NCBI RefSeq assembly: GCF_002909235.1 | Contig: NZ_PHQQ01000010.1 | Span: forward strand, 1 to 64,000 | DNA from: Arenibacter catalasegens | GTDB taxonomy: Bacteria; Bacteroidota; Bacteroidia; Flavobacteriales; Flavobacteriaceae | Length of the DNA: 64,000 nt | Reading direction: 5' to 3' | Shown here: positions 1 to 64,000 of the stretch, piece after piece | How positions within the stretch are numbered: position 1 is the first letter of the stretch | How the letters are laid out: each line of letters starts with the position of its first letter | The notes under the pieces: model-generated | What the model saw: only the letters and a program-made list of their open reading frames with translations | What the model was told of the DNA's origin: nothing | Databases searched by the model: none | Made by a program: the position numbers and the translations under genes

Positions 1-67
1 CCTTTAACGCCTCAATGGCCACTTTGGCCTTGAACGATGCACTGAATTTTCTTCTTGATCTCTTCAT
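1..67 (-). CDS. IS3-family transposase OrfA, N-terminal fragment
   Basis: An ATG at 67-65 on the minus strand opens a frame reading MKRSRRKFSASFKAKVAIEA and continuing to the left edge. The RRKFSxxFKxKVAxEAL pattern is the characteristic start of the helix-turn-helix OrfA (InsE-like) protein of IS3-family elements, which binds the terminal repeats and is fused to the DDE domain of OrfB by frameshifting. Only 22 residues are inside the window, so integrity cannot be judged. It overlaps the apparent 5' end of the kinase frame on the opposite strand, which shows that the first part of that frame is IS DNA. Confidence 0.75.
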   Translation of the reverse strand, partial: MKRSRRKFSASFKAKVAIEALK

Positions 68-128
68 ATTTGACAGGGTTAAATTACAACTTAACTTGCT
101 GTCCTAAAATTGGGGAGTATTATACCCA
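1..128 (-). mobile_element. Terminal part of an IS3-family insertion sequence (cut by window edge)
   Basis: The minus strand reads out of the window as the first codons of an IS3-type OrfA. Between that start codon and about position 128 lies a segment resembling an IS3-family terminal inverted repeat: on the minus strand it begins TGGGTATAATACTCCCC and continues AATTTTAGGACAG. The outer boundary near 128 is inferred from the TG terminus typical of the family and from the point where histidine-kinase repeat coding begins. The other end, orfB and any target-site duplication lie outside the window, so the exact end is uncertain by a few bases. Confidence 0.65.
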
Positions 129-1626
129 ATTAATAATTGCCAATCTGGAACTTAAATTCTTGAATGAAGAAAAAGCGAAACGTGCAGCGGAGTTGGTCAT
201 TGCAAATATTGAACTTGTCTTTCAAAATAATGAGAAATCAAAACGGGCAGCCGAATTAATTATAGCCAATAAAGAACTTATCTTTCAAAACGAAGAGAAA
301 GCGAAACGTGCAGCCGAACTGATTACAGCCAATAAAGAACTTGTCTTTCAAAACGAGGAGAAAGCGAAACGTGCAGCCGAACTGGTTGTTGCCAATAAAG
401 AACTAGTTTTTCAAAACGAAGAGAAAGAAAAGCGTGCTTTAGAATTAACTCAGGCAAAGGAAAAGGCAGAATATAGTGACTTGCTAAAATCAGCATTCTT
501 AGCTAATATGAGCCACGAGATAAGGACACCCATGAATGGTATTCTGGGTTTTGCGGATTTGTTGAGAGAACCTGAACTTACCGGAGAAATGCAGCAAGAA
601 TATATAGGTATTATTAAAGAAAGTGGAGCGCGAATGCTCAATATCATCAATGATATAATTAGCATTTCGAAAATTGAATCGGGATTAACTGAACTAACTA
701 TACAGGAATCCGATATTAACAAACAAATCGAATTTATACATACATTCTTTAAACCTCAAATTGAGGAGAAAGGAATGCGTTTGTTAATCAAAACTACCTT
801 GACTGGAAAAGAGGCGGTTATTAAATCCGATAGCGAAAAAATTTATTCCATTCTAACCAATCTGGTTAAAAATGCCATTAAGTATTCTGAGCAAGGTACA
901 ATTGAGCTGGGTTATGTTGATAGATCAGAACCCAAGCCAAGAGAATTGGAGTTTTATGTGAAGGATACGGGCATAGGAATACCAAAAGAAAGACAAGTAG
1001 CCATATTCGAACGGTTTATACAGGCAGGTCTTTCAGATAAAATGGCCATTGAGGGAGCAGGACTTGGTCTGTCCATCTCCAAAGCATATGTGGAAATGCT
1101 TGGTGGTAGAATTTGGGTAGAAAGTCAAGAAGGAAAAGGTTCAACATTTTATTTCACCATACCTCATTGGATAGAACGACCAGAACAATCAACCAGTAAA
1201 ACCATCCTCTCTTCGGAAAATATTGAAAGTATATTGGACCCTAAAGCCTTTAAGTTAAAAATATTGATTGCCGAAGATGACAAGATATCAGCAATGCTTA
1301 TATCCGCCATGGTCAAAGATTATAGTGTAATATTACTTCAGGCGAAAACAGGTTTAGAGGCTGTAGATATATGTCGTAACAATCCCGGCATTGATTTAAT
1401 TTTAATGGATATTCAAATGCCGGAGTTAAACGGATTTGAGGCAACCCGACAAATCCGTCAATTTAATAAAGATGTAATTATAATTGCACAAACGGCATCT
1501 GTACTTTCTGGAGACAAAGAAAGGATAATTGAAGAAGGATGTAATGATTATATTTCGAAGCCCATCAACAAGGGTAAATTAACTAATTTGTTACAAAAAT
1601 ATTTCAATAAATCTTATGTAGCCTGA
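55..1626 (+). CDS. Hybrid sensor histidine kinase/response regulator, 5' end probably replaced by an IS
   Basis: The frame opens with a TTG at 55, but its first 24 or so residues come from the IS3 end. Genuine kinase sequence starts near 127 with five near-identical 21-residue coiled-coil repeats (residues 27-131). A HisKA domain follows, with the H-box NMSHEIRTPMNG (His about 154). The HATPase domain has an N-box (NLVKNAIKYS), a G1 box (DTGIGI) and a G2 box (GAGLGLSISK). A C-terminal receiver domain has an acceptor Asp near 452 in LMDIQMPELNG. There is no DNA-binding output domain and no membrane segment in what remains, so it would be a cytosolic hybrid kinase. The natural N-terminus probably lies beyond the IS, outside the window. 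Whether the remnant is translated from a start in the IS end is unknown. Confidence 0.85.
   Translation: MISSYLTGLNYNLTCCPKIGEYYTQLIIANLELKFLNEEKAKRAAELVIANIELVFQNNEKSKRAAELIIANKELIFQNEEKAKRAAELITANKELVFQNEEKAKRAAELVVANKELVFQNEEKEKRALELTQAKEKAEYSDLLKSAFLANMSHEIRTPMNGILGFADLLREPELTGEMQQEYIGIIKESGARMLNIINDIISISKIESGLTELTIQESDINKQIEFIHTFFKPQIEEKGMRLLIKTTLTGKEAVIKSDSEKIYSILTNLVKNAIKYSEQGTIELGYVDRSEPKPRELEFYVKDTGIGIPKERQVAIFERFIQAGLSDKMAIEGAGLGLSISKAYVEMLGGRIWVESQEGKGSTFYFTIPHWIERPEQSTSKTILSSENIESILDPKAFKLKILIAEDDKISAMLISAMVKDYSVILLQAKTGLEAVDICRNNPGIDLILMDIQMPELNGFEATRQIRQFNKDVIIIAQTASVLSGDKERIIEEGCNDYISKPINKGKLTNLLQKYFNKSYVA
133..447 (+). repeat. Five tandem 63-bp in-frame repeats encoding a coiled coil
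   Basis: Five consecutive 63-bp units encode 21-residue blocks of the form xANKELxFQNEEKxKRAAELx. Units three to five are nearly identical at DNA level (for example the recurring aaagaacttgtctttcaaaa and gagaaagcgaaacgtgcagc), while the first is more diverged. The period and heptad-like spacing of Leu and Ala suggest a rigid coiled-coil signalling helix leading into the HisKA dimerisation helices. Repeat number probably varies between strains by slippage or recombination. Confidence 0.8.
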
Positions 1627-2072
1627 ATAAATAAGGAATAAAAACCAATTTGTTACCAAAAAGAAAAAAGAAGCTTAATTACCATTATTGGTTTCGTTTT
1701 CCACTTGGTGTGATTCCTGCCCTGAGCACTTATACTTCGCTTAGCATAATTTAATTGCCTTTAATTCGAAGCTGATATAAGGCAAAAAATGTGGGGTTGA
1801 CAAAGACCTTGCCTGAAACCATGAAACAAGTGGAACCGGCTCCGCCTATTGTTGGCCAGTTATAAACTCTCTAGAGAACCCAAAATCGCTCTTTGTTTAT
1901 TATGTAAAGCAGAAATGGACCAGTTTTCAAATGCATTTTTTAATTTTGACAAATTATGAGTGCAAAAATGAGGATATGTGGCATAAATAGAAGGTAGGGG
2001 AGACCTATTAATTGTGTCTTCTTTTTGGCTATTATGAAATTCTAAAGGTAAATAGTTGTGTATTAAAAAAAT
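1627..2072. other. Intergenic stretch without a recognised gene
   Basis: About 450 bases between the kinase and the cold-shock gene. A 72-codon frame on the minus strand (2078-1860) has no recognisable family or convincing start and runs through the sigma-54 promoter of the next gene. Nothing else could be supported apart from the promoter at the right end. Confidence 0.5.
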
Positions 2073-2088
2073 TGGCACGACATTTGCC
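2073..2088 (+). promoter_or_regulatory. Sigma-54 (RpoN) type -24/-12 promoter
   Basis: The sequence TGGCACG-ACAT-TTGCC matches the RpoN consensus TGGCACG-N4-TTGCW at every invariant base. The GG (2074-2075) and GC (2086-2087) doublets are 12 bp apart, start to start, as the family requires. Transcription would start near 2098-2100, leaving a leader of about 25 nt before the cold-shock start codon at 2125. No enhancer-binding activator gene or obvious upstream activator site is visible nearby. Confidence 0.75.
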
Positions 2089-2124
2089 TTTTAAGTAAGT
2101 ATTATAAATTTAATAAATATTACA

Positions 2125-2316
2125 ATGAGTAAAGGAACAGTAAAATTTTTCAATGAGTCTAAAGGATTTGGATTTATCACTGAAGAAGGAGTTGAAAAAG
2201 ATCACTTTGTACACATTTCAGGATTAATAGACGAGATTCGCGAAGGCGACGAAGTTGAATTTGATCTTCAAGAAGGAAACAAAGGCTTAAACGCGGTAAA
2301 CGTAAAAGTTATCTAA
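2125..2316 (+). CDS. Cold-shock domain protein (CspA family)
   Basis: A 63-residue single cold-shock domain of typical CspA length. The RNP1-like motif KGFGFI (residues 14-19) and the RNP2-like motif HFVHIS (about 27-32) are both present, preceded by the usual GTVKFFN strand. The family binds single-stranded nucleic acid and acts as an RNA chaperone or antiterminator in the cytoplasm. The start is fixed by a clean ATG after an A/T-rich leader. It is monocistronic, between the sigma-54-type promoter (2073-2088) and a strong terminator (2341-2372), so it may answer to a specific RpoN-dependent signal rather than only to cold. Confidence 0.95.
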   Translation: MSKGTVKFFNESKGFGFITEEGVEKDHFVHISGLIDEIREGDEVEFDLQEGNKGLNAVNVKVI

Positions 2317-2340
2317 TACATATACTTCAAGTTTTATAAA

Positions 2341-2372
2341 AGCCCATCTATTAATTTAGATGGGCTTTTTTT
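2341..2372 (+). terminator. Rho-independent terminator of the cold-shock gene
   Basis: AGCCCATCTA (2341-2350) pairs perfectly with TAGATGGGCT (2357-2366) across a 6-nt loop and runs into seven T residues. It lies 24 bp after the stop codon. Confidence 0.92.
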
Positions 2373-2673
2373 GTGGGTTGAATACTGGATATTTTTTAAA
2401 TAAAGTAATTATAGCATACAGAGATAAAGATTTAGTACAATTACAGCAGCGCAATATCTCCACAAAATTCTTAAAAGTTAATGTCATCATAGTCTGAGAT
2501 GGATGTAATCTGAAGTTAAATAAGAACCTATTTAATTTCAGGTGTTAACTACCCCAATGCGGCCTGCCAACACGCTTGTTAAAATTGGTTAAAAACGTTA
2601 ATACGTTTATAAAAAATAAGAGTAGACACTTAAAAATATCTTCTTTTGCTTTGAACAATTTAAATTTTAAAGA
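2373..2673. other. Intergenic stretch, nothing recognised
   Basis: About 300 A/T-rich bases between the cold-shock terminator and the outer-membrane barrel gene. It must hold the barrel gene's promoter, but no convincing TAnnTTTG box, open frame or structured RNA could be supported. Confidence 0.4.
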
Positions 2674-3231
2674 ATGAATAAATTATTACTCGTTACCGCC
2701 TTGACCGTTTTTGGATTGGCAAATGTACATTCCCAAGACATTCACCTCGGTGCTAAAGTGGGCATTAACTTTGCCTCGATCTATGGGGACAATACGGGAG
2801 ACCTAGACCCTATAACCAGCCTAGTTAATTTTGGTGTTGTCGCCGAAATGCCATTTAGCGAAAAACTGTCGTTTCAACCGGAACTAATGTATTCTATTCA
2901 GGGTTATAGCATTGGCGAAGATGTAGTGGCATTAAATTATTTGAATCTTCCGTTAATGGGTAAATATTATTTATCAAAAGGTTTTAGTGTGGAAGTTGGT
3001 CCACAAATTGGGTTATTACTTTCCGGAAAATATGAAGATGTAGACGTAAAAGATAATTTTAAAACCATTGATTTTGGTGTAAACCTTGGATTGGGATATA
3101 AACTAAACAACGGACTTAATTTTGGGGCACGGTACGATTTTGGGTTATCTAATATTAATGGTGTAGATGGTGCTTCGGATAAATACAGAAATGGGGTATT
3201 ACAAGTTTCTGTAGGTTACTTCTTTTTTTAA
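2674..3231 (+). CDS. Secreted outer-membrane beta-barrel protein (PorT-like)
   Basis: A 185-residue protein with an SPI signal peptide (hydrophobic core LLLVTALTVFGLA, likely cleavage after VHS) and then alternating amphipathic strands typical of the small 8-stranded outer-membrane beta-barrel family (PF13568-like): HLGAKVGINFASIYGD, SFQPELMYSIQGY, NLPLMGKYYL, FSVEVGPQIGLLL and a last strand VLQVSVGYFFF ending in Phe. Such proteins sit in the outer membrane, and most have no known ligand. It stands alone, followed by its own terminator. Confidence 0.85.
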   Translation: MNKLLLVTALTVFGLANVHSQDIHLGAKVGINFASIYGDNTGDLDPITSLVNFGVVAEMPFSEKLSFQPELMYSIQGYSIGEDVVALNYLNLPLMGKYYLSKGFSVEVGPQIGLLLSGKYEDVDVKDNFKTIDFGVNLGLGYKLNNGLNFGARYDFGLSNINGVDGASDKYRNGVLQVSVGYFFF

Positions 3232-3261
3232 TCAGCATCCTTTTAATTTTTACCAGGCACA

Positions 3262-3297
3262 AATTGGCTCTCAAACTGTAGAGCCAATTTTTTTTGT
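3262..3297 (+). terminator. Rho-independent terminator of the barrel gene
   Basis: AATTGGCTCT (3262-3271) pairs perfectly with AGAGCCAATT (3280-3289) across an 8-nt loop and is followed by a long T run. Confidence 0.9.
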
Positions 3298-3468
3298 ACT
3301 AATATGAACTATAATGTCTGAGATGGGGCCAAGTGTTCTAAGAATCCCTTTTAGCAAAGGAGGGATAGGAGGGGAGATAATGGGTGTTAAATGGTATTAA
3401 TTCCGCTAAGTATAATTTTTATTTAATTCCTACTGGAAAATAGATTTACTTTGGATACAAACCCTATT

Positions 3469-3707
3469 CTACACTTTTACATCTTTCATTTCTGACTTAA
3501 ATACATAGAATATTAGCTTATATTCTGATAGACCTTTAATGCCCAAGACCAAATTATAGCCAGCAAAATCTATTGTACTTAGAAGGCGATTTTCAAAATA
3601 GGTATTTCTTATTGATGGTATACCTATGTATTTTGAAGCAGCAGCTTTGTTGGTCTTTTCGAAGATACCTGAATCACCTATAAAATTTATTTTTAATCTA
3701 TAGAATT
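3469..3707 (-). pseudogene. C-terminal remnant of an unidentified gene, truncated at the IS200-like element
   Basis: On the minus strand, about 78 codons are open from the hairpin border of the IS200-like element at 3707 down to a stop at 3471-3469. They encode a protein-like sequence (INFIGDSGIFEKTNKAAASK, later YIGIPSIRNTYFENRLL, ending MKDVKV) with no credible start codon at its 5' end. The frame simply begins at the element, which suggests a gene whose 5' part was lost by insertion or rearrangement. The family was not recognised. No matching N-terminal half is visible in the short space right of the element. Confidence 0.4.
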
Positions 3708-3708
3708 C

Positions 3709-4226
3709 CCCGAGGCTCTGCCTCGGGTGTAGCGTAATGATATGTATTTTTGTGGGTATGAGCGAACATATTCATAAAAGCCATAATAAAAGCTTGCTTT
3801 TGTATCATTTTGTTTGTCCTATCAAATATAGGAGAAAGGTGCTTAGTGATGAAGTTACTATAACGTTCAAGGAAATTTGTCTTGGAATAGAGGAACGTTA
3901 CGAGATTCATTTTTTGGAAATCGGCCTTGATGTCGACCACGTTCATTTTCTGATTCAGAGCGTTCCGACGAGTGCTCCTAAAAAGATAATCGGAGCAGTC
4001 AAGAGCGTTACGGCAAAGGAAATTTTCAGGCTCCACCCCGAAGTGAAAAGATTGCTTTGGGGAGGTAAATTTTGGACAAGTGGGTATTATGTGAATACGG
4101 TTGGTCAGTATGCGAATGAAGAGGTAATTAAGAAATACCTCCAAAACCAGGGAAAATCTCAATATAGCGTGATACATAAGAATCAATTACGTTTATTTTG
4201 ATACCTCGATGGCTCTGCCTCGAGGT
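3709..4226 (+). mobile_element. IS200/IS605-like element with hairpin ends
   Basis: A Y1 transposase gene is bracketed by two short palindromes. The left one is CCCGAGGC-TCT-GCCTCGGG (3709-3727). The right one is ACCTCGA-T-GGC-TCT-GCCTCGAGGT (4203-4226), with a bulged T at 4210. Both share the GGC-TCT-GCC core. Subterminal imperfect hairpins, sometimes with an unpaired T, are the recognition structures of IS200-type single-strand transposases and related RAYT proteins. No accessory tnpB is present. The true cleavage sites lie just outside the hairpins and cannot be fixed here. Confidence 0.75.
3758..4201 (+). CDS. tnpA: IS200/IS605-family Y1 transposase (TnpA)
   Basis: A 147-residue protein of the size expected for TnpA. 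It has the HUH metal-binding motif (DHVHFLIQ, about residues 62-69) and a C-terminal helix with the likely catalytic Tyr in QGKSQYS. The opening HKSHNKSLLLYHFVCPIKYR is the conserved family start. An upstream ATG at 3737 is in frame, but relatives begin with MSxxIHKSHN, so 3758 is preferred. The enzyme cuts and rejoins single-stranded DNA at hairpin ends. The frame is intact and both hairpins are present, so the element may still be active. Confidence 0.88.
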   Translation: MSEHIHKSHNKSLLLYHFVCPIKYRRKVLSDEVTITFKEICLGIEERYEIHFLEIGLDVDHVHFLIQSVPTSAPKKIIGAVKSVTAKEIFRLHPEVKRLLWGGKFWTSGYYVNTVGQYANEEVIKKYLQNQGKSQYSVIHKNQLRLF

Positions 4227-4292
4227 AGTTCATTTTAAATTTGCGAATTATTATAACCCTAAGTTTTTACTATTAAGTTTAAAGATGAACCT

Positions 4293-4739
4293 ATGAAAAT
4301 AGCCCTACTACAAGAGTCTGACGTCAACCCGGATATGGAAAAACAATTGGCTGGATTGTTTCGCCAGTTGAATGCAGATATAAAACAAATTGATCTAAAG
4401 CATGTGCTTGACCCAGAGAATCCCATATGTCTGGTGTATTGCAAGAAAGATGATAAGGTTTTGGGAATGGCCTTGATGTGTACCTATACTGTTATATCCG
4501 GCATAAAAGGTTGGGTTGAGGATGTGGTTGTGGATTTAGAACACAGGGGGCAAGGAATAGGAAGGAAGCTTATGGAAAAATTGGTGTCCGTGGGAAAGGA
4601 AAAAGGACTTACGGAAATTCTACTTTTCAGCGCAGATAAAAGAATTGAGGCCATTAATTTATATAAAAGTTTAGGTTTTGAAGAAAAGGAAAGTCGTATT
4701 TATGTACTGAAGACCGAAGCTTTGATTAAGAAGGCCTAA
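4293..4739 (+). CDS. GNAT-family N-acetyltransferase
   Basis: A 148-residue single GNAT domain. Motif A is clear: VEDVVVDLEHRGQGIGRKLM (about residues 76-95), with the R/Q-x-x-G-x-G/A loop that binds the acetyl-CoA pyrophosphate. It is followed by the helix-strand ILLFSADKRIEAINLYKSLGF typical of motif B. The substrate (protein N-terminus, amino acid, polyamine or drug) cannot be told from sequence. It lies just beyond the IS200-like element and has no operon partner. Confidence 0.9.
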   Translation: MKIALLQESDVNPDMEKQLAGLFRQLNADIKQIDLKHVLDPENPICLVYCKKDDKVLGMALMCTYTVISGIKGWVEDVVVDLEHRGQGIGRKLMEKLVSVGKEKGLTEILLFSADKRIEAINLYKSLGFEEKESRIYVLKTEALIKKA

Positions 4740-5316
4740 AAAGTATTATGGGGAATAATGGGAGGAAATGTACCCCCTGTTATTTGAAATAAGACAATGT
4801 TATATCTGAAGTTTTAAGAAGATCGATGGGCTATTCTTAGTTCCCAAATTCTTGTATACCCCCAATTCTAAAAGCTACACCTGCTACCATATGTATTAAG
4901 GTTGGGTATGTGGCCAGTTAGCAATTACCCAAAGTCTGGTAATGAGGTTGACCGTTTTATAGCAAATATCTAGTTGGTCCAAGGCTCTAAGCCTCCCTAT
5001 TTCGTTATTTTTCTCGCTTTTTATGTATCCAAGAGGGGCATTGATGTTCACAAGATTGGACGGATTTTTGATCAAGATCGGCAACCCTGCCGATTTAGTA
5101 GAATCATGAAGTACAATGACAATACTTGCCGCTGGTTTATTAAGGTACTCTGCTAGAATAGACCCATACCACATTACACGCAATCTACTTATCATTTTTA
5201 ACTATATCATAGTTGGTAGGGCCATTGTTTTTTAGGGTTAATATTATAGTAGTATTTGAGAAAATCTCAGTGATAGGGTTTGTAAAATTGTTATACATTG
5301 CTAAGTCCCTAAGGCG
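4740..5316. other. Intergenic stretch with a doubtful minus-strand frame
   Basis: Between the acetyltransferase and the Gfo/Idh/MocA gene. On the minus strand 5195-4896 a 99-codon frame is open; its middle (HDSTKSAGLPILIKNPSNL) looks more protein-like than random, but no family was recognised and the start context is poor. It may be a decayed gene or chance. The right part of the gap holds the promoter region of the next gene. Confidence 0.35.
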
Positions 5317-5351
5317 GTTATAGTTAAGCGTATAATAATACAGTTATAGTT
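5317..5351 (+). promoter_or_regulatory. Pair of GTTATAGTT direct repeats upstream of the oxidoreductase
   Basis: GTTATAGTT occurs at 5317-5325 and again at 5343-5351, 26 bp apart from start to start, 67 bp before the ATG at 5418. The same half-site forms the 16-bp palindrome in the divergent GMC/TIM-barrel promoter region at 53676-53691. This makes a shared regulator-binding site possible, but the motif is short and A/T-rich. Confidence 0.35.
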
Positions 5352-5417
5352 GCACCGGTTTAGAAAGATTTTTTCAAAAGTTAAATTGAGAAGGTAAAAA
5401 TGTAATAATCAATAATT

Positions 5418-6884
5418 ATGAAGAAAAAAAAATCTGAGAAATCTGTCGATTCACGCAGATCGTTTATCAAAAAAGGAGCCATGGCGTCCTCTATCTTTTT
5501 CGTGCCTAGGCATGTACTTGGAGGTGTTGGGTATACGGCTCCCAGTGATCGGTTAAATATAGCAGCCATTGGCGCAGGAGGAAAAGGTGCCAGTGATATT
5601 CGCAATGCCTCGGTAGGAGGTAGGGAAAAAGTAGTGGCTTTGTGTGATGTAGATTTCTCCGGATCAGCAAAGAAATCCGTAGAATTATTTCCGAAAGCAA
5701 AGCTTTACGCCGATTTTCGGGAGATGTTGGACAAGGAAAAAGATATTGATGCTGTTACTATTTCTACCCCAGACCACGTTCATGGACCGGCAGCGGCCTA
5801 TGCTATGGAGCGTGGGATAAATGTATATGTTCAAAAGCCAATGACGCAAAATATTCGGGAAGCAAGAATTCTGACCGAAATGGCAAGAAGTAAAAGGATA
5901 GTAACCCAAATGGGGAACCAGGGCGGTTCCAATCCTTTATTGGGAATGGTTCAAAAATGGGTAGATTCCGGGGACCTTGGTAAAATAGCCAAAGTACAAG
6001 TATGGACCAACAGACCAGTTTGGCCACAAGGGGGAGCATTTCCAAAACCGGATCCAAGTGCTAAACCAAAAGACCTTAATTGGGACCTATGGTTGGGACC
6101 ATCAGAATTTAAGCCTTATACCCCTCACTTGCATCCCTTTGGATGGAGAGGATGGTGGGAATATGGCACCGGTGCTTTAGGTGATGTAGGGTGTCATTTG
6201 ATCGATATTCCATTTAGAACTTTGGGACTTAAGTATCCAACAGATGCAGAATGTAGTGTAGGTGAGATTTATACTCCAGAGAACGGGAGGGAATACCACC
6301 CAGAAGGATGTCCTGCTTCTTCGTATATAACATTACACTTTGGGGAGACAGACAAGAGTAAGTCTCCAATAGAGCTTACTTGGAGCGATGGCGGCATTAG
6401 ACCTGCACATCCAGAAATAATACCTGCAGATCATAATATTGGTGGTGATGGTAGTCGTAATGGAGTAATGATTATTGGAGAAAAGGGAATTATCTCTACC
6501 AATATCAATGACAGTTCTCCTTTAATGCCGAAACTGTATCTAAATGATGGTTCTACGGATTTTGGTCCGGAAGTAGAGCCTAATGATGAGCCGGAATATG
6601 GACATCAGCGACTTTGGGTAGATGCCTGTAAGGCTGGCTTTGGCAGTAAAGAGCACCTTGGACTAACATCCTCTTTTGATTATGCTGGGCCAATGACAGA
6701 AACTGTGCTTATGGGGAACTTGGCTATCCGTAGCTATATGTTGCAAAAAGAAAACGAGAAAGGCAAGATGGAGTTCTTTGCTCGTAAGAAATTACTTTGG
6801 GACGGTGAGAACATGCGCATTACCAATCTTGAAGAAGCAAACCAGTTTGTAACCAGAAATTATAGACCGGGCTTTGTAGTATAG
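5418..6884 (+). CDS. Tat-exported Gfo/Idh/MocA-family oxidoreductase
   Basis: A 488-residue NAD(P)-dependent dehydrogenase. Residues 1-36 form a Tat-type signal (SRRSFIKKG followed by ASSIFFVP), so it probably acts in the periplasm with a cofactor loaded before export. The Rossmann fold starts at LNIAAIGAGGKGASDI. The family EKP motif appears as VQKPMTQN, with Gln for Glu. The long C-terminal half contains the WLGPSEFKPYTPHLHPFGWR block common in Bacteroidota sugar-oxidising members. Substrates are usually sugars or glycosides oxidised at a hydroxyl, as in keto-glycoside pathways. It is monocistronic, with a palindromic terminator-like hairpin downstream. Confidence 0.9.
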   Translation: MKKKKSEKSVDSRRSFIKKGAMASSIFFVPRHVLGGVGYTAPSDRLNIAAIGAGGKGASDIRNASVGGREKVVALCDVDFSGSAKKSVELFPKAKLYADFREMLDKEKDIDAVTISTPDHVHGPAAAYAMERGINVYVQKPMTQNIREARILTEMARSKRIVTQMGNQGGSNPLLGMVQKWVDSGDLGKIAKVQVWTNRPVWPQGGAFPKPDPSAKPKDLNWDLWLGPSEFKPYTPHLHPFGWRGWWEYGTGALGDVGCHLIDIPFRTLGLKYPTDAECSVGEIYTPENGREYHPEGCPASSYITLHFGETDKSKSPIELTWSDGGIRPAHPEIIPADHNIGGDGSRNGVMIIGEKGIISTNINDSSPLMPKLYLNDGSTDFGPEVEPNDEPEYGHQRLWVDACKAGFGSKEHLGLTSSFDYAGPMTETVLMGNLAIRSYMLQKENEKGKMEFFARKKLLWDGENMRITNLEEANQFVTRNYRPGFVV

Positions 6885-6903
6885 ATTGGAATATCAGGGA
6901 ATT

Positions 6904-6950
6904 AAGCACCCTTAAAATCTTACTAGTTGAGGTTTTAAGGGTGCTTTGTT
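6904..6950 (+). terminator. Terminator-like hairpin after the Gfo/Idh/MocA gene
   Basis: AAGCACCCTTAAAA (6904-6917) pairs perfectly over 14 bp with TTTTAAGGGTGCTT (6933-6946) across a 15-nt loop. The following T tract is weak (TTTGTTT), so efficiency is uncertain. Confidence 0.75.
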
Positions 6951-7018
6951 TATGATAATTAACTAAAATTTATATAGTCCTGCCAAAATTTCACCATCAA
7001 AGATTATAGGTAATACGC

Positions 7019-7026
7019 TATATTTG
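7019..7026 (+). promoter_or_regulatory. Putative -7 promoter box (TATATTTG)
   Basis: TATATTTG matches the Bacteroidota -7 consensus TAnnTTTG and sits 20 bp before the FKBP start codon. No clear TTG -33 element at the usual distance was found, so confidence is moderate. Confidence 0.5.
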
Positions 7027-7046
7027 CCCCTTAAAAATTAATAACT

Positions 7047-7508
7047 ATGAAGAATATACTTTTTGTTTTGGCCCTAGTGCTCTTTGTTTCTTGTGATAAT
7101 GATAAAAAATCTGAAGAGGAAATAGATTTTGTGGCTAAAAATGAGGCGGATATAAAGGCTTATGTTGAGGCGAACGATTTAACCGCCGTACGGAGTAATT
7201 CAGGGCTTTATTACGTAATTGAAGAAGAAGGAACAGGAACCCAAGCCGTGGCTACTTCCAATGTTACAGTGGCTTATAAAGGGTATTTTCTTAACGGTTC
7301 TGTTTTTGATCAAAGTGATTCTGAAGGAATCTCTTTTGGACTGAACCAGGTAATAAAAGGTTGGACAGAAGGAATTGCCTATTTTAAGGAAGGCGGTAAT
7401 GGTTTGCTTTTGGTGCCTGCACACTTGGGATATGGCAGTAGGGATTATAATGGGATACCTGGTGGATCTGTACTAATTTTTGAGGTCACTTTGATTGCCG
7501 TAAACTAG
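7047..7508 (+). CDS. FKBP-type peptidyl-prolyl isomerase, lipoprotein
   Basis: A 153-residue lipoprotein: signal MKNILFVLALVLFVSC with the lipobox Cys at residue 16, a short charged linker, then one FKBP domain (about residues 45-153). Active-site elements seen are VAYKGYFLNGSVFDQS, the VIKGWTEGI block, HLGYGSRDYNGIPGGS and the last strand LIFEVTLIAV. Such proteins speed proline isomerisation during folding of exported proteins. It probably sits on the periplasmic face of the inner or outer membrane. It is monocistronic, with a terminator hairpin downstream. Confidence 0.93.
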   Translation: MKNILFVLALVLFVSCDNDKKSEEEIDFVAKNEADIKAYVEANDLTAVRSNSGLYYVIEEEGTGTQAVATSNVTVAYKGYFLNGSVFDQSDSEGISFGLNQVIKGWTEGIAYFKEGGNGLLLVPAHLGYGSRDYNGIPGGSVLIFEVTLIAVN

Positions 7509-7567
7509 AGAGAAATCTATTATTCTTCAGTTTGCGTTAGTTTTTACCTAGATGTAAGAATATACAT

Positions 7568-7595
7568 AAAACCAACCGATAGGTTGGTTTTATCT
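7568..7595 (+). terminator. Terminator hairpin after the FKBP gene
   Basis: AAAACCAACC (7568-7577) pairs perfectly with GGTTGGTTTT (7582-7591) across a GATA loop; a short T-rich tail follows. Confidence 0.75.
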
Positions 7596-8115
7596 TATTA
7601 TAGATTTTATGCGGCTTATGATATTCGGAGATTAAACACCAATTTCATCGATGAAATACCTGTTTATGACCCTGTTTCCTATAAAATAGTACATAAACCG
7701 ACTAATAAGTTTGTGTCTATTCTATAAAATTTAACCTTAAACTGACATGTACCCTTACCACAAGGATTATATTTTTGAGAGTATCCAAGTTGGGCCATGT
7801 TTGTAGCACAGTAACTGTAGCGATAGCGGATTACTTAAAATGCCTTCAGCAATTTCTTTTGTGAGTTTTTCTTTCCTTGCCTAAGGATCAATTTTATTTT
7901 ATGGAACGTTTAGTTGGCAAGAAAGAGAAAAGTCTTAATCTGTTTTCAACCAAGATATTTTATTATGGATTTAAATATTTACCCATAGAGAACGTGGCCT
8001 AAAGCTGAGCTGCTTCTTAAAAATGCTTTGTCCTTAATCAACTTGTCCCTATATTTAGAGATTCTTATAATTATTGGATGGCATTGGCCTCCCTACCTAA
8101 CAAGTTGGCGGAATA
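7596..8115. other. Long gene-free stretch before the ClC gene
   Basis: About 520 bases with stop codons in all frames at short intervals. Short protein-like bits (for example at 8040-8115, in a frame ending just before the ClC start) were too brief to call. No RNA structure or repeat was recognised. Confidence 0.4.
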
Positions 8116-9378
8116 GTGAAGCTAAAACGGAGAAGAAAACTCATTACTTACCTAAATATATTGGACCAGCCAATTCGGTTCAATCCTTTTGTGTTTAGTC
8201 GCACCTTTTTATTATGGGCCTTATTGGGTTTATTGGGGGGATTGATCGCGGGCATATACTGGATAGTCTTGGAATTTTTGACCCACAAAATGGCATTTTT
8301 TGAAGGTTGGTTCGTAATTCCCCTTATGTCGATCGCTGGTTTATTGGCCGGTTTGGTGATTCATTTTATTGGTGACCCCGGCGAAATCCACCTCATTGTA
8401 AACAACATTCGCTTTAATAAAGGGAAGTTAGACCCCAAGAATAATCCCTCAATGATATTATCGTCCTTGCTGTGTGTAGCTTCCGGAGGCAGTCTGGGTC
8501 CAGAAGCTCCTTTGGTACAAGTTACTGGATCAACTGGCACTTGGCTTGGAAAAGTATTTCGGTTAAAAGGCGAAGAATTACGTTCCTTGAGTATTGCGGG
8601 TATGGCTTCGGGTTTTACGGCCTTGTTTGGCGCTCCATTGGGGGGCAGTTTATTTTCATTGGAAATACTGCATCATAAGCATGCTGTGGAATACTATAAG
8701 GCTATTATTCCTGCCTTGGTAGCAAGTAGTTTCAGTTATGTAGTTTTTGCTCTGATCATTCACTTGGGTATTGGTCCCATTTGGAATTTATCGGAATATG
8801 AATACAGTGGGGTGTTCGATTTTCTCTATGCCGTAATTTTTGCAGTGGTGGGCACCATAGTGGCCTGGGGATTTATCTACTGCACCAAATTTTTCAAATC
8901 AATTTTTGAAATAAAACCTATTCCTATTTATTTAAAAACTTTGATTGGGGGTTTTCTTTTAGGGATTATAGCTTATTATTTTCCGTTGACGAGATATTTT
9001 GGACATCATGAAATTAACGAACTGCTTACACAGGATTTATCACTGAATGCCCTTGTAGCAATCTTGGTTTTTAAAATTGTCGCCATAGCCATTACGGTTA
9101 CCTCTGGTTGGCGGGGTGGCTTTATTATACCTTTATTTTTTGTTGGGGTAAGCTTAGGGATGATACTTTATATTTTATTCCCTTCCATTAATCCCACTCT
9201 GGCTATAATAAGTTGCATGGCAGCAATAAATGCTTGTGTCACGAGGACACCAATGAGTACTACTATTCTTTTGGCTACTTTGACCGGATTTGGGTATTTT
9301 ATCCCTATCCTGTTTGCTAGTCTAACGGGATATTTTTTGGCTCCGAGAATACCTTTTATAGGCTCACAAATGGAATAA
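8116..9378 (+). CDS. ClC-family chloride channel or H+/Cl- exchanger
   Basis: A 420-residue, strongly hydrophobic protein of normal ClC length without the cytosolic CBS pair. Selectivity-filter motifs can be seen: GGSLGPEAPLVQ (variant of GxGxPxxP, about residues 125-136), the GAPLGGSLFSLE helix, and GWRGGFIIPLFFVG (GxFxP). The residue at the usual gating/exchanger glutamate of GREGP is replaced within GSLGPEAP, so channel versus exchanger mode is unsettled. The start is GTG at 8116; the first hydrophobic helix follows about 25 residues later. It lies 20 bp upstream of the GyrI-like gene and is probably co-transcribed. Confidence 0.9.
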   Translation: MKLKRRRKLITYLNILDQPIRFNPFVFSRTFLLWALLGLLGGLIAGIYWIVLEFLTHKMAFFEGWFVIPLMSIAGLLAGLVIHFIGDPGEIHLIVNNIRFNKGKLDPKNNPSMILSSLLCVASGGSLGPEAPLVQVTGSTGTWLGKVFRLKGEELRSLSIAGMASGFTALFGAPLGGSLFSLEILHHKHAVEYYKAIIPALVASSFSYVVFALIIHLGIGPIWNLSEYEYSGVFDFLYAVIFAVVGTIVAWGFIYCTKFFKSIFEIKPIPIYLKTLIGGFLLGIIAYYFPLTRYFGHHEINELLTQDLSLNALVAILVFKIVAIAITVTSGWRGGFIIPLFFVGVSLGMILYILFPSINPTLAIISCMAAINACVTRTPMSTTILLATLTGFGYFIPILFASLTGYFLAPRIPFIGSQME

Positions 9379-9398
9379 TAAATCAAGGATAGTGTAAA

Positions 9399-9902
9399 AT
9401 GGGATTCAACATAGATCCACGAATTGAAGAGGTATCGGAAAAAAAATTGATCGGAAACCGATTGGTCATGTGCTTATCGGAGGATAGGACCAAGGAACTA
9501 TGGCAGGGATTTATGAGCAGAAGAAAGGAAATTGGGAACGCTATCAACACGGGTCTGATAAGCATGCAGGTATATGAACGGCTGCTGAGTTTTTCGGAAT
9601 TCAATGATACCACCCAATTTGAAAAGTGGGCGGTTGTGGAGGTGAAGGATTATAAGGTCTTGCCCAAGGGGGTGGAATCTTATACCTTGTTTGGAGGATT
9701 ATATGCCGTTTTTATTCATAAGGGTTTGCCCAGTGCCTTTCCCAAAACGGCCCAGTATATTTATGGAGTTTGGTTGCCGCACTCTGACTATGAATTGGAT
9801 CATAGGGAACATTTTGAGGTTTTAGGGGATAGATATAGGAAAAATGACGATAGTTCGGAAGAGGAGGTCTGGGTGCCCATTAAAAATAAGAAATTAAAAT
9901 AA
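9399..9902 (+). CDS. GyrI-like / effector-binding domain protein
   Basis: A 167-residue protein matching the stand-alone small-molecule-binding domain seen in AraC-type regulators (SoxS/BmrR-like effector-binding fold, also called GyrI-like). Two repeats of the beta-alpha-beta-beta fold are suggested by IEEVSEKKLIGNRLVMCLSE and VEVKDYKVLPKGVESYTLFGG. The C-terminal part has the typical YGVWLPHSDYELDHREHFEVLG. There is no helix-turn-helix, so it is not itself a DNA-binding regulator. Its ligand is unknown. It lies between the ClC gene (20 bp) and the SGNH esterase gene (6 bp). Confidence 0.82.
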   Translation: MGFNIDPRIEEVSEKKLIGNRLVMCLSEDRTKELWQGFMSRRKEIGNAINTGLISMQVYERLLSFSEFNDTTQFEKWAVVEVKDYKVLPKGVESYTLFGGLYAVFIHKGLPSAFPKTAQYIYGVWLPHSDYELDHREHFEVLGDRYRKNDDSSEEEVWVPIKNKKLK

Positions 9903-9908
9903 AGTTAT

Positions 9909-11696
9909 ATGAGAACAAAGTCGCTTATTGGTTTTTTGACAATTATTTTTCTGTTTCAATTTACCAATGCCCAGGAGGATAAAAACATCAAATGGTGGAA
10001 CCCAACGGACACCAATTCCCTGGTCGTTGAAGGGCAGGCTTGGCCGGACCAGGTGGCTTCCAGGTATCATAGATTACCCAAGCAGGCCGAGGAAAGAGTT
10101 AGGGCTGCTGTTTGGAACCTATCCAAACATTCGGCAGGGCTCTCTCTTAGGTTTAGAAGCGATGCCGAATCCATTACAGTACGCTACAAGGTAAAAGGCA
10201 ATCATGCCATGCCCCATATGCCTGCAACCGGTGTTAGCGGGGTGGACTTATATGCCAAAACCAGTGATGGGGATTGGCGATGGTACAGAGGAAAATATTC
10301 GTTTTCGGATACGATACAATACCGCTATTCCAACATAGATCCTAAAGAAAAGTATCATGAAAAAGGTAGGGAGTATCAGTTGTATTTGCCTTTGTACAAT
10401 GAGGTGGAGTGGTTGGAAATTGGAGTTCCAGTAGATGCTGTTTTTGAGCCTTTGCCTTTAAGAGGGGAGAAGCCTGTAGTAGTATACGGTACCTCCATAG
10501 CCCATGGAGCGTGTGCCTCTCGCCCTGGAATGGCATGGACCTCTATCTTGGGAAGAAAATTGGATAGGCCGCTTATTAATTTGGCTTTTTCAGGTAATGG
10601 AAGACTGGAAGAAGAGGTACTCAATTTTATTACGGAAATAGATGCCAAATTATATGTTTTGGATTGTTTGCCTAATTTGGGCGCTACCAAGGATCGCTCA
10701 TTGGACGAGGTACGGCAACTTATAATTTCTGCGGTAAAACAAATAAAAAAAAGGCGACCATTTACCCCAATTTTAGTGGTGGAACACGATGGATATTCTG
10801 ATGGGGCCGTAGACAGTGAACGTTTCAAAACTTACACGGATTTGAATAGAATTGCAAAAGAGGCATTCGCCCAACTACAGGCTGAAGGTGTGCAAGATAT
10901 TTTTTTAATGACTAAAGAAGAAATGAATCTATCCATGGAGAGCTTTGTGGATGGTACCCATCCTACGGATTTGGGGATGATGGAATATGCTGTGGCCTAT
11001 GAAAGGACAATTCGTCAAATAATAAAGGAACCCATTGGGACCCTTTCTACGACAATTCCTGTAACCCAAGCTAGAGAGCCCGGAATGTACCCTTGGGAGG
11101 GTCGACATCAGGAGTTGTTAAAAATGAATAGGGAAACCGCTCCCAAAATATGTTTTTTCGGAAATAGTATAACCCATTATTGGGGGGGTATGCCAAAAGC
11201 CTCTTTGAGCAATGGGGCCGATTCCTGGAAAACCTATTTGGAGGATTTTCAGATAAGGAATTTTGGTTTTGGTTGGGATAGAGTGGAAAACGTGCTCTGG
11301 AGAATATATCACGATGAATTGGATGGCTTTGAAGCAGAGCAAATAGTACTAATGATAGGCACCAACAATGAACATCTCAATACGGATGAAGAGATTCTCA
11401 GTGGATTGGAATTGGTAATCAATGCCATTAAAGTAAGGCAGCCTAAAGCTAGACTATTATTGTTGGGATTGTTCCCAAGGGTGGATAAGGAGGAGCGTAT
11501 GCTTAATTTAAACCTGGGGATAGCTGCGCTGGCAATCGACAATAATGTTGATTATGCGGATATCGGGGAGGTGCTTTTGGATAAGGACAAGAAAATTGAT
11601 GCCAGCCTTTTTTCGGATGGCTTGCACCCCAATGCAAAAGGTTACCGGAAAGTGGGCAAAATACTAAAACAAACCATAGAGACAAATGCTAACTAG
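9909..11696 (+). CDS. Exported tandem SGNH/GDSL esterase (two catalytic domains)
   Basis: A 595-residue protein with an SPI signal (MRTKSLIGFLTIIFLFQFTNA). After an N-terminal jelly-roll-like SGNH_hydro_N region (about 25-180) comes a first SGNH domain with GTSIAHG, the FSGNG block and DGTHPTDLG. A second SGNH domain starts near residue 410 with FFGNSITHYWGG, NFGFGWD, MIGTNNE and SDGLHPNAKGY. Each has its own Ser and Asp-x-x-His, so both look catalytic. SGNH enzymes remove acyl (often acetyl) groups from carbohydrates. The next gene (GH27) overlaps its end by 11 bp, which points to joint action on an acylated galactoside in the periplasm or outside the cell. Confidence 0.9.
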   Translation: MRTKSLIGFLTIIFLFQFTNAQEDKNIKWWNPTDTNSLVVEGQAWPDQVASRYHRLPKQAEERVRAAVWNLSKHSAGLSLRFRSDAESITVRYKVKGNHAMPHMPATGVSGVDLYAKTSDGDWRWYRGKYSFSDTIQYRYSNIDPKEKYHEKGREYQLYLPLYNEVEWLEIGVPVDAVFEPLPLRGEKPVVVYGTSIAHGACASRPGMAWTSILGRKLDRPLINLAFSGNGRLEEEVLNFITEIDAKLYVLDCLPNLGATKDRSLDEVRQLIISAVKQIKKRRPFTPILVVEHDGYSDGAVDSERFKTYTDLNRIAKEAFAQLQAEGVQDIFLMTKEEMNLSMESFVDGTHPTDLGMMEYAVAYERTIRQIIKEPIGTLSTTIPVTQAREPGMYPWEGRHQELLKMNRETAPKICFFGNSITHYWGGMPKASLSNGADSWKTYLEDFQIRNFGFGWDRVENVLWRIYHDELDGFEAEQIVLMIGTNNEHLNTDEEILSGLELVINAIKVRQPKARLLLLGLFPRVDKEERMLNLNLGIAALAIDNNVDYADIGEVLLDKDKKIDASLFSDGLHPNAKGYRKVGKILKQTIETNAN

Positions 11697-12972
11697 AAAT
11701 CTGAGAAGCACCCTTCCCTTCTTTTTAGGCATATTATCATTTTCCTGTAATTTAAAGACTGACGGAAATTCTTCGAATACCTCTCTGAATAAGGTAGAAA
11801 TAAAAGAAGCCACAAGACCTCCCAAGGCACCCATTATGGGTTGGGCCAGCTGGAACAATTATCGGGTAAATATTAATGAGGATATTATAAAATCCCAAGC
11901 AGACGCCATGGTAACCACTGGGTTAAAGGACGCTGGTTATTCGTTTATCAACACAGATGACGGATTTTATGGGGGAAGGGATAAAAATGGAAACCTTTTG
12001 GTACACAAGGAGCGTTTTCCTTCCGGGATGAAATCTCTGGCAGAGTACATTCACACAAAAGGGCTAAAGGCAGGAATCTATTCCGATGCGGGAATCAACA
12101 CCTGTGCTTCCTACTGGGATAAAGACACTATTGGTTCCGGAATGGGGCTTTATGGACATGACCGGAAGGACTTGACCTTATATCTAAAGGAATGGAAGTA
12201 CGACTTTATAAAAGTTGATTGGTGCGGCGGAGAATGGTTGGGACTGGATGAGGAAACCAGATATTCCGAGATAGGAAAAATAGTAAGGTCTATTGACCCT
12301 AACGTAATTTATAATGTCTGTAGATGGAAATTTCCAGGAAAATGGGTGACCCAAGTAGCAGATTCATGGCGAATTTCCGGAGATATCAGCAATAGATTTG
12401 AATCCATTTTAAGGATTATTGATTTAAATGCCGATTTGTGGGCCTACAGTTCTGCCGGACATTATAATGATATGGATATGCTTCAAGTGGGACGGGGAAT
12501 GACGCTGGAGGAAGATAGGACCCATTTTTCAATGTGGTGCTTAATGCATTCGCCACTTTTATTGGGTAATGATCTAACCACCATGTCTAATGAAACATTG
12601 AAATTGGTCAGCAATCGTGAAATGATAGCACTCAATCAAAGTTCTTATGTTTATCAAGCAAGGCGTTTGGTAGATTATGGGGAATTGGAAGTTTGGGCAA
12701 AACCACTTATGGATACTATGAGCGGCGAAATAGCTGTAGGATTGCTTAATAGGTCCGATAGCCAGGCGAACATTACTTTAAAACTCTCAGATATAGGAAT
12801 TAAGGCCTCGGCAGGATATACCATTCGGGATATATGGGCCAATAAAGACTATAAAACCACCAAGGAGGAAACAATTCAGATGGAAGTTCCAGGCCACGGT
12901 ATTGTGGTTCTAAAGATTAAAGGTGCGGCCGTTCCTTTTAACGTTTTCCAGTTCAAGGAAAATAATTGGTAG
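11686..12972 (+). CDS. GH27 alpha-galactosidase, lipoprotein
   Basis: A 428-residue lipoprotein with lipobox Cys near residue 21 (LSFSC). The GH27 TIM barrel begins PIMGWASWNNY, followed by INTDDGF. The nucleophile Asp is in IKVDWCGG (about D178) and the acid/base Asp in RISGDIS (about D233). A small C-terminal beta domain ends the protein. The enzyme cleaves terminal alpha-galactosyl residues (or beta-arabinopyranosyl in some members). Its ATG lies inside the end of the SGNH gene (11-bp overlap), so translation is probably coupled. The convergent DUF1460 gene ends 3 bp away. Confidence 0.93.
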   Translation: MLTRNLRSTLPFFLGILSFSCNLKTDGNSSNTSLNKVEIKEATRPPKAPIMGWASWNNYRVNINEDIIKSQADAMVTTGLKDAGYSFINTDDGFYGGRDKNGNLLVHKERFPSGMKSLAEYIHTKGLKAGIYSDAGINTCASYWDKDTIGSGMGLYGHDRKDLTLYLKEWKYDFIKVDWCGGEWLGLDEETRYSEIGKIVRSIDPNVIYNVCRWKFPGKWVTQVADSWRISGDISNRFESILRIIDLNADLWAYSSAGHYNDMDMLQVGRGMTLEEDRTHFSMWCLMHSPLLLGNDLTTMSNETLKLVSNREMIALNQSSYVYQARRLVDYGELEVWAKPLMDTMSGEIAVGLLNRSDSQANITLKLSDIGIKASAGYTIRDIWANKDYKTTKEETIQMEVPGHGIVVLKIKGAAVPFNVFQFKENNW

Positions 12973-12974
12973 CC

Positions 12975-13817
12975 TTATAAGGGCCGTGCCACCATAATCC
13001 CCGTATTACTTTTAATTCCTTTTAGGTAATCGGTAAGAGGTAGTTTGGATATTTCAACCTCCATAGATCCGGTGGAAGCATGTAGCAAATGTATTCTGCC
13101 ATCGGCTTCACGACTAGCAATACCCGTGTGCGTGATATCCAGCCCTTTAATGGAAGTAGTCAGGGCAATTATATCGCCAGATCGAATTAAATGCTCATTG
13201 GCTTTGATTTGGTCCTGTGGTAGGATACAGATGGACTGCGATTTAAGAAATTCCTCCGAAGCCTCAATCTTTTTATAGTTGTCGGCATCTTTTAGAAATG
13301 GATAAAGCTCCCGATGTGTGCTCATAAAATTGATGGCCTTATTGCTTTCCACACCTCCAATTTCGGAGGTTATATCCTTTAATAAGCCCTTATGCCCATT
13401 GTTGGCGATCCATTCTGAAAAATAATGCAGCCGTGAGGCGTAGCCATTGAGCTTTCCATCCTTATACCGAATGGTTTCTAAGTAATCAAGAAAGGAGTCG
13501 AAGTCCTTTTCATTATTTTGTACCATAAGGCTAAAGGCCCAAACATTTTCTACAAAGGTTGTGCAGTCCAGCCCTTGAAGGTTAATTACCAAAGATTCAG
13601 TCACTCCAATTTCCAAGGTTTTGGCTACATAAGGAATCCCGATAAAAGTTTTTCCAACGGCCACTATGGTTGCTCCAATTTCTTTGTTTTTATGAGTTGC
13701 TATGACCTTGATCTTACTGTCAAAGGTATCCCTATCCTGTGCAGAACAAATCAGATTTTGCGCGGTTCCATGTAGGTTGAAACAAAGAAATATAATGAAA
13801 TAGAATGTATTTTTCAT
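12975..13817 (-). CDS. DUF1460 N-acetylmuramoyl-L-alanine amidase-like protein
   Basis: A 280-residue exported protein (signal ending near HGTAQ). It matches the DUF1460/NlpC-P60-like amidase family of Bacteroidota: a nucleophile Cys in GLDCTTFVENVWA (C85), a dehydrated active-site SDGIIAL-like strand seen here as SGDIIALTTS, and the His in DITHTGIA. Relatives act on peptidoglycan-derived muropeptides, cleaving between N-acetylmuramic acid and L-Ala in recycling. It probably acts in the periplasm. It is transcribed alone, convergent with the GH27 gene. Confidence 0.88.
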   Translation of the reverse strand: MKNTFYFIIFLCFNLHGTAQNLICSAQDRDTFDSKIKVIATHKNKEIGATIVAVGKTFIGIPYVAKTLEIGVTESLVINLQGLDCTTFVENVWAFSLMVQNNEKDFDSFLDYLETIRYKDGKLNGYASRLHYFSEWIANNGHKGLLKDITSEIGGVESNKAINFMSTHRELYPFLKDADNYKKIEASEEFLKSQSICILPQDQIKANEHLIRSGDIIALTTSIKGLDITHTGIASREADGRIHLLHASTGSMEVEISKLPLTDYLKGIKSNTGIMVARPL

Positions 13818-14115
13818 TTAAGTATAATTAAATCTATAGTTGAAATAAATTTGCACAACTATTTGTATGTTAGAATAATATAAACATTTAATACCAATTG
13901 GTTTTAGGTTATTGTTCAAGTCTGCGAAGTTGAGCTATTTATTGATACAAGTCTTTTAATAGCCTAGCCAAGTTCATAAAAAATTCTTGTAAAATCTTTA
14001 ATTCTAATATAATTTATCAATTGCATACATTGGACATGCTGCTTGTTTCATTACGCATGTTATCTCTAATTCGACTATTTGGGACATCATTATTTTTATA
14101 TCGTTCGTTCTGTCT

Positions 14116-17100
14116 CTAATGCATAAATCCTGAATAGGCAGAAGGGTTGGTTACTATGGTCCGTGGTCTGTCCTTTAAATTATACTCTTCGGTAGTTAAC
14201 CGCAATACTTCTTCCTCCGTACTAATGTCCGTAATGCTGAAACCTTTGTTTATATAATAAGATTTAGATTCGATGTTATTGGATTTTTTGAATGCTAATA
14301 GGTACATTTTTAAGGTATTGCTATAATTATCTTTTACTTTAAAAAAATAGCCGTGGTAATTGCTGGAGGGATAATACAATTTTTGATTCTTGACGTATTC
14401 AATTGCGTGTTGCTCGGGATTTAACTCCATAGTGTTATAGAGAATGGACTCCGCTAGGGCTTGTTGATTTCTGTAAATGGAGGGAAACATATTTAATTTG
14501 CCAATATGCTGTAATTTCTCGAATAGCAATAATCGTGTTTCTGGATTTTCTGCCAAGGAAATTATTAAACTTTTGGGTATTTTTATGTCACCACTAAAGG
14601 GATTTTCTTCATTTTTCACTATTAGAGCTATATAGGATGTTTGAATTTCCGGGTCTTCCACCATAGACAGGCGTTGGAAAAATGAGGCCACCTCCATTTC
14701 CTTAATAAATGGGTATAGTAAAATCGCATAATTTTCTAGGATGTCATAATTGTTGTCGGCGCTTGTAGAGGACTCATCAGTTAATTGATCCATGGAGAGA
14801 CCCAGCTGTCTTTTAAGCTGGATTTTAGCATCATTTAATATTTGGTTTTTATATTTCTTATAGCTTTTTGGTTTGATCAATCCTCGGGCTTTTAGCTTTG
14901 CAAGAATGGAGAATATTGGGGATTTATATTCTTCTATGGCACTGTAGTCGAAAATCTCAGGAAACAATTTATTGGCAAGTGGCAGACTGTCTAAATACGG
15001 CTGGAATATGTTTTGAATTTCCTGTTTGCTTGAAACCAAAGGCAGGTCAGTTGACATTAGCCGCAGGAGTAATTCTAAGGAGCTTTCGTTTTGTTTTTTG
15101 CTTATGGCCTGTAGTATCTTTGTTTGTGCCTTAGAGTTGCTGTAGGATTTGGCATAATAGGTCTCAAAGAACCCTGTGGCATCCACATCTTGCATTTGCG
15201 CCAATTTTTGGATTAGATGTGCTTGTAAATATTTTTGATTGTCCTTAAAGTTAAAGTCGGATATGTAGTATTTTAGGGAATCTTCGTGTTTTTTATAAAA
15301 TTGCACAAAGGGATAGCCATCATGGACAATACTATCGTTCTGTCTGATGGCCTTAAAAAAATTGCCTGTTTTATCGCTTAAAATGGATGAACCTATGAGG
15401 GTATCCTTTGGGGTGAAGTTTTCGAAGAAATCGGTGATAAATTTACTTGGGGGTATAACGGTATCTATTAGTGCTTTAACTTCATAAAGCAGGCCTCCCT
15501 TAACGATGTTTTTAATCATTATTCCCCGTGTACTACCCGAATCTACAAGGGTTAAGTTTATCTCGTGATATTTATTGTTGTATTGTGGGCGCTGCTCGCG
15601 AATAATATTAAGCGTATTTTGACGGTACAATTTTCTCCTGAGCATCCATACTGAATCAATATTGGGAAACATCAGAAAATCATGTGCTTTGTTAACGGTT
15701 ACCAATACGGCCTCATTATTTTTATTCTGATAAACTGATTTCTTGGTGTAAGCGCTATAAGGTTTTGGCTTTTTATGGCGTTCGTAATAGTTATTGCTGT
15801 TTTCAGCAAATTTAGGAGGGTCAATAGGGCTTACCGTTGAAAAAAACAGTGCCGTATCTTGTACTTTTTTAAACTCTTCGGTATAATTTGGTTTCTTAAT
15901 TTTAAAGGAATCGAAATACCGCTCCGCGTAAGTACTATCCGTATTTATACTCCCTAAGAGGTAATAGTTGTTATTGCGTATAACGGTCTTTAAATACAGC
16001 TTTTGCCTTCCGTTCGGGCTAAAATTAGCAGAAGAGGTTAAACTTTGGTTGTCAATGGGTCCGTATTCTGGTTTTAGTTTAAGGTCTTCATAAAATCGAG
16101 TTTGAATTTGTTTCAGCTCAAAGGTGTCCTCTTCAATAAAGTTAAAATCATTTAGGGTAGCTTTTTTTAGAAAGTAGTAGGCTGAGGTTTTAGGATCTAC
16201 TCCTTCAATAAATCTATTGCCTTTCCTTTTCCGATTCGTAAAATTATACAAAGAAGGCATTTCTATTTCAAAATCATCGAATTGGGAAAAAAGTACCGTA
16301 CGTTTTTTTTCTAGTGACTTGAAGCTGATGCTATTAAATATGGTATCGGAATGTTTTGCCACATAATCACCATGTCCGCTCATTTTAAAAATCAGTATTT
16401 CTAATGGGGTAATATAGATATGGTATCGTTGAAAATCGCCATTTTTCAACTGATTTTTAATATCCAAACCGGGATACAGCTCATTTTCTATCTTAGTCTT
16501 TTCAAGGATTTTCCCGGGAATATTTTCGAACAACAATCTATCCACATCCTCAATGGTGTAGGTATAGTCCTTTTTTAAATAGGAAAAAGTTGGGATTCGG
16601 TTTACCATAAGATAACTTCCGTTGGCTAAATCTGGAGATACGTAGGTCGTATTGGTATATTCAGCAATGGGATATAGTTTGTTGGGAAGAAGAATACTAA
16701 AAAGGGCGTCATCGGGGGTCCTAGTTATGTATTCATTGGTTAGAGTTTTATTTTCCAAAGAATCTTTAAGTGCCCGTCCCTTTTGGGAGAATCTGGAAGT
16801 AAGGGCCTTTACTTTGTATCCCTTGTTTCTTAAAAGTTGTATCACCCCGTTTTTTCCTGGAAGATGTGCGGCCCCAATTCCTGTGAATACTTTTACAGTT
16901 TGCATTATGGAGTCCAGCCTTTGTACCATATTTACATTTCTAGCATAGAGCATATTTTGTAAATAATACTCTGTATACATTGCCTGGTCAAGTGAATCTA
17001 TAAGATTTATATTGCGTTCCCTATATGCGTCCTGCAATAATGACATAACATCCTGCGTCTGCATCTTTTTTTGAAGCCACTCGTCCGGTTTGGGTTTCAT

Positions 17101-17652
17101 GGCATTCATATTGGCCCTGCCCACCAATGCACTGGATTCCTCCAAAACTTCTAAGGCTACTATAGGTTTGGAAAACTTTTTGCCGGCCTGATAAATAAAC
17201 ATATCCAGATAGGTTTCCTCCTCGAAGTTTTGAGAAGTTTCATTTGTACGGTAAAGGATATTGTTCACTAACCGATCATCCAAGGAAAGGTAGGAGGACA
17301 AAATTTCCTTGGTAGGGTTTTTAATTGTAAAAGGGTATATGTAAAAGCCTTTGGAAACAAATCCTGTCCCAAATCCTATTCCGCTGCTGCGCATTTTCCC
17401 ATAATCCTCAAGCCATGTTCCTGGGTCGGATTCAAGAGCCACAATTTCACTTTTATCCAAGGCTTCGTAAAAAACATCGTCCAATCTAAAGGCAATTTTC
17501 TGACTTACATGCATAGTCCCATATAAATAAGACGACTGCGGTAGGTTGTTACTGGAAATTTCCCAAAGAAGACTGTTTTCTTCCTGGGCATGGATTCCTT
17601 GTGTTAAAAGCAATAAAAGTAAACCTAGGCCTAAGCGCATACCAAAATCCAA
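14116..17652 (-). CDS. Giant TraB/GumN-family protein
   Basis: A 1178-residue exported protein (signal near residues 1-22, ending GIHAQ). The first 300 residues match the TraB/GumN (TIKI-like) fold: SSYLYGTMHVSQ with the GTxH motif, IVALESDPGTW, and TGIGAAHLPGKNGVIQLL, whose Gly-x-x-His is the second conserved motif. In TIKI-type relatives these motifs bind metal for peptidase activity. The remaining 850 or so residues match nothing I recognise; a helical, HEAT-like stretch occurs late (about 850-1080). Typical GumN proteins are about 300 residues, so this is a large extension. It is monocistronic. Confidence 0.82.
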   Translation of the reverse strand: MDFGMRLGLGLLLLLLTQGIHAQEENSLLWEISSNNLPQSSYLYGTMHVSQKIAFRLDDVFYEALDKSEIVALESDPGTWLEDYGKMRSSGIGFGTGFVSKGFYIYPFTIKNPTKEILSSYLSLDDRLVNNILYRTNETSQNFEEETYLDMFIYQAGKKFSKPIVALEVLEESSALVGRANMNAMKPKPDEWLQKKMQTQDVMSLLQDAYRERNINLIDSLDQAMYTEYYLQNMLYARNVNMVQRLDSIMQTVKVFTGIGAAHLPGKNGVIQLLRNKGYKVKALTSRFSQKGRALKDSLENKTLTNEYITRTPDDALFSILLPNKLYPIAEYTNTTYVSPDLANGSYLMVNRIPTFSYLKKDYTYTIEDVDRLLFENIPGKILEKTKIENELYPGLDIKNQLKNGDFQRYHIYITPLEILIFKMSGHGDYVAKHSDTIFNSISFKSLEKKRTVLFSQFDDFEIEMPSLYNFTNRKRKGNRFIEGVDPKTSAYYFLKKATLNDFNFIEEDTFELKQIQTRFYEDLKLKPEYGPIDNQSLTSSANFSPNGRQKLYLKTVIRNNNYYLLGSINTDSTYAERYFDSFKIKKPNYTEEFKKVQDTALFFSTVSPIDPPKFAENSNNYYERHKKPKPYSAYTKKSVYQNKNNEAVLVTVNKAHDFLMFPNIDSVWMLRRKLYRQNTLNIIREQRPQYNNKYHEINLTLVDSGSTRGIMIKNIVKGGLLYEVKALIDTVIPPSKFITDFFENFTPKDTLIGSSILSDKTGNFFKAIRQNDSIVHDGYPFVQFYKKHEDSLKYYISDFNFKDNQKYLQAHLIQKLAQMQDVDATGFFETYYAKSYSNSKAQTKILQAISKKQNESSLELLLRLMSTDLPLVSSKQEIQNIFQPYLDSLPLANKLFPEIFDYSAIEEYKSPIFSILAKLKARGLIKPKSYKKYKNQILNDAKIQLKRQLGLSMDQLTDESSTSADNNYDILENYAILLYPFIKEMEVASFFQRLSMVEDPEIQTSYIALIVKNEENPFSGDIKIPKSLIISLAENPETRLLLFEKLQHIGKLNMFPSIYRNQQALAESILYNTMELNPEQHAIEYVKNQKLYYPSSNYHGYFFKVKDNYSNTLKMYLLAFKKSNNIESKSYYINKGFSITDISTEEEVLRLTTEEYNLKDRPRTIVTNPSAYSGFMH

Positions 17653-17763
17653 ATTTTAGTTAAAAATGCCTCAAAAATATGTAGGAATAAAGGCTTGGCG
17701 CATAATTAACGTTTTATTTGTATTAAAGCATCATGTTTCATGCCAATCAAGAGAGAATTCCCT

Positions 17764-18837
17764 TTATTTTTCAGAAGAGGTAGGCTCCATGTTGTTGCTA
17801 AGGGATAATCGGGTATGGGGTAGGCTTTCAGGATAATTTTTTTGTAAAAAACCAATCAGTTTTTCTCGGACCAAAACCCTTAGGTCCCACGCAGTAGGTG
17901 AGTCCACCGCACTCATTAAGGCACGTATCTCTACACTCTGGGCCTTGGCATCGGTAACCTGAAGTACATTTACCTTTCCGTCCCACAATTCAGTAGTGGA
18001 CAATATCCTGGTGAGTTCTTCCCTTAGTTTATCAAAAGGAACACGGTAATCTGTATGAATAAAAACTGTACCCAAAATATCTGAGGATGTTTTGGTCCAA
18101 TTTTGAAAAGGGTTTTCAATAAAATAAGGCGTTGGAACAATTAGTCGCCTTTTGTCCCAAATATTGATTACTACGTAAGTTAGTGTAATCTCTTCTATCC
18201 GGCCCCACTCTCCCTCAACTACCACTACGTCATCAAATTTAATGGGTTGGGTAATGGCAATCTGTATTCCGGCGAGAATGCTTCCAATTAGTTTCTGGGC
18301 GGAAAAACCTATAATTATTCCTGCCACCCCAGCAGAAGCAAAAAGACTTACACCTATTTCTTTAATGCTGTCGAAACTCATTAAGGCCGCTCCCAAGGCC
18401 AGTACCGCAACTAGTACAATGAAAATGCGCTCTAATATGTTGAATTGAGTATATATTTTTCTGGCCTTTAAATTGTCGGATGTTTCTACATTATAGTTTT
18501 GGATAATCAACTTTTTGGCAACTTTTAGGGCTACTATAATCAACCAGGTGATAGAAAATATGATAAGAAGTGTGCTGGTCTTTTTAATGACAAAACTAAA
18601 ATCGTTTAGATATAATACAGTATGAAGGGATTTAGAGCGAATCAGGAAAGATAGGAATAAGATGAAAAGTGGCATACCCACTTTTTTCATGGCATCTTTG
18701 GGAATTAGATACTTCGGACTGCTTCCCAATTTCCGGAGGGTAAGGTAGGTGATTATGTAAAGTATAGCCAAAAGAACAAACGTGCCCGCTGCATATACGA
18801 CGGTCTGGTGGTCTACGTTTTTAAATATATTTTCCAT
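17764..18837 (-). CDS. MscS-family mechanosensitive channel
   Basis: A 357-residue membrane protein with about four N-terminal transmembrane helices. The pore-lining helix GVSLFASAGVAGIIIGFSAQ continues into LIGSILAGIQIAITQPIKFDD, then the beta domain VVVEGEWGRIEEITLTYVVI and RRLIVPTPYF that define MscS. A cytosolic alpha/beta cage follows. It releases osmolytes on membrane tension after osmotic down-shock. Its upstream region is shared with the divergent hemH gene. Confidence 0.92.
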   Translation of the reverse strand: MENIFKNVDHQTVVYAAGTFVLLAILYIITYLTLRKLGSSPKYLIPKDAMKKVGMPLFILFLSFLIRSKSLHTVLYLNDFSFVIKKTSTLLIIFSITWLIIVALKVAKKLIIQNYNVETSDNLKARKIYTQFNILERIFIVLVAVLALGAALMSFDSIKEIGVSLFASAGVAGIIIGFSAQKLIGSILAGIQIAITQPIKFDDVVVVEGEWGRIEEITLTYVVINIWDKRRLIVPTPYFIENPFQNWTKTSSDILGTVFIHTDYRVPFDKLREELTRILSTTELWDGKVNVLQVTDAKAQSVEIRALMSAVDSPTAWDLRVLVREKLIGFLQKNYPESLPHTRLSLSNNMEPTSSEK

Positions 18838-19125
18838 CTAGGTGAATTTTTATTCAATGTTATCCGTAACATACTAAAATCTATTCAATATAAAAACTCC
18901 TAAGCCTTTGTCCCAGCTAATCTTTGACCCAAATCTACTGAGGTATCCCTCATATTGGCATGGAAATTTATAATGCCTAAAATAGATGGAGAATGGGTTT
19001 TATAAATAAAATACTAAATGGTATTAATAATGAATGTTTTTTATTTATGCGTTTAAATTAGGGATATCTATGACGGTATAGAGAAACTATTTGGAGGATT
19101 TAAATTATTGTTGCCCTGCATGTGT
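18838..19125. other. Divergent intergenic region between mscS-like gene and hemH
   Basis: About 290 A/T-rich bases that must hold two divergent promoters. Apart from the -7 box near hemH no palindrome, open frame or RNA structure was recognised. Confidence 0.4.
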
Positions 19126-19133
19126 TATTTTTG
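19126..19133 (+). promoter_or_regulatory. Putative -7 promoter box (TATTTTTG) of hemH
   Basis: TATTTTTG matches TAnnTTTG and lies 30 bp before the hemH start codon. TTG triplets occur upstream (19108-19113), but closer than the usual 17-23 bp spacing, so the -33 element is unclear. Confidence 0.5.
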
Positions 19134-19163
19134 CTACGCAAGTAAATTAATCAAAAAGGAATA

Positions 19164-20195
19164 ATGAAAGGAGTTTTGTTGGTAAACCTAGGTTCCCCTG
19201 ATAGTCCCACGCCTAAGGATGTTAAACCTTATTTGGACGAATTTTTAATGGATGAACGGGTTATTGATGTTCCCAAATGGTTAAGAAATATTATTGTGCG
19301 AGGGATTATTTTACAAACCAGACCTAAAAAATCCGCCGAGGCCTATAAAAAGATATGGTGGGAAGAGGGATCTCCCTTAGTCGTGATTTCCGAACGCTTT
19401 GCGAACAAGGTAAAAGAACAAAGTGATATTCCAGTTGTTCTGGGTATGCGCTATGGAAGTATGACCATTAAAAAAGCCCTTGAACAGCTGCATGAAAAAG
19501 GAGTGGACGAGGTGTTGTTGGTTCCATTATATCCTCATTATGCTATGTCTTCATATGAAACGGTTGTGGTAAAGACTATGGAGGTTGGGGAGGAATTTTT
19601 TCCTAATATGAAAATCACAACTCTTCCGGCATTTTATAATAATATCGACTATATTGAAGTGCTTTCAAAAAGTATTGCGGAGGGATTGGAAGGTTTTGAA
19701 TATGACCATATTTTATTTTCCTATCACGGTATTCCCGAAAGGCACATTAGAAAGTCCGACCCCACAAAATTTCATTGCAAGATAGATGACAATTGTTGTA
19801 AGACCAATTCGGTGGCACATCATACCTGTTATCGCCATCAATGCTATGAGATGACAGAAAAAGTAAAGGAAAACCTTGGTCTTTCCAATGATAAGGTGAG
19901 TCTTTCTTTTCAGTCTAGATTGCCCAACGATCCTTGGTTAAAACCTTATACCGACTTTGAGTTTGAACGTTTACCAAAAGAGGGCATTAAGCGCTTGGCT
20001 GTAATTACGCCTGCCTTTGTTGCAGATTGTTTGGAAACTTTGGAGGAAATTGCCATGGAAGGAAAACATCAGTTTCAGGAAGCAGGTGGAAAGGACTATA
20101 AACATATACCCTGTCTTAACGACAATGAAGCCTGGGTGAATTTAATGGTAAAATGGATTGGAGACTGGCAGGCTAAGGAAACACTTCCCGGGTAA
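19164..20195 (+). CDS. hemH: Ferrochelatase
   Basis: A 343-residue enzyme inserting Fe2+ into protoporphyrin IX, the last step of the classical heme route. The family signature is present: metal-site His in LFSYHGIPERHIRKSD (about H188), followed by FQSRLPNDPWLKPYTD, and a C-terminal PAFVADCLETLEEIAMEG with the second metal ligand Glu. A Cys-rich insert (HCKIDDNCCKTN...HTCYRHQCYEM, about 209-236) follows the His. This insert is common in Bacteroidota ferrochelatases. It overlaps the next gene (MATE) by one base, in TAATG style, so the two are probably co-translated. Confidence 0.96.
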   Translation: MKGVLLVNLGSPDSPTPKDVKPYLDEFLMDERVIDVPKWLRNIIVRGIILQTRPKKSAEAYKKIWWEEGSPLVVISERFANKVKEQSDIPVVLGMRYGSMTIKKALEQLHEKGVDEVLLVPLYPHYAMSSYETVVVKTMEVGEEFFPNMKITTLPAFYNNIDYIEVLSKSIAEGLEGFEYDHILFSYHGIPERHIRKSDPTKFHCKIDDNCCKTNSVAHHTCYRHQCYEMTEKVKENLGLSNDKVSLSFQSRLPNDPWLKPYTDFEFERLPKEGIKRLAVITPAFVADCLETLEEIAMEGKHQFQEAGGKDYKHIPCLNDNEAWVNLMVKWIGDWQAKETLPG

Positions 20196-21580
20196 TGGCC
20201 AAAGTGTCCTCAAATCAGTTGGGCAGCGAGCCTATAGGTAAATTACTGATAAAACAAGCAGTTCCGGCATCTATTGGTATTTTGGTCATGTCCTTAAATG
20301 TTCTGGTCGATTCTATTTTTGTGGGTAACTGGATCGGTTCTATTGCCATAGCGGCGATCAATGTTGTGCTTCCGGTTTCTTTTTTTATAGCAGCTCTAGG
20401 AATGGCCATTGGTATTGGCGGTTCCAGTATTATTTCGCGTGCCTTAGGAGAAAGTAATAGCGAAAAGGCACTAAAAACCTTCGGGAATCAAATTACCTTA
20501 ACACTTCTTGTCACCATAGTTATGGTGATATTGGGGCTGTACTATGTAAATAGCCTTATTCCTGCCTTTGGAGGTAAAGGAGATATTTTTGGACCGGCTA
20601 AAATATACTATACCATTGTTTTGTACGGGGTGCCGTTTTTAGCCTTATGTATGATGGGAAATACGGTTATTAGGGCTGAAGGCAAACCTAGATTTGCTAT
20701 GAACGCTATGATAATTCCCTCAGTAGGAAATCTGTTGATGGATTATATCTTTATCTATGTCTTTGACTGGGGTATGGAAGGTGCTGCTTGGGCAACGACA
20801 ATTGGCTATTTTCTTTGTTTTGCATATATTCTTTATTTCTTTCTTTCCAAAAATTCTGAACTTAAATTGAAATGGTCCCATTTTGGACTCGATCGACCCA
20901 TTCTAAAGGAAATTGGGGCTTTGGGTTTCGTTACCTTGTCCAGACAGGCCGTAATAAGCTTAATTTATTTGTTGATGAACAATATTCTCTTTGGTTTGGG
21001 AGGGGAAGCTATGATAGCTGTCTATGCCATTATTGGTCGAATGTTGATGTTTGCTCTATTCCCTGTATTTGGGGTCACTCAGGGGTTTTTACCCATTGCA
21101 GGCTTTAATTATGGCGCAAAAAAATACCAAAGGGTACGGGAATCGATCAATACCGCTATCCTTTATGCCGCTGGCTTGGCTTTTATAGTATTTGTAGGGC
21201 TAATGATTTTTCCAGCTGAGATAGCTGCTTTGTTCTTAAGTAATCAGCCAGGGATGTCCGCCAACGAATTGGCCATGAATGCATACGTGTTGGAACACAC
21301 CCCTTCGGCCATGCGCTGGGTCTTTGCCGCAACACCAATTATAGCCATTCAATTGATTGGCGCCGCCTATTTTCAAGCTATAGGTAAGGCTGTACCAGCA
21401 CTACTGTTGACACTAAGTCGACAGGGGTTCTTTTTTATACCACTCATTTTAATTTTACCAAATTACTTGGGGGAACTTGGGGTGTGGATTTCTTTCCCCA
21501 TTGCTGATGTTTTGGCCACATTGGTTACAGGCTTTTTTTTAAGGAAAGAAGTTAGAGCTACATTGTTAGAAAAACCATAA
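20195..21580 (+). CDS. MATE-family multidrug efflux transporter
   Basis: A 461-residue protein with about 12 transmembrane helices and the two MatE half-repeats. Seen are IGKLLIKQAVPASIGILVMS, the conserved GIGGSSIISRALGE region, and GVTQGFLPIAGFNYGAKKY in the second half. It exports organic cations or other small molecules using Na+ or H+. It overlaps hemH by 1 bp, so the cargo could be porphyrin- or heme-related, but this is inference; MATE genes often sit beside unrelated genes. Confidence 0.92.
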   Translation: MAKVSSNQLGSEPIGKLLIKQAVPASIGILVMSLNVLVDSIFVGNWIGSIAIAAINVVLPVSFFIAALGMAIGIGGSSIISRALGESNSEKALKTFGNQITLTLLVTIVMVILGLYYVNSLIPAFGGKGDIFGPAKIYYTIVLYGVPFLALCMMGNTVIRAEGKPRFAMNAMIIPSVGNLLMDYIFIYVFDWGMEGAAWATTIGYFLCFAYILYFFLSKNSELKLKWSHFGLDRPILKEIGALGFVTLSRQAVISLIYLLMNNILFGLGGEAMIAVYAIIGRMLMFALFPVFGVTQGFLPIAGFNYGAKKYQRVRESINTAILYAAGLAFIVFVGLMIFPAEIAALFLSNQPGMSANELAMNAYVLEHTPSAMRWVFAATPIIAIQLIGAAYFQAIGKAVPALLLTLSRQGFFFIPLILILPNYLGELGVWISFPIADVLATLVTGFFLRKEVRATLLEKP

Positions 21581-21668
21581 GGAATAATGGTTCTAGGCAA
21601 AAACAATTTGCATCTCCTTTGCTAGGTAAATACAGACTAGCAAATATAGAGTCCGTTTATTAAATAAT

Positions 21669-22448
21669 TCAAAACTTAAAAAAGGGGTTGGATTTCCTAT
21701 TGCTATATCCATGGAATAAAATTACCGATAGCAGAACAGCACTACATGCCAATGCGGAATATGCAATTATTTCCAAACCGCCTTGGTGCCTAATGTAAAT
21801 TGCGAATAGCGCCCAAACCCCAACAGCCGCAAATTCGCGCATGTTTCTTTTGTAAATGATGACAAGATTAATCAAAGTGGCAACGATTATGAGCACAATG
21901 GTCCATTGCACTTCAGTTAGAAATGCCCCGTTCCATCCTATTTTTGTTAGATAAAGCGCAATATTGGCTATAGTGGCTACGGTAATCCATCCACTGTAAA
22001 AGCAAATTGGCCACCAAGAAAAGACTATTATTTCCTTAGGGGCATCCCATCGTTCCATATTGGTATTGATAATGATCTTTAATAGGGAGATTAGGATTCC
22101 AGCAATAATGATTACGGTTAAGCCCATATAATTATAAGCAAAAACAATAACCCATAGGGCGTTCAAGACATTTGCAAAGGCAAACCAATTCCCTGTCTGT
22201 TTTATAAATGCAAGTTCCTTCCTATCAAAAAAAACAACTTTAATCTGAAAGAAGGCATATGCCAATAAGCCAAGAAAAATAAGGCCCCAAATGGCAAATG
22301 CATAACTGGCAGGAGTGAAAAGATTTGTATATCGCTGACTTAATTCTCCTATAGTGGTATCGTTAATGCGGACTGCTTGTGAAATATAATTTACGGCGAT
22401 GACCAAAACTACCGAGAGTAGGTTTATAATGGATAACTTTCTTTGCAT
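21669..22448 (-). CDS. TspO/MBR-related tryptophan-rich membrane protein
   Basis: A 259-residue protein with about seven predicted helices, longer than the classical five-helix TspO (about 160 residues). The LFTPASYAFAIWGLIFLGLL segment is the counterpart of the TspO P-x-x-x-F-x-x-W-x-x-x-Y/F signature. Trp and Tyr are abundant. TspO proteins bind porphyrins and tetrapyrroles, and its position between hemH and hemJ supports such a role here. It is transcribed against its neighbours. Confidence 0.78.
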   Translation of the reverse strand: MQRKLSIINLLSVVLVIAVNYISQAVRINDTTIGELSQRYTNLFTPASYAFAIWGLIFLGLLAYAFFQIKVVFFDRKELAFIKQTGNWFAFANVLNALWVIVFAYNYMGLTVIIIAGILISLLKIIINTNMERWDAPKEIIVFSWWPICFYSGWITVATIANIALYLTKIGWNGAFLTEVQWTIVLIIVATLINLVIIYKRNMREFAAVGVWALFAIYIRHQGGLEIIAYSALACSAVLLSVILFHGYSNRKSNPFFKF

Positions 22449-22700
22449 TTACCCAAATTACGTAACTTTTTCAGGGAATCATGTCCTATTGCTAAAAAAA
22501 ATAAACCATTCCAAATTCATCTTAAGGCTCCTGAAGAACATTTTAAGTCAGTTAATAGGGCCATATTTTAAAGAAATACTCAGTATTGGATATTTTTTTA
22601 TTCGCTTTAGTCTTCTGTAATAATGAAATAAACAGTACGGGTACCAAAGATTAGTTTTTAAGAAACCCGTCCATTATCTTTACAGAACAACAGCCAATAT

Positions 22701-23252
22701 ATGAGCGACTATTACAATTATATTAAAGCCCTTCATCTCATTTTTGTGGTTACCTGGTTTGCGGGATTGTTCTATATTCCTAGATTATTTATTTACCATA
22801 TAGAGGCTGATCAAAAACCATCGCCTGAAAGGGAGATCCTTACCCAACAATTAAAGTTGATGACCAAACGGTTATGGTTTATTATTACCTGGCCTTCCGC
22901 TATTTTGGCCACATTATTCGCTATTTGGTTATTAGTGTTATATCCTGCTTGGTTGCAACAGCCATGGATGCATATAAAATTGACTTTTGTGGTATTACTT
23001 TTTGTCTACCACTTAAAAAATCATCAAATTTTCAATCAATTGCAGCGGGATGAGGTAAATTACACTTCCAAGTTTATGCGGATTTGGAACGAGGGAGCTA
23101 CCCTGATTCTATTCGCAGTGGTCTTTTTAGTTGTTTTAAAGGGTACTTTTAATTGGATATTTGGTGTTGTCGGAATTATAGTACTGGGAGTGCTGCTAAT
23201 GCTGGGAATTAGACTTTATAAGCGGATCCGAGATAAAAATCCTGAAGCTTAG
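22701..23252 (+). CDS. hemJ: Protoporphyrinogen IX oxidase HemJ (CopD-like)
   Basis: A 183-residue, four-helix membrane protein of the HemJ/UPF0093 family, which oxidises protoporphyrinogen IX to protoporphyrin IX, the substrate of HemH. The conserved His in helix 1 (IKALHLIFVVTWFAG, H12) and the HIK motif (H91, K93 in WMHIKLTF) are present. Both regions are needed in characterised HemJ proteins. It has its own upstream region, 450 bp from the TspO-like gene's stop, with a TATCTTTA box near 22673. Confidence 0.92.
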   Translation: MSDYYNYIKALHLIFVVTWFAGLFYIPRLFIYHIEADQKPSPEREILTQQLKLMTKRLWFIITWPSAILATLFAIWLLVLYPAWLQQPWMHIKLTFVVLLFVYHLKNHQIFNQLQRDEVNYTSKFMRIWNEGATLILFAVVFLVVLKGTFNWIFGVVGIIVLGVLLMLGIRLYKRIRDKNPEA

Positions 23253-23326
23253 GGGGTTTTTGAGCTGGAATTGCTGTTTATTTTGGCTTGATAATTGTTA
23301 CCTTTAATATCTAAATTAGATTTCAG

Positions 23327-24811
23327 TTGCTCACAAACTTTTCGTTGCGTTCCCGAATTTTTATCTCAATGATTTTTTGGGTAGTAATTGCTTTTGTACT
23401 AATTGCATCCGTTACCGTATACCAGTACAGCGAACAAAACAGGGACTACCATGCCGACCGTATGGAACGGAAGGAGGAACAGATCAAACAGAGTATTGAT
23501 TTGGCACTACAAAAGACAACCTACCCCGTTACTACTGAAAATTTGGGCTTTATTTTTAGGGATGAAATTTATGAGATTGCTCTGGTACAAAATATTAATT
23601 TTAATATTTACGATTTACAAGGCCAATTGATCAAGAGTTCTAGGCCTAAATTTGAAATTGACTCCATTTCCACTTGCTTGGATGCTGAAGTGCTTAATAA
23701 TTTGGCTTCTACGCCTACAAAGAGGTATGTGGAACAAAAATCGGCCGCTGGCTTTAATTATCAGGCTTCCTATACCTACATAAGCGACAAAAGATTTAAA
23801 CATGTGGGTATTTTAAACCTGCCCTATTTTGAGGATAATTCATTTAATGATAAGGAATTAAAGGAAATATTGTTAAGGCTTACGGGAGCCTATCTTCTTT
23901 TGTTGCTCTTGGCTATTGCACTTGCCTATTTTATTTCAAAATACATTACTAGGTCTTTACAGACTATCTCGGACAGATTGAATCAGACCGACCTGACCAA
24001 ACGGAACGAAAAGATCATTGTGGAGAATCCAAGTGAAGAAATTGGAAAACTGATTACCTCCTATAACGAAATGATCGATGAGCTGGAGATCAGTGCTGCA
24101 AAATTGGCAAAAGGGGAGCGGGAGCAAGCATGGCGCGAAATGGCAAAACAGGTGGCACATGAGATTAAAAATCCACTTACGCCCATGCGCTTAAGTGTAC
24201 AGAATTTTGAACGTAGGTTCAACCCCAAGGATCCGGAAATTACAAAAAAGGTTTCAGAGTATTCAAAAACGTTGATTCAGCAGATTGATACCATGAGCAG
24301 TATTGCCTCTGCATTCTCCAATTTCGCCAATATGCCGGCACAGCAGAACGAGACTTTAAATGTGGTGAAGATCGTAAAGATGGCAGTTGACATTTTTGAT
24401 GAAAACTATATTCACTTTTCGTCCGATGAAGAGGAAATAATAGCCAAATTGGATCGTACCCAATTAATTAGAGTAGTGACCAATCTTGTAAAGAATGCCA
24501 CACAGGCAATTGTGGAAGTGGAGGCGCCCTATGTTATGGTTACAGTTTCTAAAGATGGGGATTTTGTAAAAATGACCGTAGAGGATAACGGCATTGGCAT
24601 ACCGTTGGAGTTTAGGGACAAGGTGTTTGAACCTAAATTTACTACCAAGTCCAGTGGAATGGGCCTCGGGTTGGGAATGGTTAAAAATATCGTGGAAACC
24701 TATAAAGGGACTATCAACTTTACATCGGACACCAACAAAGGAACCGTATTTACCGTTCGGTTTCCTATTGCTAATGCCGTGGCGAATATAATGGATCGGA
24801 TCGTGCAATAA
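23327..24811 (+). CDS. Membrane sensor histidine kinase
   Basis: A 494-residue kinase: a transmembrane helix (about 10-32), a periplasmic sensor domain of about 150 residues, a second helix (about 185-205), HAMP, then HisKA with QVAHEIKNPLTPMRLS (His about 278). The HATPase domain has NLVKNATQAIVEVEAPYV, DNGIGIP and GMGLGLGMVKNIVE. The His-Glu-Ile-Lys-Asn-Pro-Leu H-box resembles NtrB/NtrY-like kinases. No response regulator is adjacent. The frame starts at TTG (23327), 20 codons after the preceding stop. The first ATG (23369) would cut into the first transmembrane helix, so TTG is favoured. Confidence 0.9.
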   Translation: MLTNFSLRSRIFISMIFWVVIAFVLIASVTVYQYSEQNRDYHADRMERKEEQIKQSIDLALQKTTYPVTTENLGFIFRDEIYEIALVQNINFNIYDLQGQLIKSSRPKFEIDSISTCLDAEVLNNLASTPTKRYVEQKSAAGFNYQASYTYISDKRFKHVGILNLPYFEDNSFNDKELKEILLRLTGAYLLLLLLAIALAYFISKYITRSLQTISDRLNQTDLTKRNEKIIVENPSEEIGKLITSYNEMIDELEISAAKLAKGEREQAWREMAKQVAHEIKNPLTPMRLSVQNFERRFNPKDPEITKKVSEYSKTLIQQIDTMSSIASAFSNFANMPAQQNETLNVVKIVKMAVDIFDENYIHFSSDEEEIIAKLDRTQLIRVVTNLVKNATQAIVEVEAPYVMVTVSKDGDFVKMTVEDNGIGIPLEFRDKVFEPKFTTKSSGMGLGLGMVKNIVETYKGTINFTSDTNKGTVFTVRFPIANAVANIMDRIVQ

Positions 24812-24861
24812 AGTAGATACTGAGAATTTAACGAAACGAGGTGTAATTTAATATTAAAGCA

Positions 24862-25644
24862 ATGCAATACGAAAATTTACTAATTACTTCAGAAGTAAAG
24901 GTAGCCACTATTACCATTAATAGGCCTACTAAACTGAATGCACTTAACAAGGCAACAATTGAGGAGCTACATTATGCATTTAAGGACTTGGAAAAGGATA
25001 AAAATGTAAATGTTATAATTTTAAGGGGTAGCGGTGAGAAGGCATTTGTAGCCGGAGCCGATATTTCCGAGTTCGCTAATTTTTCAGAGAAAGAGGGCGG
25101 GAAACTAGCAGCAAAAGGTCAAAAACAATTGTTCAATTTTGTGGAAAATCTAACCACTCCGGTAATAGCGGCAATTAATGGATTTGCCTTGGGAGGTGGA
25201 TTGGAATTGGCTATGGCCTGCCATTTTAGGGTAGCCAGTCACAATGCCAGAATGGGCCTCCCTGAAGTTTCTCTGGGTGTTATACCTGGCTATGGAGGAA
25301 CCCAGCGCCTTCCACAACTTATAGGCAGGGGAAGGGCCATGGAAATGATTCTTACCGGTGGAATGATCGATGCTGCTAAGGCATTGGAATACGGTTTGGT
25401 CAACTATGTGGTTGAACAAGAGCATTTAATGGACCTATGTATGAAATTTGCAGGTAAGATATCGAATAATTCGCCTGTGGCCATTGGCTATGCAATAAAA
25501 GCGGTAAATGCTGGTTTTAACAATAGTATTAATGGGTTCAAAGCGGAAATAGAAGCTTTTGGCAGTTGTTTCGGAACTTCTGATTTTAAGGAAGGTACTA
25601 CGGCCTTTTTAGAAAAAAGAAAAGCCAATTTTCCAGGAGCTTAA
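24862..25644 (+). CDS. Enoyl-CoA hydratase/isomerase family protein
   Basis: A 260-residue crotonase. The oxyanion-hole loops are GADISEF (after FVAG) and NGFALGGGLELAMACH. The catalytic glutamates expected at the positions equivalent to E144 and E164 fit LPEVSLGVIPGYGGTQRLP, where both are seen or conservatively placed. This arrangement fits a true hydratase of beta-oxidation (crotonyl-CoA-type). The substrate chain length cannot be told. It is followed by a secreted protein gene 23 bp away that is probably independent in function. Confidence 0.93.
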   Translation: MQYENLLITSEVKVATITINRPTKLNALNKATIEELHYAFKDLEKDKNVNVIILRGSGEKAFVAGADISEFANFSEKEGGKLAAKGQKQLFNFVENLTTPVIAAINGFALGGGLELAMACHFRVASHNARMGLPEVSLGVIPGYGGTQRLPQLIGRGRAMEMILTGGMIDAAKALEYGLVNYVVEQEHLMDLCMKFAGKISNNSPVAIGYAIKAVNAGFNNSINGFKAEIEAFGSCFGTSDFKEGTTAFLEKRKANFPGA

Positions 25645-25667
25645 AGGATACCCCTAAATGGCTTGTT

Positions 25668-27233
25668 ATGAATATTGGGAAAAATCTTGGGTTACTTTGC
25701 GTGTTTATGTCCTTTTTCTGCTCAACACAAGCACAGGAAATGCCTGTGAAATATAGTTTTGGCGAAAAATATAACGATAGGTACAAATACTCCAACTTAT
25801 TGGAAATTTCAGATGACGGTATGGGAGGTACAATTTTGGTGCGCTCTTATTACACTGGAATAATCTTAAAACCAAGGGGGTATTATATAGAACACTACAA
25901 TGAGGACTTGGAGTTGGTGGGGGAATATAATTACAAGATAAAGGGCCTTGACTTTGTAAATGCCTTTGTGAAAAATGGACAACTGAATATATTGTTGCTG
26001 GACTATAATCTTGGTAATGGGTCGTACGATTATGTGGTGCATAGAAGTCCAATAAGCAGTTTTAATTTTACAGAAGAGACTATTCTTTCCATAACTTCCG
26101 AACAGGTAACTCAGCCTTTGGACCATAACTATTACAAGAGAAATTTTTCATCAGGTTTTACTACTACTGCCTTTTTCAATGAGGACAAATCTGCTTTTGC
26201 AATAAGTACACATTTTAAAAAGGGGAGGGAAGAAAAACATTTTGTATATCTCTTCAGCAGTAGTTTGAACAAACTTATGGAATACGATTTTTCCGAGCAG
26301 ATAGAAGAAAAGAACTATGCTTTTGAAAACATGGTTACTTCCAAGGATTTAAGTGAATTGTATTTGGTAGGTAAGGCCTATTATAAAAAGAAACGGTTTG
26401 CTGTTACAGATCGTAAATTTCAATATGAATTGCTCAAGGTGACCAAAAGCGGGGCCGGTATCCAAACTTTTGATGACCCAGGTAAATTTTCAGAAGCTTT
26501 AAAACCGATAATGGTCAATGGGAAATTAATATGTGTTGGATTTTATGCCGATAGAAAGGATAATAGATATAATGGCTTGGCCTATTTTGAACTGGAAAGG
26601 AATACTTTGGCGATCAACGCTAAAAAATACAATCCTTTTTCACAACAATTTATGGCGGATAAATTTGGTAGGGAAGACGATATAGAAATTAAAAATTTAG
26701 TGTTTAAGGATGTTAGTGTTACCGAGGATAATTCCATTTTGTTCAATGCAGAGGAATACTTTGTAACTTCGAGTGTGCAACAAGACCCAACTGGTTCCAG
26801 GGTAAAAATTGAGAGATTTCACTACAATGACATTGTCAGTGCCAAATTAAATTCGGAAGGAGATATTATCTGGGCCAGAAATATTAACAAGTCGGAGGTT
26901 ACTCAAGGGGACGGCGCCTATGCCTCCTATAGTTCATGCGCTAGGGGCGATAATACCTATTATGTTATCAGCACTGCATCAGAAAATCCACAATTGTTAA
27001 GTGGCGAAAGGCTAATTTTTAGGCAGGGCCTTAGCCGAAATAGGAATGTTTTCATGATTAGGTTGGACAAGGATGGAAAGATCAGTTATGAGAAGGTTAT
27101 CGATGACAAAGAAGCTAGACTCCCTTTAATGGTTTCTATGCCGTTAATTGACAAGGAGAATAGTCGAATGCTCTACTATGCCAAAAGAGGTTCTAAAAAG
27201 CAATTAGTGAGTGTAGAAATTAATACTCCATAG
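25668..27233 (+). CDS. Secreted protein of unknown function
   Basis: A 521-residue protein with an SPI signal (LLCVFMSFFCSTQA, cut before QEMPVKY). I do not recognise the family. The body is rich in beta strands, with recurring blocks of the type GKLICVGFYADRKDNRY and GDIIWARNINKSE that suggest a beta-propeller-like fold. There are no lipobox, membrane helix or catalytic motifs I can name. Similar uncharacterised secreted proteins occur widely in Bacteroidota. It ends 75 bp before the perfect inverted repeat at 27309-27360. Confidence 0.7.
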   Translation: MNIGKNLGLLCVFMSFFCSTQAQEMPVKYSFGEKYNDRYKYSNLLEISDDGMGGTILVRSYYTGIILKPRGYYIEHYNEDLELVGEYNYKIKGLDFVNAFVKNGQLNILLLDYNLGNGSYDYVVHRSPISSFNFTEETILSITSEQVTQPLDHNYYKRNFSSGFTTTAFFNEDKSAFAISTHFKKGREEKHFVYLFSSSLNKLMEYDFSEQIEEKNYAFENMVTSKDLSELYLVGKAYYKKKRFAVTDRKFQYELLKVTKSGAGIQTFDDPGKFSEALKPIMVNGKLICVGFYADRKDNRYNGLAYFELERNTLAINAKKYNPFSQQFMADKFGREDDIEIKNLVFKDVSVTEDNSILFNAEEYFVTSSVQQDPTGSRVKIERFHYNDIVSAKLNSEGDIIWARNINKSEVTQGDGAYASYSSCARGDNTYYVISTASENPQLLSGERLIFRQGLSRNRNVFMIRLDKDGKISYEKVIDDKEARLPLMVSMPLIDKENSRMLYYAKRGSKKQLVSVEINTP

Positions 27234-27300
27234 GCTATTACACTTTGATTAGAGGAATTTCTGTAAACACTATTGGAAGAATCAATTTTGTTAATTAACA

Positions 27301-27345
27301 ATGGCATTTTCAATGATATGGATTTATTCCATATTTTTGGAATAA
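27301..27345 (+). promoter_or_regulatory. Possible 14-codon leader peptide overlapping a perfect hairpin
   Basis: ATG at 27301 opens a frame MAFSMIWIYSIFLE ending in TAA at 27343-27345. It sits in a typical flavobacterial start context (TTAATTAACA before the ATG) and runs through the left arm, loop and first bases of the right arm of the inverted repeat that hides the next gene's start codon. Ribosomes on this leader would melt the stem. No Shine-Dalgarno sequence is visible. Translation is unproven. Confidence 0.35.
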
Positions 27346-27360
27346 ATCCATATCATTGAA
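27309..27360 (+). repeat. Perfect 22-bp inverted repeat covering the radical SAM start codon
   Basis: Two perfectly complementary 22-bp arms (27309-27330, starting TTCAATGATATGG; 27339-27360, ending CATATCATTGAA) enclose an 8-nt loop ATATTTTT. The only usable start of the downstream gene, TTG at 27356, lies in the right arm. No T run follows, so a simple terminator for the upstream gene is unlikely. In RNA the stem would hide the start site; as DNA it could be a dimer-binding operator or a remnant of a small inverted-repeat element. Confidence 0.85.
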
Positions 27361-28429
27361 ATCAAAAGAGTATATAAAAGGCCGTGGGGCACAACAAAAT
27401 ACGGACAATAGGTTTGCCCGATTTTCCAATGAATTAAGGGACGATTTTTTGGAGTTCTGTCGCTTGGAAGGGGAAACTGCGGACCATAATAAGACACAGT
27501 ACCTTCCAATTTTTCCAAAATCTATAGTGAACAAGGTAAATAGCCCTGATGTGGGCATGAGTTTTTCCTTGAATCCTTATCAAGGCTGTGAACATGGTTG
27601 CATTTATTGTTATGCAAGAAATAGTCATGAGTACTGGGGCTACAGTGCCGGACTCGATTTTGAACGAAAGATCCTAGTTAAAAAGGACGCACCAGCCTTG
27701 TTGGAGACCAAATTGAAAAGTAAAAATTGGAAGGCAGCTACTATAGTTCTTTCCGGGAATACGGATTGTTACCAACCGGCGGAGCATCAATTTAAGATTA
27801 CTAGGGCTTGTTTAGAAGTTTTTCTGAGATATAGACATCCCGTAGGAATAATTACTAAAAATGCCTTGGTATTAAGGGATTTGGATATCCTAACCCAATT
27901 GGCAAAGGAGAACTTGATCGGGGTAAATATTTCGGTAACCTCATTATCCGAAGAAACCAGACGTATATTGGAACCTAGGACAACAACCATTAAAAGGAGG
28001 CTGGAGACCATTAGAATATTATCCGAAAACAATATTCCGGTAAATGCCATGTTGGCCCCGATTATTCCCGGTATAAACAGTCATGAAATACTTAATTTGG
28101 CCCAAGCGGTATCAGTTAACGGAGCCCTGTCCTTTGGGTTTACAGTGGTTAGATTAAATGGAGCCATAGGGAAAATTTTTGAGGATTGGATTAAAAAAAC
28201 CTTACCTGACAGGGCGAATAAAGTATTGCAGCAAATAGCGGACTGCCATGGGGGGAACTTAAACGATAGTCGTTTTGGTATTCGCAATAGAGGTGAAGGT
28301 AAAATTGCACAGCAAATAAATGATATGGCCCATTTGGCGCGCCATAAGTATTTTAAGGACAAATCCTTTCCTAAATTAGATACTAGTCTTCATGAGCAAT
28401 ATAAGGATGGTCAGTTAAAGTTATTTTGA
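27356..28429 (+). CDS. PA0069-type radical SAM protein (SplB-like)
   Basis: A 357-residue radical SAM enzyme. The cluster motif is C-x3-C-x2-C in NPYQGCEHGCIYCYAR (C78, C82, C85). The family opening IKGRGAQQNTDNRF is at residues 7-20, which fixes the N-terminus near the TTG at 27356, as no in-frame ATG exists there. Other blocks are TDCYQPAEHQFKITR, GIITKNALVLRDLD and NAMLAPIIPGINSHE. It belongs to the PA0069/spore-photoproduct-lyase-like family of unknown substrate; SplB itself repairs thymine dimers. Its start codon lies in a 22-bp perfect stem, implying translational control. Confidence 0.88.
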   Translation: MKSKEYIKGRGAQQNTDNRFARFSNELRDDFLEFCRLEGETADHNKTQYLPIFPKSIVNKVNSPDVGMSFSLNPYQGCEHGCIYCYARNSHEYWGYSAGLDFERKILVKKDAPALLETKLKSKNWKAATIVLSGNTDCYQPAEHQFKITRACLEVFLRYRHPVGIITKNALVLRDLDILTQLAKENLIGVNISVTSLSEETRRILEPRTTTIKRRLETIRILSENNIPVNAMLAPIIPGINSHEILNLAQAVSVNGALSFGFTVVRLNGAIGKIFEDWIKKTLPDRANKVLQQIADCHGGNLNDSRFGIRNRGEGKIAQQINDMAHLARHKYFKDKSFPKLDTSLHEQYKDGQLKLF

Positions 28430-28518
28430 AAATAATGGCGAGATATGTCCAAAGCAGAGGTTTCTGTTCGTCATTAAAGCGAACATAAAAACAATTTTGT
28501 TAATTTAAATTCAAGATT

Positions 28519-28866
28519 ATGAGCAATTTTTTATTTTTATTTAGGGGCGGTGATGCCGCAAGAACCAATCAAACGCCAGAAGAAATGCAGGAACATATGC
28601 AGAAATGGGGAGCTTGGATGGGCGGATTAAAGGAAAAGGGCCAATTAGTGGATGGTCTGCCTTTGGCAAAGGAAGGTAATGTAGTAAAAAAAGGCGGAGA
28701 AGTAATTACCGATGGACCTTTTGCTGAGGGTTCCGAGGTGGTTGGCGGTTATCTTATTGTGGCCTCAAAAGATCAAAAAGGGGCAGTGGAGATTTCCAAG
28801 GGATGTCCAATATTTGAGCATGGAGGAAATGTAGAGGTAAGGCAAATAATGTCCATGGATATGTAG
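28519..28866 (+). CDS. DGPF (YCII-related) domain protein
   Basis: A 115-residue ferredoxin-like domain of the YCII/DGPF family. The namesake motif is TDGPFAEGSEVVGGYLIV (about residues 75-92), preceded by MGGLKEKGQLVDGLPLAKEG. DGPF proteins accompany ECF42 sigma factors in many phyla. Here an ECF42-type sigma gene follows 184 bp downstream in the same direction. Their biochemical role is unsettled; a sensor or target of the sigma factor is suspected. Confidence 0.92.
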   Translation: MSNFLFLFRGGDAARTNQTPEEMQEHMQKWGAWMGGLKEKGQLVDGLPLAKEGNVVKKGGEVITDGPFAEGSEVVGGYLIVASKDQKGAVEISKGCPIFEHGGNVEVRQIMSMDM

Positions 28867-29050
28867 AAAAGTAAAACTGGGTAAAAGTCGTTTAAAAGTA
28901 GGACTCTTTGGTGTTTAATTAGGTTAGAAATATTTATTTCCCAAGAAATGGCAATAATTTCATAATTGGCATTTCTTTGAGCGAAATTGAATGTACAAAC
29001 AGGACATTGGGAATTAACTACTTTCTAACGGCTTTTTATTTTTTTGGGAT

Positions 29051-30322
29051 ATGACAGAAACAAAGAAACAGGTAGAAAACTTATTTCGTTATGAATATGG
29101 CAAGATCATAGGCGTACTCATAAATAAATTTGGCCCAAGCAATATAGAGAAAATTGAGGATGCTGTGCAGGACGCCCTTTTGAAAGCCATGCAGGTATGG
29201 GGATACAAGAACCTGCCAGATAATCCCACGTCATGGCTTTACCGGGTGGCCACCAATAATCTTATTGATGCACTCCGAAGAGATAAGAAAATGCTACTTA
29301 AGGCATATGACAAGACTATTTTAGTAGAAAATTACATCAGTATTCCAGAGATTGTTTTGGAAAGTGCTATTTCGGACAGTCAATTAAAAATGATCTTTGC
29401 ATGTTGTCACCCTTCACTTTCCGTTGATTATCAAATTATTTTAAGCTTAAAGTTAATAGGTGGTTTTGGTAACAAGGAAATAGCCAAGGCTTTACTAAAA
29501 AAGGAGGAATCAGTAGCAAAATCATATACACGGGCTAAAAAGCAGTTGAATTCGAATATCACTACATTGGATATTCCCATTGAAATGGGCTTGCAATCTA
29601 GGCTTTCTATTGTTTTAAAGGTAATCTACCTACTATTTTCTGAGGGTTATGCTTCGAGCATCGGCTCAGATATCATTAAAAGGGACATATGTTTGGAAGC
29701 TATCCGACTGGCTCTTTTGTTGAGTGAAAATGAATATTGCAATAGACCCAATGTAAATGCCCTGCTTGCTTTAATGTGTTTTCATACCTCTAGATTTGAA
29801 GCTAGGGTAAATGAAGCTAGGGAATTGGTGGATTTGGAACATCAGGATAGAACAAAATATGACAAAACCCTAATTGCTATAGGCATAGAGCATTTGGAAA
29901 AAGCATCCAAAGCTGTTCTTGAGCCGTCCAATTACCATTTGGAGGCAGCTGTCTCATATTATCATTGCATTGCTAAGACATTCGAATTAACGGACTGGAA
30001 TAGCATTTTGAATTTATATAATTTACAGTTAAAGAGACAATATTCCCCTGTAGTACAATTGAACAGGATAGTGCCATATTATAAAGTAAATGGGGCTAAA
30101 ATGGCAATGAGTAAGCTTTTAGAATTTGAAGACAATACATATTTCAAGGTTAGTGTCCTTTATTATGCTATTAAAGCGGAACTTTTATTAAAATTAGGAA
30201 GTAAAGTGGAAACATTAGTGGCGTTAAAAAATGCCATCGACCTTACGGAGAATGAAATGGAACAAAAACATTTCTTAAATAAAATGGTACAATTAAGAAA
30301 AGAAATGATAGATAATCAATAA
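29051..30322 (+). CDS. ECF42-type RNA polymerase sigma factor with C-terminal helical extension
   Basis: A 423-residue sigma-70-family ECF protein. Region 2 is seen in IEDAVQDALLKAMQVW and NPTSWLYRVATNNLIDALRRDK (about 30-80). Region 4 is LSLKLIGGFGNKEIAKALLKKEESVAKSYTRAKKQL (about 135-170; quoted in two parts here only by position). An extension of about 240 residues with TPR/SnoaL-like helices (for example NALLALMCFHTSRFEARVNE) is diagnostic of the ECF42 group. These have no classical anti-sigma factor; the extension is thought to control activity. The DGPF partner gene lies just upstream. Confidence 0.92.
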   Translation: MTETKKQVENLFRYEYGKIIGVLINKFGPSNIEKIEDAVQDALLKAMQVWGYKNLPDNPTSWLYRVATNNLIDALRRDKKMLLKAYDKTILVENYISIPEIVLESAISDSQLKMIFACCHPSLSVDYQIILSLKLIGGFGNKEIAKALLKKEESVAKSYTRAKKQLNSNITTLDIPIEMGLQSRLSIVLKVIYLLFSEGYASSIGSDIIKRDICLEAIRLALLLSENEYCNRPNVNALLALMCFHTSRFEARVNEARELVDLEHQDRTKYDKTLIAIGIEHLEKASKAVLEPSNYHLEAAVSYYHCIAKTFELTDWNSILNLYNLQLKRQYSPVVQLNRIVPYYKVNGAKMAMSKLLEFEDNTYFKVSVLYYAIKAELLLKLGSKVETLVALKNAIDLTENEMEQKHFLNKMVQLRKEMIDNQ

Positions 30323-30534
30323 CCGAAGATCGTAATTAATGGTTTAATGTAAATTGGATTTTATTCGAATAGTAATTGATCTGATTACTTAATTAATTTC
30401 CTGGCATGAATTGCCGACGATTTATTAATGTGTATTCTCCAGCATTTACCTAGATTTTTAAGAATCCATTTTTGAATTCCTAGGTTCGCACTCAGATTTA
30501 AATGCCAATGGAGCTTTATATTAATTCAATGTCA

Positions 30535-31191
30535 TTAGGCATTTCCATTCCATTCCGTGTAGAATTGCTCCAAATAATCCAGCATATATTGATGCCTTTT
30601 TTCAGCCAATTTCTTGCCAGATTTGGTGTTCATTTTATCTTTTAGGAGCAGCAATTTTTCATAAAAATGATTAATGGTAGGCGCGCTGGATTTTTTGTAC
30701 TCCTCCTTGCCCATATTTAAATTGGGGGCAATTTCCGGGTTATAGAGTTCCCTGTTCTTAAACCCGCCATAGTTGAAGGCGCGGGCAATTCCTATCGCGC
30801 CAATGGCATCCAGGCGGTCGGCATCCTGCACTACCTTAAGTTCTTTGGAGGTAAATAAATTTTTGGAACCCAAACCAGATTTATAGGAGATGTTTTCAAT
30901 AATTTTCACCACATGGTCTATAACCTTTTTATCAACCTGTAAAGAAGTTAAAAATCCGGAGGCTATTTTGGGTCCTACAGTTTCGTCCCCGCCATGGAAC
31001 TTTGCATCGGCAATATCATGTAAAAGTGCCCCCAAACTAACTATAAGGACATCTACCTTTTCATCTTTTGCTATAAGCAGCGTATTCTTAAAGACACGTT
31101 GTATATGAAACCAATCGTGTCCCCCTTCTGCTCCCTTTAGTGTTTCTTTTACAAAAGCAATAGTTTCTTCAACAATCTGTGTATTGGTCAT
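30535..31191 (-). CDS. HD-domain metal-dependent phosphohydrolase
   Basis: A 218-residue HD-superfamily hydrolase. Metal ligands appear as the first His in GGHDWFHIQRV, the HD pair in LGALLHDIADAKFHGG (about 55-62) and the last Asp in VQDADRLDAIGAIGIARAF. This DRLDAxGxxGIAR block is typical of YedJ-like HD proteins acting on nucleotides or other phosphate esters. It overlaps the upstream PlsC gene by 4 bp (ATGA type) and so is co-transcribed with it. Confidence 0.9.
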   Translation of the reverse strand: MTNTQIVEETIAFVKETLKGAEGGHDWFHIQRVFKNTLLIAKDEKVDVLIVSLGALLHDIADAKFHGGDETVGPKIASGFLTSLQVDKKVIDHVVKIIENISYKSGLGSKNLFTSKELKVVQDADRLDAIGAIGIARAFNYGGFKNRELYNPEIAPNLNMGKEEYKKSSAPTINHFYEKLLLLKDKMNTKSGKKLAEKRHQYMLDYLEQFYTEWNGNA

Positions 31192-31925
31192 GCAGATGGA
31201 ATTATGGCCTGGGTTATGGTTTTTTCAACGCTATCAATGAGATTTTCCAAATCTCCAGAATTTTCCATTGGCTTGTGTACGTCGAAAGTAATGTGGTTAC
31301 AAAGTCCATAGGGAAATTTGCCATATTTTAACATTTTCCAGGAATTATTAATGCTAATGGGGATTATTACGGCAGAGGGCGACTTTTTTAACAGCACCTT
31401 TAATCCAGTAGTATGGAATTTTTTGGGTTGGCCAGTTTTGCTTCTTGTGCCTTCTGGGAATATCACGGCAGAGTATTTATGTTTTTCAATATAACTTCCT
31501 AGTTTTGCGATTTCCGACAGGGATTGCCTACTGTCCTTTCGGTTAATGAGTACCGATCCACCGTTTCTCAAATTGTAGGAAACGCTTGGTATGCCCTTGC
31601 CCAATTCCATTTTACTAACAAATTTGGGATGATGTTTCCTCATAAACCAAACAACCGGAGGTATATCGTGCATACTTTGATGGTTGAGCACTATAATAGC
31701 TGGCCTATTTGTTGGGATGTCTTGGGGATTATTAAAAGAATAACGGGTGCCAAGGATATGGGTACATCGCATTAGAGTAAGGTTCAATAATGCGACGCTC
31801 TTTCTGTGGGCGTCATAACCAAACCAATTAAAGCAGACCCATTGAATGGGATGAAATAATATTAAAGTGAGCCCAAATAATATGAGATAAAGGGCCGACA
31901 AAGGAAATGCCAATACTTTTTGCAT
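31188..31925 (-). CDS. 1-acyl-sn-glycerol-3-phosphate acyltransferase (PlsC family)
   Basis: About 245 residues starting MQKVLAFPLSALYL at 31925. A longer in-frame start at 31967 is rejected because it would lie inside the terminator of the neighbouring bacilliredoxin gene. An N-terminal transmembrane helix is followed by the acyltransferase motifs: HQSMHD (H-x4-D), the GSVLINRKDSRQS region, FPEGTRS (EGTR) and VIIPISIN. It transfers the second acyl chain to lysophosphatidic acid, or to a related lipid, at the inner membrane. It overlaps the HD gene by 4 bp. Confidence 0.9.
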   Translation of the reverse strand: MQKVLAFPLSALYLILFGLTLILFHPIQWVCFNWFGYDAHRKSVALLNLTLMRCTHILGTRYSFNNPQDIPTNRPAIIVLNHQSMHDIPPVVWFMRKHHPKFVSKMELGKGIPSVSYNLRNGGSVLINRKDSRQSLSEIAKLGSYIEKHKYSAVIFPEGTRSKTGQPKKFHTTGLKVLLKKSPSAVIIPISINNSWKMLKYGKFPYGLCNHITFDVHKPMENSGDLENLIDSVEKTITQAIIPSA

Positions 31926-31939
31926 GTTACAAAAATAAA

Positions 31940-31964
31940 AAACCGCTCTTTTACAGAGCGGTTT
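31940..31964 (-). terminator. Rho-independent terminator of the bacilliredoxin gene
   Basis: Read on the minus strand, AAACCGCTCT and AGAGCGGTTT form a perfect 10-bp stem with a 5-nt loop, followed by a T-rich tail (TTTATTTTTG) just before the PlsC start. Confidence 0.9.
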
Positions 31965-32006
31965 CATTCAAGAATATTTCCAGAATATTAAATAGATCCC
32001 AATTAA

Positions 32007-32417
32007 TCAACAAAATTCGTTGTAGGCTTCCATTAAATTTTCTGCTATAACTTCTGCAGGTCTTCCTTCTATATGATGACGTTCTATCATATGTACCAAT
32101 TCGCCATCCTTGAACAAGGCCATACTAGGTGATGATGGAGGAAAAGGAATCATAGCGTTCCTCGCCGCATCAACGGCCTCGGTATCTACCCCAGCAAACA
32201 CGGTTACCAGATGATTTGGTTTTTTTGAGTTTTGCAGGCTCATTTTGGCAGCTGGTCGTGCATTGGCGGCGGCACAACCGCAAACCGAGTTAACCACTAC
32301 CAAAGTAGTTCCTTTTTTGCTAATAGCGCTTTCGACAGCATCGGCCGTATATAATTCTTCAAATCCGGCAACAGCCAAATCTTGTCTCATTGGTTTTACT
32401 AATTCTGCAGGATACAT
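32007..32417 (-). CDS. BrxA/BrxB-family bacilliredoxin
   Basis: A 136-residue thioredoxin-fold protein of the YphP/YqiW (DUF1094) family. The active site is C-G-C in VVNSVCGCAAANARP (C46, C48). It starts MYPAELVKPMRQDL, the usual opening. In Firmicutes the family removes bacillithiol from mixed disulfides; many Bacteroidota also make bacillithiol, so the same role is plausible. It is monocistronic with its own terminator. Confidence 0.95.
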   Translation of the reverse strand: MYPAELVKPMRQDLAVAGFEELYTADAVESAISKKGTTLVVVNSVCGCAAANARPAAKMSLQNSKKPNHLVTVFAGVDTEAVDAARNAMIPFPPSSPSMALFKDGELVHMIERHHIEGRPAEVIAENLMEAYNEFC

Positions 32418-32526
32418 AGTATTGTTTTTATTGGATTATTACTAAAGTTGTCAAAGATAACCATTTTAGGTCATTCCAATGGAATACTTAACGTTTCATT
32501 AGACCTTCTGTTGTACCTTAAAATTA

Positions 32527-32534
32527 TATCTTTG
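32527..32534 (+). promoter_or_regulatory. Putative -7 promoter box (TATCTTTG)
   Basis: TATCTTTG, a match to TAnnTTTG, sits 19 bp before the ATG at 32553. It supports that start over the earlier in-frame codon at 32448, which lies upstream of the box. The candidate TTG at 32511-32513 is too close for standard spacing. Confidence 0.5.
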
Positions 32535-32552
32535 CCAAAATTTTGTATTGAG

Positions 32553-33290
32553 ATGATTAAATGGTTTGCAGCAATATTGGGATATTACACCTTTAGGTTT
32601 CCAGGGGCTATTCTAGGGTTTATTATTGGTAGCTTTTTCGATAATCTGAAAAGCTCGGGGGGTGGAGGTGCCAGATCTGTTTTTAGGGATATTACACAGC
32701 AAAATGTATCGCCTGCCGATTTTGAGATTAACCTACTTTCACTTTGTTCCATTGTTATAAAGGCTGATGGTTCTGTAAGTCAGACCGAGATGGATTACGT
32801 TAGGCGATATTTTGTCGGTACTTATGGCAAGGAAAAAGCCAATGCTATTTTTAAGACCTTTAACGAAGTAGTTAAAAAAAGGGAAGTCTCTGCGGAGCGT
32901 ATATGTACCTATCTAAATCAGCGTACCAGATATGAGGTCAGACTTCAGTTATTGCATTTTTTATTCGGCATAGCCCAAGCAGATGGAACCTTGCGTCCTG
33001 CAGAGATAAACAAAATTTCGGAAATTGCTGGATATTTTAGGGTAAGTCAGATCGATTTTGAAAGTATTAAGGCTATGTTTATCAAATCGGCCGACAATGC
33101 CTACAAGATTTTGGAGATTGAAAAATCGGTAACGGATGAAGAGGTTAAGAAGGCCTATAGAACAATGGCTAAAAAGTATCATCCGGATAGGGTAAATACA
33201 GAAAACGAAGCCATTAAGAAAGGGGCTGAAGAAAAATTTAAGGAGGTTCAAAAGGCCTATGAAATTATTCAACAAGAGAGAGGTCTTTAA
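32553..33290 (+). CDS. DjlA-like protein with TerB and J domains
   Basis: About 245 residues starting MIKWFAAILGYYTF. An N-terminal hydrophobic, glycine-rich segment (FPGAILGFIIGSFF) resembles the DjlA membrane anchor. A TerB-like helical domain follows (about 55-165, FEINLLSLCSIVIKADGSVS and LRPAEINKISEIA). The C-terminal J domain (about 180-245) has the HPD tripeptide in AKKYHPDRVN. It should recruit and stimulate DnaK at the inner membrane. The start at 32553 is chosen because a -7 box precedes it and homologous proteins open this way. Confidence 0.88.
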   Translation: MIKWFAAILGYYTFRFPGAILGFIIGSFFDNLKSSGGGGARSVFRDITQQNVSPADFEINLLSLCSIVIKADGSVSQTEMDYVRRYFVGTYGKEKANAIFKTFNEVVKKREVSAERICTYLNQRTRYEVRLQLLHFLFGIAQADGTLRPAEINKISEIAGYFRVSQIDFESIKAMFIKSADNAYKILEIEKSVTDEEVKKAYRTMAKKYHPDRVNTENEAIKKGAEEKFKEVQKAYEIIQQERGL

Positions 33291-33336
33291 TAATTTTGTT
33301 CATGAAAATTAAATATATCTGTATTAATTTTTAAGC

Positions 33337-33921
33337 ATGGGAGATTTTTGGTTTTATATCCAGTTGGGCTTGGAACATGTATTGGATTTGGATGCCTATG
33401 ACCATATATTGTTTTTGGCGGCCCTAACCATACCTTTTACCTTTATGGATTGGAAAAAAGTATTGGTGCTCGCTACCGTATTTACAATTGCCCATTGTTT
33501 TTCACTTGGTCTATCTGTATATGAGGTGGTGGCTGTGGATGTACGTCTCATTGAATTTTTGATTCCAGTCACTATATTTTTTACGGCGATATATAATTTA
33601 ATAAGTTCTAGGAAAGCTACGGATCGGAAAAATTTGGTGGCATACATAGTGGCTACTGGTTTCTTTGGACTTGTTCATGGTTTCGGGTTCTCCAATTATT
33701 TTAAGATGTTGATGGCAGGGGAAGAGGAAAAAATTTCACCCTTATTGGGCTTTGCGGCCGGGATAGAAATGTCCCAAATATTAATTCTATTGACTGTTCT
33801 TTCGGGCAATTACATTGTAAGATCCTTGTTTAAGGTGAAACAACCCTATTTTATCCAAATAATGTCGATTATTGTACTATTAATTACAATACCAATGTTG
33901 ATTACAACGTTTCCTTGGTAG
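33337..33921 (+). CDS. HupE/UreJ-family membrane protein
   Basis: A 194-residue protein with about six transmembrane helices. The family pattern is clear: GLEHVLDLDAYDHILFLAAL near the N-terminus, FTIAHCFSLGLS, and FFGLVHGFGFSNYF. Conserved His residues in these helices suggest metal (Ni2+ or similar) transport, as in HupE and UreJ. No hydrogenase or urease genes are in the window, as is common for this branch in Bacteroidota. Confidence 0.9.
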   Translation: MGDFWFYIQLGLEHVLDLDAYDHILFLAALTIPFTFMDWKKVLVLATVFTIAHCFSLGLSVYEVVAVDVRLIEFLIPVTIFFTAIYNLISSRKATDRKNLVAYIVATGFFGLVHGFGFSNYFKMLMAGEEEKISPLLGFAAGIEMSQILILLTVLSGNYIVRSLFKVKQPYFIQIMSIIVLLITIPMLITTFPW

Positions 33922-34041
33922 AGAGAGTTTGGCTAAATCTTAACCTTTCAAGATTGTGAGAATTGTAGGTAGCATCTATCTTAGTAAGAACTAAAGTTGA
34001 TTTAATCCCTATTGGCTAATATTTTCAATACACAGTTGCCT

Positions 34042-34049
34042 TATCTTTG
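34042..34049 (+). promoter_or_regulatory. Putative -7 promoter box (TATCTTTG)
   Basis: TATCTTTG matches TAnnTTTG and lies 91 bp before the dCMP deaminase start, which would give a leader of about 80 nt. The -33 element is not clear. Confidence 0.4.
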
Positions 34050-34139
34050 TGGTAATCAAACCAAATGGAATAGGTAAATAGGAGTCTATAGGCACAATAT
34101 TTAGAAATGGTCCCATGCGGTATTGGGAAAAATTATTGA

Positions 34140-34574
34140 ATGAAAGAACGTAAACAAGAAAAGTACGATAAAGCGTATTTACGTATGGCGAGTGAATGGG
34201 GAAAACTCTCTTTTTGCAAGCGCAAACAGGTCGGGGCCATCATTGTTAAGGATAGGATGATTATTTCTGATGGTTACAATGGAACTCCAACTGGTTTTGA
34301 AAATATATGTGAGGATGAGGAGGGTTATACCAAATGGTATGTTTTACATGCCGAAGCCAATGCCATATCCAAGGTAGCCTCTTCTACCCAGTCCTGTGAA
34401 AGTGCAACCTTGTACATTACATTGTCACCCTGTAAGGAATGTAGTAAATTAATACATCAGTCTGGCATAAAACGTGTAGTATATCAGAAAGCCTATAAAG
34501 ATAATTCCGGCTTGCAATTTCTTGAAAAAGCTGGAGTGCAACTCGTTCACCTGCCCATTATCGTGAACGTTTAA
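34140..34574 (+). CDS. Deoxycytidylate (dCMP) deaminase family protein
   Basis: A 144-residue zinc deaminase. The catalytic H-A-E is in VLHAEANAI (H70, E72) and the P-C-x-x-C in LSPCKEC (C98, C101). The early SFCKRKQVGAIIVKD and DGYNGTPTGFENICED blocks are those of dCMP rather than cytidine deaminases. The product dUMP feeds thymidylate synthesis. The gene ends 16 bp before the S41 protease, a pairing that is common in Flavobacteriaceae and probably an operon. Confidence 0.93.
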   Translation: MKERKQEKYDKAYLRMASEWGKLSFCKRKQVGAIIVKDRMIISDGYNGTPTGFENICEDEEGYTKWYVLHAEANAISKVASSTQSCESATLYITLSPCKECSKLIHQSGIKRVVYQKAYKDNSGLQFLEKAGVQLVHLPIIVNV

Positions 34575-34590
34575 AATGCTAATTTGAATC

Positions 34591-36216
34591 ATGAAGAAAA
34601 TAAATACCTACATATGGCCTACTGTAATAGCTCTGGCAATTGCCATGGGAATATTTGTTGGTGGAAAATTGAACTTTAATGATTCTCCAGAAAAACTCTT
34701 CACGACCAATTCAAAAAAGGACAAGCTCAATAGACTAATAGACTATATAGACTATGAGTATGTGGATGAGATTAATACGGATAGTATTGTAGACGTTACC
34801 GTTAACAATATTCTTGAGAAATTGGATCCCCATTCCGTGTACATCCCAAAACAGGAAATGGATAAGGTCTCTGAAAATATGAAGGGAGATTTTGTGGGGA
34901 TAGGGGTTAATTTTTATATGTACAAGGATACTATTTCCGTGATTAGAACCATAGAGGATGGACCGAGTTTTCTTAAAGGTCTACAGCCTGGGGACCGTAT
35001 TCTGATGGCCGATAATGACACTTTGTTTGGAGAGAATATACCTAATAATTTGGTGGTGGAAAAACTGAAGGGTAAAAAAGGGTCTCCTGTTAGATTGAAG
35101 GTATATAGAAAGGACAATAATACCACCTTCAATGTAAATATCAAGAGAGATGTGGTTCCCATTAAAAGTGTGGAGGCGTATTATATGCTTACTAATGATA
35201 TGGGTTATATAAAGGTAAATCGCTTTGCCGAATCAACTTACAAAGAGTTTAGAACGGCCCTTAGGAAGTTAGAAGGGCAAGGAGCCAAGAAATTAACCTT
35301 GGACCTGAGAGATAACCCTGGGGGTTATTTGGGTATTGCCGAACAGATGGCAGACGAATTTCTCTCGGACGGCAAGTTGATTTTATTTACAAAAAATAAA
35401 AAGGGTAAGATAGATAAGGTATTTGCATCCAAAAAAGGGGATTTTGAGGATAAACCGGTGTATGTTTTGATTAATGAGCGTTCGGCTTCTGCTAGTGAGA
35501 TCATTGCGGGATCTTTACAGGACAATGATATAGGTACTATAGTAGGACGTAGGTCTTTTGGTAAAGGTCTAGTGCAGCGTGAAATGGATTTAGGAGATGG
35601 CTCTGCTGTGCGTTTAACGGTTTCCAGATATTACACCCCAACAGGGCGGTCTATTCAGAAATCGTACGATAAAGGGAACAAGGATTATTATCAGAAATTT
35701 ACTGATCGTTACCATAGCGGGGAACTCATTTCGGTAGACAGTATTAAAGTGGCCGATTCGCTAAAGTTTAAAACCCCTAAAGGTAAGGTGGTATATGGGG
35801 GTGGGGGAATTATTCCAGATGTTTTTGTGCCCATTGGGACCAATGAATCCGAATATTTTGAGAGCATGGAAAGCGTGGGGTTTTTATCCTATTTTGTATT
35901 TGAGCATTTGGATGGGAATAGGGCTCAGTACAAAGGTTATTCCAGAGAGGAATTTATCAATAACTTTAGAGTAGATGATATCCTTTTTGAGATATTTATA
36001 GATTATTGCCTTGCAAGAAATATAAAAATGGACTTTTATGCCTTCGAGGAAAAAATTAAATTATATATCAAGGCTACATTGGCCGAGCAATTGTTCGACC
36101 CCAATGCTTATGCACAAATAAAAAGCGGTGAAGATGATATGCTGAAAAAGGTTTTGGAATTGGATAAACCGACCATAAGCCAAAAAGAGGTAGATAAAAT
36201 TGAAGCTACAAATTAA
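34591..36216 (+). CDS. S41-family C-terminal processing protease
   Basis: A 541-residue Ctp/Prc-like serine protease with an N-terminal signal anchor (about residues 8-26). A PDZ domain (about 85-175, GVNFYMYKDTISVIRTIEDG, later GLQPGDRILMAD) is followed by the catalytic domain. The Ser is in ERSASASEIIAGSLQDNDIG (about 297-301) and the Lys in RRSFGKGLVQ (about K325). It trims or degrades periplasmic proteins from the C-terminus. It overlaps the convergent small-membrane-protein gene by 4 bp. Confidence 0.94.
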   Translation: MKKINTYIWPTVIALAIAMGIFVGGKLNFNDSPEKLFTTNSKKDKLNRLIDYIDYEYVDEINTDSIVDVTVNNILEKLDPHSVYIPKQEMDKVSENMKGDFVGIGVNFYMYKDTISVIRTIEDGPSFLKGLQPGDRILMADNDTLFGENIPNNLVVEKLKGKKGSPVRLKVYRKDNNTTFNVNIKRDVVPIKSVEAYYMLTNDMGYIKVNRFAESTYKEFRTALRKLEGQGAKKLTLDLRDNPGGYLGIAEQMADEFLSDGKLILFTKNKKGKIDKVFASKKGDFEDKPVYVLINERSASASEIIAGSLQDNDIGTIVGRRSFGKGLVQREMDLGDGSAVRLTVSRYYTPTGRSIQKSYDKGNKDYYQKFTDRYHSGELISVDSIKVADSLKFKTPKGKVVYGGGGIIPDVFVPIGTNESEYFESMESVGFLSYFVFEHLDGNRAQYKGYSREEFINNFRVDDILFEIFIDYCLARNIKMDFYAFEEKIKLYIKATLAEQLFDPNAYAQIKSGEDDMLKKVLELDKPTISQKEVDKIEATN

Positions 36217-36416
36217 TCTTGTTCAATTTTTCTCTGGATCTTTTTAGAGGTACTGTATATCAACAATAGCGCTACGGCACATAAGGAAGCCACTATTCCT
36301 ATTAAGGCTATTATACTATTTCCTTGAAAAGGGTCCTTAAAATCCACTAAAGTTACGTTATAGGCTATTAAGGCCAATCCCAATACAATGAGTATTACTA
36401 TTAATATTTTGTTCAT
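36213..36416 (-). CDS. Small two-helix membrane protein, function unknown
   Basis: A 67-residue protein with two predicted transmembrane helices (ILIVILIVLGLALIAYNVTL and IIALIGIVASLCAVALLLIY) separated by a short loop with FKDPFQGN and a basic C-terminal tail. The length, clean start and position 20 bp downstream of the marC-like gene, in the same direction, make it a likely real gene. No function is known to me. Confidence 0.7.
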   Translation of the reverse strand: MNKILIVILIVLGLALIAYNVTLVDFKDPFQGNSIIALIGIVASLCAVALLLIYSTSKKIQRKIEQD

Positions 36417-36436
36417 CTCACCTTCTTTTTTATTGA

Positions 36437-37015
36437 TTAAAATAACTGGTTAATATTTGAGGTAAACAGTTTAACCGCAATGGCCAAAAGTATAACACCA
36501 AATATTTTTCGGACTACATTAAGTCCGTTTTTACCCAAAATGTGTTCTATTCTACTAGAGGATTTTAGGACGATGTATACAAAAATAACATTTATTATAA
36601 TGGCTACAATGATATTCTCCACGTAGTATTCCGCCCTTAATGAAAGTAAGGTGGTTACCGTACCGGCACCGGCAATTAAAGGGAATGCGATGGGAACTAT
36701 AGAAGCACTTTCGGGTTGTTCGTCCCTATACAGAGTGATTCCCAAAATCATCTCTATAGCCAAAAAGAAAATTATAAAAGCCCCTGCAACGGCAAATGAG
36801 TTGACATCAATACCTATTAGATTTAAGATTTCTTCCCCTACAAACAAAAAGGCTACCATTATAATAGCCGAAACAACTGACGCTTTTTCAGATTGTATAT
36901 GTCCTACTTTCTTCCTTAGGGTTATTATGATGGGAATGCTCCCAATAATATCAATTACCGCGAAAAGAACCATACTAGCCGTAACTATTTCCCTAAAATT
37001 AAAATTGAATTCCAT
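36437..37015 (-). CDS. MarC-family integral membrane protein
   Basis: A 192-residue protein with six predicted helices of the MarC (UPF0056) family. Typical features are FAVIDIIGSIPIIITLRKK near the N-terminus and the conserved IVPIAFPLIAGAGTVTTLLS. Despite the name, the family is not shown to mediate multidrug resistance; a transporter role is suspected. It is followed by the small membrane protein gene in a probable two-gene operon. Confidence 0.92.
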   Translation of the reverse strand: MEFNFNFREIVTASMVLFAVIDIIGSIPIIITLRKKVGHIQSEKASVVSAIIMVAFLFVGEEILNLIGIDVNSFAVAGAFIIFFLAIEMILGITLYRDEQPESASIVPIAFPLIAGAGTVTTLLSLRAEYYVENIIVAIIINVIFVYIVLKSSSRIEHILGKNGLNVVRKIFGVILLAIAVKLFTSNINQLF

Positions 37016-37142
37016 AGCTTTAAAAATATAATCTTAGTCCATCAGGTGCTTATTTTGCCCTTTCCTCCTAAGACGCGGCAAATTTACGTTTAATTAGGGG
37101 TATTTGAATTTAATTAAGGGAAAATATATCCACCTAAAGAAT

Positions 37143-37150
37143 TATATTTG
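37143..37150 (+). promoter_or_regulatory. Putative -7 promoter box (TATATTTG)
   Basis: TATATTTG matches TAnnTTTG and lies 17 bp before the DUF3109 start codon at 37168, the same arrangement as at the FKBP gene. Confidence 0.5.
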
Positions 37151-37167
37151 CTGCCTAATAAAATAGT

Positions 37168-37740
37168 ATGTTCCAACTGGGAAAAACAATTGTGTCCGAG
37201 GAAATTATTGAGAACGATTTCGTTTGTAATCTAAGTGCTTGTAAAGGGGCTTGTTGTGTTGATGGTGAGGCTGGTGCGCCGCTTGAGGACAGGGAAACAG
37301 AGATTTTGGTAGATATTTATAGTAAAGTGAAACCCTTTTTACGACCAGAGGGTATTGCCGAAATAGAAAAGCAAGGGGCCTTTATTAGAGGAGAAGATGG
37401 CGAATGGGAAACTCCCTTGGTAAATGGCAGTGAATGTGCGTATGTGGTTTTTGACGACAAGGGAATAACCAAATGCGGACTGGAAGAAGCTTATAATCAA
37501 GGGGCTACTAAATGGAAAAAGCCTGTGTCATGTCATTTATACCCTATTCGTGTACGAGAGTATTCGGAACTTACCGCCGTTAACTATCATAAATGGGAAA
37601 TTTGCGATCCTGCATGTTCCTTGGGGAATGAACTTAAAGTGCCCGTTTATAAATTTGTAAAGGAGGCCTTGATTCGCAAGTTTGGAAAAAAATGGTATGC
37701 CGAATTGGAGCAAATAGCGTTAGAGCATACTAATGGGTAG
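37168..37740 (+). CDS. DUF3109 family cysteine-rich protein
   Basis: A 190-residue Bacteroidota-conserved protein with a C-x4-C-x3-CC cluster at the start (FVCNLSACKGACCVDGEAG) and further Cys in GSECAY, TKCGLEE, VSCHLYPI and EICDPACS. The pattern resembles the YkgJ-type putative iron-sulfur or zinc-binding proteins. No enzymatic role is established. It is transcribed from its own promoter and overlaps the 3' end of the convergent kinase gene by 11 bp. Confidence 0.9.
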   Translation: MFQLGKTIVSEEIIENDFVCNLSACKGACCVDGEAGAPLEDRETEILVDIYSKVKPFLRPEGIAEIEKQGAFIRGEDGEWETPLVNGSECAYVVFDDKGITKCGLEEAYNQGATKWKKPVSCHLYPIRVREYSELTAVNYHKWEICDPACSLGNELKVPVYKFVKEALIRKFGKKWYAELEQIALEHTNG

Positions 37741-39709
37741 GGATATGTAAAACCACTTTAGTGCCCAAAGCTACCTTATTGACGTCATAGAGATCTATTA
37801 TTTCTACCTGAAAAGAATTTTCGAAGTCTTTGGAGAAATTGGCCAACCGTTCCTTGGTAATATCGATGCCTATGGATTTTCGTTTCAAAATCTTACCTTC
37901 CTTTATTCTTTCTGATGCTTCCCGTCCAACACCGTTGTCAGTAATGCTAATTTGAATAAATTTATCGTTTTCCCGACTTACATGGAGTAGAATATTTTTT
38001 TCCCCTTCTTTGGAGGAAAGTCCATGCCAAAGGGCATTTTCCAGAAATGGTTGAAGAATTAACGAAGGAATCTTAACAGTGTGCTCATCTATGGGTTCTT
38101 CCACTCGCACTTTAAAATTTATTTCGTTGGAAAATCTAATGTTTTCAATGTTCATGTAAAGTTCAATGGTCTCCAATTCGTCTGCCAGGGATATTTCTTT
38201 TAGGGACGAAGCTTCTAGAATTTTTCGCACCAACTTGGAGAATTTATTGAGGTAGTGTACTGCATTCTTCTTTTCGTTATTAATGATGTACAACTTGATA
38301 GAGTTCAAGGAATTGAACAAAAAATGTGGATTCATCTGGCTGCGCAGCATACTTTGCTCGAGGGTTAGTATCTGTTTTTCGTTCTTGAGTTCTTTCTGTC
38401 GGTAAAGAATGTACAGTATAAACGTCAATAGCGCCATACCCAATGCCCCAATAATCAAGGTATTCGTTTTTTTGCGTAGCCGAAGATTCATAAATTCGTT
38501 TTCCCTGGCCAATGCCTCTATTTGATTGGTTTTTTTTTCAGTTTCATATTTAATGATCAAATCATTAATATAACGCCGATTCACTTCACTATTTATTTCC
38601 TCGTTAAACTTTTCTGCCATTTGGTAATACTCCAAGGCATTTTTATAATCCCCTTTGTAGGTAAATAATTTGGATAGAAAGGCATATGCCTGTGCAATGT
38701 AAGTTGGAAGATGGTGTTTCTTGGACATTTCCAATCCGGAAGTGAGATATTTTTCGGCTTCGTTGTATTGTTTTAACTCCATCAATGCCCAGCCCATGTT
38801 AATATTGATGGCAGTAATAATAGACATATCGCCTAGAGTTTCAGCAGCCAATAGATTTGGTTGTAGAATCTCTATGGCCTCATCTAAGTTGTTTTGCTTT
38901 AAGTAGATTTGGGCAATACTGTTTTTACAAATAATTTTACCCTTGTCATTTTCAATTTCATTATTGTAATCCAAGGACGTCCTATAGTAGTGAAGGGCCT
39001 CCTCCAATTCCCCTTTATATTCCAAACATTCCCCAATGTTTTGATAATTTATTGCCAACCCTAATTTATTGCCTAGCTCTTTTGCCGATTCCATGGCCCT
39101 TTTAAATTGGGAAATAGCTATTTCATACTGTTTAAGGGTTAAATAAAGGTTGCCAATGCTATTTAAGGAAACGTTTATACTTTTTTTGAGTTCGTTGGAA
39201 GGATTGGAAACGGACTCTGCCAACTCTAGGGCCTCCTGGTGGTAATCCAAAGCTATTTTAATGTTGTCATTCCTTCTGTAAACCACACCCAACATATTTA
39301 GACTAAATACCCTGAATTCCAGATCATCGGCATCTATGGCCGCCTGTAATCCTTTTTGGTGAAGTGCAATGGCTTTGGCGTATTGCGATATATCCCGGTA
39401 TTTTCTCCCTATTTGATTTAGGGCATATGATTGTCCTGATGAATATTGTTTTTTTGCGGCTTCATTGGTGAAGTAGCGCATATAAATGGTATCAGTCCTT
39501 TTGGAGTGTAGGATAGAATCCAATTCCTGGTAAGTTTTTGGGGCAGCTTTTATTAGACTATCTGTTATTCTTTTAAAATCTTCGGTAACTTCCTGTGAAA
39601 GGCTTTTGGGAGCAGAAATGAAGGTAAGAACTAAAAAAAAAAGGAATGTGTTCGCTTTTAAGATCGATAGTCTCCGTATAAATAAAAGAATGCAGGAGGG
39701 AAAATTCAT
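37730..39709 (-). CDS. TPR-containing LytS-type sensor histidine kinase
   Basis: A 659-residue kinase with a signal peptide (about 1-38). Tandem TPR repeats fill residues about 70-390 (for example IALHQKGLQAAIDADD, NALEYYQMAEKFNEE). One transmembrane helix (about 418-438) and a coiled coil lead to the His_kinase domain. There the phosphoacceptor His is in RSQMNPHFLFNSLNSIKLY (about H462). The HATPase has PSLILQPFLENALWHGL and ITDNGVGREAS. This is the LytS/YehU layout, with the TPR sensor in the periplasm. The LytTR response regulator gene lies directly upstream, 14 bp away by its stop. Confidence 0.93.
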   Translation of the reverse strand: MNFPSCILLFIRRLSILKANTFLFFLVLTFISAPKSLSQEVTEDFKRITDSLIKAAPKTYQELDSILHSKRTDTIYMRYFTNEAAKKQYSSGQSYALNQIGRKYRDISQYAKAIALHQKGLQAAIDADDLEFRVFSLNMLGVVYRRNDNIKIALDYHQEALELAESVSNPSNELKKSINVSLNSIGNLYLTLKQYEIAISQFKRAMESAKELGNKLGLAINYQNIGECLEYKGELEEALHYYRTSLDYNNEIENDKGKIICKNSIAQIYLKQNNLDEAIEILQPNLLAAETLGDMSIITAININMGWALMELKQYNEAEKYLTSGLEMSKKHHLPTYIAQAYAFLSKLFTYKGDYKNALEYYQMAEKFNEEINSEVNRRYINDLIIKYETEKKTNQIEALARENEFMNLRLRKKTNTLIIGALGMALLTFILYILYRQKELKNEKQILTLEQSMLRSQMNPHFLFNSLNSIKLYIINNEKKNAVHYLNKFSKLVRKILEASSLKEISLADELETIELYMNIENIRFSNEINFKVRVEEPIDEHTVKIPSLILQPFLENALWHGLSSKEGEKNILLHVSRENDKFIQISITDNGVGREASERIKEGKILKRKSIGIDITKERLANFSKDFENSFQVEIIDLYDVNKVALGTKVVLHIPTH

Positions 39710-39723
39710 GTTATGGTAATAGA

Positions 39724-40458
39724 TTATATTAAATCTAAAAAGTCGGATTTTTTTTGTCTTGAAACAGGGATTTTATGATTGGATTGTAAAATTACATATC
39801 CATCTGTTTTAAGAAATTCCTTAATTTTATTGAGGTTGATAATAAAGGAATTATGAATTCTAAAAAAAGTATCCTTGGGTAGTATTTGATTTACCTCCTT
39901 TAATTTTTTGGTAAGCAAAATTTTTTGTCCATCCGTTAAAAATAGTGTACTGTAATTTCCGTCGGATTCCGCAAATAGAATTTCATCACTTTGTAAAAAT
40001 AATAATTTCCCATCTGTATTAATAGTAATCTTTTTTTGGAGTGAATCAGAATTGAATTTCAATAAAATTTTCTCCAGCTTTTCCGCAGTGTAATTTTTAT
40101 TGTTAAACTTTTTTATTTTAGCGATTGTGTCGTTTAAATCGTCTGTGTCTATGGGTTTTAGAAGATAATCTATGGCCTCATTTTTAAGGGCTTTTATGGC
40201 ATATTGATTATAAGCAGTGGTGATGACTACCGGGAAGTCTTTGTTCTGTAATTTCTGAATGAATTGAAAACCATCCATGGTGGGCATTTCTATATCCAAG
40301 AACAAACAGTCGGGAGGATTTTCCTCCAAATATTTTAATGCCTCAATAGGGTCTGTAAAAGAAGCCACCACTTTAATTTCATCACTAAAGTTGGTCAGCT
40401 CCCAGGAAAGGCTCTGGAGGGCTTTAATTTCGTCGTCTACTAAAACTGCTTCTAACAT
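39724..40458 (-). CDS. LytTR-family response regulator
   Basis: A 244-residue regulator starting MLEAVLVDDEIKAL at 40458; an upstream in-frame TTG at 40479 is less likely. The receiver domain has the acceptor Asp in CLFLDIEMPTMDGF (D55) and the Lys in YLLKPIDT. The C-terminal LytTR DNA-binding domain (about 145-244) has LFAESDGNYSTLFLTDG and FFRIHNSFIINLNKIKEF. It is the cognate partner of the TPR kinase encoded 14 bp downstream in one operon. Confidence 0.94.
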   Translation of the reverse strand: MLEAVLVDDEIKALQSLSWELTNFSDEIKVVASFTDPIEALKYLEENPPDCLFLDIEMPTMDGFQFIQKLQNKDFPVVITTAYNQYAIKALKNEAIDYLLKPIDTDDLNDTIAKIKKFNNKNYTAEKLEKILLKFNSDSLQKKITINTDGKLLFLQSDEILFAESDGNYSTLFLTDGQKILLTKKLKEVNQILPKDTFFRIHNSFIINLNKIKEFLKTDGYVILQSNHKIPVSRQKKSDFLDLI

Positions 40459-40779
40459 AAGTTTAGGAAAGATACTCAAAATTAAAAATATTGTTTGTTA
40501 TGCTCCCTATATTTTGTGTCAATGGAAATGAATTGAGTATAGTTGGTGGTAAATGATTTAGGGTTGGAGCTTTAGGATTATGTAGAAACGATCTATCGGG
40601 AACCTAAATCACAAATTGCGCAACATATATCTTGAATTTGGCTAATGTCATTTATACAGGATAATTTACCATTTACACATTTACGAAGCATCTGTTAGTG
40701 CAATTCAGCTACATTTGATCAACATAATTATTTCCCCGGATATGTAAAATGTATAACCTACAATGCAAAAACCCAGGTG
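40459..40779. other. Intergenic stretch upstream of the LytTR operon
   Basis: About 320 A/T-rich bases holding the promoter of the leftward LytTR-kinase operon and whatever drives the small frame at 40780. No convincing palindrome or box was recognised. Confidence 0.4.
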
Positions 40780-40953
40780 ATGAATAAATGTATAGTTTTT
40801 TTTATCGTTTTAGTTTTAGTCCTTATTACTGCTGTGATTACTGATAATGAGAGAGCAACTTCCCATGAAAATAATCTAGTGGAACATAAGGTTGATAAAA
40901 ATACAAATAGGATCCTTGTGGAAAATAATGCTGTGTCCAACAGGAGCTACTAA
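40780..40953 (+). CDS. Small secreted or membrane peptide, 57 residues
   Basis: ATG at 40780 opens a 57-codon frame. It begins MNKCIVFFIVLVLVLITAV, a strong signal or anchor sequence with a basic start, and continues with a hydrophilic tail (TDNERATSHENN, ending VSNRSY). It was too short for ordinary ORF thresholds. The signal-like beginning followed by a polar tail is more orderly than chance, but there is no family and no visible partner. Confidence 0.45.
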   Translation: MNKCIVFFIVLVLVLITAVITDNERATSHENNLVEHKVDKNTNRILVENNAVSNRSY

Positions 40954-41429
40954 TAAAACAAAGCCGATTGGTGGAAAGATTCCTTGAATGGAATAGTATT
41001 CTTTGGCTATAACAACAAATAATTAGAATTAACTGCCAAATAAAGTGCGGTCCTGTAGAATTAAGTTTTAAATACGAACATGTCATTGTTGCAAAAACGA
41101 TTCGAAGGATGTAAATGTAAATTTGAAAAACGCAATCAACTTGTAGGTTTTGGATTTTTCATAGTATTTAGGTTTCGGGGGAACTACCTGAACATGTAAA
41201 TCCGATTCTCGTAATTCATAATCTCGTTGCATCGTGTGGATCGCACTTTATTTGGTAGTTTTCTTTTTGGTTTACCCTCTCTAATATTCTTCACGAACAC
41301 TTCTTTAAGTCAAAAAATACAGAAGGTCTTTAGTCCCTGACTTCTTCTTTAAATATGTCAATTTTTTGGTTGGATTGATTTCCACTTAGATAAACCTTAT
41401 CTTGTTGTAATGTTTTTTAACAGGATAGG
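40954..41429. other. Intergenic stretch upstream of the hybrid regulator
   Basis: About 475 bases without a supportable gene. It presumably holds the promoter of the 1348-residue hybrid regulator. No direct repeats or palindromes of note were found. Confidence 0.4.
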
Positions 41430-44400
41430 ATGGCTGTATACAAAAGAACCTCTTTACCCTTAGTGTTAAAGTTAATATTGGGACTAATGTATCTCAATAC
41501 AATTTTTACAGCCCAATCCCAATCCCAAATTAAGTTTAGACAACTCTCCGTTCAGGATGGACTTTCTCAAAACAGTGCCATATCAATTTCTCAAGATAGT
41601 ATAGGTTATTTATGGATTGCCACTCAGGACGGTCTAAATAAATATGATGGCCAAGTGTTTACAACATACCCTTTTACTTTTGTAGATATTACGCGTTCTA
41701 ACTATAGTAATTTGGGAAAGGTCTATACAGATTTAAAGGGAGGGATATGGATTATCCCAATAAATCGCATACCGCATAAACTAGACACAAAAACAAATAG
41801 TTTCGTTCCCTTACAAGGAGTAACCGATGCCAGCGCCATTTTTATGGATAGGGAGTTTAATCTTTGGATAGGGACTTATTCCAATGGACTTTATGCCTTA
41901 AAAAATGGTCAGGCCATAGCAAAAGAAGTAATTCCGCCTTCAGTTCTCAAAAACACGATTTACAATTTGACCCAAAATGATAATGGAGAGCTACTATTGG
42001 CTATGGAAAATGCAATTGCCACATACGAAGTTCATAACAACAAATTTAATAAGGTAGGGGCCTATACCAAGGAGAATAGCAAGTTGGAAGCGAATTTCAG
42101 TGATATAGTTGTTGATGCTGCGTCAAGGGAGTGGATTGGAACATTTGGTAAGGGACTTTATTTTAGATCTTCAGCTAATGGGCCCTTGAAGCGTATTCAT
42201 GCTTTATCCTTTTCAGATGTATTGCCGGCAGATTTGAATATTACCGATCTTTACCTGGATTCCAAAGATAGACTTTGGATTGCGACCTATGGCCAAGGAC
42301 TTTATCTCGTTAATTTTGAACAAGTTTCAATAACCAATTTTGTTACTGAAAAACATAACCCTACAGCTCTGCATTACAATGATATACTGAGCATTTATGA
42401 GGATTATTCAGGCACATTGTGGTTTGGTACAGATGGGGCTGGAATGAGCTATTACGATGAGTATTTGGAAAAATTCAATTCCTTCACAGATTACCAGACC
42501 CCGGAAAATGTGAGTATCGATGTCGTGAGGTCTATTGTGGTGGACAAGGAGAAATCTGTTTGGATAGGGACATCTGGCAAAGGTCTTACACAGTATAGTC
42601 CCAGCACCAATACCTGGAGAACCTTTAAAGCCTTAAATGGGGATATTAAAACTATTTCATCAGATCGTGTTATGAGTCTTTATGTGGATAAGGACGACAA
42701 TTTGTGGATAGGGACGCAAGAGGGAGGATTATCTATTAAGGAGCCCAATGGTGATTTTTTGCATTTTTCTAATACTTCGGAAATTAAATTAACAGCCAAT
42801 ACCGTTTGGTGCATTTTTGAAGATGGTGAGAATAGGGTATGGTTGGGAACAAGGGACCAAGGGCTAATTCAATTCGATAAAGAAAAAGGAGAAATAAACA
42901 AATTTGAGTATGACTCAAGTAAGAAAAATGGGATTCCCAGTAATAATATTAGGGCGATCACCTCGGATGGGAAAGGTAATTTGTGGATTGCGACAGAGAG
43001 CCATGGTATTGGAATGTTTAATATTGAGATGGAAACATTTAAAGCTTATCAGTATTTGACCAATGGTAATTCGCTGTCGTCCAATAGCGTAAAAACCTTG
43101 TATTACTCACCCAATGATATCCTTTGGGTCGGCACTAATGGAGGTGGCCTTAATGCATTTGACGTTGAAAACAATCGATTTTACCACTACAGTGAAAAAG
43201 TCGGCTTGGCCAACAATGTCATTTATGGGATATTGCCCGATAGTGAAGGTAATTTGTGGTTGAGTTCCAACAATGGAATTACCAAATTTACAATAGGACA
43301 TTTATTGGATGAAACCCCGGAAATAGTAAACTATAATAACTATGAGGGATTGGCGATTGAATTTAATACCGGTGCAGCCTTCAAGGATTCGGAAGGCTAC
43401 CTCTATTTTGGTGGTTTGGATGGGTTTTATTGGTTTAGGCCCAACGAATTAAAAGAAAACACCATCTTACCCAAGACTGCGATTACCGGGTTCGATGTAT
43501 ATAATAAGCCCTTTCCTTTAATAGATGAGCTTGCCTTGGAAGCCAAGCAAAATACGATTTCCTTTACCTTTTCTAGTCTTCAATTTTCCCTTCCTCAAAA
43601 AAATCAATACCAATATAGGCTGGTTGATTTTGATAGCGAATGGGTTTTTGCGGGCAACAAGAACTTTGCCCGATACACCCGATTACCACCTGGAGAATAT
43701 GAGTTTCAAGTCAAGAGTAGTAATTATGATGGACTTTGGAACAATGTGCCCGTAAGCTATACTTTTTCAATTTTGGCTCCTTGGTATTTTACCCCTTTGG
43801 CCAAGTCCGCCTATCTTCTTTTATTTTTTATGTTGGTTTATGGGGTTTACGCTTACTTGAAATGGAAATGGCGCATGCAACTTAAACTTCGATCAAAAAT
43901 CGAGGAGACAGAACGGTTTAGAGAACTTAATGATTTGAAATCCAAATTGTATACAGATATTTCCCATGAATTCCGTACTCCCTTGACCTTGATATCAGGC
44001 CCAGTGGATGTAAAATTAGGGCAAGCCAATCTTTCCGAAACTGATTTCGCCAATTTCTCTATGATAAAGCGGAATATAAATAGGTTAATTGCCCTGGTAG
44101 ATCAACTCCTACATTTGGCAAAGTTGGAAAAGGGTAAGCTGAAACTTAGGGTTTCAAAGGGAGATCTAGGTCTTTTTTTGGGTATGTTAACATCATCATT
44201 TAGGCATACGGCATCAAGAAACAATATTGAATATAAAGTCGAAATAGAGCCTTTGCCCAATGCCTGGTTCGATGAGGATGCTATGGAAAAAATTGTTGTA
44301 AACCTGCTTTCAAATGCTTTTAAATATATAAGCGCGGAAGGTATATGCCAGTTTACGGCCATTAAAAATGAAGGAGAAGTGCAGATAAGTGTTAAAAATA

Positions 44401-45476
44401 CGGTAGAAAATTATTCTGATATGGATATCGATCTACTTTTTACACGGTTTTACCAAAAGGATGAATATTCGGACGGAGCTGGTATTGGCCTTTCGTTGGT
44501 TAAGGAATTAATAGATATGTACCAGGGCACCATATCTGTACAAATGGAAACAGGTGGGATTATTCACTTTAAGGTAATCTTGCCAATACTAATTTCCAAC
44601 TTTAAAAATTTCGAATTAATTGAGAAATCAGAAGAAATTGGTATTCAGCCCTTAATAGGTAATGAAGCAGGTTTGGTGCTGCCCAAAAAACCAATGATTC
44701 AAAATGGGGAAGCCAAGGACTTGCCCATTGTTCTGATCGTGGAAGATCATAAGGAAGTGCGCGAATTTCTTAATGCCGTTTGGTGCAGCAAGTATCGGAT
44801 CCTGCAAGCGGGCAATGGCTTGGAAGGAGCAAAAATTGCAGTGGAAGTGGTTCCTGACCTTATTATTTCGGATGTTCGTATGCCTTTCTTAGATGGTATA
44901 TCGCTTTGCAATAAATTAAAAACAGATGAGCGTACTAGCCACGTTCCCATTATTCTGCTTACGGCCGGTTTGGATGAGGAGCAGGAGTTGCAAGGGTTGT
45001 TGTCAGGGGCAGATGATTTTATCACCAAACCCTTTAAGGTCCGGAGTCTGGAAACACGAGTTGAAAATTTAATTGGAACCAGAAAAATGCTTCGAAAGAG
45101 GTATAGTCATGAACTTATATTGGAGGCAAAGGATATGGCCATAAGCCCCACAGATGAAGTATTTCTTAATAAATTGGAAAAAGTACTGGATGTGCACCTG
45201 CTGGACTCTCAGTTTAACGCAGCTTCTTTTTGCGCAAAATTAGGTATGAGTAGAATGCAACTACACCGCAAATTATTGGCTTATACAGGTCTGTCTACAA
45301 CAGCCTTTATAAGATCTCAGCGACTAAAACGGGCTATTCACATTTTAAGGTCTTCAGATGTTTCTGTCAATGAGATTGCGTATTCCGTGGGCTTTAACAC
45401 TCCTTCCTATTTCATTAAGTGTTTTAAGGAAATCTACAACAAAACACCAACAGAGTACCTAGAGTCGCTTGAATAG
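41430..45476 (+). CDS. Hybrid two-component system regulator (Reg_prop sensor, kinase, receiver, AraC output)
   Basis: A 1348-residue one-protein signalling system. In order: a signal sequence (about 1-30); two seven-bladed propellers of Reg_prop repeats (about 40-690, with recurring LWIGT...GL motifs such as YLWIATQDGLNKYDG); a Y_Y_Y domain (about 700-775); a transmembrane helix (about 787-806); HisKA (ISHEFRTPLTLISG, His about 846); HATPase (NLLSNAFKYISA, later GAGIGLSLVKEL); a receiver (IISDVRMPFLDG, Asp about 1148); and a C-terminal AraC HTH (about 1245-1345). Such proteins sense glycan fragments in the periplasm and switch on polysaccharide loci. No SusCD pair lies nearby. The G1 box of the ATPase looks degenerate (VKNTVENYSD). 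Confidence 0.95.
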   Translation: MAVYKRTSLPLVLKLILGLMYLNTIFTAQSQSQIKFRQLSVQDGLSQNSAISISQDSIGYLWIATQDGLNKYDGQVFTTYPFTFVDITRSNYSNLGKVYTDLKGGIWIIPINRIPHKLDTKTNSFVPLQGVTDASAIFMDREFNLWIGTYSNGLYALKNGQAIAKEVIPPSVLKNTIYNLTQNDNGELLLAMENAIATYEVHNNKFNKVGAYTKENSKLEANFSDIVVDAASREWIGTFGKGLYFRSSANGPLKRIHALSFSDVLPADLNITDLYLDSKDRLWIATYGQGLYLVNFEQVSITNFVTEKHNPTALHYNDILSIYEDYSGTLWFGTDGAGMSYYDEYLEKFNSFTDYQTPENVSIDVVRSIVVDKEKSVWIGTSGKGLTQYSPSTNTWRTFKALNGDIKTISSDRVMSLYVDKDDNLWIGTQEGGLSIKEPNGDFLHFSNTSEIKLTANTVWCIFEDGENRVWLGTRDQGLIQFDKEKGEINKFEYDSSKKNGIPSNNIRAITSDGKGNLWIATESHGIGMFNIEMETFKAYQYLTNGNSLSSNSVKTLYYSPNDILWVGTNGGGLNAFDVENNRFYHYSEKVGLANNVIYGILPDSEGNLWLSSNNGITKFTIGHLLDETPEIVNYNNYEGLAIEFNTGAAFKDSEGYLYFGGLDGFYWFRPNELKENTILPKTAITGFDVYNKPFPLIDELALEAKQNTISFTFSSLQFSLPQKNQYQYRLVDFDSEWVFAGNKNFARYTRLPPGEYEFQVKSSNYDGLWNNVPVSYTFSILAPWYFTPLAKSAYLLLFFMLVYGVYAYLKWKWRMQLKLRSKIEETERFRELNDLKSKLYTDISHEFRTPLTLISGPVDVKLGQANLSETDFANFSMIKRNINRLIALVDQLLHLAKLEKGKLKLRVSKGDLGLFLGMLTSSFRHTASRNNIEYKVEIEPLPNAWFDEDAMEKIVVNLLSNAFKYISAEGICQFTAIKNEGEVQISVKNTVENYSDMDIDLLFTRFYQKDEYSDGAGIGLSLVKELIDMYQGTISVQMETGGIIHFKVILPILISNFKNFELIEKSEEIGIQPLIGNEAGLVLPKKPMIQNGEAKDLPIVLIVEDHKEVREFLNAVWCSKYRILQAGNGLEGAKIAVEVVPDLIISDVRMPFLDGISLCNKLKTDERTSHVPIILLTAGLDEEQELQGLLSGADDFITKPFKVRSLETRVENLIGTRKMLRKRYSHELILEAKDMAISPTDEVFLNKLEKVLDVHLLDSQFNAASFCAKLGMSRMQLHRKLLAYTGLSTTAFIRSQRLKRAIHILRSSDVSVNEIAYSVGFNTPSYFIKCFKEIYNKTPTEYLESLE

Positions 45477-45707
45477 TAATGCACAATGTTCATGTTACAT
45501 TTCTTGCAAACTTTGTTACATATAAGGCATATCTATTGAGTTTACTGCAATATATTTGAAACTAGATGATGAAGGGGATAAGAATACACTGTTTTGATGA
45601 ATTCGAATGTTATTGTTGTAGATTATCATGAGCTGTATTATTTCCGTTGGAGAAAAAAAACAATGGAATGAACACTATAAAACGTAATTAACTCAAACTC
45701 CACTAAT

Positions 45708-45800
45708 ATGTTTACTTCTAATATTAAAGCTATAAGCTTAGTTTTCTTGGCCATGATTGCCATTTCCATTATGATGATTTTGGCAGCAATATCCATTTAG
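45708..45800 (+). CDS. Possible 30-residue hydrophobic peptide
   Basis: ATG at 45708 after an A/T-rich leader opens a 30-codon frame, MFTSNIKAISLVFLAMIAIS followed by IMMILAAISI, ending at TAG 45798. It would be a single transmembrane helix. Such micropeptides are common but hard to prove; the composition is hydrophobic from end to end, which is unusual for chance. No partner is known. Confidence 0.3.
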   Translation: MFTSNIKAISLVFLAMIAISIMMILAAISI

Positions 45801-46045
45801 TTTTTCAAATTAAATTTGGAAAGGTGAAATGCCGATTACTTGGTGACTTTGCATCCAAATCTATGGATGTGAGCACATATGGATTAACATAAACCAAATA
45901 GTATGTTTTTATATACTTTTTGGTTTATTTTTTTGAAAGAATATTTTTCACTGGGAGAGTTTCTCATTTTATAATTTCCGTTGTTCAATAAAGGTAATGA
46001 ACATCACTTGCGAACATACATTTCAACATTTTGTGTTAAAAACTT
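45801..46045. other. Intergenic stretch upstream of nrdB
   Basis: About 250 bases between the small hydrophobic frame and the nrd regulatory region. The 230 bases before it (45477-45707) are equally empty. No terminator hairpin for the hybrid regulator was found. Confidence 0.4.
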
Positions 46046-46054
46046 TGTGGGTAA
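46046..46054 (-). promoter_or_regulatory. DnaA-box-like site upstream of nrdB
   Basis: TGTGGGTAA on the plus strand is TTACCCACA on the minus strand, one mismatch from the DnaA box TTATCCACA. It lies 110 bp before the nrdB start, in a T/A-rich run (TGTTAAAAACTTTGTGGG). DnaA control of ribonucleotide reductase is known in E. coli; here it is only suggested. A single nonamer can occur by chance. Confidence 0.3.
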
Positions 46055-46163
46055 TAATGCTTATTTAGCTTTAGTTATTGGGTGTATTTTGCAATCTTTG
46101 TTATCTCCGACCGAGGGCAAATATTCGCCTTAGTTTAAGAAACCCTTAAAATCTAAATAAGAT

Positions 46164-47153
46164 ATGTCAGTAGCTATAGAGCCGATTCTGAAAGAAAACC
46201 TTAACCGATTTGTTATTTTCCCTATAAAGCATCACGATTTATGGGATTGGTACAAAAAATGTGAGGCTAGTTTTTGGACTGCCGAGGAAATTGACCTGCA
46301 TACTGACCTTAACGACTGGAACAACAAGTTGAATAGTGATGAGCGTTATTTCATAAAACATATTCTCGCCTTTTTTGCGGCTTCTGACGGAATTGTAAAT
46401 GAGAACCTTGCCGAAAATTTTGTAAGTGAAGTTCAATATGCCGAGGCAAAATTCTTCTACGGTTTTCAAATCATGATGGAGAATATTCATTCTGAAACCT
46501 ATTCCCTATTAATTGATACTTATGTAAAGGATGAAAAGGAAAAGGATTTGCTTTTTAACGCTCTTGAGAATTTCCCGGCCATTAAGAAAAAGGCAGATTG
46601 GGCCTTGAAATGGATTGAGTCGCCCAGTTTTGCAGAACGGCTAATTGCTTTTGCTGCAGTTGAGGGTATTTTCTTCTCTGGTGCCTTCTGTTCCATATTT
46701 TGGCTTAAGAAAAGAGGCTTGATGCCCGGGCTTACGTTTTCCAATGAATTAATATCAAGGGATGAGGGAATGCACTGTGATTATGCTGTTTATCTTCATA
46801 ATAAACATCTTATAAATAAGGTTCCTAAAGCTCGTATTACCGAGATTTTAGTAGACGCATTGGATATAGAAAGGGAATTTATTACGGAATCGCTTCCTGC
46901 CAGTTTAATTGGGATGAATTCGAATTTGATGACCCAGTATCTGGAGTTTGTAACAGATCGCTTGTTGGTGGAGTTGGAATGTGACAAAGTGTACAATTCT
47001 ACCAACCCCTTCGACTTTATGGACATGATTTCACTACAAGGCAAAACCAATTTCTTTGAAAAAAGAGTAGCTGAATATCAAAAGGCTGGGGTCTCGAACA
47101 ACAAGGATAAGGACGACGATTCGCAGAAAATTAGCTTCGACGCCGATTTTTAA
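46164..47153 (+). CDS. nrdB: Ribonucleoside-diphosphate reductase, beta subunit
   Basis: A 329-residue class I R2 protein carrying the diiron-tyrosyl radical centre. Iron ligands and radical region are in [36 protein letters not shown] (E-x-x-H), and [14 protein letters not shown] (D-E-x-x-H). The C-terminal tail ([10 protein letters not shown]) is the peptide that docks on NrdA. With NrdA it makes deoxynucleotides. nrdA follows 133 bp later after a terminator-like hairpin. Confidence 0.97.
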
Positions 47154-47171
47154 TAGGTAACGGTATAAAGG

Positions 47172-47203
47172 AAATCCCCTTTGGGTTATAAGGGGATTTT
47201 TAT
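47172..47203 (+). terminator. Terminator between nrdB and nrdA
   Basis: AAATCCCCTT (47172-47181) pairs perfectly with AAGGGGATTT (47190-47199), with an 8-nt loop and a TTTTTAT tail. Read-through or a separate nrdA promoter within the next 80 bp must supply nrdA mRNA. Confidence 0.85.
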
Positions 47204-47286
47204 GCGATGAATTTGATATGTTAATGTTTTTAACATATGCCCCATGGCCCAAACGTATGTATCATTAAAAAAAAAATTGTAGCAAC

Positions 47287-49761
47287 ATGTATGTAGTAAA
47301 AAGAGACGGAAGAAAAGAGCTGATAATGTTCGATAAGATCACAGCTAGAGTAAGAAAATTGTGTTATGGCCTAAATGACCTGGTAGATCCACTAAAGGTC
47401 GCCATGCGTGTAATTGAAGGGCTTTATGATGGGGTAACTACATCTGAACTCGATAATTTAGCGGCTGAGATTGCGGCTACCATGACCACTTCACACCCAG
47501 ACTATGCCAAGTTAGCGGCACGTATTTCCGTTTCCAACCTACATAAAAACACCAAAAAATCCTTTTCGGAAACGATGAGGGATTTATATGTATATGTAAA
47601 TCCAAGAACGGGCAAAAAAGCACCATTGCTGTCCGATGAGGTGTACAAAGTTGTTTCTGAGAATGCAGATAGATTGGATTCTACCATTATTTATAACCGG
47701 GATTTTGGCTACGATTATTTCGGATTTAAAACTTTGGAGCGTTCCTATCTTTTAAAACTCAATGGGAAGATTGCAGAAAGACCACAGCATATGCTTATGA
47801 GGGTATCCATAGGGATTCATCTTAACGATTTGGATTCGGCCTTGGAGACATATGAGTTGATGTCCAAAAAATATTTTACCCACGCTACGCCTACCTTATT
47901 TAACTCTGGAACTCCTAAACCTCAAATGTCTTCTTGTTTCTTATTGGCAATGAAAGACGACAGTATTGATGGTATTTATGATACATTAAAACAAACAGCA
48001 AAAATTTCGCAATCTGCTGGGGGAATCGGTCTTTCTATCCACAACGTTAGGGCCACAGGTTCTTATATTGCAGGGACAAATGGCACCTCTAATGGCATTG
48101 TACCTATGCTACAGGTTTTTAATGACACAGCGCGATATGTAGATCAAGGCGGTGGAAAGCGTAAGGGAAGTTTCGCTATCTATGTTGAGCCATGGCATGC
48201 CGACATATACGAATTTTTGGACTTGAAGAAAAACCATGGAAAGGAAGAAATGAGGGCTAGGGACTTATTTTATGCCATGTGGATACCAGATTTATTCATG
48301 AAAAGGGTAGAGGCCAATGAAAATTGGACCTTAATGTGCCCTAATGAATGCCCTGGACTATTTAATCATCACAGTGAGGATTTTGAAAAGTTGTATGCTA
48401 ATTATGAATCAGAAAACAAAGGGCGTAAAACGGTTAAGGCTCGTGAACTTTGGGAGAAAATTTTAGAATCCCAAATTGAAACAGGTACTCCGTATATGCT
48501 TTATAAGGATGCAGCCAATAGGAAGAGTAACCAACAGAATTTAGGTACTATTCGCTCCTCCAACCTTTGTACGGAAATAATGGAATATACTTCGCCTGAT
48601 GAGGTGGCTGTTTGCAATTTAGCTTCCATTGCGCTTCCGATGTTTATTAAGAATGGGGAGTTTGATCACAAGGAATTGTTTAGGGTCACAAAACGGGTTA
48701 CGAGAAATTTAAATAAGGTTATAGATAGAAATTATTATCCGATCAAGGAGGCCGAAAATTCCAATATACGCCATAGGCCAATAGGTTTGGGGGTTCAAGG
48801 TTTGGCCGATGCGTTTATAATGTTGAGGTTGCCATTTACAAGTGATGCTGCCAAGGAATTGAATCAGGAAATTTTTGAGACTTTGTATTTTGCAGCGGTT
48901 ACGGCTTCCATGGAAATGGCAAAAGAGGAGGGGACTTACTCTTCCTATGAGGGTTCTCCAATATCCAAAGGAGAATTTCAGCACAATTTATGGGGTGTTA
49001 AAGATGAAGAGTTATCCGGGAGATGGGATTGGGGAAAATTGCGTAAGGAAGTAAAAAAGAACGGAGTTCGCAATTCCCTATTGGTAGCGCCTATGCCTAC
49101 AGCCTCTACATCGCAAATATTGGGTAACAATGAATGTTTTGAACCTTATACATCCAATATTTATACGCGTAGAGTATTGTCCGGGGAGTTTATTGTAGTG
49201 AATAAACACTTATTGGAGGATTTGGTAGGACTTGGCCTTTGGAACGAAAATATGAAACAGGAATTAATGCGTGCCAATGGTTCTGTGCAGGATATTGAAA
49301 ATATACCTACCGAAATTAAGGAGTTGTATAAAACAGTTTGGGAGTTAAGTATGAAGGATATTATTGATATGTCCAGACAACGTGGTTATTTCATAGACCA
49401 GAGCCAGTCCTTAAACTTGTTTATGGAGAACGCCAATTATTCCAAGTTGACCTCAATGCATTTCTATGCATGGAAAAGCGGACTTAAGACTGGAATGTAC
49501 TATCTAAGAACGAAAGCGGCAGCAGATGCTATTAAATTTACTTTGGATAATAGTAAGAAACAGGAAGTTCCTGTTGCTGAGGCGCCATTGGAGACTAGTA
49601 TAGTGGCTAAAGAAGTAACAAAGACCATTAAGGTGGAAGCTACTTCGGCCAACCAGCAACAGGTGGAAGTAAAACCGATGACAGCGGCCGAGATGAAGGA
49701 ATTGATAGCTCAAGCTAAGGAAGGCCAAGCAGATGACGATTGTTTAATGTGTGGCTCCTAA
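47287..49761 (+). CDS. nrdA: Ribonucleoside-diphosphate reductase, alpha subunit
   Basis: An 824-residue class I large subunit. Residues about 1-95 form an ATP cone ([20 protein letters not shown]), the activity-control domain. Catalytic features are the active-site Cys region [29 protein letters not shown] with the catalytic Cys pair partner, and [20 protein letters not shown]. The tail CLMCGS carries the redox-active C-x2-C that is re-reduced by thioredoxin or glutaredoxin. The region from about 760 to 800 before it is a low-complexity linker. Gene order nrdB-nrdA is usual in Flavobacteriaceae. Confidence 0.97.
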
Positions 49762-49789
49762 AGGGCTCACATCCTCGGAATTAATCAAT

Positions 49790-49823
49790 AAAAAATCCCC
49801 AAAGATTACTTTGGGGATTTTTT
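49790..49823 (+). terminator. Rho-independent terminator of nrdA
   Basis: AAAAAATCCCCAAAG (49790-49804) pairs with CTTTGGGGATTTTTT (49809-49823) around an ATTA loop. It ends in a run of T. Confidence 0.93.
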
Positions 49824-50147
49824 ATTATAATAGCTAAAGTGCCTTAGCTCATATAATTGTAATCAATTATTCTTGTAAGCTGTTTATCTATTGGATATAT
49901 AAGGTTTTAGTACAAACGCACAAAGGAACGCTATACAATATATTATTAGAATTGTGATGTGCTTATCCATTTTGCCCCGTATTAGATAGTTTATACATTT
50001 ATATACGTGAGAAATAGGAAATTGGATTATAATTATCTTATATACAATAATTTATCATAACATATCCTTGTCATTTTTTAAAATGATGGTGATATATTAT
50101 TCTTCCTAATGCGAAGAATATAAGGTAGACTGCTAAGGTGTAAATGT
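49824..50147. other. Intergenic stretch between nrdA and the TIM-barrel gene
   Basis: About 320 very A/T-rich bases between two convergent units. No open frame or repeat was supported. Confidence 0.4.
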
Positions 50148-50194
50148 AAAGTTCCATCTTACCCTTCTGACGAAGAAGCAAGATGGAAACTTTC
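50148..50194 (-). terminator. Terminator-like hairpin downstream of the Tat TIM-barrel gene
   Basis: TTCCATCTT (50152-50160) pairs with AAGATGGAA (50180-50188), with outer AAAG/CTTT and an inner TTCT/AGAA pairing. Relative to the leftward gene it lies 25 bp after the stop. The T tract is weak. Confidence 0.55.
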
Positions 50195-50218
50195 TAAAAG
50201 CAACGTTAAATTTGTGGA

Positions 50219-51133
50219 CTACAAGAAGTTATCCTCGGACTTATAGGCATTTATAACGGCCGTCTCACCCTCCTTGTCCGGTCTGGAATTGCCGTGTTCC
50301 ATGCCCAAGACTCCTTTAAATCCTTTGCTGTGAATATATTTGAAGACATTTTTGTAATTAATTTCCCCAGTAGTAGGTTCCTTTCTACCAGGATTGTCCC
50401 CTATTTGGATATAGTCTATTTCATCCCATGTAAGTTCCATATTGTGGATTAAATGTCCTTCAGTTTTTTGCATGTGGTAGATGTCAAACAATATTTTACA
50501 GGAGGGGCTATTCACGCCTTTACATATCATATAGGTTTGATCTGAATTTTGTAGGTATAGATCTGGAGAATCAGATAAAGGTTCTAATACCATTACCAAG
50601 CCATGAGGTTCTAAAATCTCCGCTCCTCGTTTTAATGCCTCAATAACATTGCCGTCCTGAATACCAATTGGCAGTTTTCTTTCGAATCCACCCGGCACAA
50701 CGGTCATCCATTTGGCATTGACACGTTTGGCAACATCTACGGCTCTTCTGCAGCCGTCCAAAAAGATATCAATATATTCCTGTTTACCTGCAGCGAGGGT
50801 ATTTGCCATATTACCTCCTTTGTCAACTACAAATACACCCATGGTCATATTCCGTTTGGCTAAGGTTTCGCCTATTTTGGTTTGCATTGCAACGTCCCTA
50901 CCCATCATGCCGTTGTCTTCAAAAGCAGTAAACCCTTGGTCGGCCATAAAGTTTATTTGGTCAATAAGGTCATCACCGGCAAGGTTTTTAAACATCCCAA
51001 AATGGGGGGCATATTTTAAATTGAACGTATGCTTCGCTTCTAAATTAGGTTTGGCTCCATAAGCCAAAGAACCTCCAATTGTAATGGCACTACTTGTAAG
51101 TGCTGTTTTTTGTATAAAATCTCTTCTTTTCAT
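50219..51133 (-). CDS. Tat-exported sugar isomerase-like TIM barrel (hydroxypyruvate isomerase family)
   Basis: A 304-residue AP-endonuclease-2-like TIM barrel with a Tat-type signal (MKRRDFIQKTALTSSAITIGG), so a periplasmic location is predicted. Probable metal ligands are the Glu in MVLEPLSDS, the Asp in KILFDIYHMQ and the last Glu in VLGMEHGNS, as in Hyi and xylose-isomerase-like epimerases. It is encoded downstream of the GMC/small-subunit pair in the same direction but separated by a strong hairpin (51168-51214). The reaction is probably isomerisation, epimerisation or elimination on an oxidised sugar. Confidence 0.88.
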   Translation of the reverse strand: MKRRDFIQKTALTSSAITIGGSLAYGAKPNLEAKHTFNLKYAPHFGMFKNLAGDDLIDQINFMADQGFTAFEDNGMMGRDVAMQTKIGETLAKRNMTMGVFVVDKGGNMANTLAAGKQEYIDIFLDGCRRAVDVAKRVNAKWMTVVPGGFERKLPIGIQDGNVIEALKRGAEILEPHGLVMVLEPLSDSPDLYLQNSDQTYMICKGVNSPSCKILFDIYHMQKTEGHLIHNMELTWDEIDYIQIGDNPGRKEPTTGEINYKNVFKYIHSKGFKGVLGMEHGNSRPDKEGETAVINAYKSEDNFL

Positions 51134-51167
51134 TTTTTGGATATGGTTGAATTTATTTATAAAAGAA

Positions 51168-51214
51168 TGCTAATGGAACTAAGTGGCCTTTTGGCCTTCC
51201 TAGTTCCGTTAGCA
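51168..51214 (-). terminator. Long imperfect hairpin between the GMC pair and the TIM-barrel gene
   Basis: TGCTAATGGAACTA (51168-51181) pairs with TAGTTCCGTTAGCA (51201-51214) with one G-T-type mismatch, and an inner GGCC-TTTT-GGCC closes the loop. Nearly all 47 nt are paired. Read leftward it is followed by TTCTTTTAT. It may terminate, attenuate or protect the mRNA of the GMC operon. Confidence 0.75.
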
Positions 51215-51232
51215 TAATAATTTTGGTATAAT

Positions 51233-51880
51233 TTAAAGTGACCAGGCCTTTCCCCCGGTTAGTTCCTGAAGATCTCCGCAACCAATGTATTCCCCAGGTA
51301 CCGGTAAATATGATAATACATTCTCGCCGACCAATTCGGATGACTTATAGCCCCAGATAGTTAGATCTCTTAAATTATTTGCGAATGCAAATCTGGATAT
51401 ATCATCGTTCAAGTTGTCCGTTTTGCCAGCTTTTACGGCTTCTGTGTAAGTCTTTATTGCCTTGAAATGGTTTACCTGATCTTCTTTTGAAATCTTCAGG
51501 GCATTGGCCAAGACCGGTTCCAGTTCTTTTGGAGTTAAGTCCGCAATCTCTGTCTTGCCCGAATCCTTTAAGACCTTATCCAAGAATTTCCCCATGGTCA
51601 TCTTTAACATGTCCTGCTGTTCTTTTTCCATTACCTGATCTGCCAAACGGTCTATAAAGATATGGACCTGTACCTCAGAGGCAGAAGGGGTATCGGTTTT
51701 AGGAAGTATTATGTCGACCAGATGGGTTAGAACGGAGCCCTCTGCAGAGGATAGAAAATCTGGTGTCCATAAAATTGCAGCGTCTTTTTTACAACTTTGA
51801 ACAATGCTTAACAAGGTTGGGGTGGCTACGGTGTATCCCAACGCCAGTCCCATATTTCTAATTGCTTTTCTTCTATCCAT
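51233..51880 (-). CDS. Gluconate 2-dehydrogenase subunit 3-like small subunit
   Basis: A 215-residue protein of the gluconate 2-dehydrogenase subunit 3 family. The N-terminus (MDRRKAIRNMGLALGYTVAT) is a Tat-like signal, and the Cys in SIVQSCKK may instead be a lipobox. The core (LTHLVDIILPKTDTPSASEV) and the C-terminal SYLPVPGEYIGCGDL are the family pattern. It should carry the adjacent GMC subunit (overlap by 1 bp), which has no signal of its own, across the inner membrane. No cytochrome subunit is encoded in the window. Confidence 0.88.
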   Translation of the reverse strand: MDRRKAIRNMGLALGYTVATPTLLSIVQSCKKDAAILWTPDFLSSAEGSVLTHLVDIILPKTDTPSASEVQVHIFIDRLADQVMEKEQQDMLKMTMGKFLDKVLKDSGKTEIADLTPKELEPVLANALKISKEDQVNHFKAIKTYTEAVKAGKTDNLNDDISRFAFANNLRDLTIWGYKSSELVGENVLSYLPVPGEYIGCGDLQELTGGKAWSL

Positions 51881-53592
51881 TATATATTTCCTTTTTTAAG
51901 TTCTTTTACCGCATGGTCAGCGGCTCTAGCAGTGAACGCCATATAAGTTAATGATGGGTTAACGCAACTGGCCGAAGTCATAAATGACCCATCAGTTACA
52001 TAAACATTAGGTACGTCATGCAATTGATTGTTCCCATTGAGCACAGAGGTTTTTCTGTTGCGTCCCATCCTTGCAGTACCCATTTCGTGAATTCCCAAAC
52101 CTAAGCCGGTTGGGCCATCATGTCCTTCTACATCACGTAAACCAGCTTTTTCCAACATTTCTACAGCTGATTGCTGCATGTCTTTACGCATGTTAAATTC
52201 GTTTTCCTGTAAGTCGGCATCAAAGGTTACTGTGGGAAGCCCCCAGCCATCTAGTTTATCGTAATCCAAGGTCATTCTGTTGTCTTGATAAGGGAGCACT
52301 TCGCCAAAACCACCGATGCCCATTCTCCAACCTCCTGGTTGAAGTATATTTTCCTTAAGGTCTTTTCCGTAAGAGAGTTCGGCAACCGTTTCTTCCCAAT
52401 TACCCCTGCTGGCTCCCCCTTGATAACCGAAGCCACGTTTGTAATCTTTTCTATTGGAATCTCCCCCTAAATTTCTAAATCTTGGAATATATATACCATT
52501 AGGTCTTCTACCTTTGTAGTACCTATCTTCGAAGCCGTCGAATTTACCGGAAGCACCAACCCCTAAATGATGGTCCATAATATTGCGGCCCAATTGGTCA
52601 GAATCATTCCCCATACCATTCGGGAATCGATCGGATTTGGATTGCATTAATATCGAAGTGGAAGCTATAGAGGAGGCACATAAGAAAATTACCTTTGCCT
52701 TAAATTCAAATGTTTCCTTTGTTAACCGGTCTATAACTTTTACCCCTGTAGCTTTTTTGGTGTTAGGGTCATAAATTACCTCATGTACAATGGAATCTGT
52801 ACGTAATGTCATGTTTCCTGTTGCTTCTGCCGCAGGTAGGGTAGAAGACAAACTACTGAAGTAAGCTCCAAAAGGACACCCTCTAATACAACGGTTTCTA
52901 TATTGACACTTGGTACGTCCGTCAAAATTTTTGGTTCCGGTTATGTGTGCAACCCGACCTATGGTAACGGCACGGTCGTCAAAACCTTCCGTAACTTTAT
53001 TTTTAAAATGTTCTTCAACACAATTCATTTCCATGGGGGGCAAAAAATCACTATCCGGTAACTGAGGAAGATTAAGTGCCTCCCCACTAACACCAATATA
53101 GTTTTCCACTAAAGAGTACCATGGGGCAATATCCTTATAACGCACGGGCCAATCAACTGCAATGCCATCTTTTAGGTTGGCTGTAAAATCGATGTCGCTC
53201 CAACGGTAACTTTGACGTCCCCATTGTAATGAACGTCCACCTAGGTGGTAACCTCTCATCCAATCAAATCGCCTTATTTCGTTATATGGGTGTTCCAGAT
53301 CATTTACAAACCACATTTTACTTGCAGCATTTGTGGTATATCCAGTTCTGTTCTGTTTAGGTTGTTTTTCAACATCTGCCTTGGTCGGTTCTCCGGCATT
53401 CGGAAAGTCCCAAGGATCCATATTGGCAGTCTCGTAGTCTTCGATATGTTTTATCATCCTTCCACGTTCCAAAACCAGGGTTTTAAGTCCTTTTTCACAT
53501 AATTCCTTTGCGGCCCACCCTCCGCTAATTCCCGTACCTACGACAATTGCATCATAAGAATCCTGCACCTCATTGTTAAAAATCTTGCTCAT
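51880..53592 (-). CDS. GMC-family FAD-dependent oxidoreductase (large subunit)
   Basis: A 570-residue GMC enzyme. The FAD-binding motif is AIVVGTGISGGWAAKEL (G-x-G-x-x-G, residues about 15-31), followed by VLERG. A Cys-rich block (CQYRNRCIRGCPFGAYFSS) is typical of gluconate/sorbitol-type dehydrogenases. The C-terminal catalytic elements are IHEMGTARMG (His) and CVNPSLTYMAF (Asn). Substrates in this group are sugars or sugar acids oxidised at a secondary hydroxyl. There is no signal peptide; export probably depends on the small subunit gene that overlaps it. Its 5' region is divergent from the lipoprotein TIM-barrel gene. Confidence 0.93.
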   Translation of the reverse strand: MSKIFNNEVQDSYDAIVVGTGISGGWAAKELCEKGLKTLVLERGRMIKHIEDYETANMDPWDFPNAGEPTKADVEKQPKQNRTGYTTNAASKMWFVNDLEHPYNEIRRFDWMRGYHLGGRSLQWGRQSYRWSDIDFTANLKDGIAVDWPVRYKDIAPWYSLVENYIGVSGEALNLPQLPDSDFLPPMEMNCVEEHFKNKVTEGFDDRAVTIGRVAHITGTKNFDGRTKCQYRNRCIRGCPFGAYFSSLSSTLPAAEATGNMTLRTDSIVHEVIYDPNTKKATGVKVIDRLTKETFEFKAKVIFLCASSIASTSILMQSKSDRFPNGMGNDSDQLGRNIMDHHLGVGASGKFDGFEDRYYKGRRPNGIYIPRFRNLGGDSNRKDYKRGFGYQGGASRGNWEETVAELSYGKDLKENILQPGGWRMGIGGFGEVLPYQDNRMTLDYDKLDGWGLPTVTFDADLQENEFNMRKDMQQSAVEMLEKAGLRDVEGHDGPTGLGLGIHEMGTARMGRNRKTSVLNGNNQLHDVPNVYVTDGSFMTSASCVNPSLTYMAFTARAADHAVKELKKGNI

Positions 53593-53675
53593 TTATGAAA
53601 TTGTTTATTTAATAAATTTATTAAATATAAAATTAATTTTCTACATTTAAACCCTATATTTATTAATACTATAGC

Positions 53676-53691
53676 ACTATAACGTTATAGT
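53676..53691. promoter_or_regulatory. 16-bp perfect palindrome in a divergent promoter region
   Basis: ACTATAACGTTATAGT is its own reverse complement and lies between the divergent GMC (start 53592) and TIM-barrel lipoprotein (start 53727) genes. Its half-site GTTATAGT recurs twice upstream of the Tat Gfo/Idh/MocA gene at 5317-5351. It is a good candidate for a repressor or activator operator. Confidence 0.5.
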
Positions 53692-53726
53692 TATTGTTAA
53701 TCCTTGGATTTAATCTCAAACCTGAT

Positions 53727-54716
53727 ATGAAGTGTAAAAATTTAAAAATCAATGGAATTAAGGTAGTTTTATTTGCCTTATTAATAGGTGTTTTTTCTTG
53801 TAAGGAAGCTCCTAAGGAGCAGCCAAAGGATGTGGAGGCCTCTGAGTTATCCATGAAGGTTGCAGATCCATTTTTTAAATTGTCATTGGCCCAATGGTCC
53901 ATTCATAAAATGATACGTAATGATAACGTTGATCCTTATACATTTGCGGAGAAGGCAAAAAAATGGGGCTTTACCGGGCTCGAGTACGTAAGTCAATTAT
54001 ATAACCCTGAGTTGGAAAAAGCTAATTATTCCAAGGAGGCCATGGCTGCATTTGTCGAGAAATCTAATGCAGAGGCAAAAAAGTACGGTTTGCAAAATGT
54101 ATTGATTATGATCGATGGCCAAGGGAATTTGGCCGTAAGCGATGAGAAAGAAAGAAATGAAACCGTTGAAAAACACAAGATATGGGTGGATGCCGCTGCC
54201 GCAATGGGATGCCATGCAATTCGGGTAAACCTTAACGGAAGCAGCGTTCCGGAAGAGTGGAAAGCGAATGCCGTTGACGGACTTACCAAGTTGGCAACTT
54301 ATGCTAAAGGCAAGAATATTAATGTTTTGGTCGAAAATCACGGGGGCTTGTCTTCCAATGGCGCATTACATGCCGAAGTGATGGCAACTGTAAATATGGA
54401 TAATTGTGGAAGCCTTCCTGATTTTGGCAATTTCTGTATTGAGCGATCAAAGGATGGATGTGCCGAGGAATATGACAATTATAAAGGTATCAGTGAATTA
54501 ATGCCGTATGCCAAGGCGGTAAGTGCCAAATCCCACGATTTTGATGCGGATGGCAATGAAACTAAATTGGATTACCCTAGAATTCTTAAAATCGTTAAGG
54601 ATGCGGGTTATACTGGATATATAGGTGTGGAGTACGAAGGTAGTATTTTAGGCGAGGAGGACGGAATTCTTGCTACTAGGGATTTATTGATAAAGGCGGG
54701 TAAGGAACTTAATTAG
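53727..54716 (+). CDS. Lipoprotein sugar isomerase/epimerase-like TIM barrel
   Basis: About 329 residues starting MKCKNLKINGIKVVLFALLI at 53727, with a lipobox Cys in IGVFSCKEAP. An in-frame TTG at 53694 is less likely. The xylose-isomerase-like barrel shows FTGLEYVSQLYN, NVLVENHGGLSSNG (Glu), CGSLPDFGNFC (Asp) and YIGVEYEGS (Glu). It probably works in the periplasm on a sugar or keto-sugar. It is the first gene of an operon with the DinB-like, permease and Gfo/Idh/MocA genes (gaps 11-17 bp). Confidence 0.9.
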   Translation: MKCKNLKINGIKVVLFALLIGVFSCKEAPKEQPKDVEASELSMKVADPFFKLSLAQWSIHKMIRNDNVDPYTFAEKAKKWGFTGLEYVSQLYNPELEKANYSKEAMAAFVEKSNAEAKKYGLQNVLIMIDGQGNLAVSDEKERNETVEKHKIWVDAAAAMGCHAIRVNLNGSSVPEEWKANAVDGLTKLATYAKGKNINVLVENHGGLSSNGALHAEVMATVNMDNCGSLPDFGNFCIERSKDGCAEEYDNYKGISELMPYAKAVSAKSHDFDADGNETKLDYPRILKIVKDAGYTGYIGVEYEGSILGEEDGILATRDLLIKAGKELN

Positions 54717-54727
54717 TAGTGGATCCT

Positions 54728-55171
54728 ATGAAGGCCTTTTTTAATCAGCTGTTCGATTATAACTTTTATTGCAATAAGAAATTGATTGAAGAGTGCCAAA
54801 AGCTGGAAAATGTTCCAGATAGAACAATGGAGCTCTTCAGTCATATTTTAAATGCCCATCATATTTGGAATGCTAGAATTCTTGGAAAAAAGATTGAGTA
54901 TGATGTTTTTCAGTTACAATCTCCAAAGGATTGGGGAGACATACATTACGAAAATCAAAGAAGCTCTTTTGAGATAATAACCAATGTGGATGATCTTGAA
55001 AAGCGATTGGATTATGAGAATACCGAAGGAAGGTTGTTTACTAATACCATTCAAGATATGTTGTTTCACATTATAAACCATTCGACCCATCATAGGGCGC
55101 AAATTTCCATTGATTTTAGAAATAACGCCATTGAGCCTTTGGTCATGGATTATGCTTTTTATAAGCGATAA
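54728..55171 (+). CDS. DinB-family protein
   Basis: About 147 residues starting MKAFFNQLFDYNFYCNKKLI at 54728; a GTG at 54719 is possible but less likely. It is a four-helix DinB-like bundle with the three metal-binding His motif: HILNAHHIWNARIL and MLFHIINHSTHHRAQI. DinB-fold enzymes include thiol-dependent transferases and hydrolases of small molecules. Its place inside a sugar operon suggests a metabolic role, but none is known. Confidence 0.85.
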   Translation: MKAFFNQLFDYNFYCNKKLIEECQKLENVPDRTMELFSHILNAHHIWNARILGKKIEYDVFQLQSPKDWGDIHYENQRSSFEIITNVDDLEKRLDYENTEGRLFTNTIQDMLFHIINHSTHHRAQISIDFRNNAIEPLVMDYAFYKR

Positions 55172-55187
55172 ATATACCCTCTAAACC

Positions 55188-56417
55188 GTGAATGTAAAAA
55201 CCAAAGTGCAATTGTCCTTTATGATGTTTCTCGAATTCTTTATTTGGGGCGGTTGGTACGTAACACTTGGTACCTTTTTGGGGGAGAACCTTCAGGCCAC
55301 TGGAGCAGAAGCGGCAATGGCGTATTCAACGCAATCCTGGGGGGCAATTATTGCTCCTTTTATAGTTGGATTGATTGCCGATAGATATTTTAATGCGGAG
55401 CGAATTTTAGGTGTGTTACATCTTTTGGGAGCGGTGATGATGTGTCAAATGTATACCGCCGTGGACTTTGTCGGTTTTTACCCCTATGTACTTGGATATA
55501 TGATACTCTATATGCCTACTCTGGCCCTAGTGAATTCAATTTCCTTTAGTCAGATGAAAAATCCGGCCAAAGAATTTTCTTTTGTCAGGGTTTTTGGAAC
55601 CATAGGATGGATAGTGGCCGGATTAGTAATTAGCTATGCGTTTTTATGGGACTCCGAAACCTCCAGGGGAGAAGGCTTATTAAAAAACACCTTTTTAATG
55701 GTGGCTATCGCTTCGGCTGTTTTGGGACTTTTTAGTTTTACGTTGCCCAAAACACCTCCAAAAGTCAAAACTGATGAAAAGATATCGATTTCGAGTATTT
55801 TGGGACTGGATGCCCTGAAACTTTTGAAAGATAGAAATTTTTTGATATTTTTTGTTTCATCAATACTAATATGCATTCCCTTGGCCTTTTATTATCAAAA
55901 TGCCAATCCGTTTTTGTCGGAGGTTGGAATGGAAAACCCAACAGGTAAAATGACCATTGGGCAAGTTTCGGAAGTTTTATTTATGTTGCTGTTGCCATAT
56001 TTCTTTAAGAAATTCGGATTTAAAAACACCATGATTGCCGGAATGCTCGCCTGGACAATTAGATATCTCCTTTTTGCCTATGGAAATAACGGGGATTTGA
56101 CTTTTATGTTAATTTTGGGTATTGCCCTGCACGGTATTTGCTATGATTTCTTCTTTGTTTCCGGACAGATTTATACGGATTCAAAGGCGGGTGATAAATT
56201 TAAAAGTGCGGCACAAGGATTAATTACCTTGGCTACCTATGGTGTTGGGATGTTGATAGGTTTTTGGGTTGCAGGTAAAATAACAGATAGTTATTTACTG
56301 AGTGAAGGGTTGCACAGCTGGACGGATATCTGGACATTTCCTGCTATTTTTGCACTAGCGGCTATGGCGCTGTTCGCTATATTTTTTAAAAACGAAGAAG
56401 TAGAATATAAAGAGTAA
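55188..56417 (+). CDS. Nucleoside-permease-like MFS transporter (NupG/NHS family)
   Basis: A 409-residue, 12-helix transporter. The family opening is FMMFLEFFIWGGWYVTLGTF, followed by IVGLIADRYFNAER, and FVRVFGTIGWIVAGLVIS in the middle. NHS members carry nucleosides with protons, but related Bacteroidota proteins beside sugar genes may carry other polar compounds. It starts at GTG (55188), 16 bp after the DinB-like gene. It would bring the product of the periplasmic steps into the cell for the next gene's oxidoreductase. Confidence 0.88.
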   Translation: MNVKTKVQLSFMMFLEFFIWGGWYVTLGTFLGENLQATGAEAAMAYSTQSWGAIIAPFIVGLIADRYFNAERILGVLHLLGAVMMCQMYTAVDFVGFYPYVLGYMILYMPTLALVNSISFSQMKNPAKEFSFVRVFGTIGWIVAGLVISYAFLWDSETSRGEGLLKNTFLMVAIASAVLGLFSFTLPKTPPKVKTDEKISISSILGLDALKLLKDRNFLIFFVSSILICIPLAFYYQNANPFLSEVGMENPTGKMTIGQVSEVLFMLLLPYFFKKFGFKNTMIAGMLAWTIRYLLFAYGNNGDLTFMLILGIALHGICYDFFFVSGQIYTDSKAGDKFKSAAQGLITLATYGVGMLIGFWVAGKITDSYLLSEGLHSWTDIWTFPAIFALAAMALFAIFFKNEEVEYKE

Positions 56418-56434
56418 TTAGGAATAAATAGATT

Positions 56435-57571
56435 ATGGGTAAAAAAATTAGATTAGGAATTCTAGGGGGTGGAGGAGACTCTCTAATTGGGGTGTTACAC
56501 CGAGTGGCATCACAGATTAATGATAATTACGAAATTGTTGGTGCTGTTTTTAACCCGGATTTTGAAGCGAATGTTGCTTTTGCCGAGGAGATAGATGTGC
56601 CTACCAATAGGATTTATAAGGATTTTGATACCTTGGTGGAAGAGGAATTAAAACTCCCTAAGGAAGAACGTATTCAGGTATGTTCAATACTTACCCCTAA
56701 CTTTTTGCATTTTCCAATGGCTAAAAAGTTGTTGGAAAACGGGTTTCATGTAATTTGTGAAAAGCCCATGACCACTACCTACGAGGAGGCTAAAATATTA
56801 CAGGCCACCTTGGAAAAAGCCAAAACTGTTTTTGCGGTTACCCATACCTATACCGGGTATCCTATGGTTAGACAAATGCGGGAGATGATAAAGGACGGTG
56901 CTATTGGGAAAGTACACAAGGTAGATGCACAATATTATCAGGGATGGATCAACTCCATCATACATGATAAGGCTAAACGGTCTACGGTTTGGAGATTGGA
57001 CCCTAAAAAGGCAGGGATTAGTTCGTGTATGGGAGATATTGGGGTACACGCCTTTAATATGATCGAATATACAACCGGCATGGCCATAAAGTCTATTTTG
57101 GCAGATTTCAATTATTTATATGAAGATAACCAGATGGATGTAGACGGTACAGTTCTGATCCGTATGGGAAATCATGTGAAAGGGGTTATTCGATCTAGTC
57201 AGGTGGCTACAGGGGAAGAAAACAGACTTTCCATTGCTGTTTACGGAGAAAAGGGTGGCCTTAGATGGGAGCAAGAAAATCCCAATTATCTTTATGTCTT
57301 AAGTGATGATAAACCCCTTCAGGTATATAAGCCTGGTCATGCATATAATTCCAAATTATCCTTGAATGGAACTAAATTGCCTCCTGGACATCCTGAAGGT
57401 ATTTTTGATTCTATGGCCAATATCTATTTAGGTGTTGCAAGGGCAGTTAGAGGTGAAAAATATAACGATGGAGAATTTCCTACAATGATGGATGGTGTAC
57501 GTGGTCTGGATTTTATTGAGAGCACGGTAGAGTCCAACAAAAATGGGAATGTTTGGGTCGATTTGAAATAA
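56435..57571 (+). CDS. Cytosolic Gfo/Idh/MocA-family oxidoreductase
   Basis: A 378-residue NAD(P)-dependent enzyme without signal peptide. The Rossmann glycine motif is LGILGGGGDSLIG and the classical EKP motif is CEKPMTTTYEEAKILQ (Lys about 108). The substrate-domain signature with the catalytic Asp-x-x-x-His appears in MGDIGVHAFNMIEY. It oxidises or reduces a sugar-like substrate, and could reduce a 3-keto sugar back or oxidise at another carbon. It is the last gene of the operon, closed by a perfect palindromic terminator. Confidence 0.93.
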   Translation: MGKKIRLGILGGGGDSLIGVLHRVASQINDNYEIVGAVFNPDFEANVAFAEEIDVPTNRIYKDFDTLVEEELKLPKEERIQVCSILTPNFLHFPMAKKLLENGFHVICEKPMTTTYEEAKILQATLEKAKTVFAVTHTYTGYPMVRQMREMIKDGAIGKVHKVDAQYYQGWINSIIHDKAKRSTVWRLDPKKAGISSCMGDIGVHAFNMIEYTTGMAIKSILADFNYLYEDNQMDVDGTVLIRMGNHVKGVIRSSQVATGEENRLSIAVYGEKGGLRWEQENPNYLYVLSDDKPLQVYKPGHAYNSKLSLNGTKLPPGHPEGIFDSMANIYLGVARAVRGEKYNDGEFPTMMDGVRGLDFIESTVESNKNGNVWVDLK

Positions 57572-57590
57572 TTAATATTTGATTGATATA

Positions 57591-57617
57591 AAAATGGCCG
57601 CAATTGCGGCCATTTTT
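57591..57617. terminator. Bidirectional terminator, perfect palindrome
   Basis: AAAATGGCCGCAATTGCGGCCATTTT is fully self-complementary, with T runs on both sides. It can end both the rightward operon and the convergent ASCH gene. Confidence 0.92.
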
Positions 57618-57643
57618 TATGAAAATATTTTAAGTTAAAGAGA

Positions 57644-58105
57644 TTATCCGTACACCTTTTCAAATTCCACGCAAACTACGATGGTACTATCTCTGGGAAC
57701 ACGGTCGTAAGGTGCCAGTTCACGGGTAAAATAATCCCAATGGTATTTTTTCCAGTACTCAAGACTTTTGTCGCCCATGCCTTCCAATTGTACATAATCT
57801 TTGGTAATGCTGAAAAATGGTTTCAGCTTTACAGCGGTAGTCCTTATAATGCACTTGGCTTTGCCGTTCCAATCTGTAATTATCATAAAAGCACCTATTT
57901 TGGGTAGTGGCTCCTTTCGGTTTTGAAGACCCAATAAGGAAAAAGAGGTCGCTTTTTTAATATCCTTTATAATTAAACCCACAAAGTGGTCTGCGTCTTG
58001 TTCATTGTCGCTAAAGTGAAGCACTTTGGGTGCTTCTACAAAAGCAAATTCTAGGTGGGCATCCAAAAAATCCCCCCACATATTTCTAGCCGAAGCATTG
58101 TCCAT
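57644..58105 (-). CDS. ASCH-domain protein
   Basis: A 153-residue protein of the ASCH (PUA-like) superfamily. The ASCH ligand-binding region shows LPKIGAFMIITDWNGKAKCI and IRTTAVKLKPFFSI, and the C-terminal strand is VVCVEFEKVY. ASCH domains bind RNA or small nucleic-acid-like ligands, and some are nucleases or amidohydrolases on modified cytidine. The function in this sugar locus is unclear; it may simply be a neighbour. It is convergent with the Gfo/Idh/MocA operon. Confidence 0.8.
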   Translation of the reverse strand: MDNASARNMWGDFLDAHLEFAFVEAPKVLHFSDNEQDADHFVGLIIKDIKKATSFSLLGLQNRKEPLPKIGAFMIITDWNGKAKCIIRTTAVKLKPFFSITKDYVQLEGMGDKSLEYWKKYHWDYFTRELAPYDRVPRDSTIVVCVEFEKVYG

Positions 58106-58166
58106 TCTAATTAGGTCTAAGTTTTAACAGTAACGGTAAAATACATTAATTATTTCTCGAAGGATG

Positions 58167-59870
58167 TTATGAAAATTTGCCCTCTTTCAATTGTTTGGCT
58201 GCATGATTTGCCGCCCTGGCTGTAAATGCCATATAAGTCAATGACGGATTTACACAATTGGAGGAGGTCATAAAAGCACCATCGGTGACATAAACATTGG
58301 GAACTAGATGCACTTGATTATTTTTATTCAAGATGGAAGTTTTGGGATCATGCCCCATTCTGGCGCCACCCATTTCATGTATGCCCAATCCCGGCCAGGA
58401 AGATTCCTCATAGGACTGTACATCCTTAAATCCAGCCGCTTCAAACATTTCTACGATAACTTTTTTGATATCCTTGCGCATATTCAACTCGTTTTCCTTG
58501 AATTCAACATCAAACGCCAATTGTGGAAGTCCCCATTTATCTTTTTCAGTAGGGCTTAAGGTGACCCTGTTGTCGTCATATGGCAGGAATTCTCCAAATC
58601 CGGTAACACCGATTGTCCAATGACCGGGCTTTAGAATACTTTCTTTGAGTTCTTTTCCATATCCCAATTCCCCAATGGCTTCCGACCAATCGCCTCTACT
58701 GGCCGTACCTTGATATCCGAATCCACGAATATACCCATCACGCTTGGTCTTTTTGTCCATATTTACGAATCGGGGAATATAAAAACCATTGGCACGGCGA
58801 CCTTTATAATATTTGTCCAAATAACCATCTACTTTAGCGGTTGCCCCTAATTTATAATGATGGTCCATAATCCCTCTACCTAAGGCATCCGAGTCATTTC
58901 CAAGACCGTTAGGGAAGCGTTCACTTTTTGATTGCAATAAAATACCGACAGAAGCCATGGCTGAAGCACAAAGAAAGATAATACGGGCTTTGAACTCCAC
59001 TTTTTCGTTGGTCTCCGTATCTATGACTTTTACTCCGGTCGCTCTTTTTGTTTTATCATCATAGACGACCTCGTACACAATGGAATTGGGTCTGAGCGTC
59101 ATATTACCAGTTCTTTCTGCGGCTGGCAAAGTGGATGAATTACTGCTAAAATAGCCTCCGAAAGGGCAGCCACGCCAGCACCTATCTCGATTTTGACACA
59201 CTCCACGACCTTCGAAATCTGCATTTGGATTTGTAATGTGTGCCGTACGACCAATGGTCACCAAACGACCATCGTCAAATTTTTCTTCGATAGATTTTTG
59301 AAAGTCTTCTTCTACACAATTCAATTTCATGGGGGGTTGAAATTTGCCATCCGGCAATTGTTTTAGCCCGAGGGCTTGACCACTGACCCCTATATATTCT
59401 TCAACTTTGTCATACCATGGCGAAATGTCCCTATATCTAACAGGCCAATCAACACTGATGCCCTCTTTTTTATTGGCTTCAAAATCAATGTCACTCCAAC
59501 GGTAACTCTGTCTGCCCCATGTTAAGGAACGCCCACCGACCTGATATCCTCTTATCCAATCGAATCGTTTGGTTTGAACATAAGGATGCTCCAAATCGTT
59601 CACAAAGAAATGCTTATTGCTCTGATCTGGTGCCCAATTCAACCTACTTTGTATGTGATATTTCTCCTTATCCGATTTAGATAATTTGCCTTTTAATGGG
59701 TAATCCCAGGGGTCATCGTTCATGGTGGGGTAATCCTCGATATGCTTAACCATTCGTCCTCTTTCCAGCACCAAAGTCTTTAACCCATTCTCACAAAGTT
59801 CTTTAGCTGCCCAACCTCCACTAATTCCGGTACCTACAACAATGGCATCAAATATTTCACTTTGATTCAT
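58167..59870 (-). CDS. GMC-family FAD-dependent oxidoreductase, second paralogue
   Basis: A 567-residue close relative of the GMC protein encoded at 51880-53592 and of the same layout: AIVVGTGISGGWAAKELCEN, VLERGRMVKHIEDYP, the Cys block CQNRDRCWRGCPFGGYFSS, and C-terminal IHEMGGARMG (His) and CVNPSLTYMAF (Asn). It has no signal peptide and no small-subunit gene beside it. It may share the one at 51233-51880, or remain in the cytosol. Its 5' region is divergent from the TIM-barrel/DUF1080 operon, mirroring the first GMC locus. Confidence 0.93.
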   Translation of the reverse strand: MNQSEIFDAIVVGTGISGGWAAKELCENGLKTLVLERGRMVKHIEDYPTMNDDPWDYPLKGKLSKSDKEKYHIQSRLNWAPDQSNKHFFVNDLEHPYVQTKRFDWIRGYQVGGRSLTWGRQSYRWSDIDFEANKKEGISVDWPVRYRDISPWYDKVEEYIGVSGQALGLKQLPDGKFQPPMKLNCVEEDFQKSIEEKFDDGRLVTIGRTAHITNPNADFEGRGVCQNRDRCWRGCPFGGYFSSNSSTLPAAERTGNMTLRPNSIVYEVVYDDKTKRATGVKVIDTETNEKVEFKARIIFLCASAMASVGILLQSKSERFPNGLGNDSDALGRGIMDHHYKLGATAKVDGYLDKYYKGRRANGFYIPRFVNMDKKTKRDGYIRGFGYQGTASRGDWSEAIGELGYGKELKESILKPGHWTIGVTGFGEFLPYDDNRVTLSPTEKDKWGLPQLAFDVEFKENELNMRKDIKKVIVEMFEAAGFKDVQSYEESSWPGLGIHEMGGARMGHDPKTSILNKNNQVHLVPNVYVTDGAFMTSSNCVNPSLTYMAFTARAANHAAKQLKEGKFS

Positions 59871-59922
59871 TCTATATTTCTTGTATTAATTCTGATGCTT
59901 TTCCTATATTTATGACTTCGCA

Positions 59923-59943
59923 TTTGTAGGCATAGGCTACAAA
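59923..59943. promoter_or_regulatory. Inverted repeat in divergent GMC/TIM-barrel region
   Basis: TTTGTAG (59923-59929) and CTACAAA (59937-59943) are separated by 7 bp between divergent genes starting at 59870 and 60014. The size fits a dimeric regulator operator. Confidence 0.45.
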
Positions 59944-59952
59944 CATTAAATA

Positions 59953-59968
59953 TAGGATTTTTATCCTA
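59953..59968. promoter_or_regulatory. Second inverted repeat in the same divergent region
   Basis: TAGGAT-TTTT-ATCCTA (59953-59968) lies 9 bp right of the previous inverted repeat, 45 bp before the TIM-barrel start codon. It could be a second operator or a start-site-proximal hairpin. Confidence 0.4.
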
Positions 59969-60013
59969 AATGTTAACAATGGTTATTTTCAATTACACTT
60001 AATAAAATTTAAA

Positions 60014-61066
60014 ATGAAGACAATTAAAGGGCCGGCAGTATTTTTAGCACAATTTGTAGATGAAAAAGCACCATTCAATTCATTGGATGGCATGTGTAAA
60101 TGGGCATCCGATTTGGGATATAAGGGAATTCAAATACCTACTTGGGTCGATTTTCTTATCGATTTGGATAAAGCTGCCGAGAGTCAGACCTACTGTGATG
60201 AATTAAAGGGAAAGATAAATTCCTACGGACTTGAGATTACGGAGTTGTCTACGCATTTGCAAGGACAATTAGTGGCAGTGAATCCTGCTTACGATTTGAT
60301 GTTTGATAATTTTGCGCCCGATAAAGTAAAAAATAATCCCAAGGCCCGTACCGAGTGGGCAGTAGATACTGTTAAAAAAGGAGCTACAGCAAGTAGAAGA
60401 CTTGGTCTTAATTCGCATGCCACCTTTTCTGGTTCTTTATTATGGCATACGGCCCATCCATGGCCACAGAGACCAGCGGGATTGGTAGAAATGGGCTTTG
60501 AAGAACTGGCCAAAAGATGGTTGCCTATCCTAAATCATTTTGACAAGGAAGGTGTGGACGTATGCTACGAAATTCATCCTGGTGAAGATCTACATGATGG
60601 GGATACTTTTGAACGCTTTTTAGCTGCTACCGGAAATCACAAAAGGGTCAATATTCTTTACGACCCAAGCCATTTTGTACTTCAACAATTGGACTACATT
60701 GCTTATATAGACCATTACCATGAGTTCATAAAATCATTTCACGTTAAGGATTCTGAATTTAACCCAACTGGTAAGAAGGGTGCTTTTGGTGGATTTAACG
60801 ATTGGGGAGACAGGGCTGGAAGATATCGCTCTCTAGGCGACGGACAGATAGATTTTAAAACCATTTTCTCTAAATTAACACAGTATGGCTGTGATGTTTG
60901 GGCAGTAATGGAATGGGAATGCTGCATAAAAAGTCCAGAACAAGGGGCACGGGAAGGAGCCAAGTTTATCCAAGACCATATCATAGAGGCTACAGAAAAG
61001 ACCTTTGATGATTTTGCCGGCGCTGCAATAGATAAAACAGTACTGAAGAAGATATTAGGAATATAA
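60014..61066 (+). CDS. Sugar phosphate isomerase/epimerase-like TIM barrel, cytosolic
   Basis: A 350-residue barrel without signal peptide. Likely metal ligands are the Glu in DVCYEIHPGEDL, the Asp-x-x-His in ILYDPSHFVL, His in IKSFHVKDSEF, and the last Glu in AVMEWECC. This set matches the AP-endonuclease-2-like isomerases and epimerases (IolE/Hyi group), several of which act on keto-sugars. The following two genes (DUF1080 lipoproteins) are 17 and 19 bp apart, so the three form one operon. Confidence 0.9.
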   Translation: MKTIKGPAVFLAQFVDEKAPFNSLDGMCKWASDLGYKGIQIPTWVDFLIDLDKAAESQTYCDELKGKINSYGLEITELSTHLQGQLVAVNPAYDLMFDNFAPDKVKNNPKARTEWAVDTVKKGATASRRLGLNSHATFSGSLLWHTAHPWPQRPAGLVEMGFEELAKRWLPILNHFDKEGVDVCYEIHPGEDLHDGDTFERFLAATGNHKRVNILYDPSHFVLQQLDYIAYIDHYHEFIKSFHVKDSEFNPTGKKGAFGGFNDWGDRAGRYRSLGDGQIDFKTIFSKLTQYGCDVWAVMEWECCIKSPEQGAREGAKFIQDHIIEATEKTFDDFAGAAIDKTVLKKILGI

Positions 61067-61083
61067 AATTAATATAGAAGAAA

Positions 61084-61860
61084 ATGAAAAAATTAATTTT
61101 CAGTGCCTTGATAGCTGTTATGGTTGTTGGCTGTAAGGATAAAACGGATAAAAAGAACATGGACTTAGACTCAGATCCCATGACTAATTCTGAGCAAGGA
61201 ACTCCACCTCCACAAGCTCCTATTGAAGGGGAATGGCAGGTACTTTTTGACGGGACCAATTTTGATGCATGGAAACGGTATTTGGAAGATGGTGTTGGGG
61301 ATGCATGGAAGATTGAGGACGGTGCCATGGTGTACTATCCACCCAAGGACCGCAAAAAGGGAGAGAAATACAATTTAGTAACCAAGGAAGACTTTACCAA
61401 CTTTGTACTATCCGTAGACTGGAAAATTTCAGAGGGTGGGAACAGTGGTATTTTTTGGGGAGTTAAGGAAGTTCAAAGCCTGCCGGAAGCCTACCACTCT
61501 GGGCCAGAAATTCAGGTATTGGACAATGAAAAACACCCTGACGCCAAAAATGGAACTACCCATCAGGCCGGTGCTTTATATGACATGATAGCCCCGAGTA
61601 TAGATGCCACAAAACCGGTTGGGGAATGGAATACCTGTGTAATTACCATAAACCATAAAACCAATAAAGGTAATGTAGTTTTGAATGGTACAGAGGTAGC
61701 TTCTTTCCCTGTTCATGGTGAGGAATGGGAGGCCATGATTGCCAAATCCAAATTTAAAGGATCAGAGCATTTTGGTAAATATATGACCGGACGAATTGGA
61801 TTGCAAGATCATGGGGACAAGGTGTACTTTAAAGGCATCAAAATAAAAACATTGGACTGA
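61084..61860 (+). CDS. DUF1080 (3-keto-disaccharide hydrolase) lipoprotein
   Basis: A 258-residue lipoprotein (lipobox Cys in MVVGCKDK). The single DUF1080 jelly roll begins WQVLFDGTNFDAWKRY and has the conserved core GGNSGIFWGVKEV, HSGPEIQVLDNEKH, QAGALYDM and the last strand IGLQDHGDKVYFKGIKIK. The family (PF06439) contains enzymes that split 3-keto-glycosides by elimination or hydrolysis, probably with a metal held by the conserved Glu, Asp and His. Its periplasmic face and operon partner TIM barrel fit such a role. Confidence 0.92.
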   Translation: MKKLIFSALIAVMVVGCKDKTDKKNMDLDSDPMTNSEQGTPPPQAPIEGEWQVLFDGTNFDAWKRYLEDGVGDAWKIEDGAMVYYPPKDRKKGEKYNLVTKEDFTNFVLSVDWKISEGGNSGIFWGVKEVQSLPEAYHSGPEIQVLDNEKHPDAKNGTTHQAGALYDMIAPSIDATKPVGEWNTCVITINHKTNKGNVVLNGTEVASFPVHGEEWEAMIAKSKFKGSEHFGKYMTGRIGLQDHGDKVYFKGIKIKTLD

Positions 61861-61879
61861 TCCAATATTAATTAAGTAT

Positions 61880-62710
61880 ATGAAATTGAGACTTGTTTAT
61901 ACCTTCTTTCTATTGATTTTGGTTTTTGCCTGTAAAGAAAAAGTTGCGGAGGATACATTGGAGCTAAAAGATTCAAAGGAAATTGAGGAAGGAATTGTAG
62001 TACATGGGGAATACTCAGGTGCAGAACCAACAACTCCGGAGGGGACCGAATTTTATAAACCGGTTCCTCCTGTGGTAAATCCTTTTGATCCCATTAAGAG
62101 AGCTCCCAGTGATGCTATTATTCTCTTTAGTGGAGGAAATTTGGACAATTGGATTACTACTAAAGACAGTACAGCAGCCAAGTGGATTGTTAACAAGGAC
62201 GGTAGTATGACGGTCAACAACAAGACAGGGGATATACAGACAGTACAAAACTTTGGGAGTATGCAATTGCATCTTGAATGGAAATCTCCTGCAGAAATTC
62301 AGGGAAAACAACAAAGTAGGGGTAATAGTGGTGTTTTTCTTCAGGGCTTGTACGAGGTACAGGTCTTGGACAACAATGATAACGATACCTATGTAAACGG
62401 GCAAGTGGGGTCTGTATACAAGCAACATACCCCCCTTGCCATGGCATCTGTGCCCACTGGGGAATGGAATACCTATGATATTATTTATCATGCACCGGAA
62501 TTCAATAAAGACGGGAAAAAGATTAAATCGGGAACTGTAACTGTAATACACAATGGTGTCCTTGTGCAGGACAATGTTGAAATTAAGGGAACCACTCCTT
62601 ATATTGGCTGGCCCAAAAATCCAGCCCATGGAAAAGGTCCTTTAAAACTGCAGGATCATGGGGACAATAGTAGGGTAAGTTATAGGAATATCTGGGTAAG
62701 GGAACTTTAG
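61880..62710 (+). CDS. Second DUF1080 lipoprotein
   Basis: A 276-residue lipoprotein (lipobox Cys in VFACKEK). After a linker of about 60 residues the DUF1080 domain starts DAIILFSGGNLDNW, with RGNSGVFLQGLYEVQVLDN, GSVYKQHTPLAM and LKLQDHGDNSRVSYRNIWVR. It differs from the first in lacking the extra loop before the QVLDN strand, so substrate range may differ. It is the last clear gene of the TIM barrel-DUF1080-DUF1080 operon, although a small frame starts directly after its stop. Confidence 0.92.
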   Translation: MKLRLVYTFFLLILVFACKEKVAEDTLELKDSKEIEEGIVVHGEYSGAEPTTPEGTEFYKPVPPVVNPFDPIKRAPSDAIILFSGGNLDNWITTKDSTAAKWIVNKDGSMTVNNKTGDIQTVQNFGSMQLHLEWKSPAEIQGKQQSRGNSGVFLQGLYEVQVLDNNDNDTYVNGQVGSVYKQHTPLAMASVPTGEWNTYDIIYHAPEFNKDGKKIKSGTVTVIHNGVLVQDNVEIKGTTPYIGWPKNPAHGKGPLKLQDHGDNSRVSYRNIWVREL

Positions 62711-62857
62711 ATGGAATGGGTGTTTATCATTGGAAACAAGGCACCCAGTTTGCTGTTTTTACTTTTTGCCTGGTTCGTTGTACATGCCCTCCTACATACA
62801 TATTCACATTTATGGCTATCGCAGCAGAAAAGGCATGAAGAATCGGGAAGCGATTAA
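62711..62857 (+). CDS. Possible 48-residue membrane peptide at the end of the DUF1080 operon
   Basis: ATG at 62711 follows the DUF1080 stop with no gap. The 48-codon frame (MEWVFIIGNKAPSLLFLLFA, then WFVVHALLHTYSH, ending QKRHEESGSD) has one likely transmembrane segment and a charged tail. Direct abutment could allow translational coupling. No family is known and chance remains possible. Confidence 0.4.
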   Translation: MEWVFIIGNKAPSLLFLLFAWFVVHALLHTYSHLWLSQQKRHEESGSD

Positions 62858-62993
62858 AGAGTGAGCACCAATCCAGAATGGAAGAGTTCAAATTAGCATT
62901 AAAGGCCTTAATGATTGACTTTGCACTGTACTTGTCCATCGAAGAATACAAATCCCAATTTTATTTACCTTTATCAAAATTTAAAAACAATTT

Positions 62994-63851
62994 ATGATCC
63001 AATCTATGACAGGGTTTGGGAAGCACGTTATACAACTTCCTTCGAAAAAAATTACCATTGAAATCAAATCTCTAAATAGTAAAAGTCTTGATTTAAATGC
63101 CAGGATACCCTCTACGTACCGGGAAAAGGAATTGGAATTGCGAAGGACGATTGCCGGTTCCTTGGTCAGAGGTAAAATAGATTTTAGTCTATATATTGAA
63201 AATACGGGTGCTGAGACCACTTCGGAGGTTAACGAAGTAGTGGTTAGACAATATATGAAACAGTTGGGTCATATTGTTTCCGGTAATGAAATGAGCCTAT
63301 TGGAAATCGCTATGCGCATGCCCGATACTATGAAAACGGAACGGGAGGATATAGATGAGGACGAATATAAGATTATAAAAGAGTCGCTTGAAGAGGCACT
63401 AAAGGAAATAAATATTTTTAGAACAGAGGAAGGAAAGGTCTTGGAGGTTGATTTTGAAGCAAGAATAAGCACTCTCAAAGGTTTATTGGACAAGGTTGCA
63501 CAAATGGACCCAGACAGACTTTTAACGATAAGAGAACGGCTGGAAAAGGCTGTAGCAGACCTAAAGGCCGACTTGGATGCGAATCGTTTTGAACAAGAGC
63601 TTATTTACTATCTTGAGAAATATGATATTACAGAAGAAAAGGTTCGTTTGCTTAATCACTTGGATTATTTTGCCAGTACGTTGAAATCTGATGATTCCAA
63701 CGGTAAGAAACTGGGTTTCATTAGTCAGGAAATCGGAAGGGAAATAAATACTATTGGTTCCAAGGCTAATTTTGCCCCCATGCAACAGTTGGTGGTGCAG
63801 ATGAAGGATGAATTGGAAAAGATCAAAGAACAAATGCTTAATGTTTTGTAA
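62994..63851 (+). CDS. yicC: YicC-family protein (YicC/YloC endoribonuclease)
   Basis: A 285-residue protein with the family opening [10 protein letters not shown] and the C-terminal DUF1732 block (about 200-285), [20 protein letters not shown] and [18 protein letters not shown]. Recent work on YicC homologues shows endoribonuclease activity, and long-standing linkage to gmk is conserved here: the next gene overlaps its stop by one base. Confidence 0.95.
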
Positions 63852-64000
63852 TGAAAGGAGGAAAATTAATTATTTTTTCTGCCCCTTCTGGTAGTGGAAA
63901 AACAACCATAGTGAAACATCTTTTAAATCAGCCAGAACTTAATCTGGCATTTTCAATTTCGGCCACTTCCAGACCTAGACGTGGAAAGGAAAAAAATGGT
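63851..64000 (+). CDS. gmk: Guanylate kinase (N-terminal part, cut by window edge)
   Basis: ATG at 63851 overlaps the yicC stop (TAATG). Fifty codons are visible: [19 protein letters not shown] with the P-loop (residues 11-19), then [17 protein letters not shown], the GMP-binding start TSRPRRGE-like. The enzyme makes GDP from GMP and ATP. The rest lies beyond the window. Confidence 0.95.

Follow-up and report, generated by a model that had tools for sequence, protein, structure and literature searches.

Gene content and conservation

The candidate locus spans positions 50219–62857 of the window (the whole 64,000-nucleotide stretch of Arenibacter catalasegens DNA analyzed here), and its open reading frames are intact throughout. 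We assigned the 12 encoded proteins to families by Pfam and NCBIfam profile searches and judged export signals (RR motif, lipobox, or none) by eye. No glycoside hydrolase family matched any of the 12 in the profile search, in agreement with the initial annotation. The genes named in that annotation are all present; it had omitted a Gluconate_2-dh3 subunit (51233–51880), a DinB-family gene (54719–55171, plus strand; PF05163, 1.5e-12), and an ASCH-domain gene (57644–58105, minus strand; PF04266, 1.5e-17). It had also described three isomerase-type TIM barrels: one Tat-exported, one a lipoprotein, and one cytosolic. Three AP_endonuc_2 barrels are indeed encoded, with an RR motif in TIM1, a lipobox in TIM2, and no signal in TIM3, but they are of three different kinds, and only TIM1 resembles an isomerase or epimerase.

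The kin loci come from a search with TIM3 as query. They are the 80 named loci that were kept, the best of 584 confirmed, and are therefore close kin; with 20 distant bacteroidotal loci, they make up the 100 loci inspected. Gene presence in these best 80 of 584 loci, where some genes, TIM1 most often, are lost at the ends of short contigs or beyond the 10 kb flank, was as follows: Gfo and DUFa 76 each, ASCH 73, TIM2 71, the MFS permease 68, DinB 65, GMC1 and DUFb 63 each, LacC 59, GMC2 54, and TIM1 41. The grouping exceeds chance, and the locus is conserved across Flavobacteriaceae. Conservation of the neighborhood, on which the initial annotation had staked its proposal, is thus borne out in the 80 kin loci and the 20 distant ones. 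Residue counts below refer to the rows kept in each alignment; the export motifs are invariant across the aligned rows.

Proposed dehydrogenases and electron transfer

GMC1 (51880–53592, minus strand; PF05199/PF00732, the C- and N-terminal GMC_oxred domains) is proposed to be an FAD-dependent, LacA-like glycoside 3-dehydrogenase. Its nearest solved relatives are a fructose dehydrogenase, at 2.2e-38, and a glucose dehydrogenase, at 4.3e-35. Cys229, Cys235, Cys239, and His502 are present in 61 of 61 rows, and Asn545 in 60 of 61, the remaining row having a gap. The three cysteines align with those of fructose dehydrogenase, which we take to be ligands of a 3Fe-4S cluster. GMC2 (58167–59870, minus strand; PF05199/PF00732) is a paralogue 66% identical to GMC1, with Cys225, Cys231, and Cys235 in 53 of 53 rows and His498 in 52 of 53. 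The term "GMC oxidases" used earlier should give way to dehydrogenases, the nearest matches being cluster-bearing dehydrogenases.

The gene for a LacC-like small subunit (51233–51880, minus strand; PF13618, 9e-28) adjoins that for GMC1. The subunit carries an RR motif and a lipobox cysteine (R3, R4, and C30, each invariant over all 53 rows), gave no match in a PDB search, and likely carries the GMC protein out of the cytoplasm. We take LacA to be a GMC-family and LacC a Gluconate_2-dh3-family protein. The LacABC dehydrogenase requires all three of its parts. No small subunit lies beside GMC2 in the locus, and no CxxCH motif occurs in the 12 locus proteins or in the other open reading frames of 49700–63100. 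By a stricter pattern, cytochrome c was found in none of the 80 kin loci versus 10 of the 20 distant loci. The absent cytochrome c gene and the lack of a second small subunit weigh against the route proposed below. A bare CxxCH occurs in some stop-to-stop reading frame of 31 of the 80 kin loci, probably mostly by chance.

Proposed cleavage outside the cytoplasm

Two DUF1080 lipoproteins, their lipoboxes recognized by eye, are encoded in tandem: DUFa (61084–61860, plus strand; PF06439, 159 bits against a cut-off of 26.8), a proposed 3-keto-glycoside hydrolase or lyase, and DUFb (61880–62710, plus strand; PF06439, 130 bits, same cut-off), which is of the 4QHZ kind (7.3e-77). A QDH motif is invariant in both (69 of 69 and 49 of 49 rows, respectively).

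TIM2 (plus strand) is a lipoprotein TIM barrel of the AP_endonuc_2 family and of the 4OVX group (PDB match 4ovx, 1.2e-77). The open reading frame list starts it at a TTG at 53694; the ATG at 53727 is likelier and gives coordinates 53727–54716. Its profile aligns with the C-glycoside eliminases, which also hold ranks 2–10 of the fold search. C25, E203, H205, D232, K268, and E302 are present in 70 of 70 rows, and the active-site Glu-x-His, Asp, Lys, and Glu match those of the eliminases in the printed alignments. This kinship in sequence and fold makes TIM2 a probable exported 3-keto-glycoside eliminase.

A competing account, plausible if short of probable, assigns all cleavage to the DUF1080 lipoproteins and makes TIM2 an epimerase or isomerase of the 3-keto intermediate. 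Epimerases are mixed in from fold rank 11, with E-values near those of the eliminases, and Ser266, present in 70 of 70 rows, takes the place of the His in the eliminases' H-x-K, so that the metal-binding His is absent. AgCGD2 has this metal-binding His269 two residues before Lys271 (PMC8563793), a numbering transferred onto TIM2 by the H-x-K spacing. In addition, one query for DUF6379, presumably the beta subunit of the C-glycoside eliminases, found nothing in the 80 kin and 20 distant loci. Judged from sequence, the serine and the missing partner count against an eliminase role. On the other side stand the invariance of the entire catalytic set and the position of 4OVX among the closest structural matches to a C-glycoside eliminase (PMC8563793). 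The distribution of TIM2 argues against the epimerase account as well. Two OGE-like queries other than AtOGE found no OGE-like eliminase in the 80 kin loci, and TIM2 and DUF1080 are present where OGE would stand. TIM2 and an OGE-like barrel never occurred together in the 100 loci, as expected of stand-ins; within the host genome, however, each is present once, in separate places.

A bolder form of the eliminase reading is tentative, and we consider it rather unlikely to hold in full. The 4OVX group would be a separate class of exported 3-keto-glycoside beta-eliminases, with a metal site lacking the usual His, that substitutes for OGE in some of the Bacteroidota; cleavage would occur outside the cytoplasm, and the reactive enone 2-hydroxy-3-keto-glucal would itself be the nutrient that the NupG-like permease takes up for hydration inside.

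TIM1 (50219–51133, minus strand; AP_endonuc_2, PF01261, 2.7e-28) is an RR-bearing barrel of the hydroxypyruvate isomerase/ketose 3-epimerase branch. It scores 108 bits against TIGR03234, the NCBIfam hydroxypyruvate isomerase equivalog, whose cut-off is 353. Its PDB matches are 3ngf (3.1e-17) and, weakly, 6wn6 (YcjR, 3.6e-4), and its fold is closest to 3ngf and 1k77, followed by 3-epimerases. With the RR, E184-P-L, D217, H220, and E279 in 40 of 40 rows, TIM1 is a possible candidate for a 3-keto-sugar epimerase or isomerase.

Proposed hydration and reduction in the cytosol

TIM3 (60014–61066, plus strand; AP_endonuc_2) is the predicted 2-hydroxy-3-keto-glucal hydratase (HYD). It matches 8ro4, the chain deposited as this hydratase, over its full length (residues 1–350, 1.2e-161), which speaks against an isomerase, and E186-x-H188, D217, H243, E300, and E302 are present in 81 of 81 rows. 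It is 65–69% identical to homologues in four proteobacterial plasmid loci; among further Bacteroidota genomes with matches listed at E<=1e-100, identity runs from 62 to 93%. The absence of a signal suggests that TIM3 is cytosolic.

A Gfo/Idh/MocA enzyme with no signal (56435–57571, plus strand; PF01408/PF22725/PF02894) is the proposed 3-keto-glucose reductase; its PDB match, 3v5n (1.3e-88), is itself uncharacterized. Its gene adjoins that of the hydratase in all four proteobacterial loci and is the hydratase's neighbor among the scored genes in all 20 distant bacteroidotal loci. A NupG-like MFS permease (55188–56417, plus strand; PF03825, Nuc_H_symport, 3.7e-117), found in 18 of the 20 distant loci as well, is the proposed importer of an enone or keto sugar. 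On a Pseudoalteromonas plasmid, the genes form one run: Gfo-HYD-MFS-DUF1080-GMC-Gluconate_2-dh3-TIM.

The hydratase occurs in 57 of 296 Bacteroidota genomes. Among the matches listed, 56 of these 57 also have a GMC gene, as do 28 of the other 239, which lack the hydratase (Fisher 6e-38, uncorrected for kinship). Among the GMC matches listed, 27 of 59 hydratase places have no GMC gene within 15 kb; these places and the 28 GMC genomes lacking the hydratase weigh against the route proposed below.

The hydratase bears directly on the order of steps first proposed: GMC oxidation, hydrolysis by DUF1080, isomerization of the keto sugar by a TIM barrel, import, and reduction, a scheme that never releases an elimination intermediate. 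DUF1080 proteins bear the name 3-keto-disaccharide hydrolases, TIM1 belongs to an isomerase branch, and a 3-keto-O-glycoside lyase of B. thetaiotaomicron also hydrates, a change at its catalytic His275 (H275N) abolishing hydration (PMC13273386). The lyase is presumably a member of the DUF1080 family; such an enzyme would make TIM2 and the cytosolic hydratase partly redundant, which also counts against our own route. Nevertheless, we regard the hydrolytic scheme as improbable: a cytosolic relative of the 2-hydroxy-3-keto-glucal hydratase, linked to Gfo, MFS, and GMC genes phylum-wide, would be left without a substrate unless the enone is released. In place of a rearrangement by a TIM barrel, the hydratase match and its missing export signal make the order oxidize, eliminate outside, import, hydrate inside, and reduce likelier. 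A locus for inositol or cyclitol degradation, with TIM3 an IolE-like dehydratase and Gfo an inositol dehydrogenase, is very improbable: the NCBIfam matches that suggest it fall far under their cut-offs (iolE 59 bits against 290, iolG 59.5 against 355), TIM3 scores 541 bits to 8ro4 versus 45 to the solved IolE 3cny, and we know of no place in inositol catabolism for DUF1080 and LacA/LacC-like genes.

A probable route split across the cell envelope

We consider it fairly probable that the locus encodes a nonhydrolytic route of glycoside breakdown divided across the cell envelope. What we observe are the gene families, the close sequence kinship of the hydratase, the conserved residues and export motifs, and the linkage and co-occurrence of the genes; from these we infer all activities, the sequence of steps, the compound transported, and the substrate. 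The match of TIM3 to 8RO4 suggests the four steps published for Agrobacterium: oxidation, beta-elimination, hydration, and reduction. The glycoside would be oxidized at C3 by exported, lipid-anchored GMC1, perhaps along with GMC2, the Tat subunit LacC serving as carrier; electrons would pass through the Fe-S cluster to an acceptor whose gene lies outside the locus. Beta-elimination of the 3-keto-glycoside would follow outside the cytoplasm, through the DUF1080 lipoproteins and probably also TIM2, giving the aglycone and 2-hydroxy-3-keto-glucal. The permease would take in this enone or a keto sugar derived from it. In the cytosol, TIM3 would convert 2-hydroxy-3-keto-glucal to 3-keto-glucose, and the Gfo/Idh/MocA enzyme would reduce the latter to glucose. 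Exported TIM1 probably epimerizes or isomerizes a 3-keto intermediate. Family and linkage evidence supports the core of the initial annotation: DUF1080 proteins and an exported GMC flavoenzyme would act on 3-keto-glycosides in concert with a permease and a reductase of the Gfo/Idh/MocA family.

Relation to known systems

In Caulobacter, a DUF1080 protein accompanies periplasmic LacABC, and the genomes of Halomonas, Algoriphagus, and Indibacter show this pairing too; in Pedobacter, the lactose dehydrogenase gave phenotypes, and none of ten DUF1080 genes did on lactose (Price 2022, PMC9007349). In Agrobacterium and Rhizobium, the flavoenzyme GlycDH is found with a Tat-signal protein, a Gfo enzyme, and a pair of TIM barrels, and the chemistry of OGE, HYD, and Gfo is published (Bitter 2023, PMC10628242). 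Oxidation by a GMC enzyme is thus not the distinct variant first proposed, since LacABC with DUF1080 (PMC9007349) and the GlycDH route (PMC10628242) preceded it.

Like the A. tumefaciens GlycDH-OGE-HYD-Gfo operon (PMC10628242), the locus combines a flavoenzyme and a Tat-signal partner with a TIM-barrel hydratase and a Gfo reductase for oxidation, elimination, hydration, and reduction. Unlike that operon, it has two GMC paralogues, two DUF1080 lipoproteins, RR-bearing TIM1, and a NupG-like permease, and exported TIM2 appears to replace OGE. Like LacABC–DUF1080 (PMC9007349), a pairing that extends to Bacteroidota, the locus places DUF1080 next to genes for a periplasmic dehydrogenase and needs no glycoside hydrolase, but it lacks a cytochrome c gene and adds a dedicated hydratase and a reductase, along with a permease and extra TIM barrels. 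TIM2 shares its fold and its Glu-x-His, Asp, Lys, and Glu with DgpBC, DfgAB, and CarBC (PMC8563793; PDB 7exz, 7bvr, 7dnm), and differs in having no beta subunit found, Ser for His two before the Lys, and lipoprotein export. In the levoglucosan pathway LgdA-B1-B2-C (PMC7676230), elimination and hydration likewise fall to a pair of proteins with a sugar phosphate isomerase annotation, and a Gfo enzyme reduces 3-keto-glucose; the first oxidation there is NAD-dependent, whereas this locus would use a GMC flavoenzyme in an envelope-split route. Glycoside 3-oxidases and C-glycoside oxidases (PMC10646112) also perform GMC-superfamily C3 oxidation of glycosides, but they are oxygen-dependent, and the GMC proteins here are nearer to fructose and glucose dehydrogenases (7qf8 matches at just 2.1e-10).

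Biological significance

The pathway idea is already in the literature, so the surprise is limited. In outline the route is established, and the unusual part here seems to be the exported splitting enzyme; the novelty may lie in lipoprotein TIM2. The solved, functionally unassigned structure 4OVX becomes an eliminase candidate, and likely functions emerge for genes annotated merely "sugar phosphate isomerase" or "DUF1080". For marine Bacteroidota, the customary markers of glycoside use are glycoside hydrolases and Sus-type loci. If our reading is true, a conserved, hydrolase-free oxidation-elimination locus would represent a route that such surveys have overlooked.

Organization of the locus

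The locus comprises twelve genes, grouped into four runs whose strand alternates: TIM1-LacC-GMC1 (-), TIM2-DinB-MFS-Gfo (+), ASCH-GMC2 (-), and TIM3-DUFa-DUFb (+). It is bordered by a ribonucleotide reductase gene (46164-49761) and a YicC gene (62994-63851), both recognised by eye, in a host genome of 5.45 Mb and 82 contigs. The initial annotation listed its genes correctly but omitted the Gluconate_2-dh3 subunit (LacC, 51233-51880), which family searches recovered; the first base of this gene is the last base of GMC1. DinB (54719-55171) and ASCH (57644-58105) also lie within the locus and are kept in 65/80 and 73/80 relatives. No SusCD-type transporter is seen among the twelve genes, and an Rfam search of 45000-64000 gave zero matches. 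Inverted repeats are present in both divergent gaps; promoter-like sites (50, versus 39.7 with sd 5.3 in shuffles) and terminator-like sites (11 versus 13.5) are little informative.

The window holds several further features. These are a second RR-bearing Gfo/Idh/MocA oxidoreductase (GFO_IDH_MocA_C2, 5418-6884), ~44 kb upstream of the locus; a GxDLY and GDSL domain protein (9909-12972), the gene of which overlaps with the beginning of an alpha-galactosidase (Melibiase_2) gene; and two ORFs recognised by eye. One is histidine kinase-like (55-1626), its N-terminal part built of near-repeats of the KAKRAAELVxANKELVFQNEE type; the other resembles an IS200/IS605-type transposase (3737-4201) and has a long ORF on the opposite strand.

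GMC dehydrogenases, their small subunit, and the cytochrome

GMC1 (51880-53592) and GMC2 (58167-59870) are 66% identical. A PDB search with GMC1 retrieved fructose dehydrogenase and glucose dehydrogenase, with three cysteines aligned; as the closest solved relatives are dehydrogenases, assignment of the GMC proteins as oxidases is rejected. The three cysteines, which we take to be ligands of a 3Fe-4S cluster, are conserved in 61/61 GMC1 rows and 53/53 GMC2 rows kept (coverage >=85%, identity >=70% for GMC and >=45% for other proteins, rows with internal stops excluded, and the row of the window itself counted). Since both GMC proteins are without a signal (by eye) and the small subunit carries RR and a lipobox Cys in 53/53 rows, we infer from sequence features that GMC leaves the cytoplasm as a passenger of LacC. 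This layout is presumably that of LacA and LacC; a PDB search with the LacC subunit was without match.

A cytochrome c gene was not found in the locus, nor, by the stricter pattern, in any of the 80 close kin. The same pattern detects a small cytochrome-like ORF in 10/20 distant bacteroidotal loci (L126-L130, L133, L134, L137, L138, and L141), placed about mid-stretch, close to the hydratase. Cytochromes c encoded elsewhere in the host genome, where there are 25 matches, could serve as the missing component.

Identities of the TIM barrels

Comparisons with NCBIfam and PDB (8ro4) rejected TIM3 (60014-61066) as an isomerase or IolE, and inositol catabolism was likewise rejected as the role of the locus. 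TIM1 (50219-51133) scores below the cut-off for hydroxypyruvate isomerase proper and was rejected as such. TIM2 (53727-54716) was rejected as a true C-glycoside eliminase: the His of the eliminases is missing, and no beta subunit was found in the 100 loci searched.

TIM2 may be compared with barrels resembling OGE, the Agrobacterium TIM-barrel eliminase (AtOGE, PMC10628242). Barrels are termed OGE-like here from their His-x-His motif and from ligands spaced 30/26/49, where the residues named for AtOGE in that paper are spaced 31/26/44; these named residues were the comparator. Across 100 loci (80 close and 20 distant), TIM2 and an OGE-like barrel occur together in 0 at the thresholds used; absence of the OGE-like barrel is not firm, because the two queries are only ~30% identical to many homologues. 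Among the 16 distant loci with GMC, 12 have an OGE-like barrel, 2 have TIM2, and 2 have neither. The host genome has both kinds: TIM2 in this locus, and an OGE-like barrel on contig C12. There, a second GMC module (6314-9636 of locus L123, ~92.3-95.6 kb of the contig) combines a Gluconate_2-dh3 subunit and a GMC protein with this barrel, which has the His-x-His motif and spaces its ligands in the OGE-like way.

Conservation and co-occurrence

The closest named loci to TIM3 are four Arenibacter records (98-99% identity). The majority of parts are present again, with their order largely kept, across the 80 named loci (the top 80 of 584); TIM2 is found in 71/80 by a coverage filter and 73/80 by a looser rule. 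At E<=1e-60, 108/199 genomes of the family hold a GMC1 match.

Among 296 Bacteroidota genomes, TIM3 is present in 57, GMC in 84, and the two together in 56; TIM2 is present in 66 (56 with GMC, 32 with TIM3) and TIM1 in 47 (44 with GMC), and the Fisher values for co-occurrence ignore kinship. Among the matches listed, at least 24/73 TIM2 places have GMC within 15 kb, 9 of these 24 being in genomes without a TIM3 match, and at least 11/50 TIM1 places are near GMC; the GMC places listed numbered 130 for the TIM3 comparison and 150 for TIM2 and TIM1.

The 20 distant loci contain Gfo (20), MFS (18), GMC (16), LacC (16), DUF1080 (14), an OGE-like barrel (12), a TIM1-like barrel (11), and TIM2 (2); the GMC and LacC counts are partly set by selection, as 16 loci were picked because the GMC places listed included one within 15 kb of the hydratase and the other 4 because they did not, and the Gfo count is free of that bias.

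Related loci extend beyond Bacteroidota. A Pseudoalteromonas plasmid carries the single run Gfo-HYD-MFS-DUF1080-GMC-Gluconate_2-dh3-TIM, where HYD is the TIM3-type hydratase and the final barrel is OGE-like; the GMC of this plasmid shares just 31% identity with GMC1, less than the 48% it shares with that of the host's C12 module. A Croceicoccus plasmid has Gfo-HYD-Gluconate_2-dh3-GMC, with GMC 47-48% identical to GMC1 and GMC2, together with a GH3 gene and TIM barrels adjoining DUF6379 genes; a DUF1080 feature is absent from this stretch. On plasmids of Phyllobacterium and Azospirillum, HYD and Gfo adjoin ABC transporter genes, and a search of these loci for GMC gave no match.

Proposed route

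Oxidation would take place outside the cytoplasm, by GMC with LacC. Elimination would follow outside, by the DUF1080 proteins (61084-61860 and 61880-62710) and probably also TIM2; labour may be divided by anomer, TIM2 taking one and DUF1080 the other, which is a guess. The Nuc_H_symport permease (55188-56417) would import the enone, 2-hydroxy-3-keto-glucal, or the keto sugar; inside the cell, TIM3 would hydrate and Gfo (56435-57571) would then reduce. The H275N form of a published Bacteroides thetaiotaomicron 3-keto-O-glycoside lyase is hydration-deficient (PMC13273386), which shows that a single lyase can perform both elimination and hydration. Judging by deposit names, this lyase is probably PDB 8rr2 and belongs to DUF1080. 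If the DUF1080 proteins here hydrate too, keto sugar and enone would both reach the cytosol.

Relation to published systems

Published work already covers the oxidation of C3 by a dehydrogenase of this type, the association of such an enzyme with DUF1080 in Bacteroidota, and the chemistry of the four steps. According to Price 2022 (PMC9007349), LacABC performs periplasmic lactose oxidation in Caulobacter, a DUF1080 protein is proposed as 3'-ketolactose hydrolase, LacA and DUF1080 genes are found together in Halomonas, Algoriphagus, and Indibacter, and the ten DUF1080 genes of Pedobacter give no phenotype on lactose. In titles and abstracts of the open-licence PMC literature, we found no description of the locus itself, of this combination in one conserved flavobacterial locus, of an exported TIM2 in the position of OGE, or of the missing cytochrome; we rate the novelty of these last three low, as Kastner 2024 (Angew. 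Chem.) and Nasseri 2024 (Nature) may already cover part.

The host genome has 27 DUF1080 and 21 AP_endonuc_2 matches; 3-keto sugar chemistry may therefore be broad in this organism.
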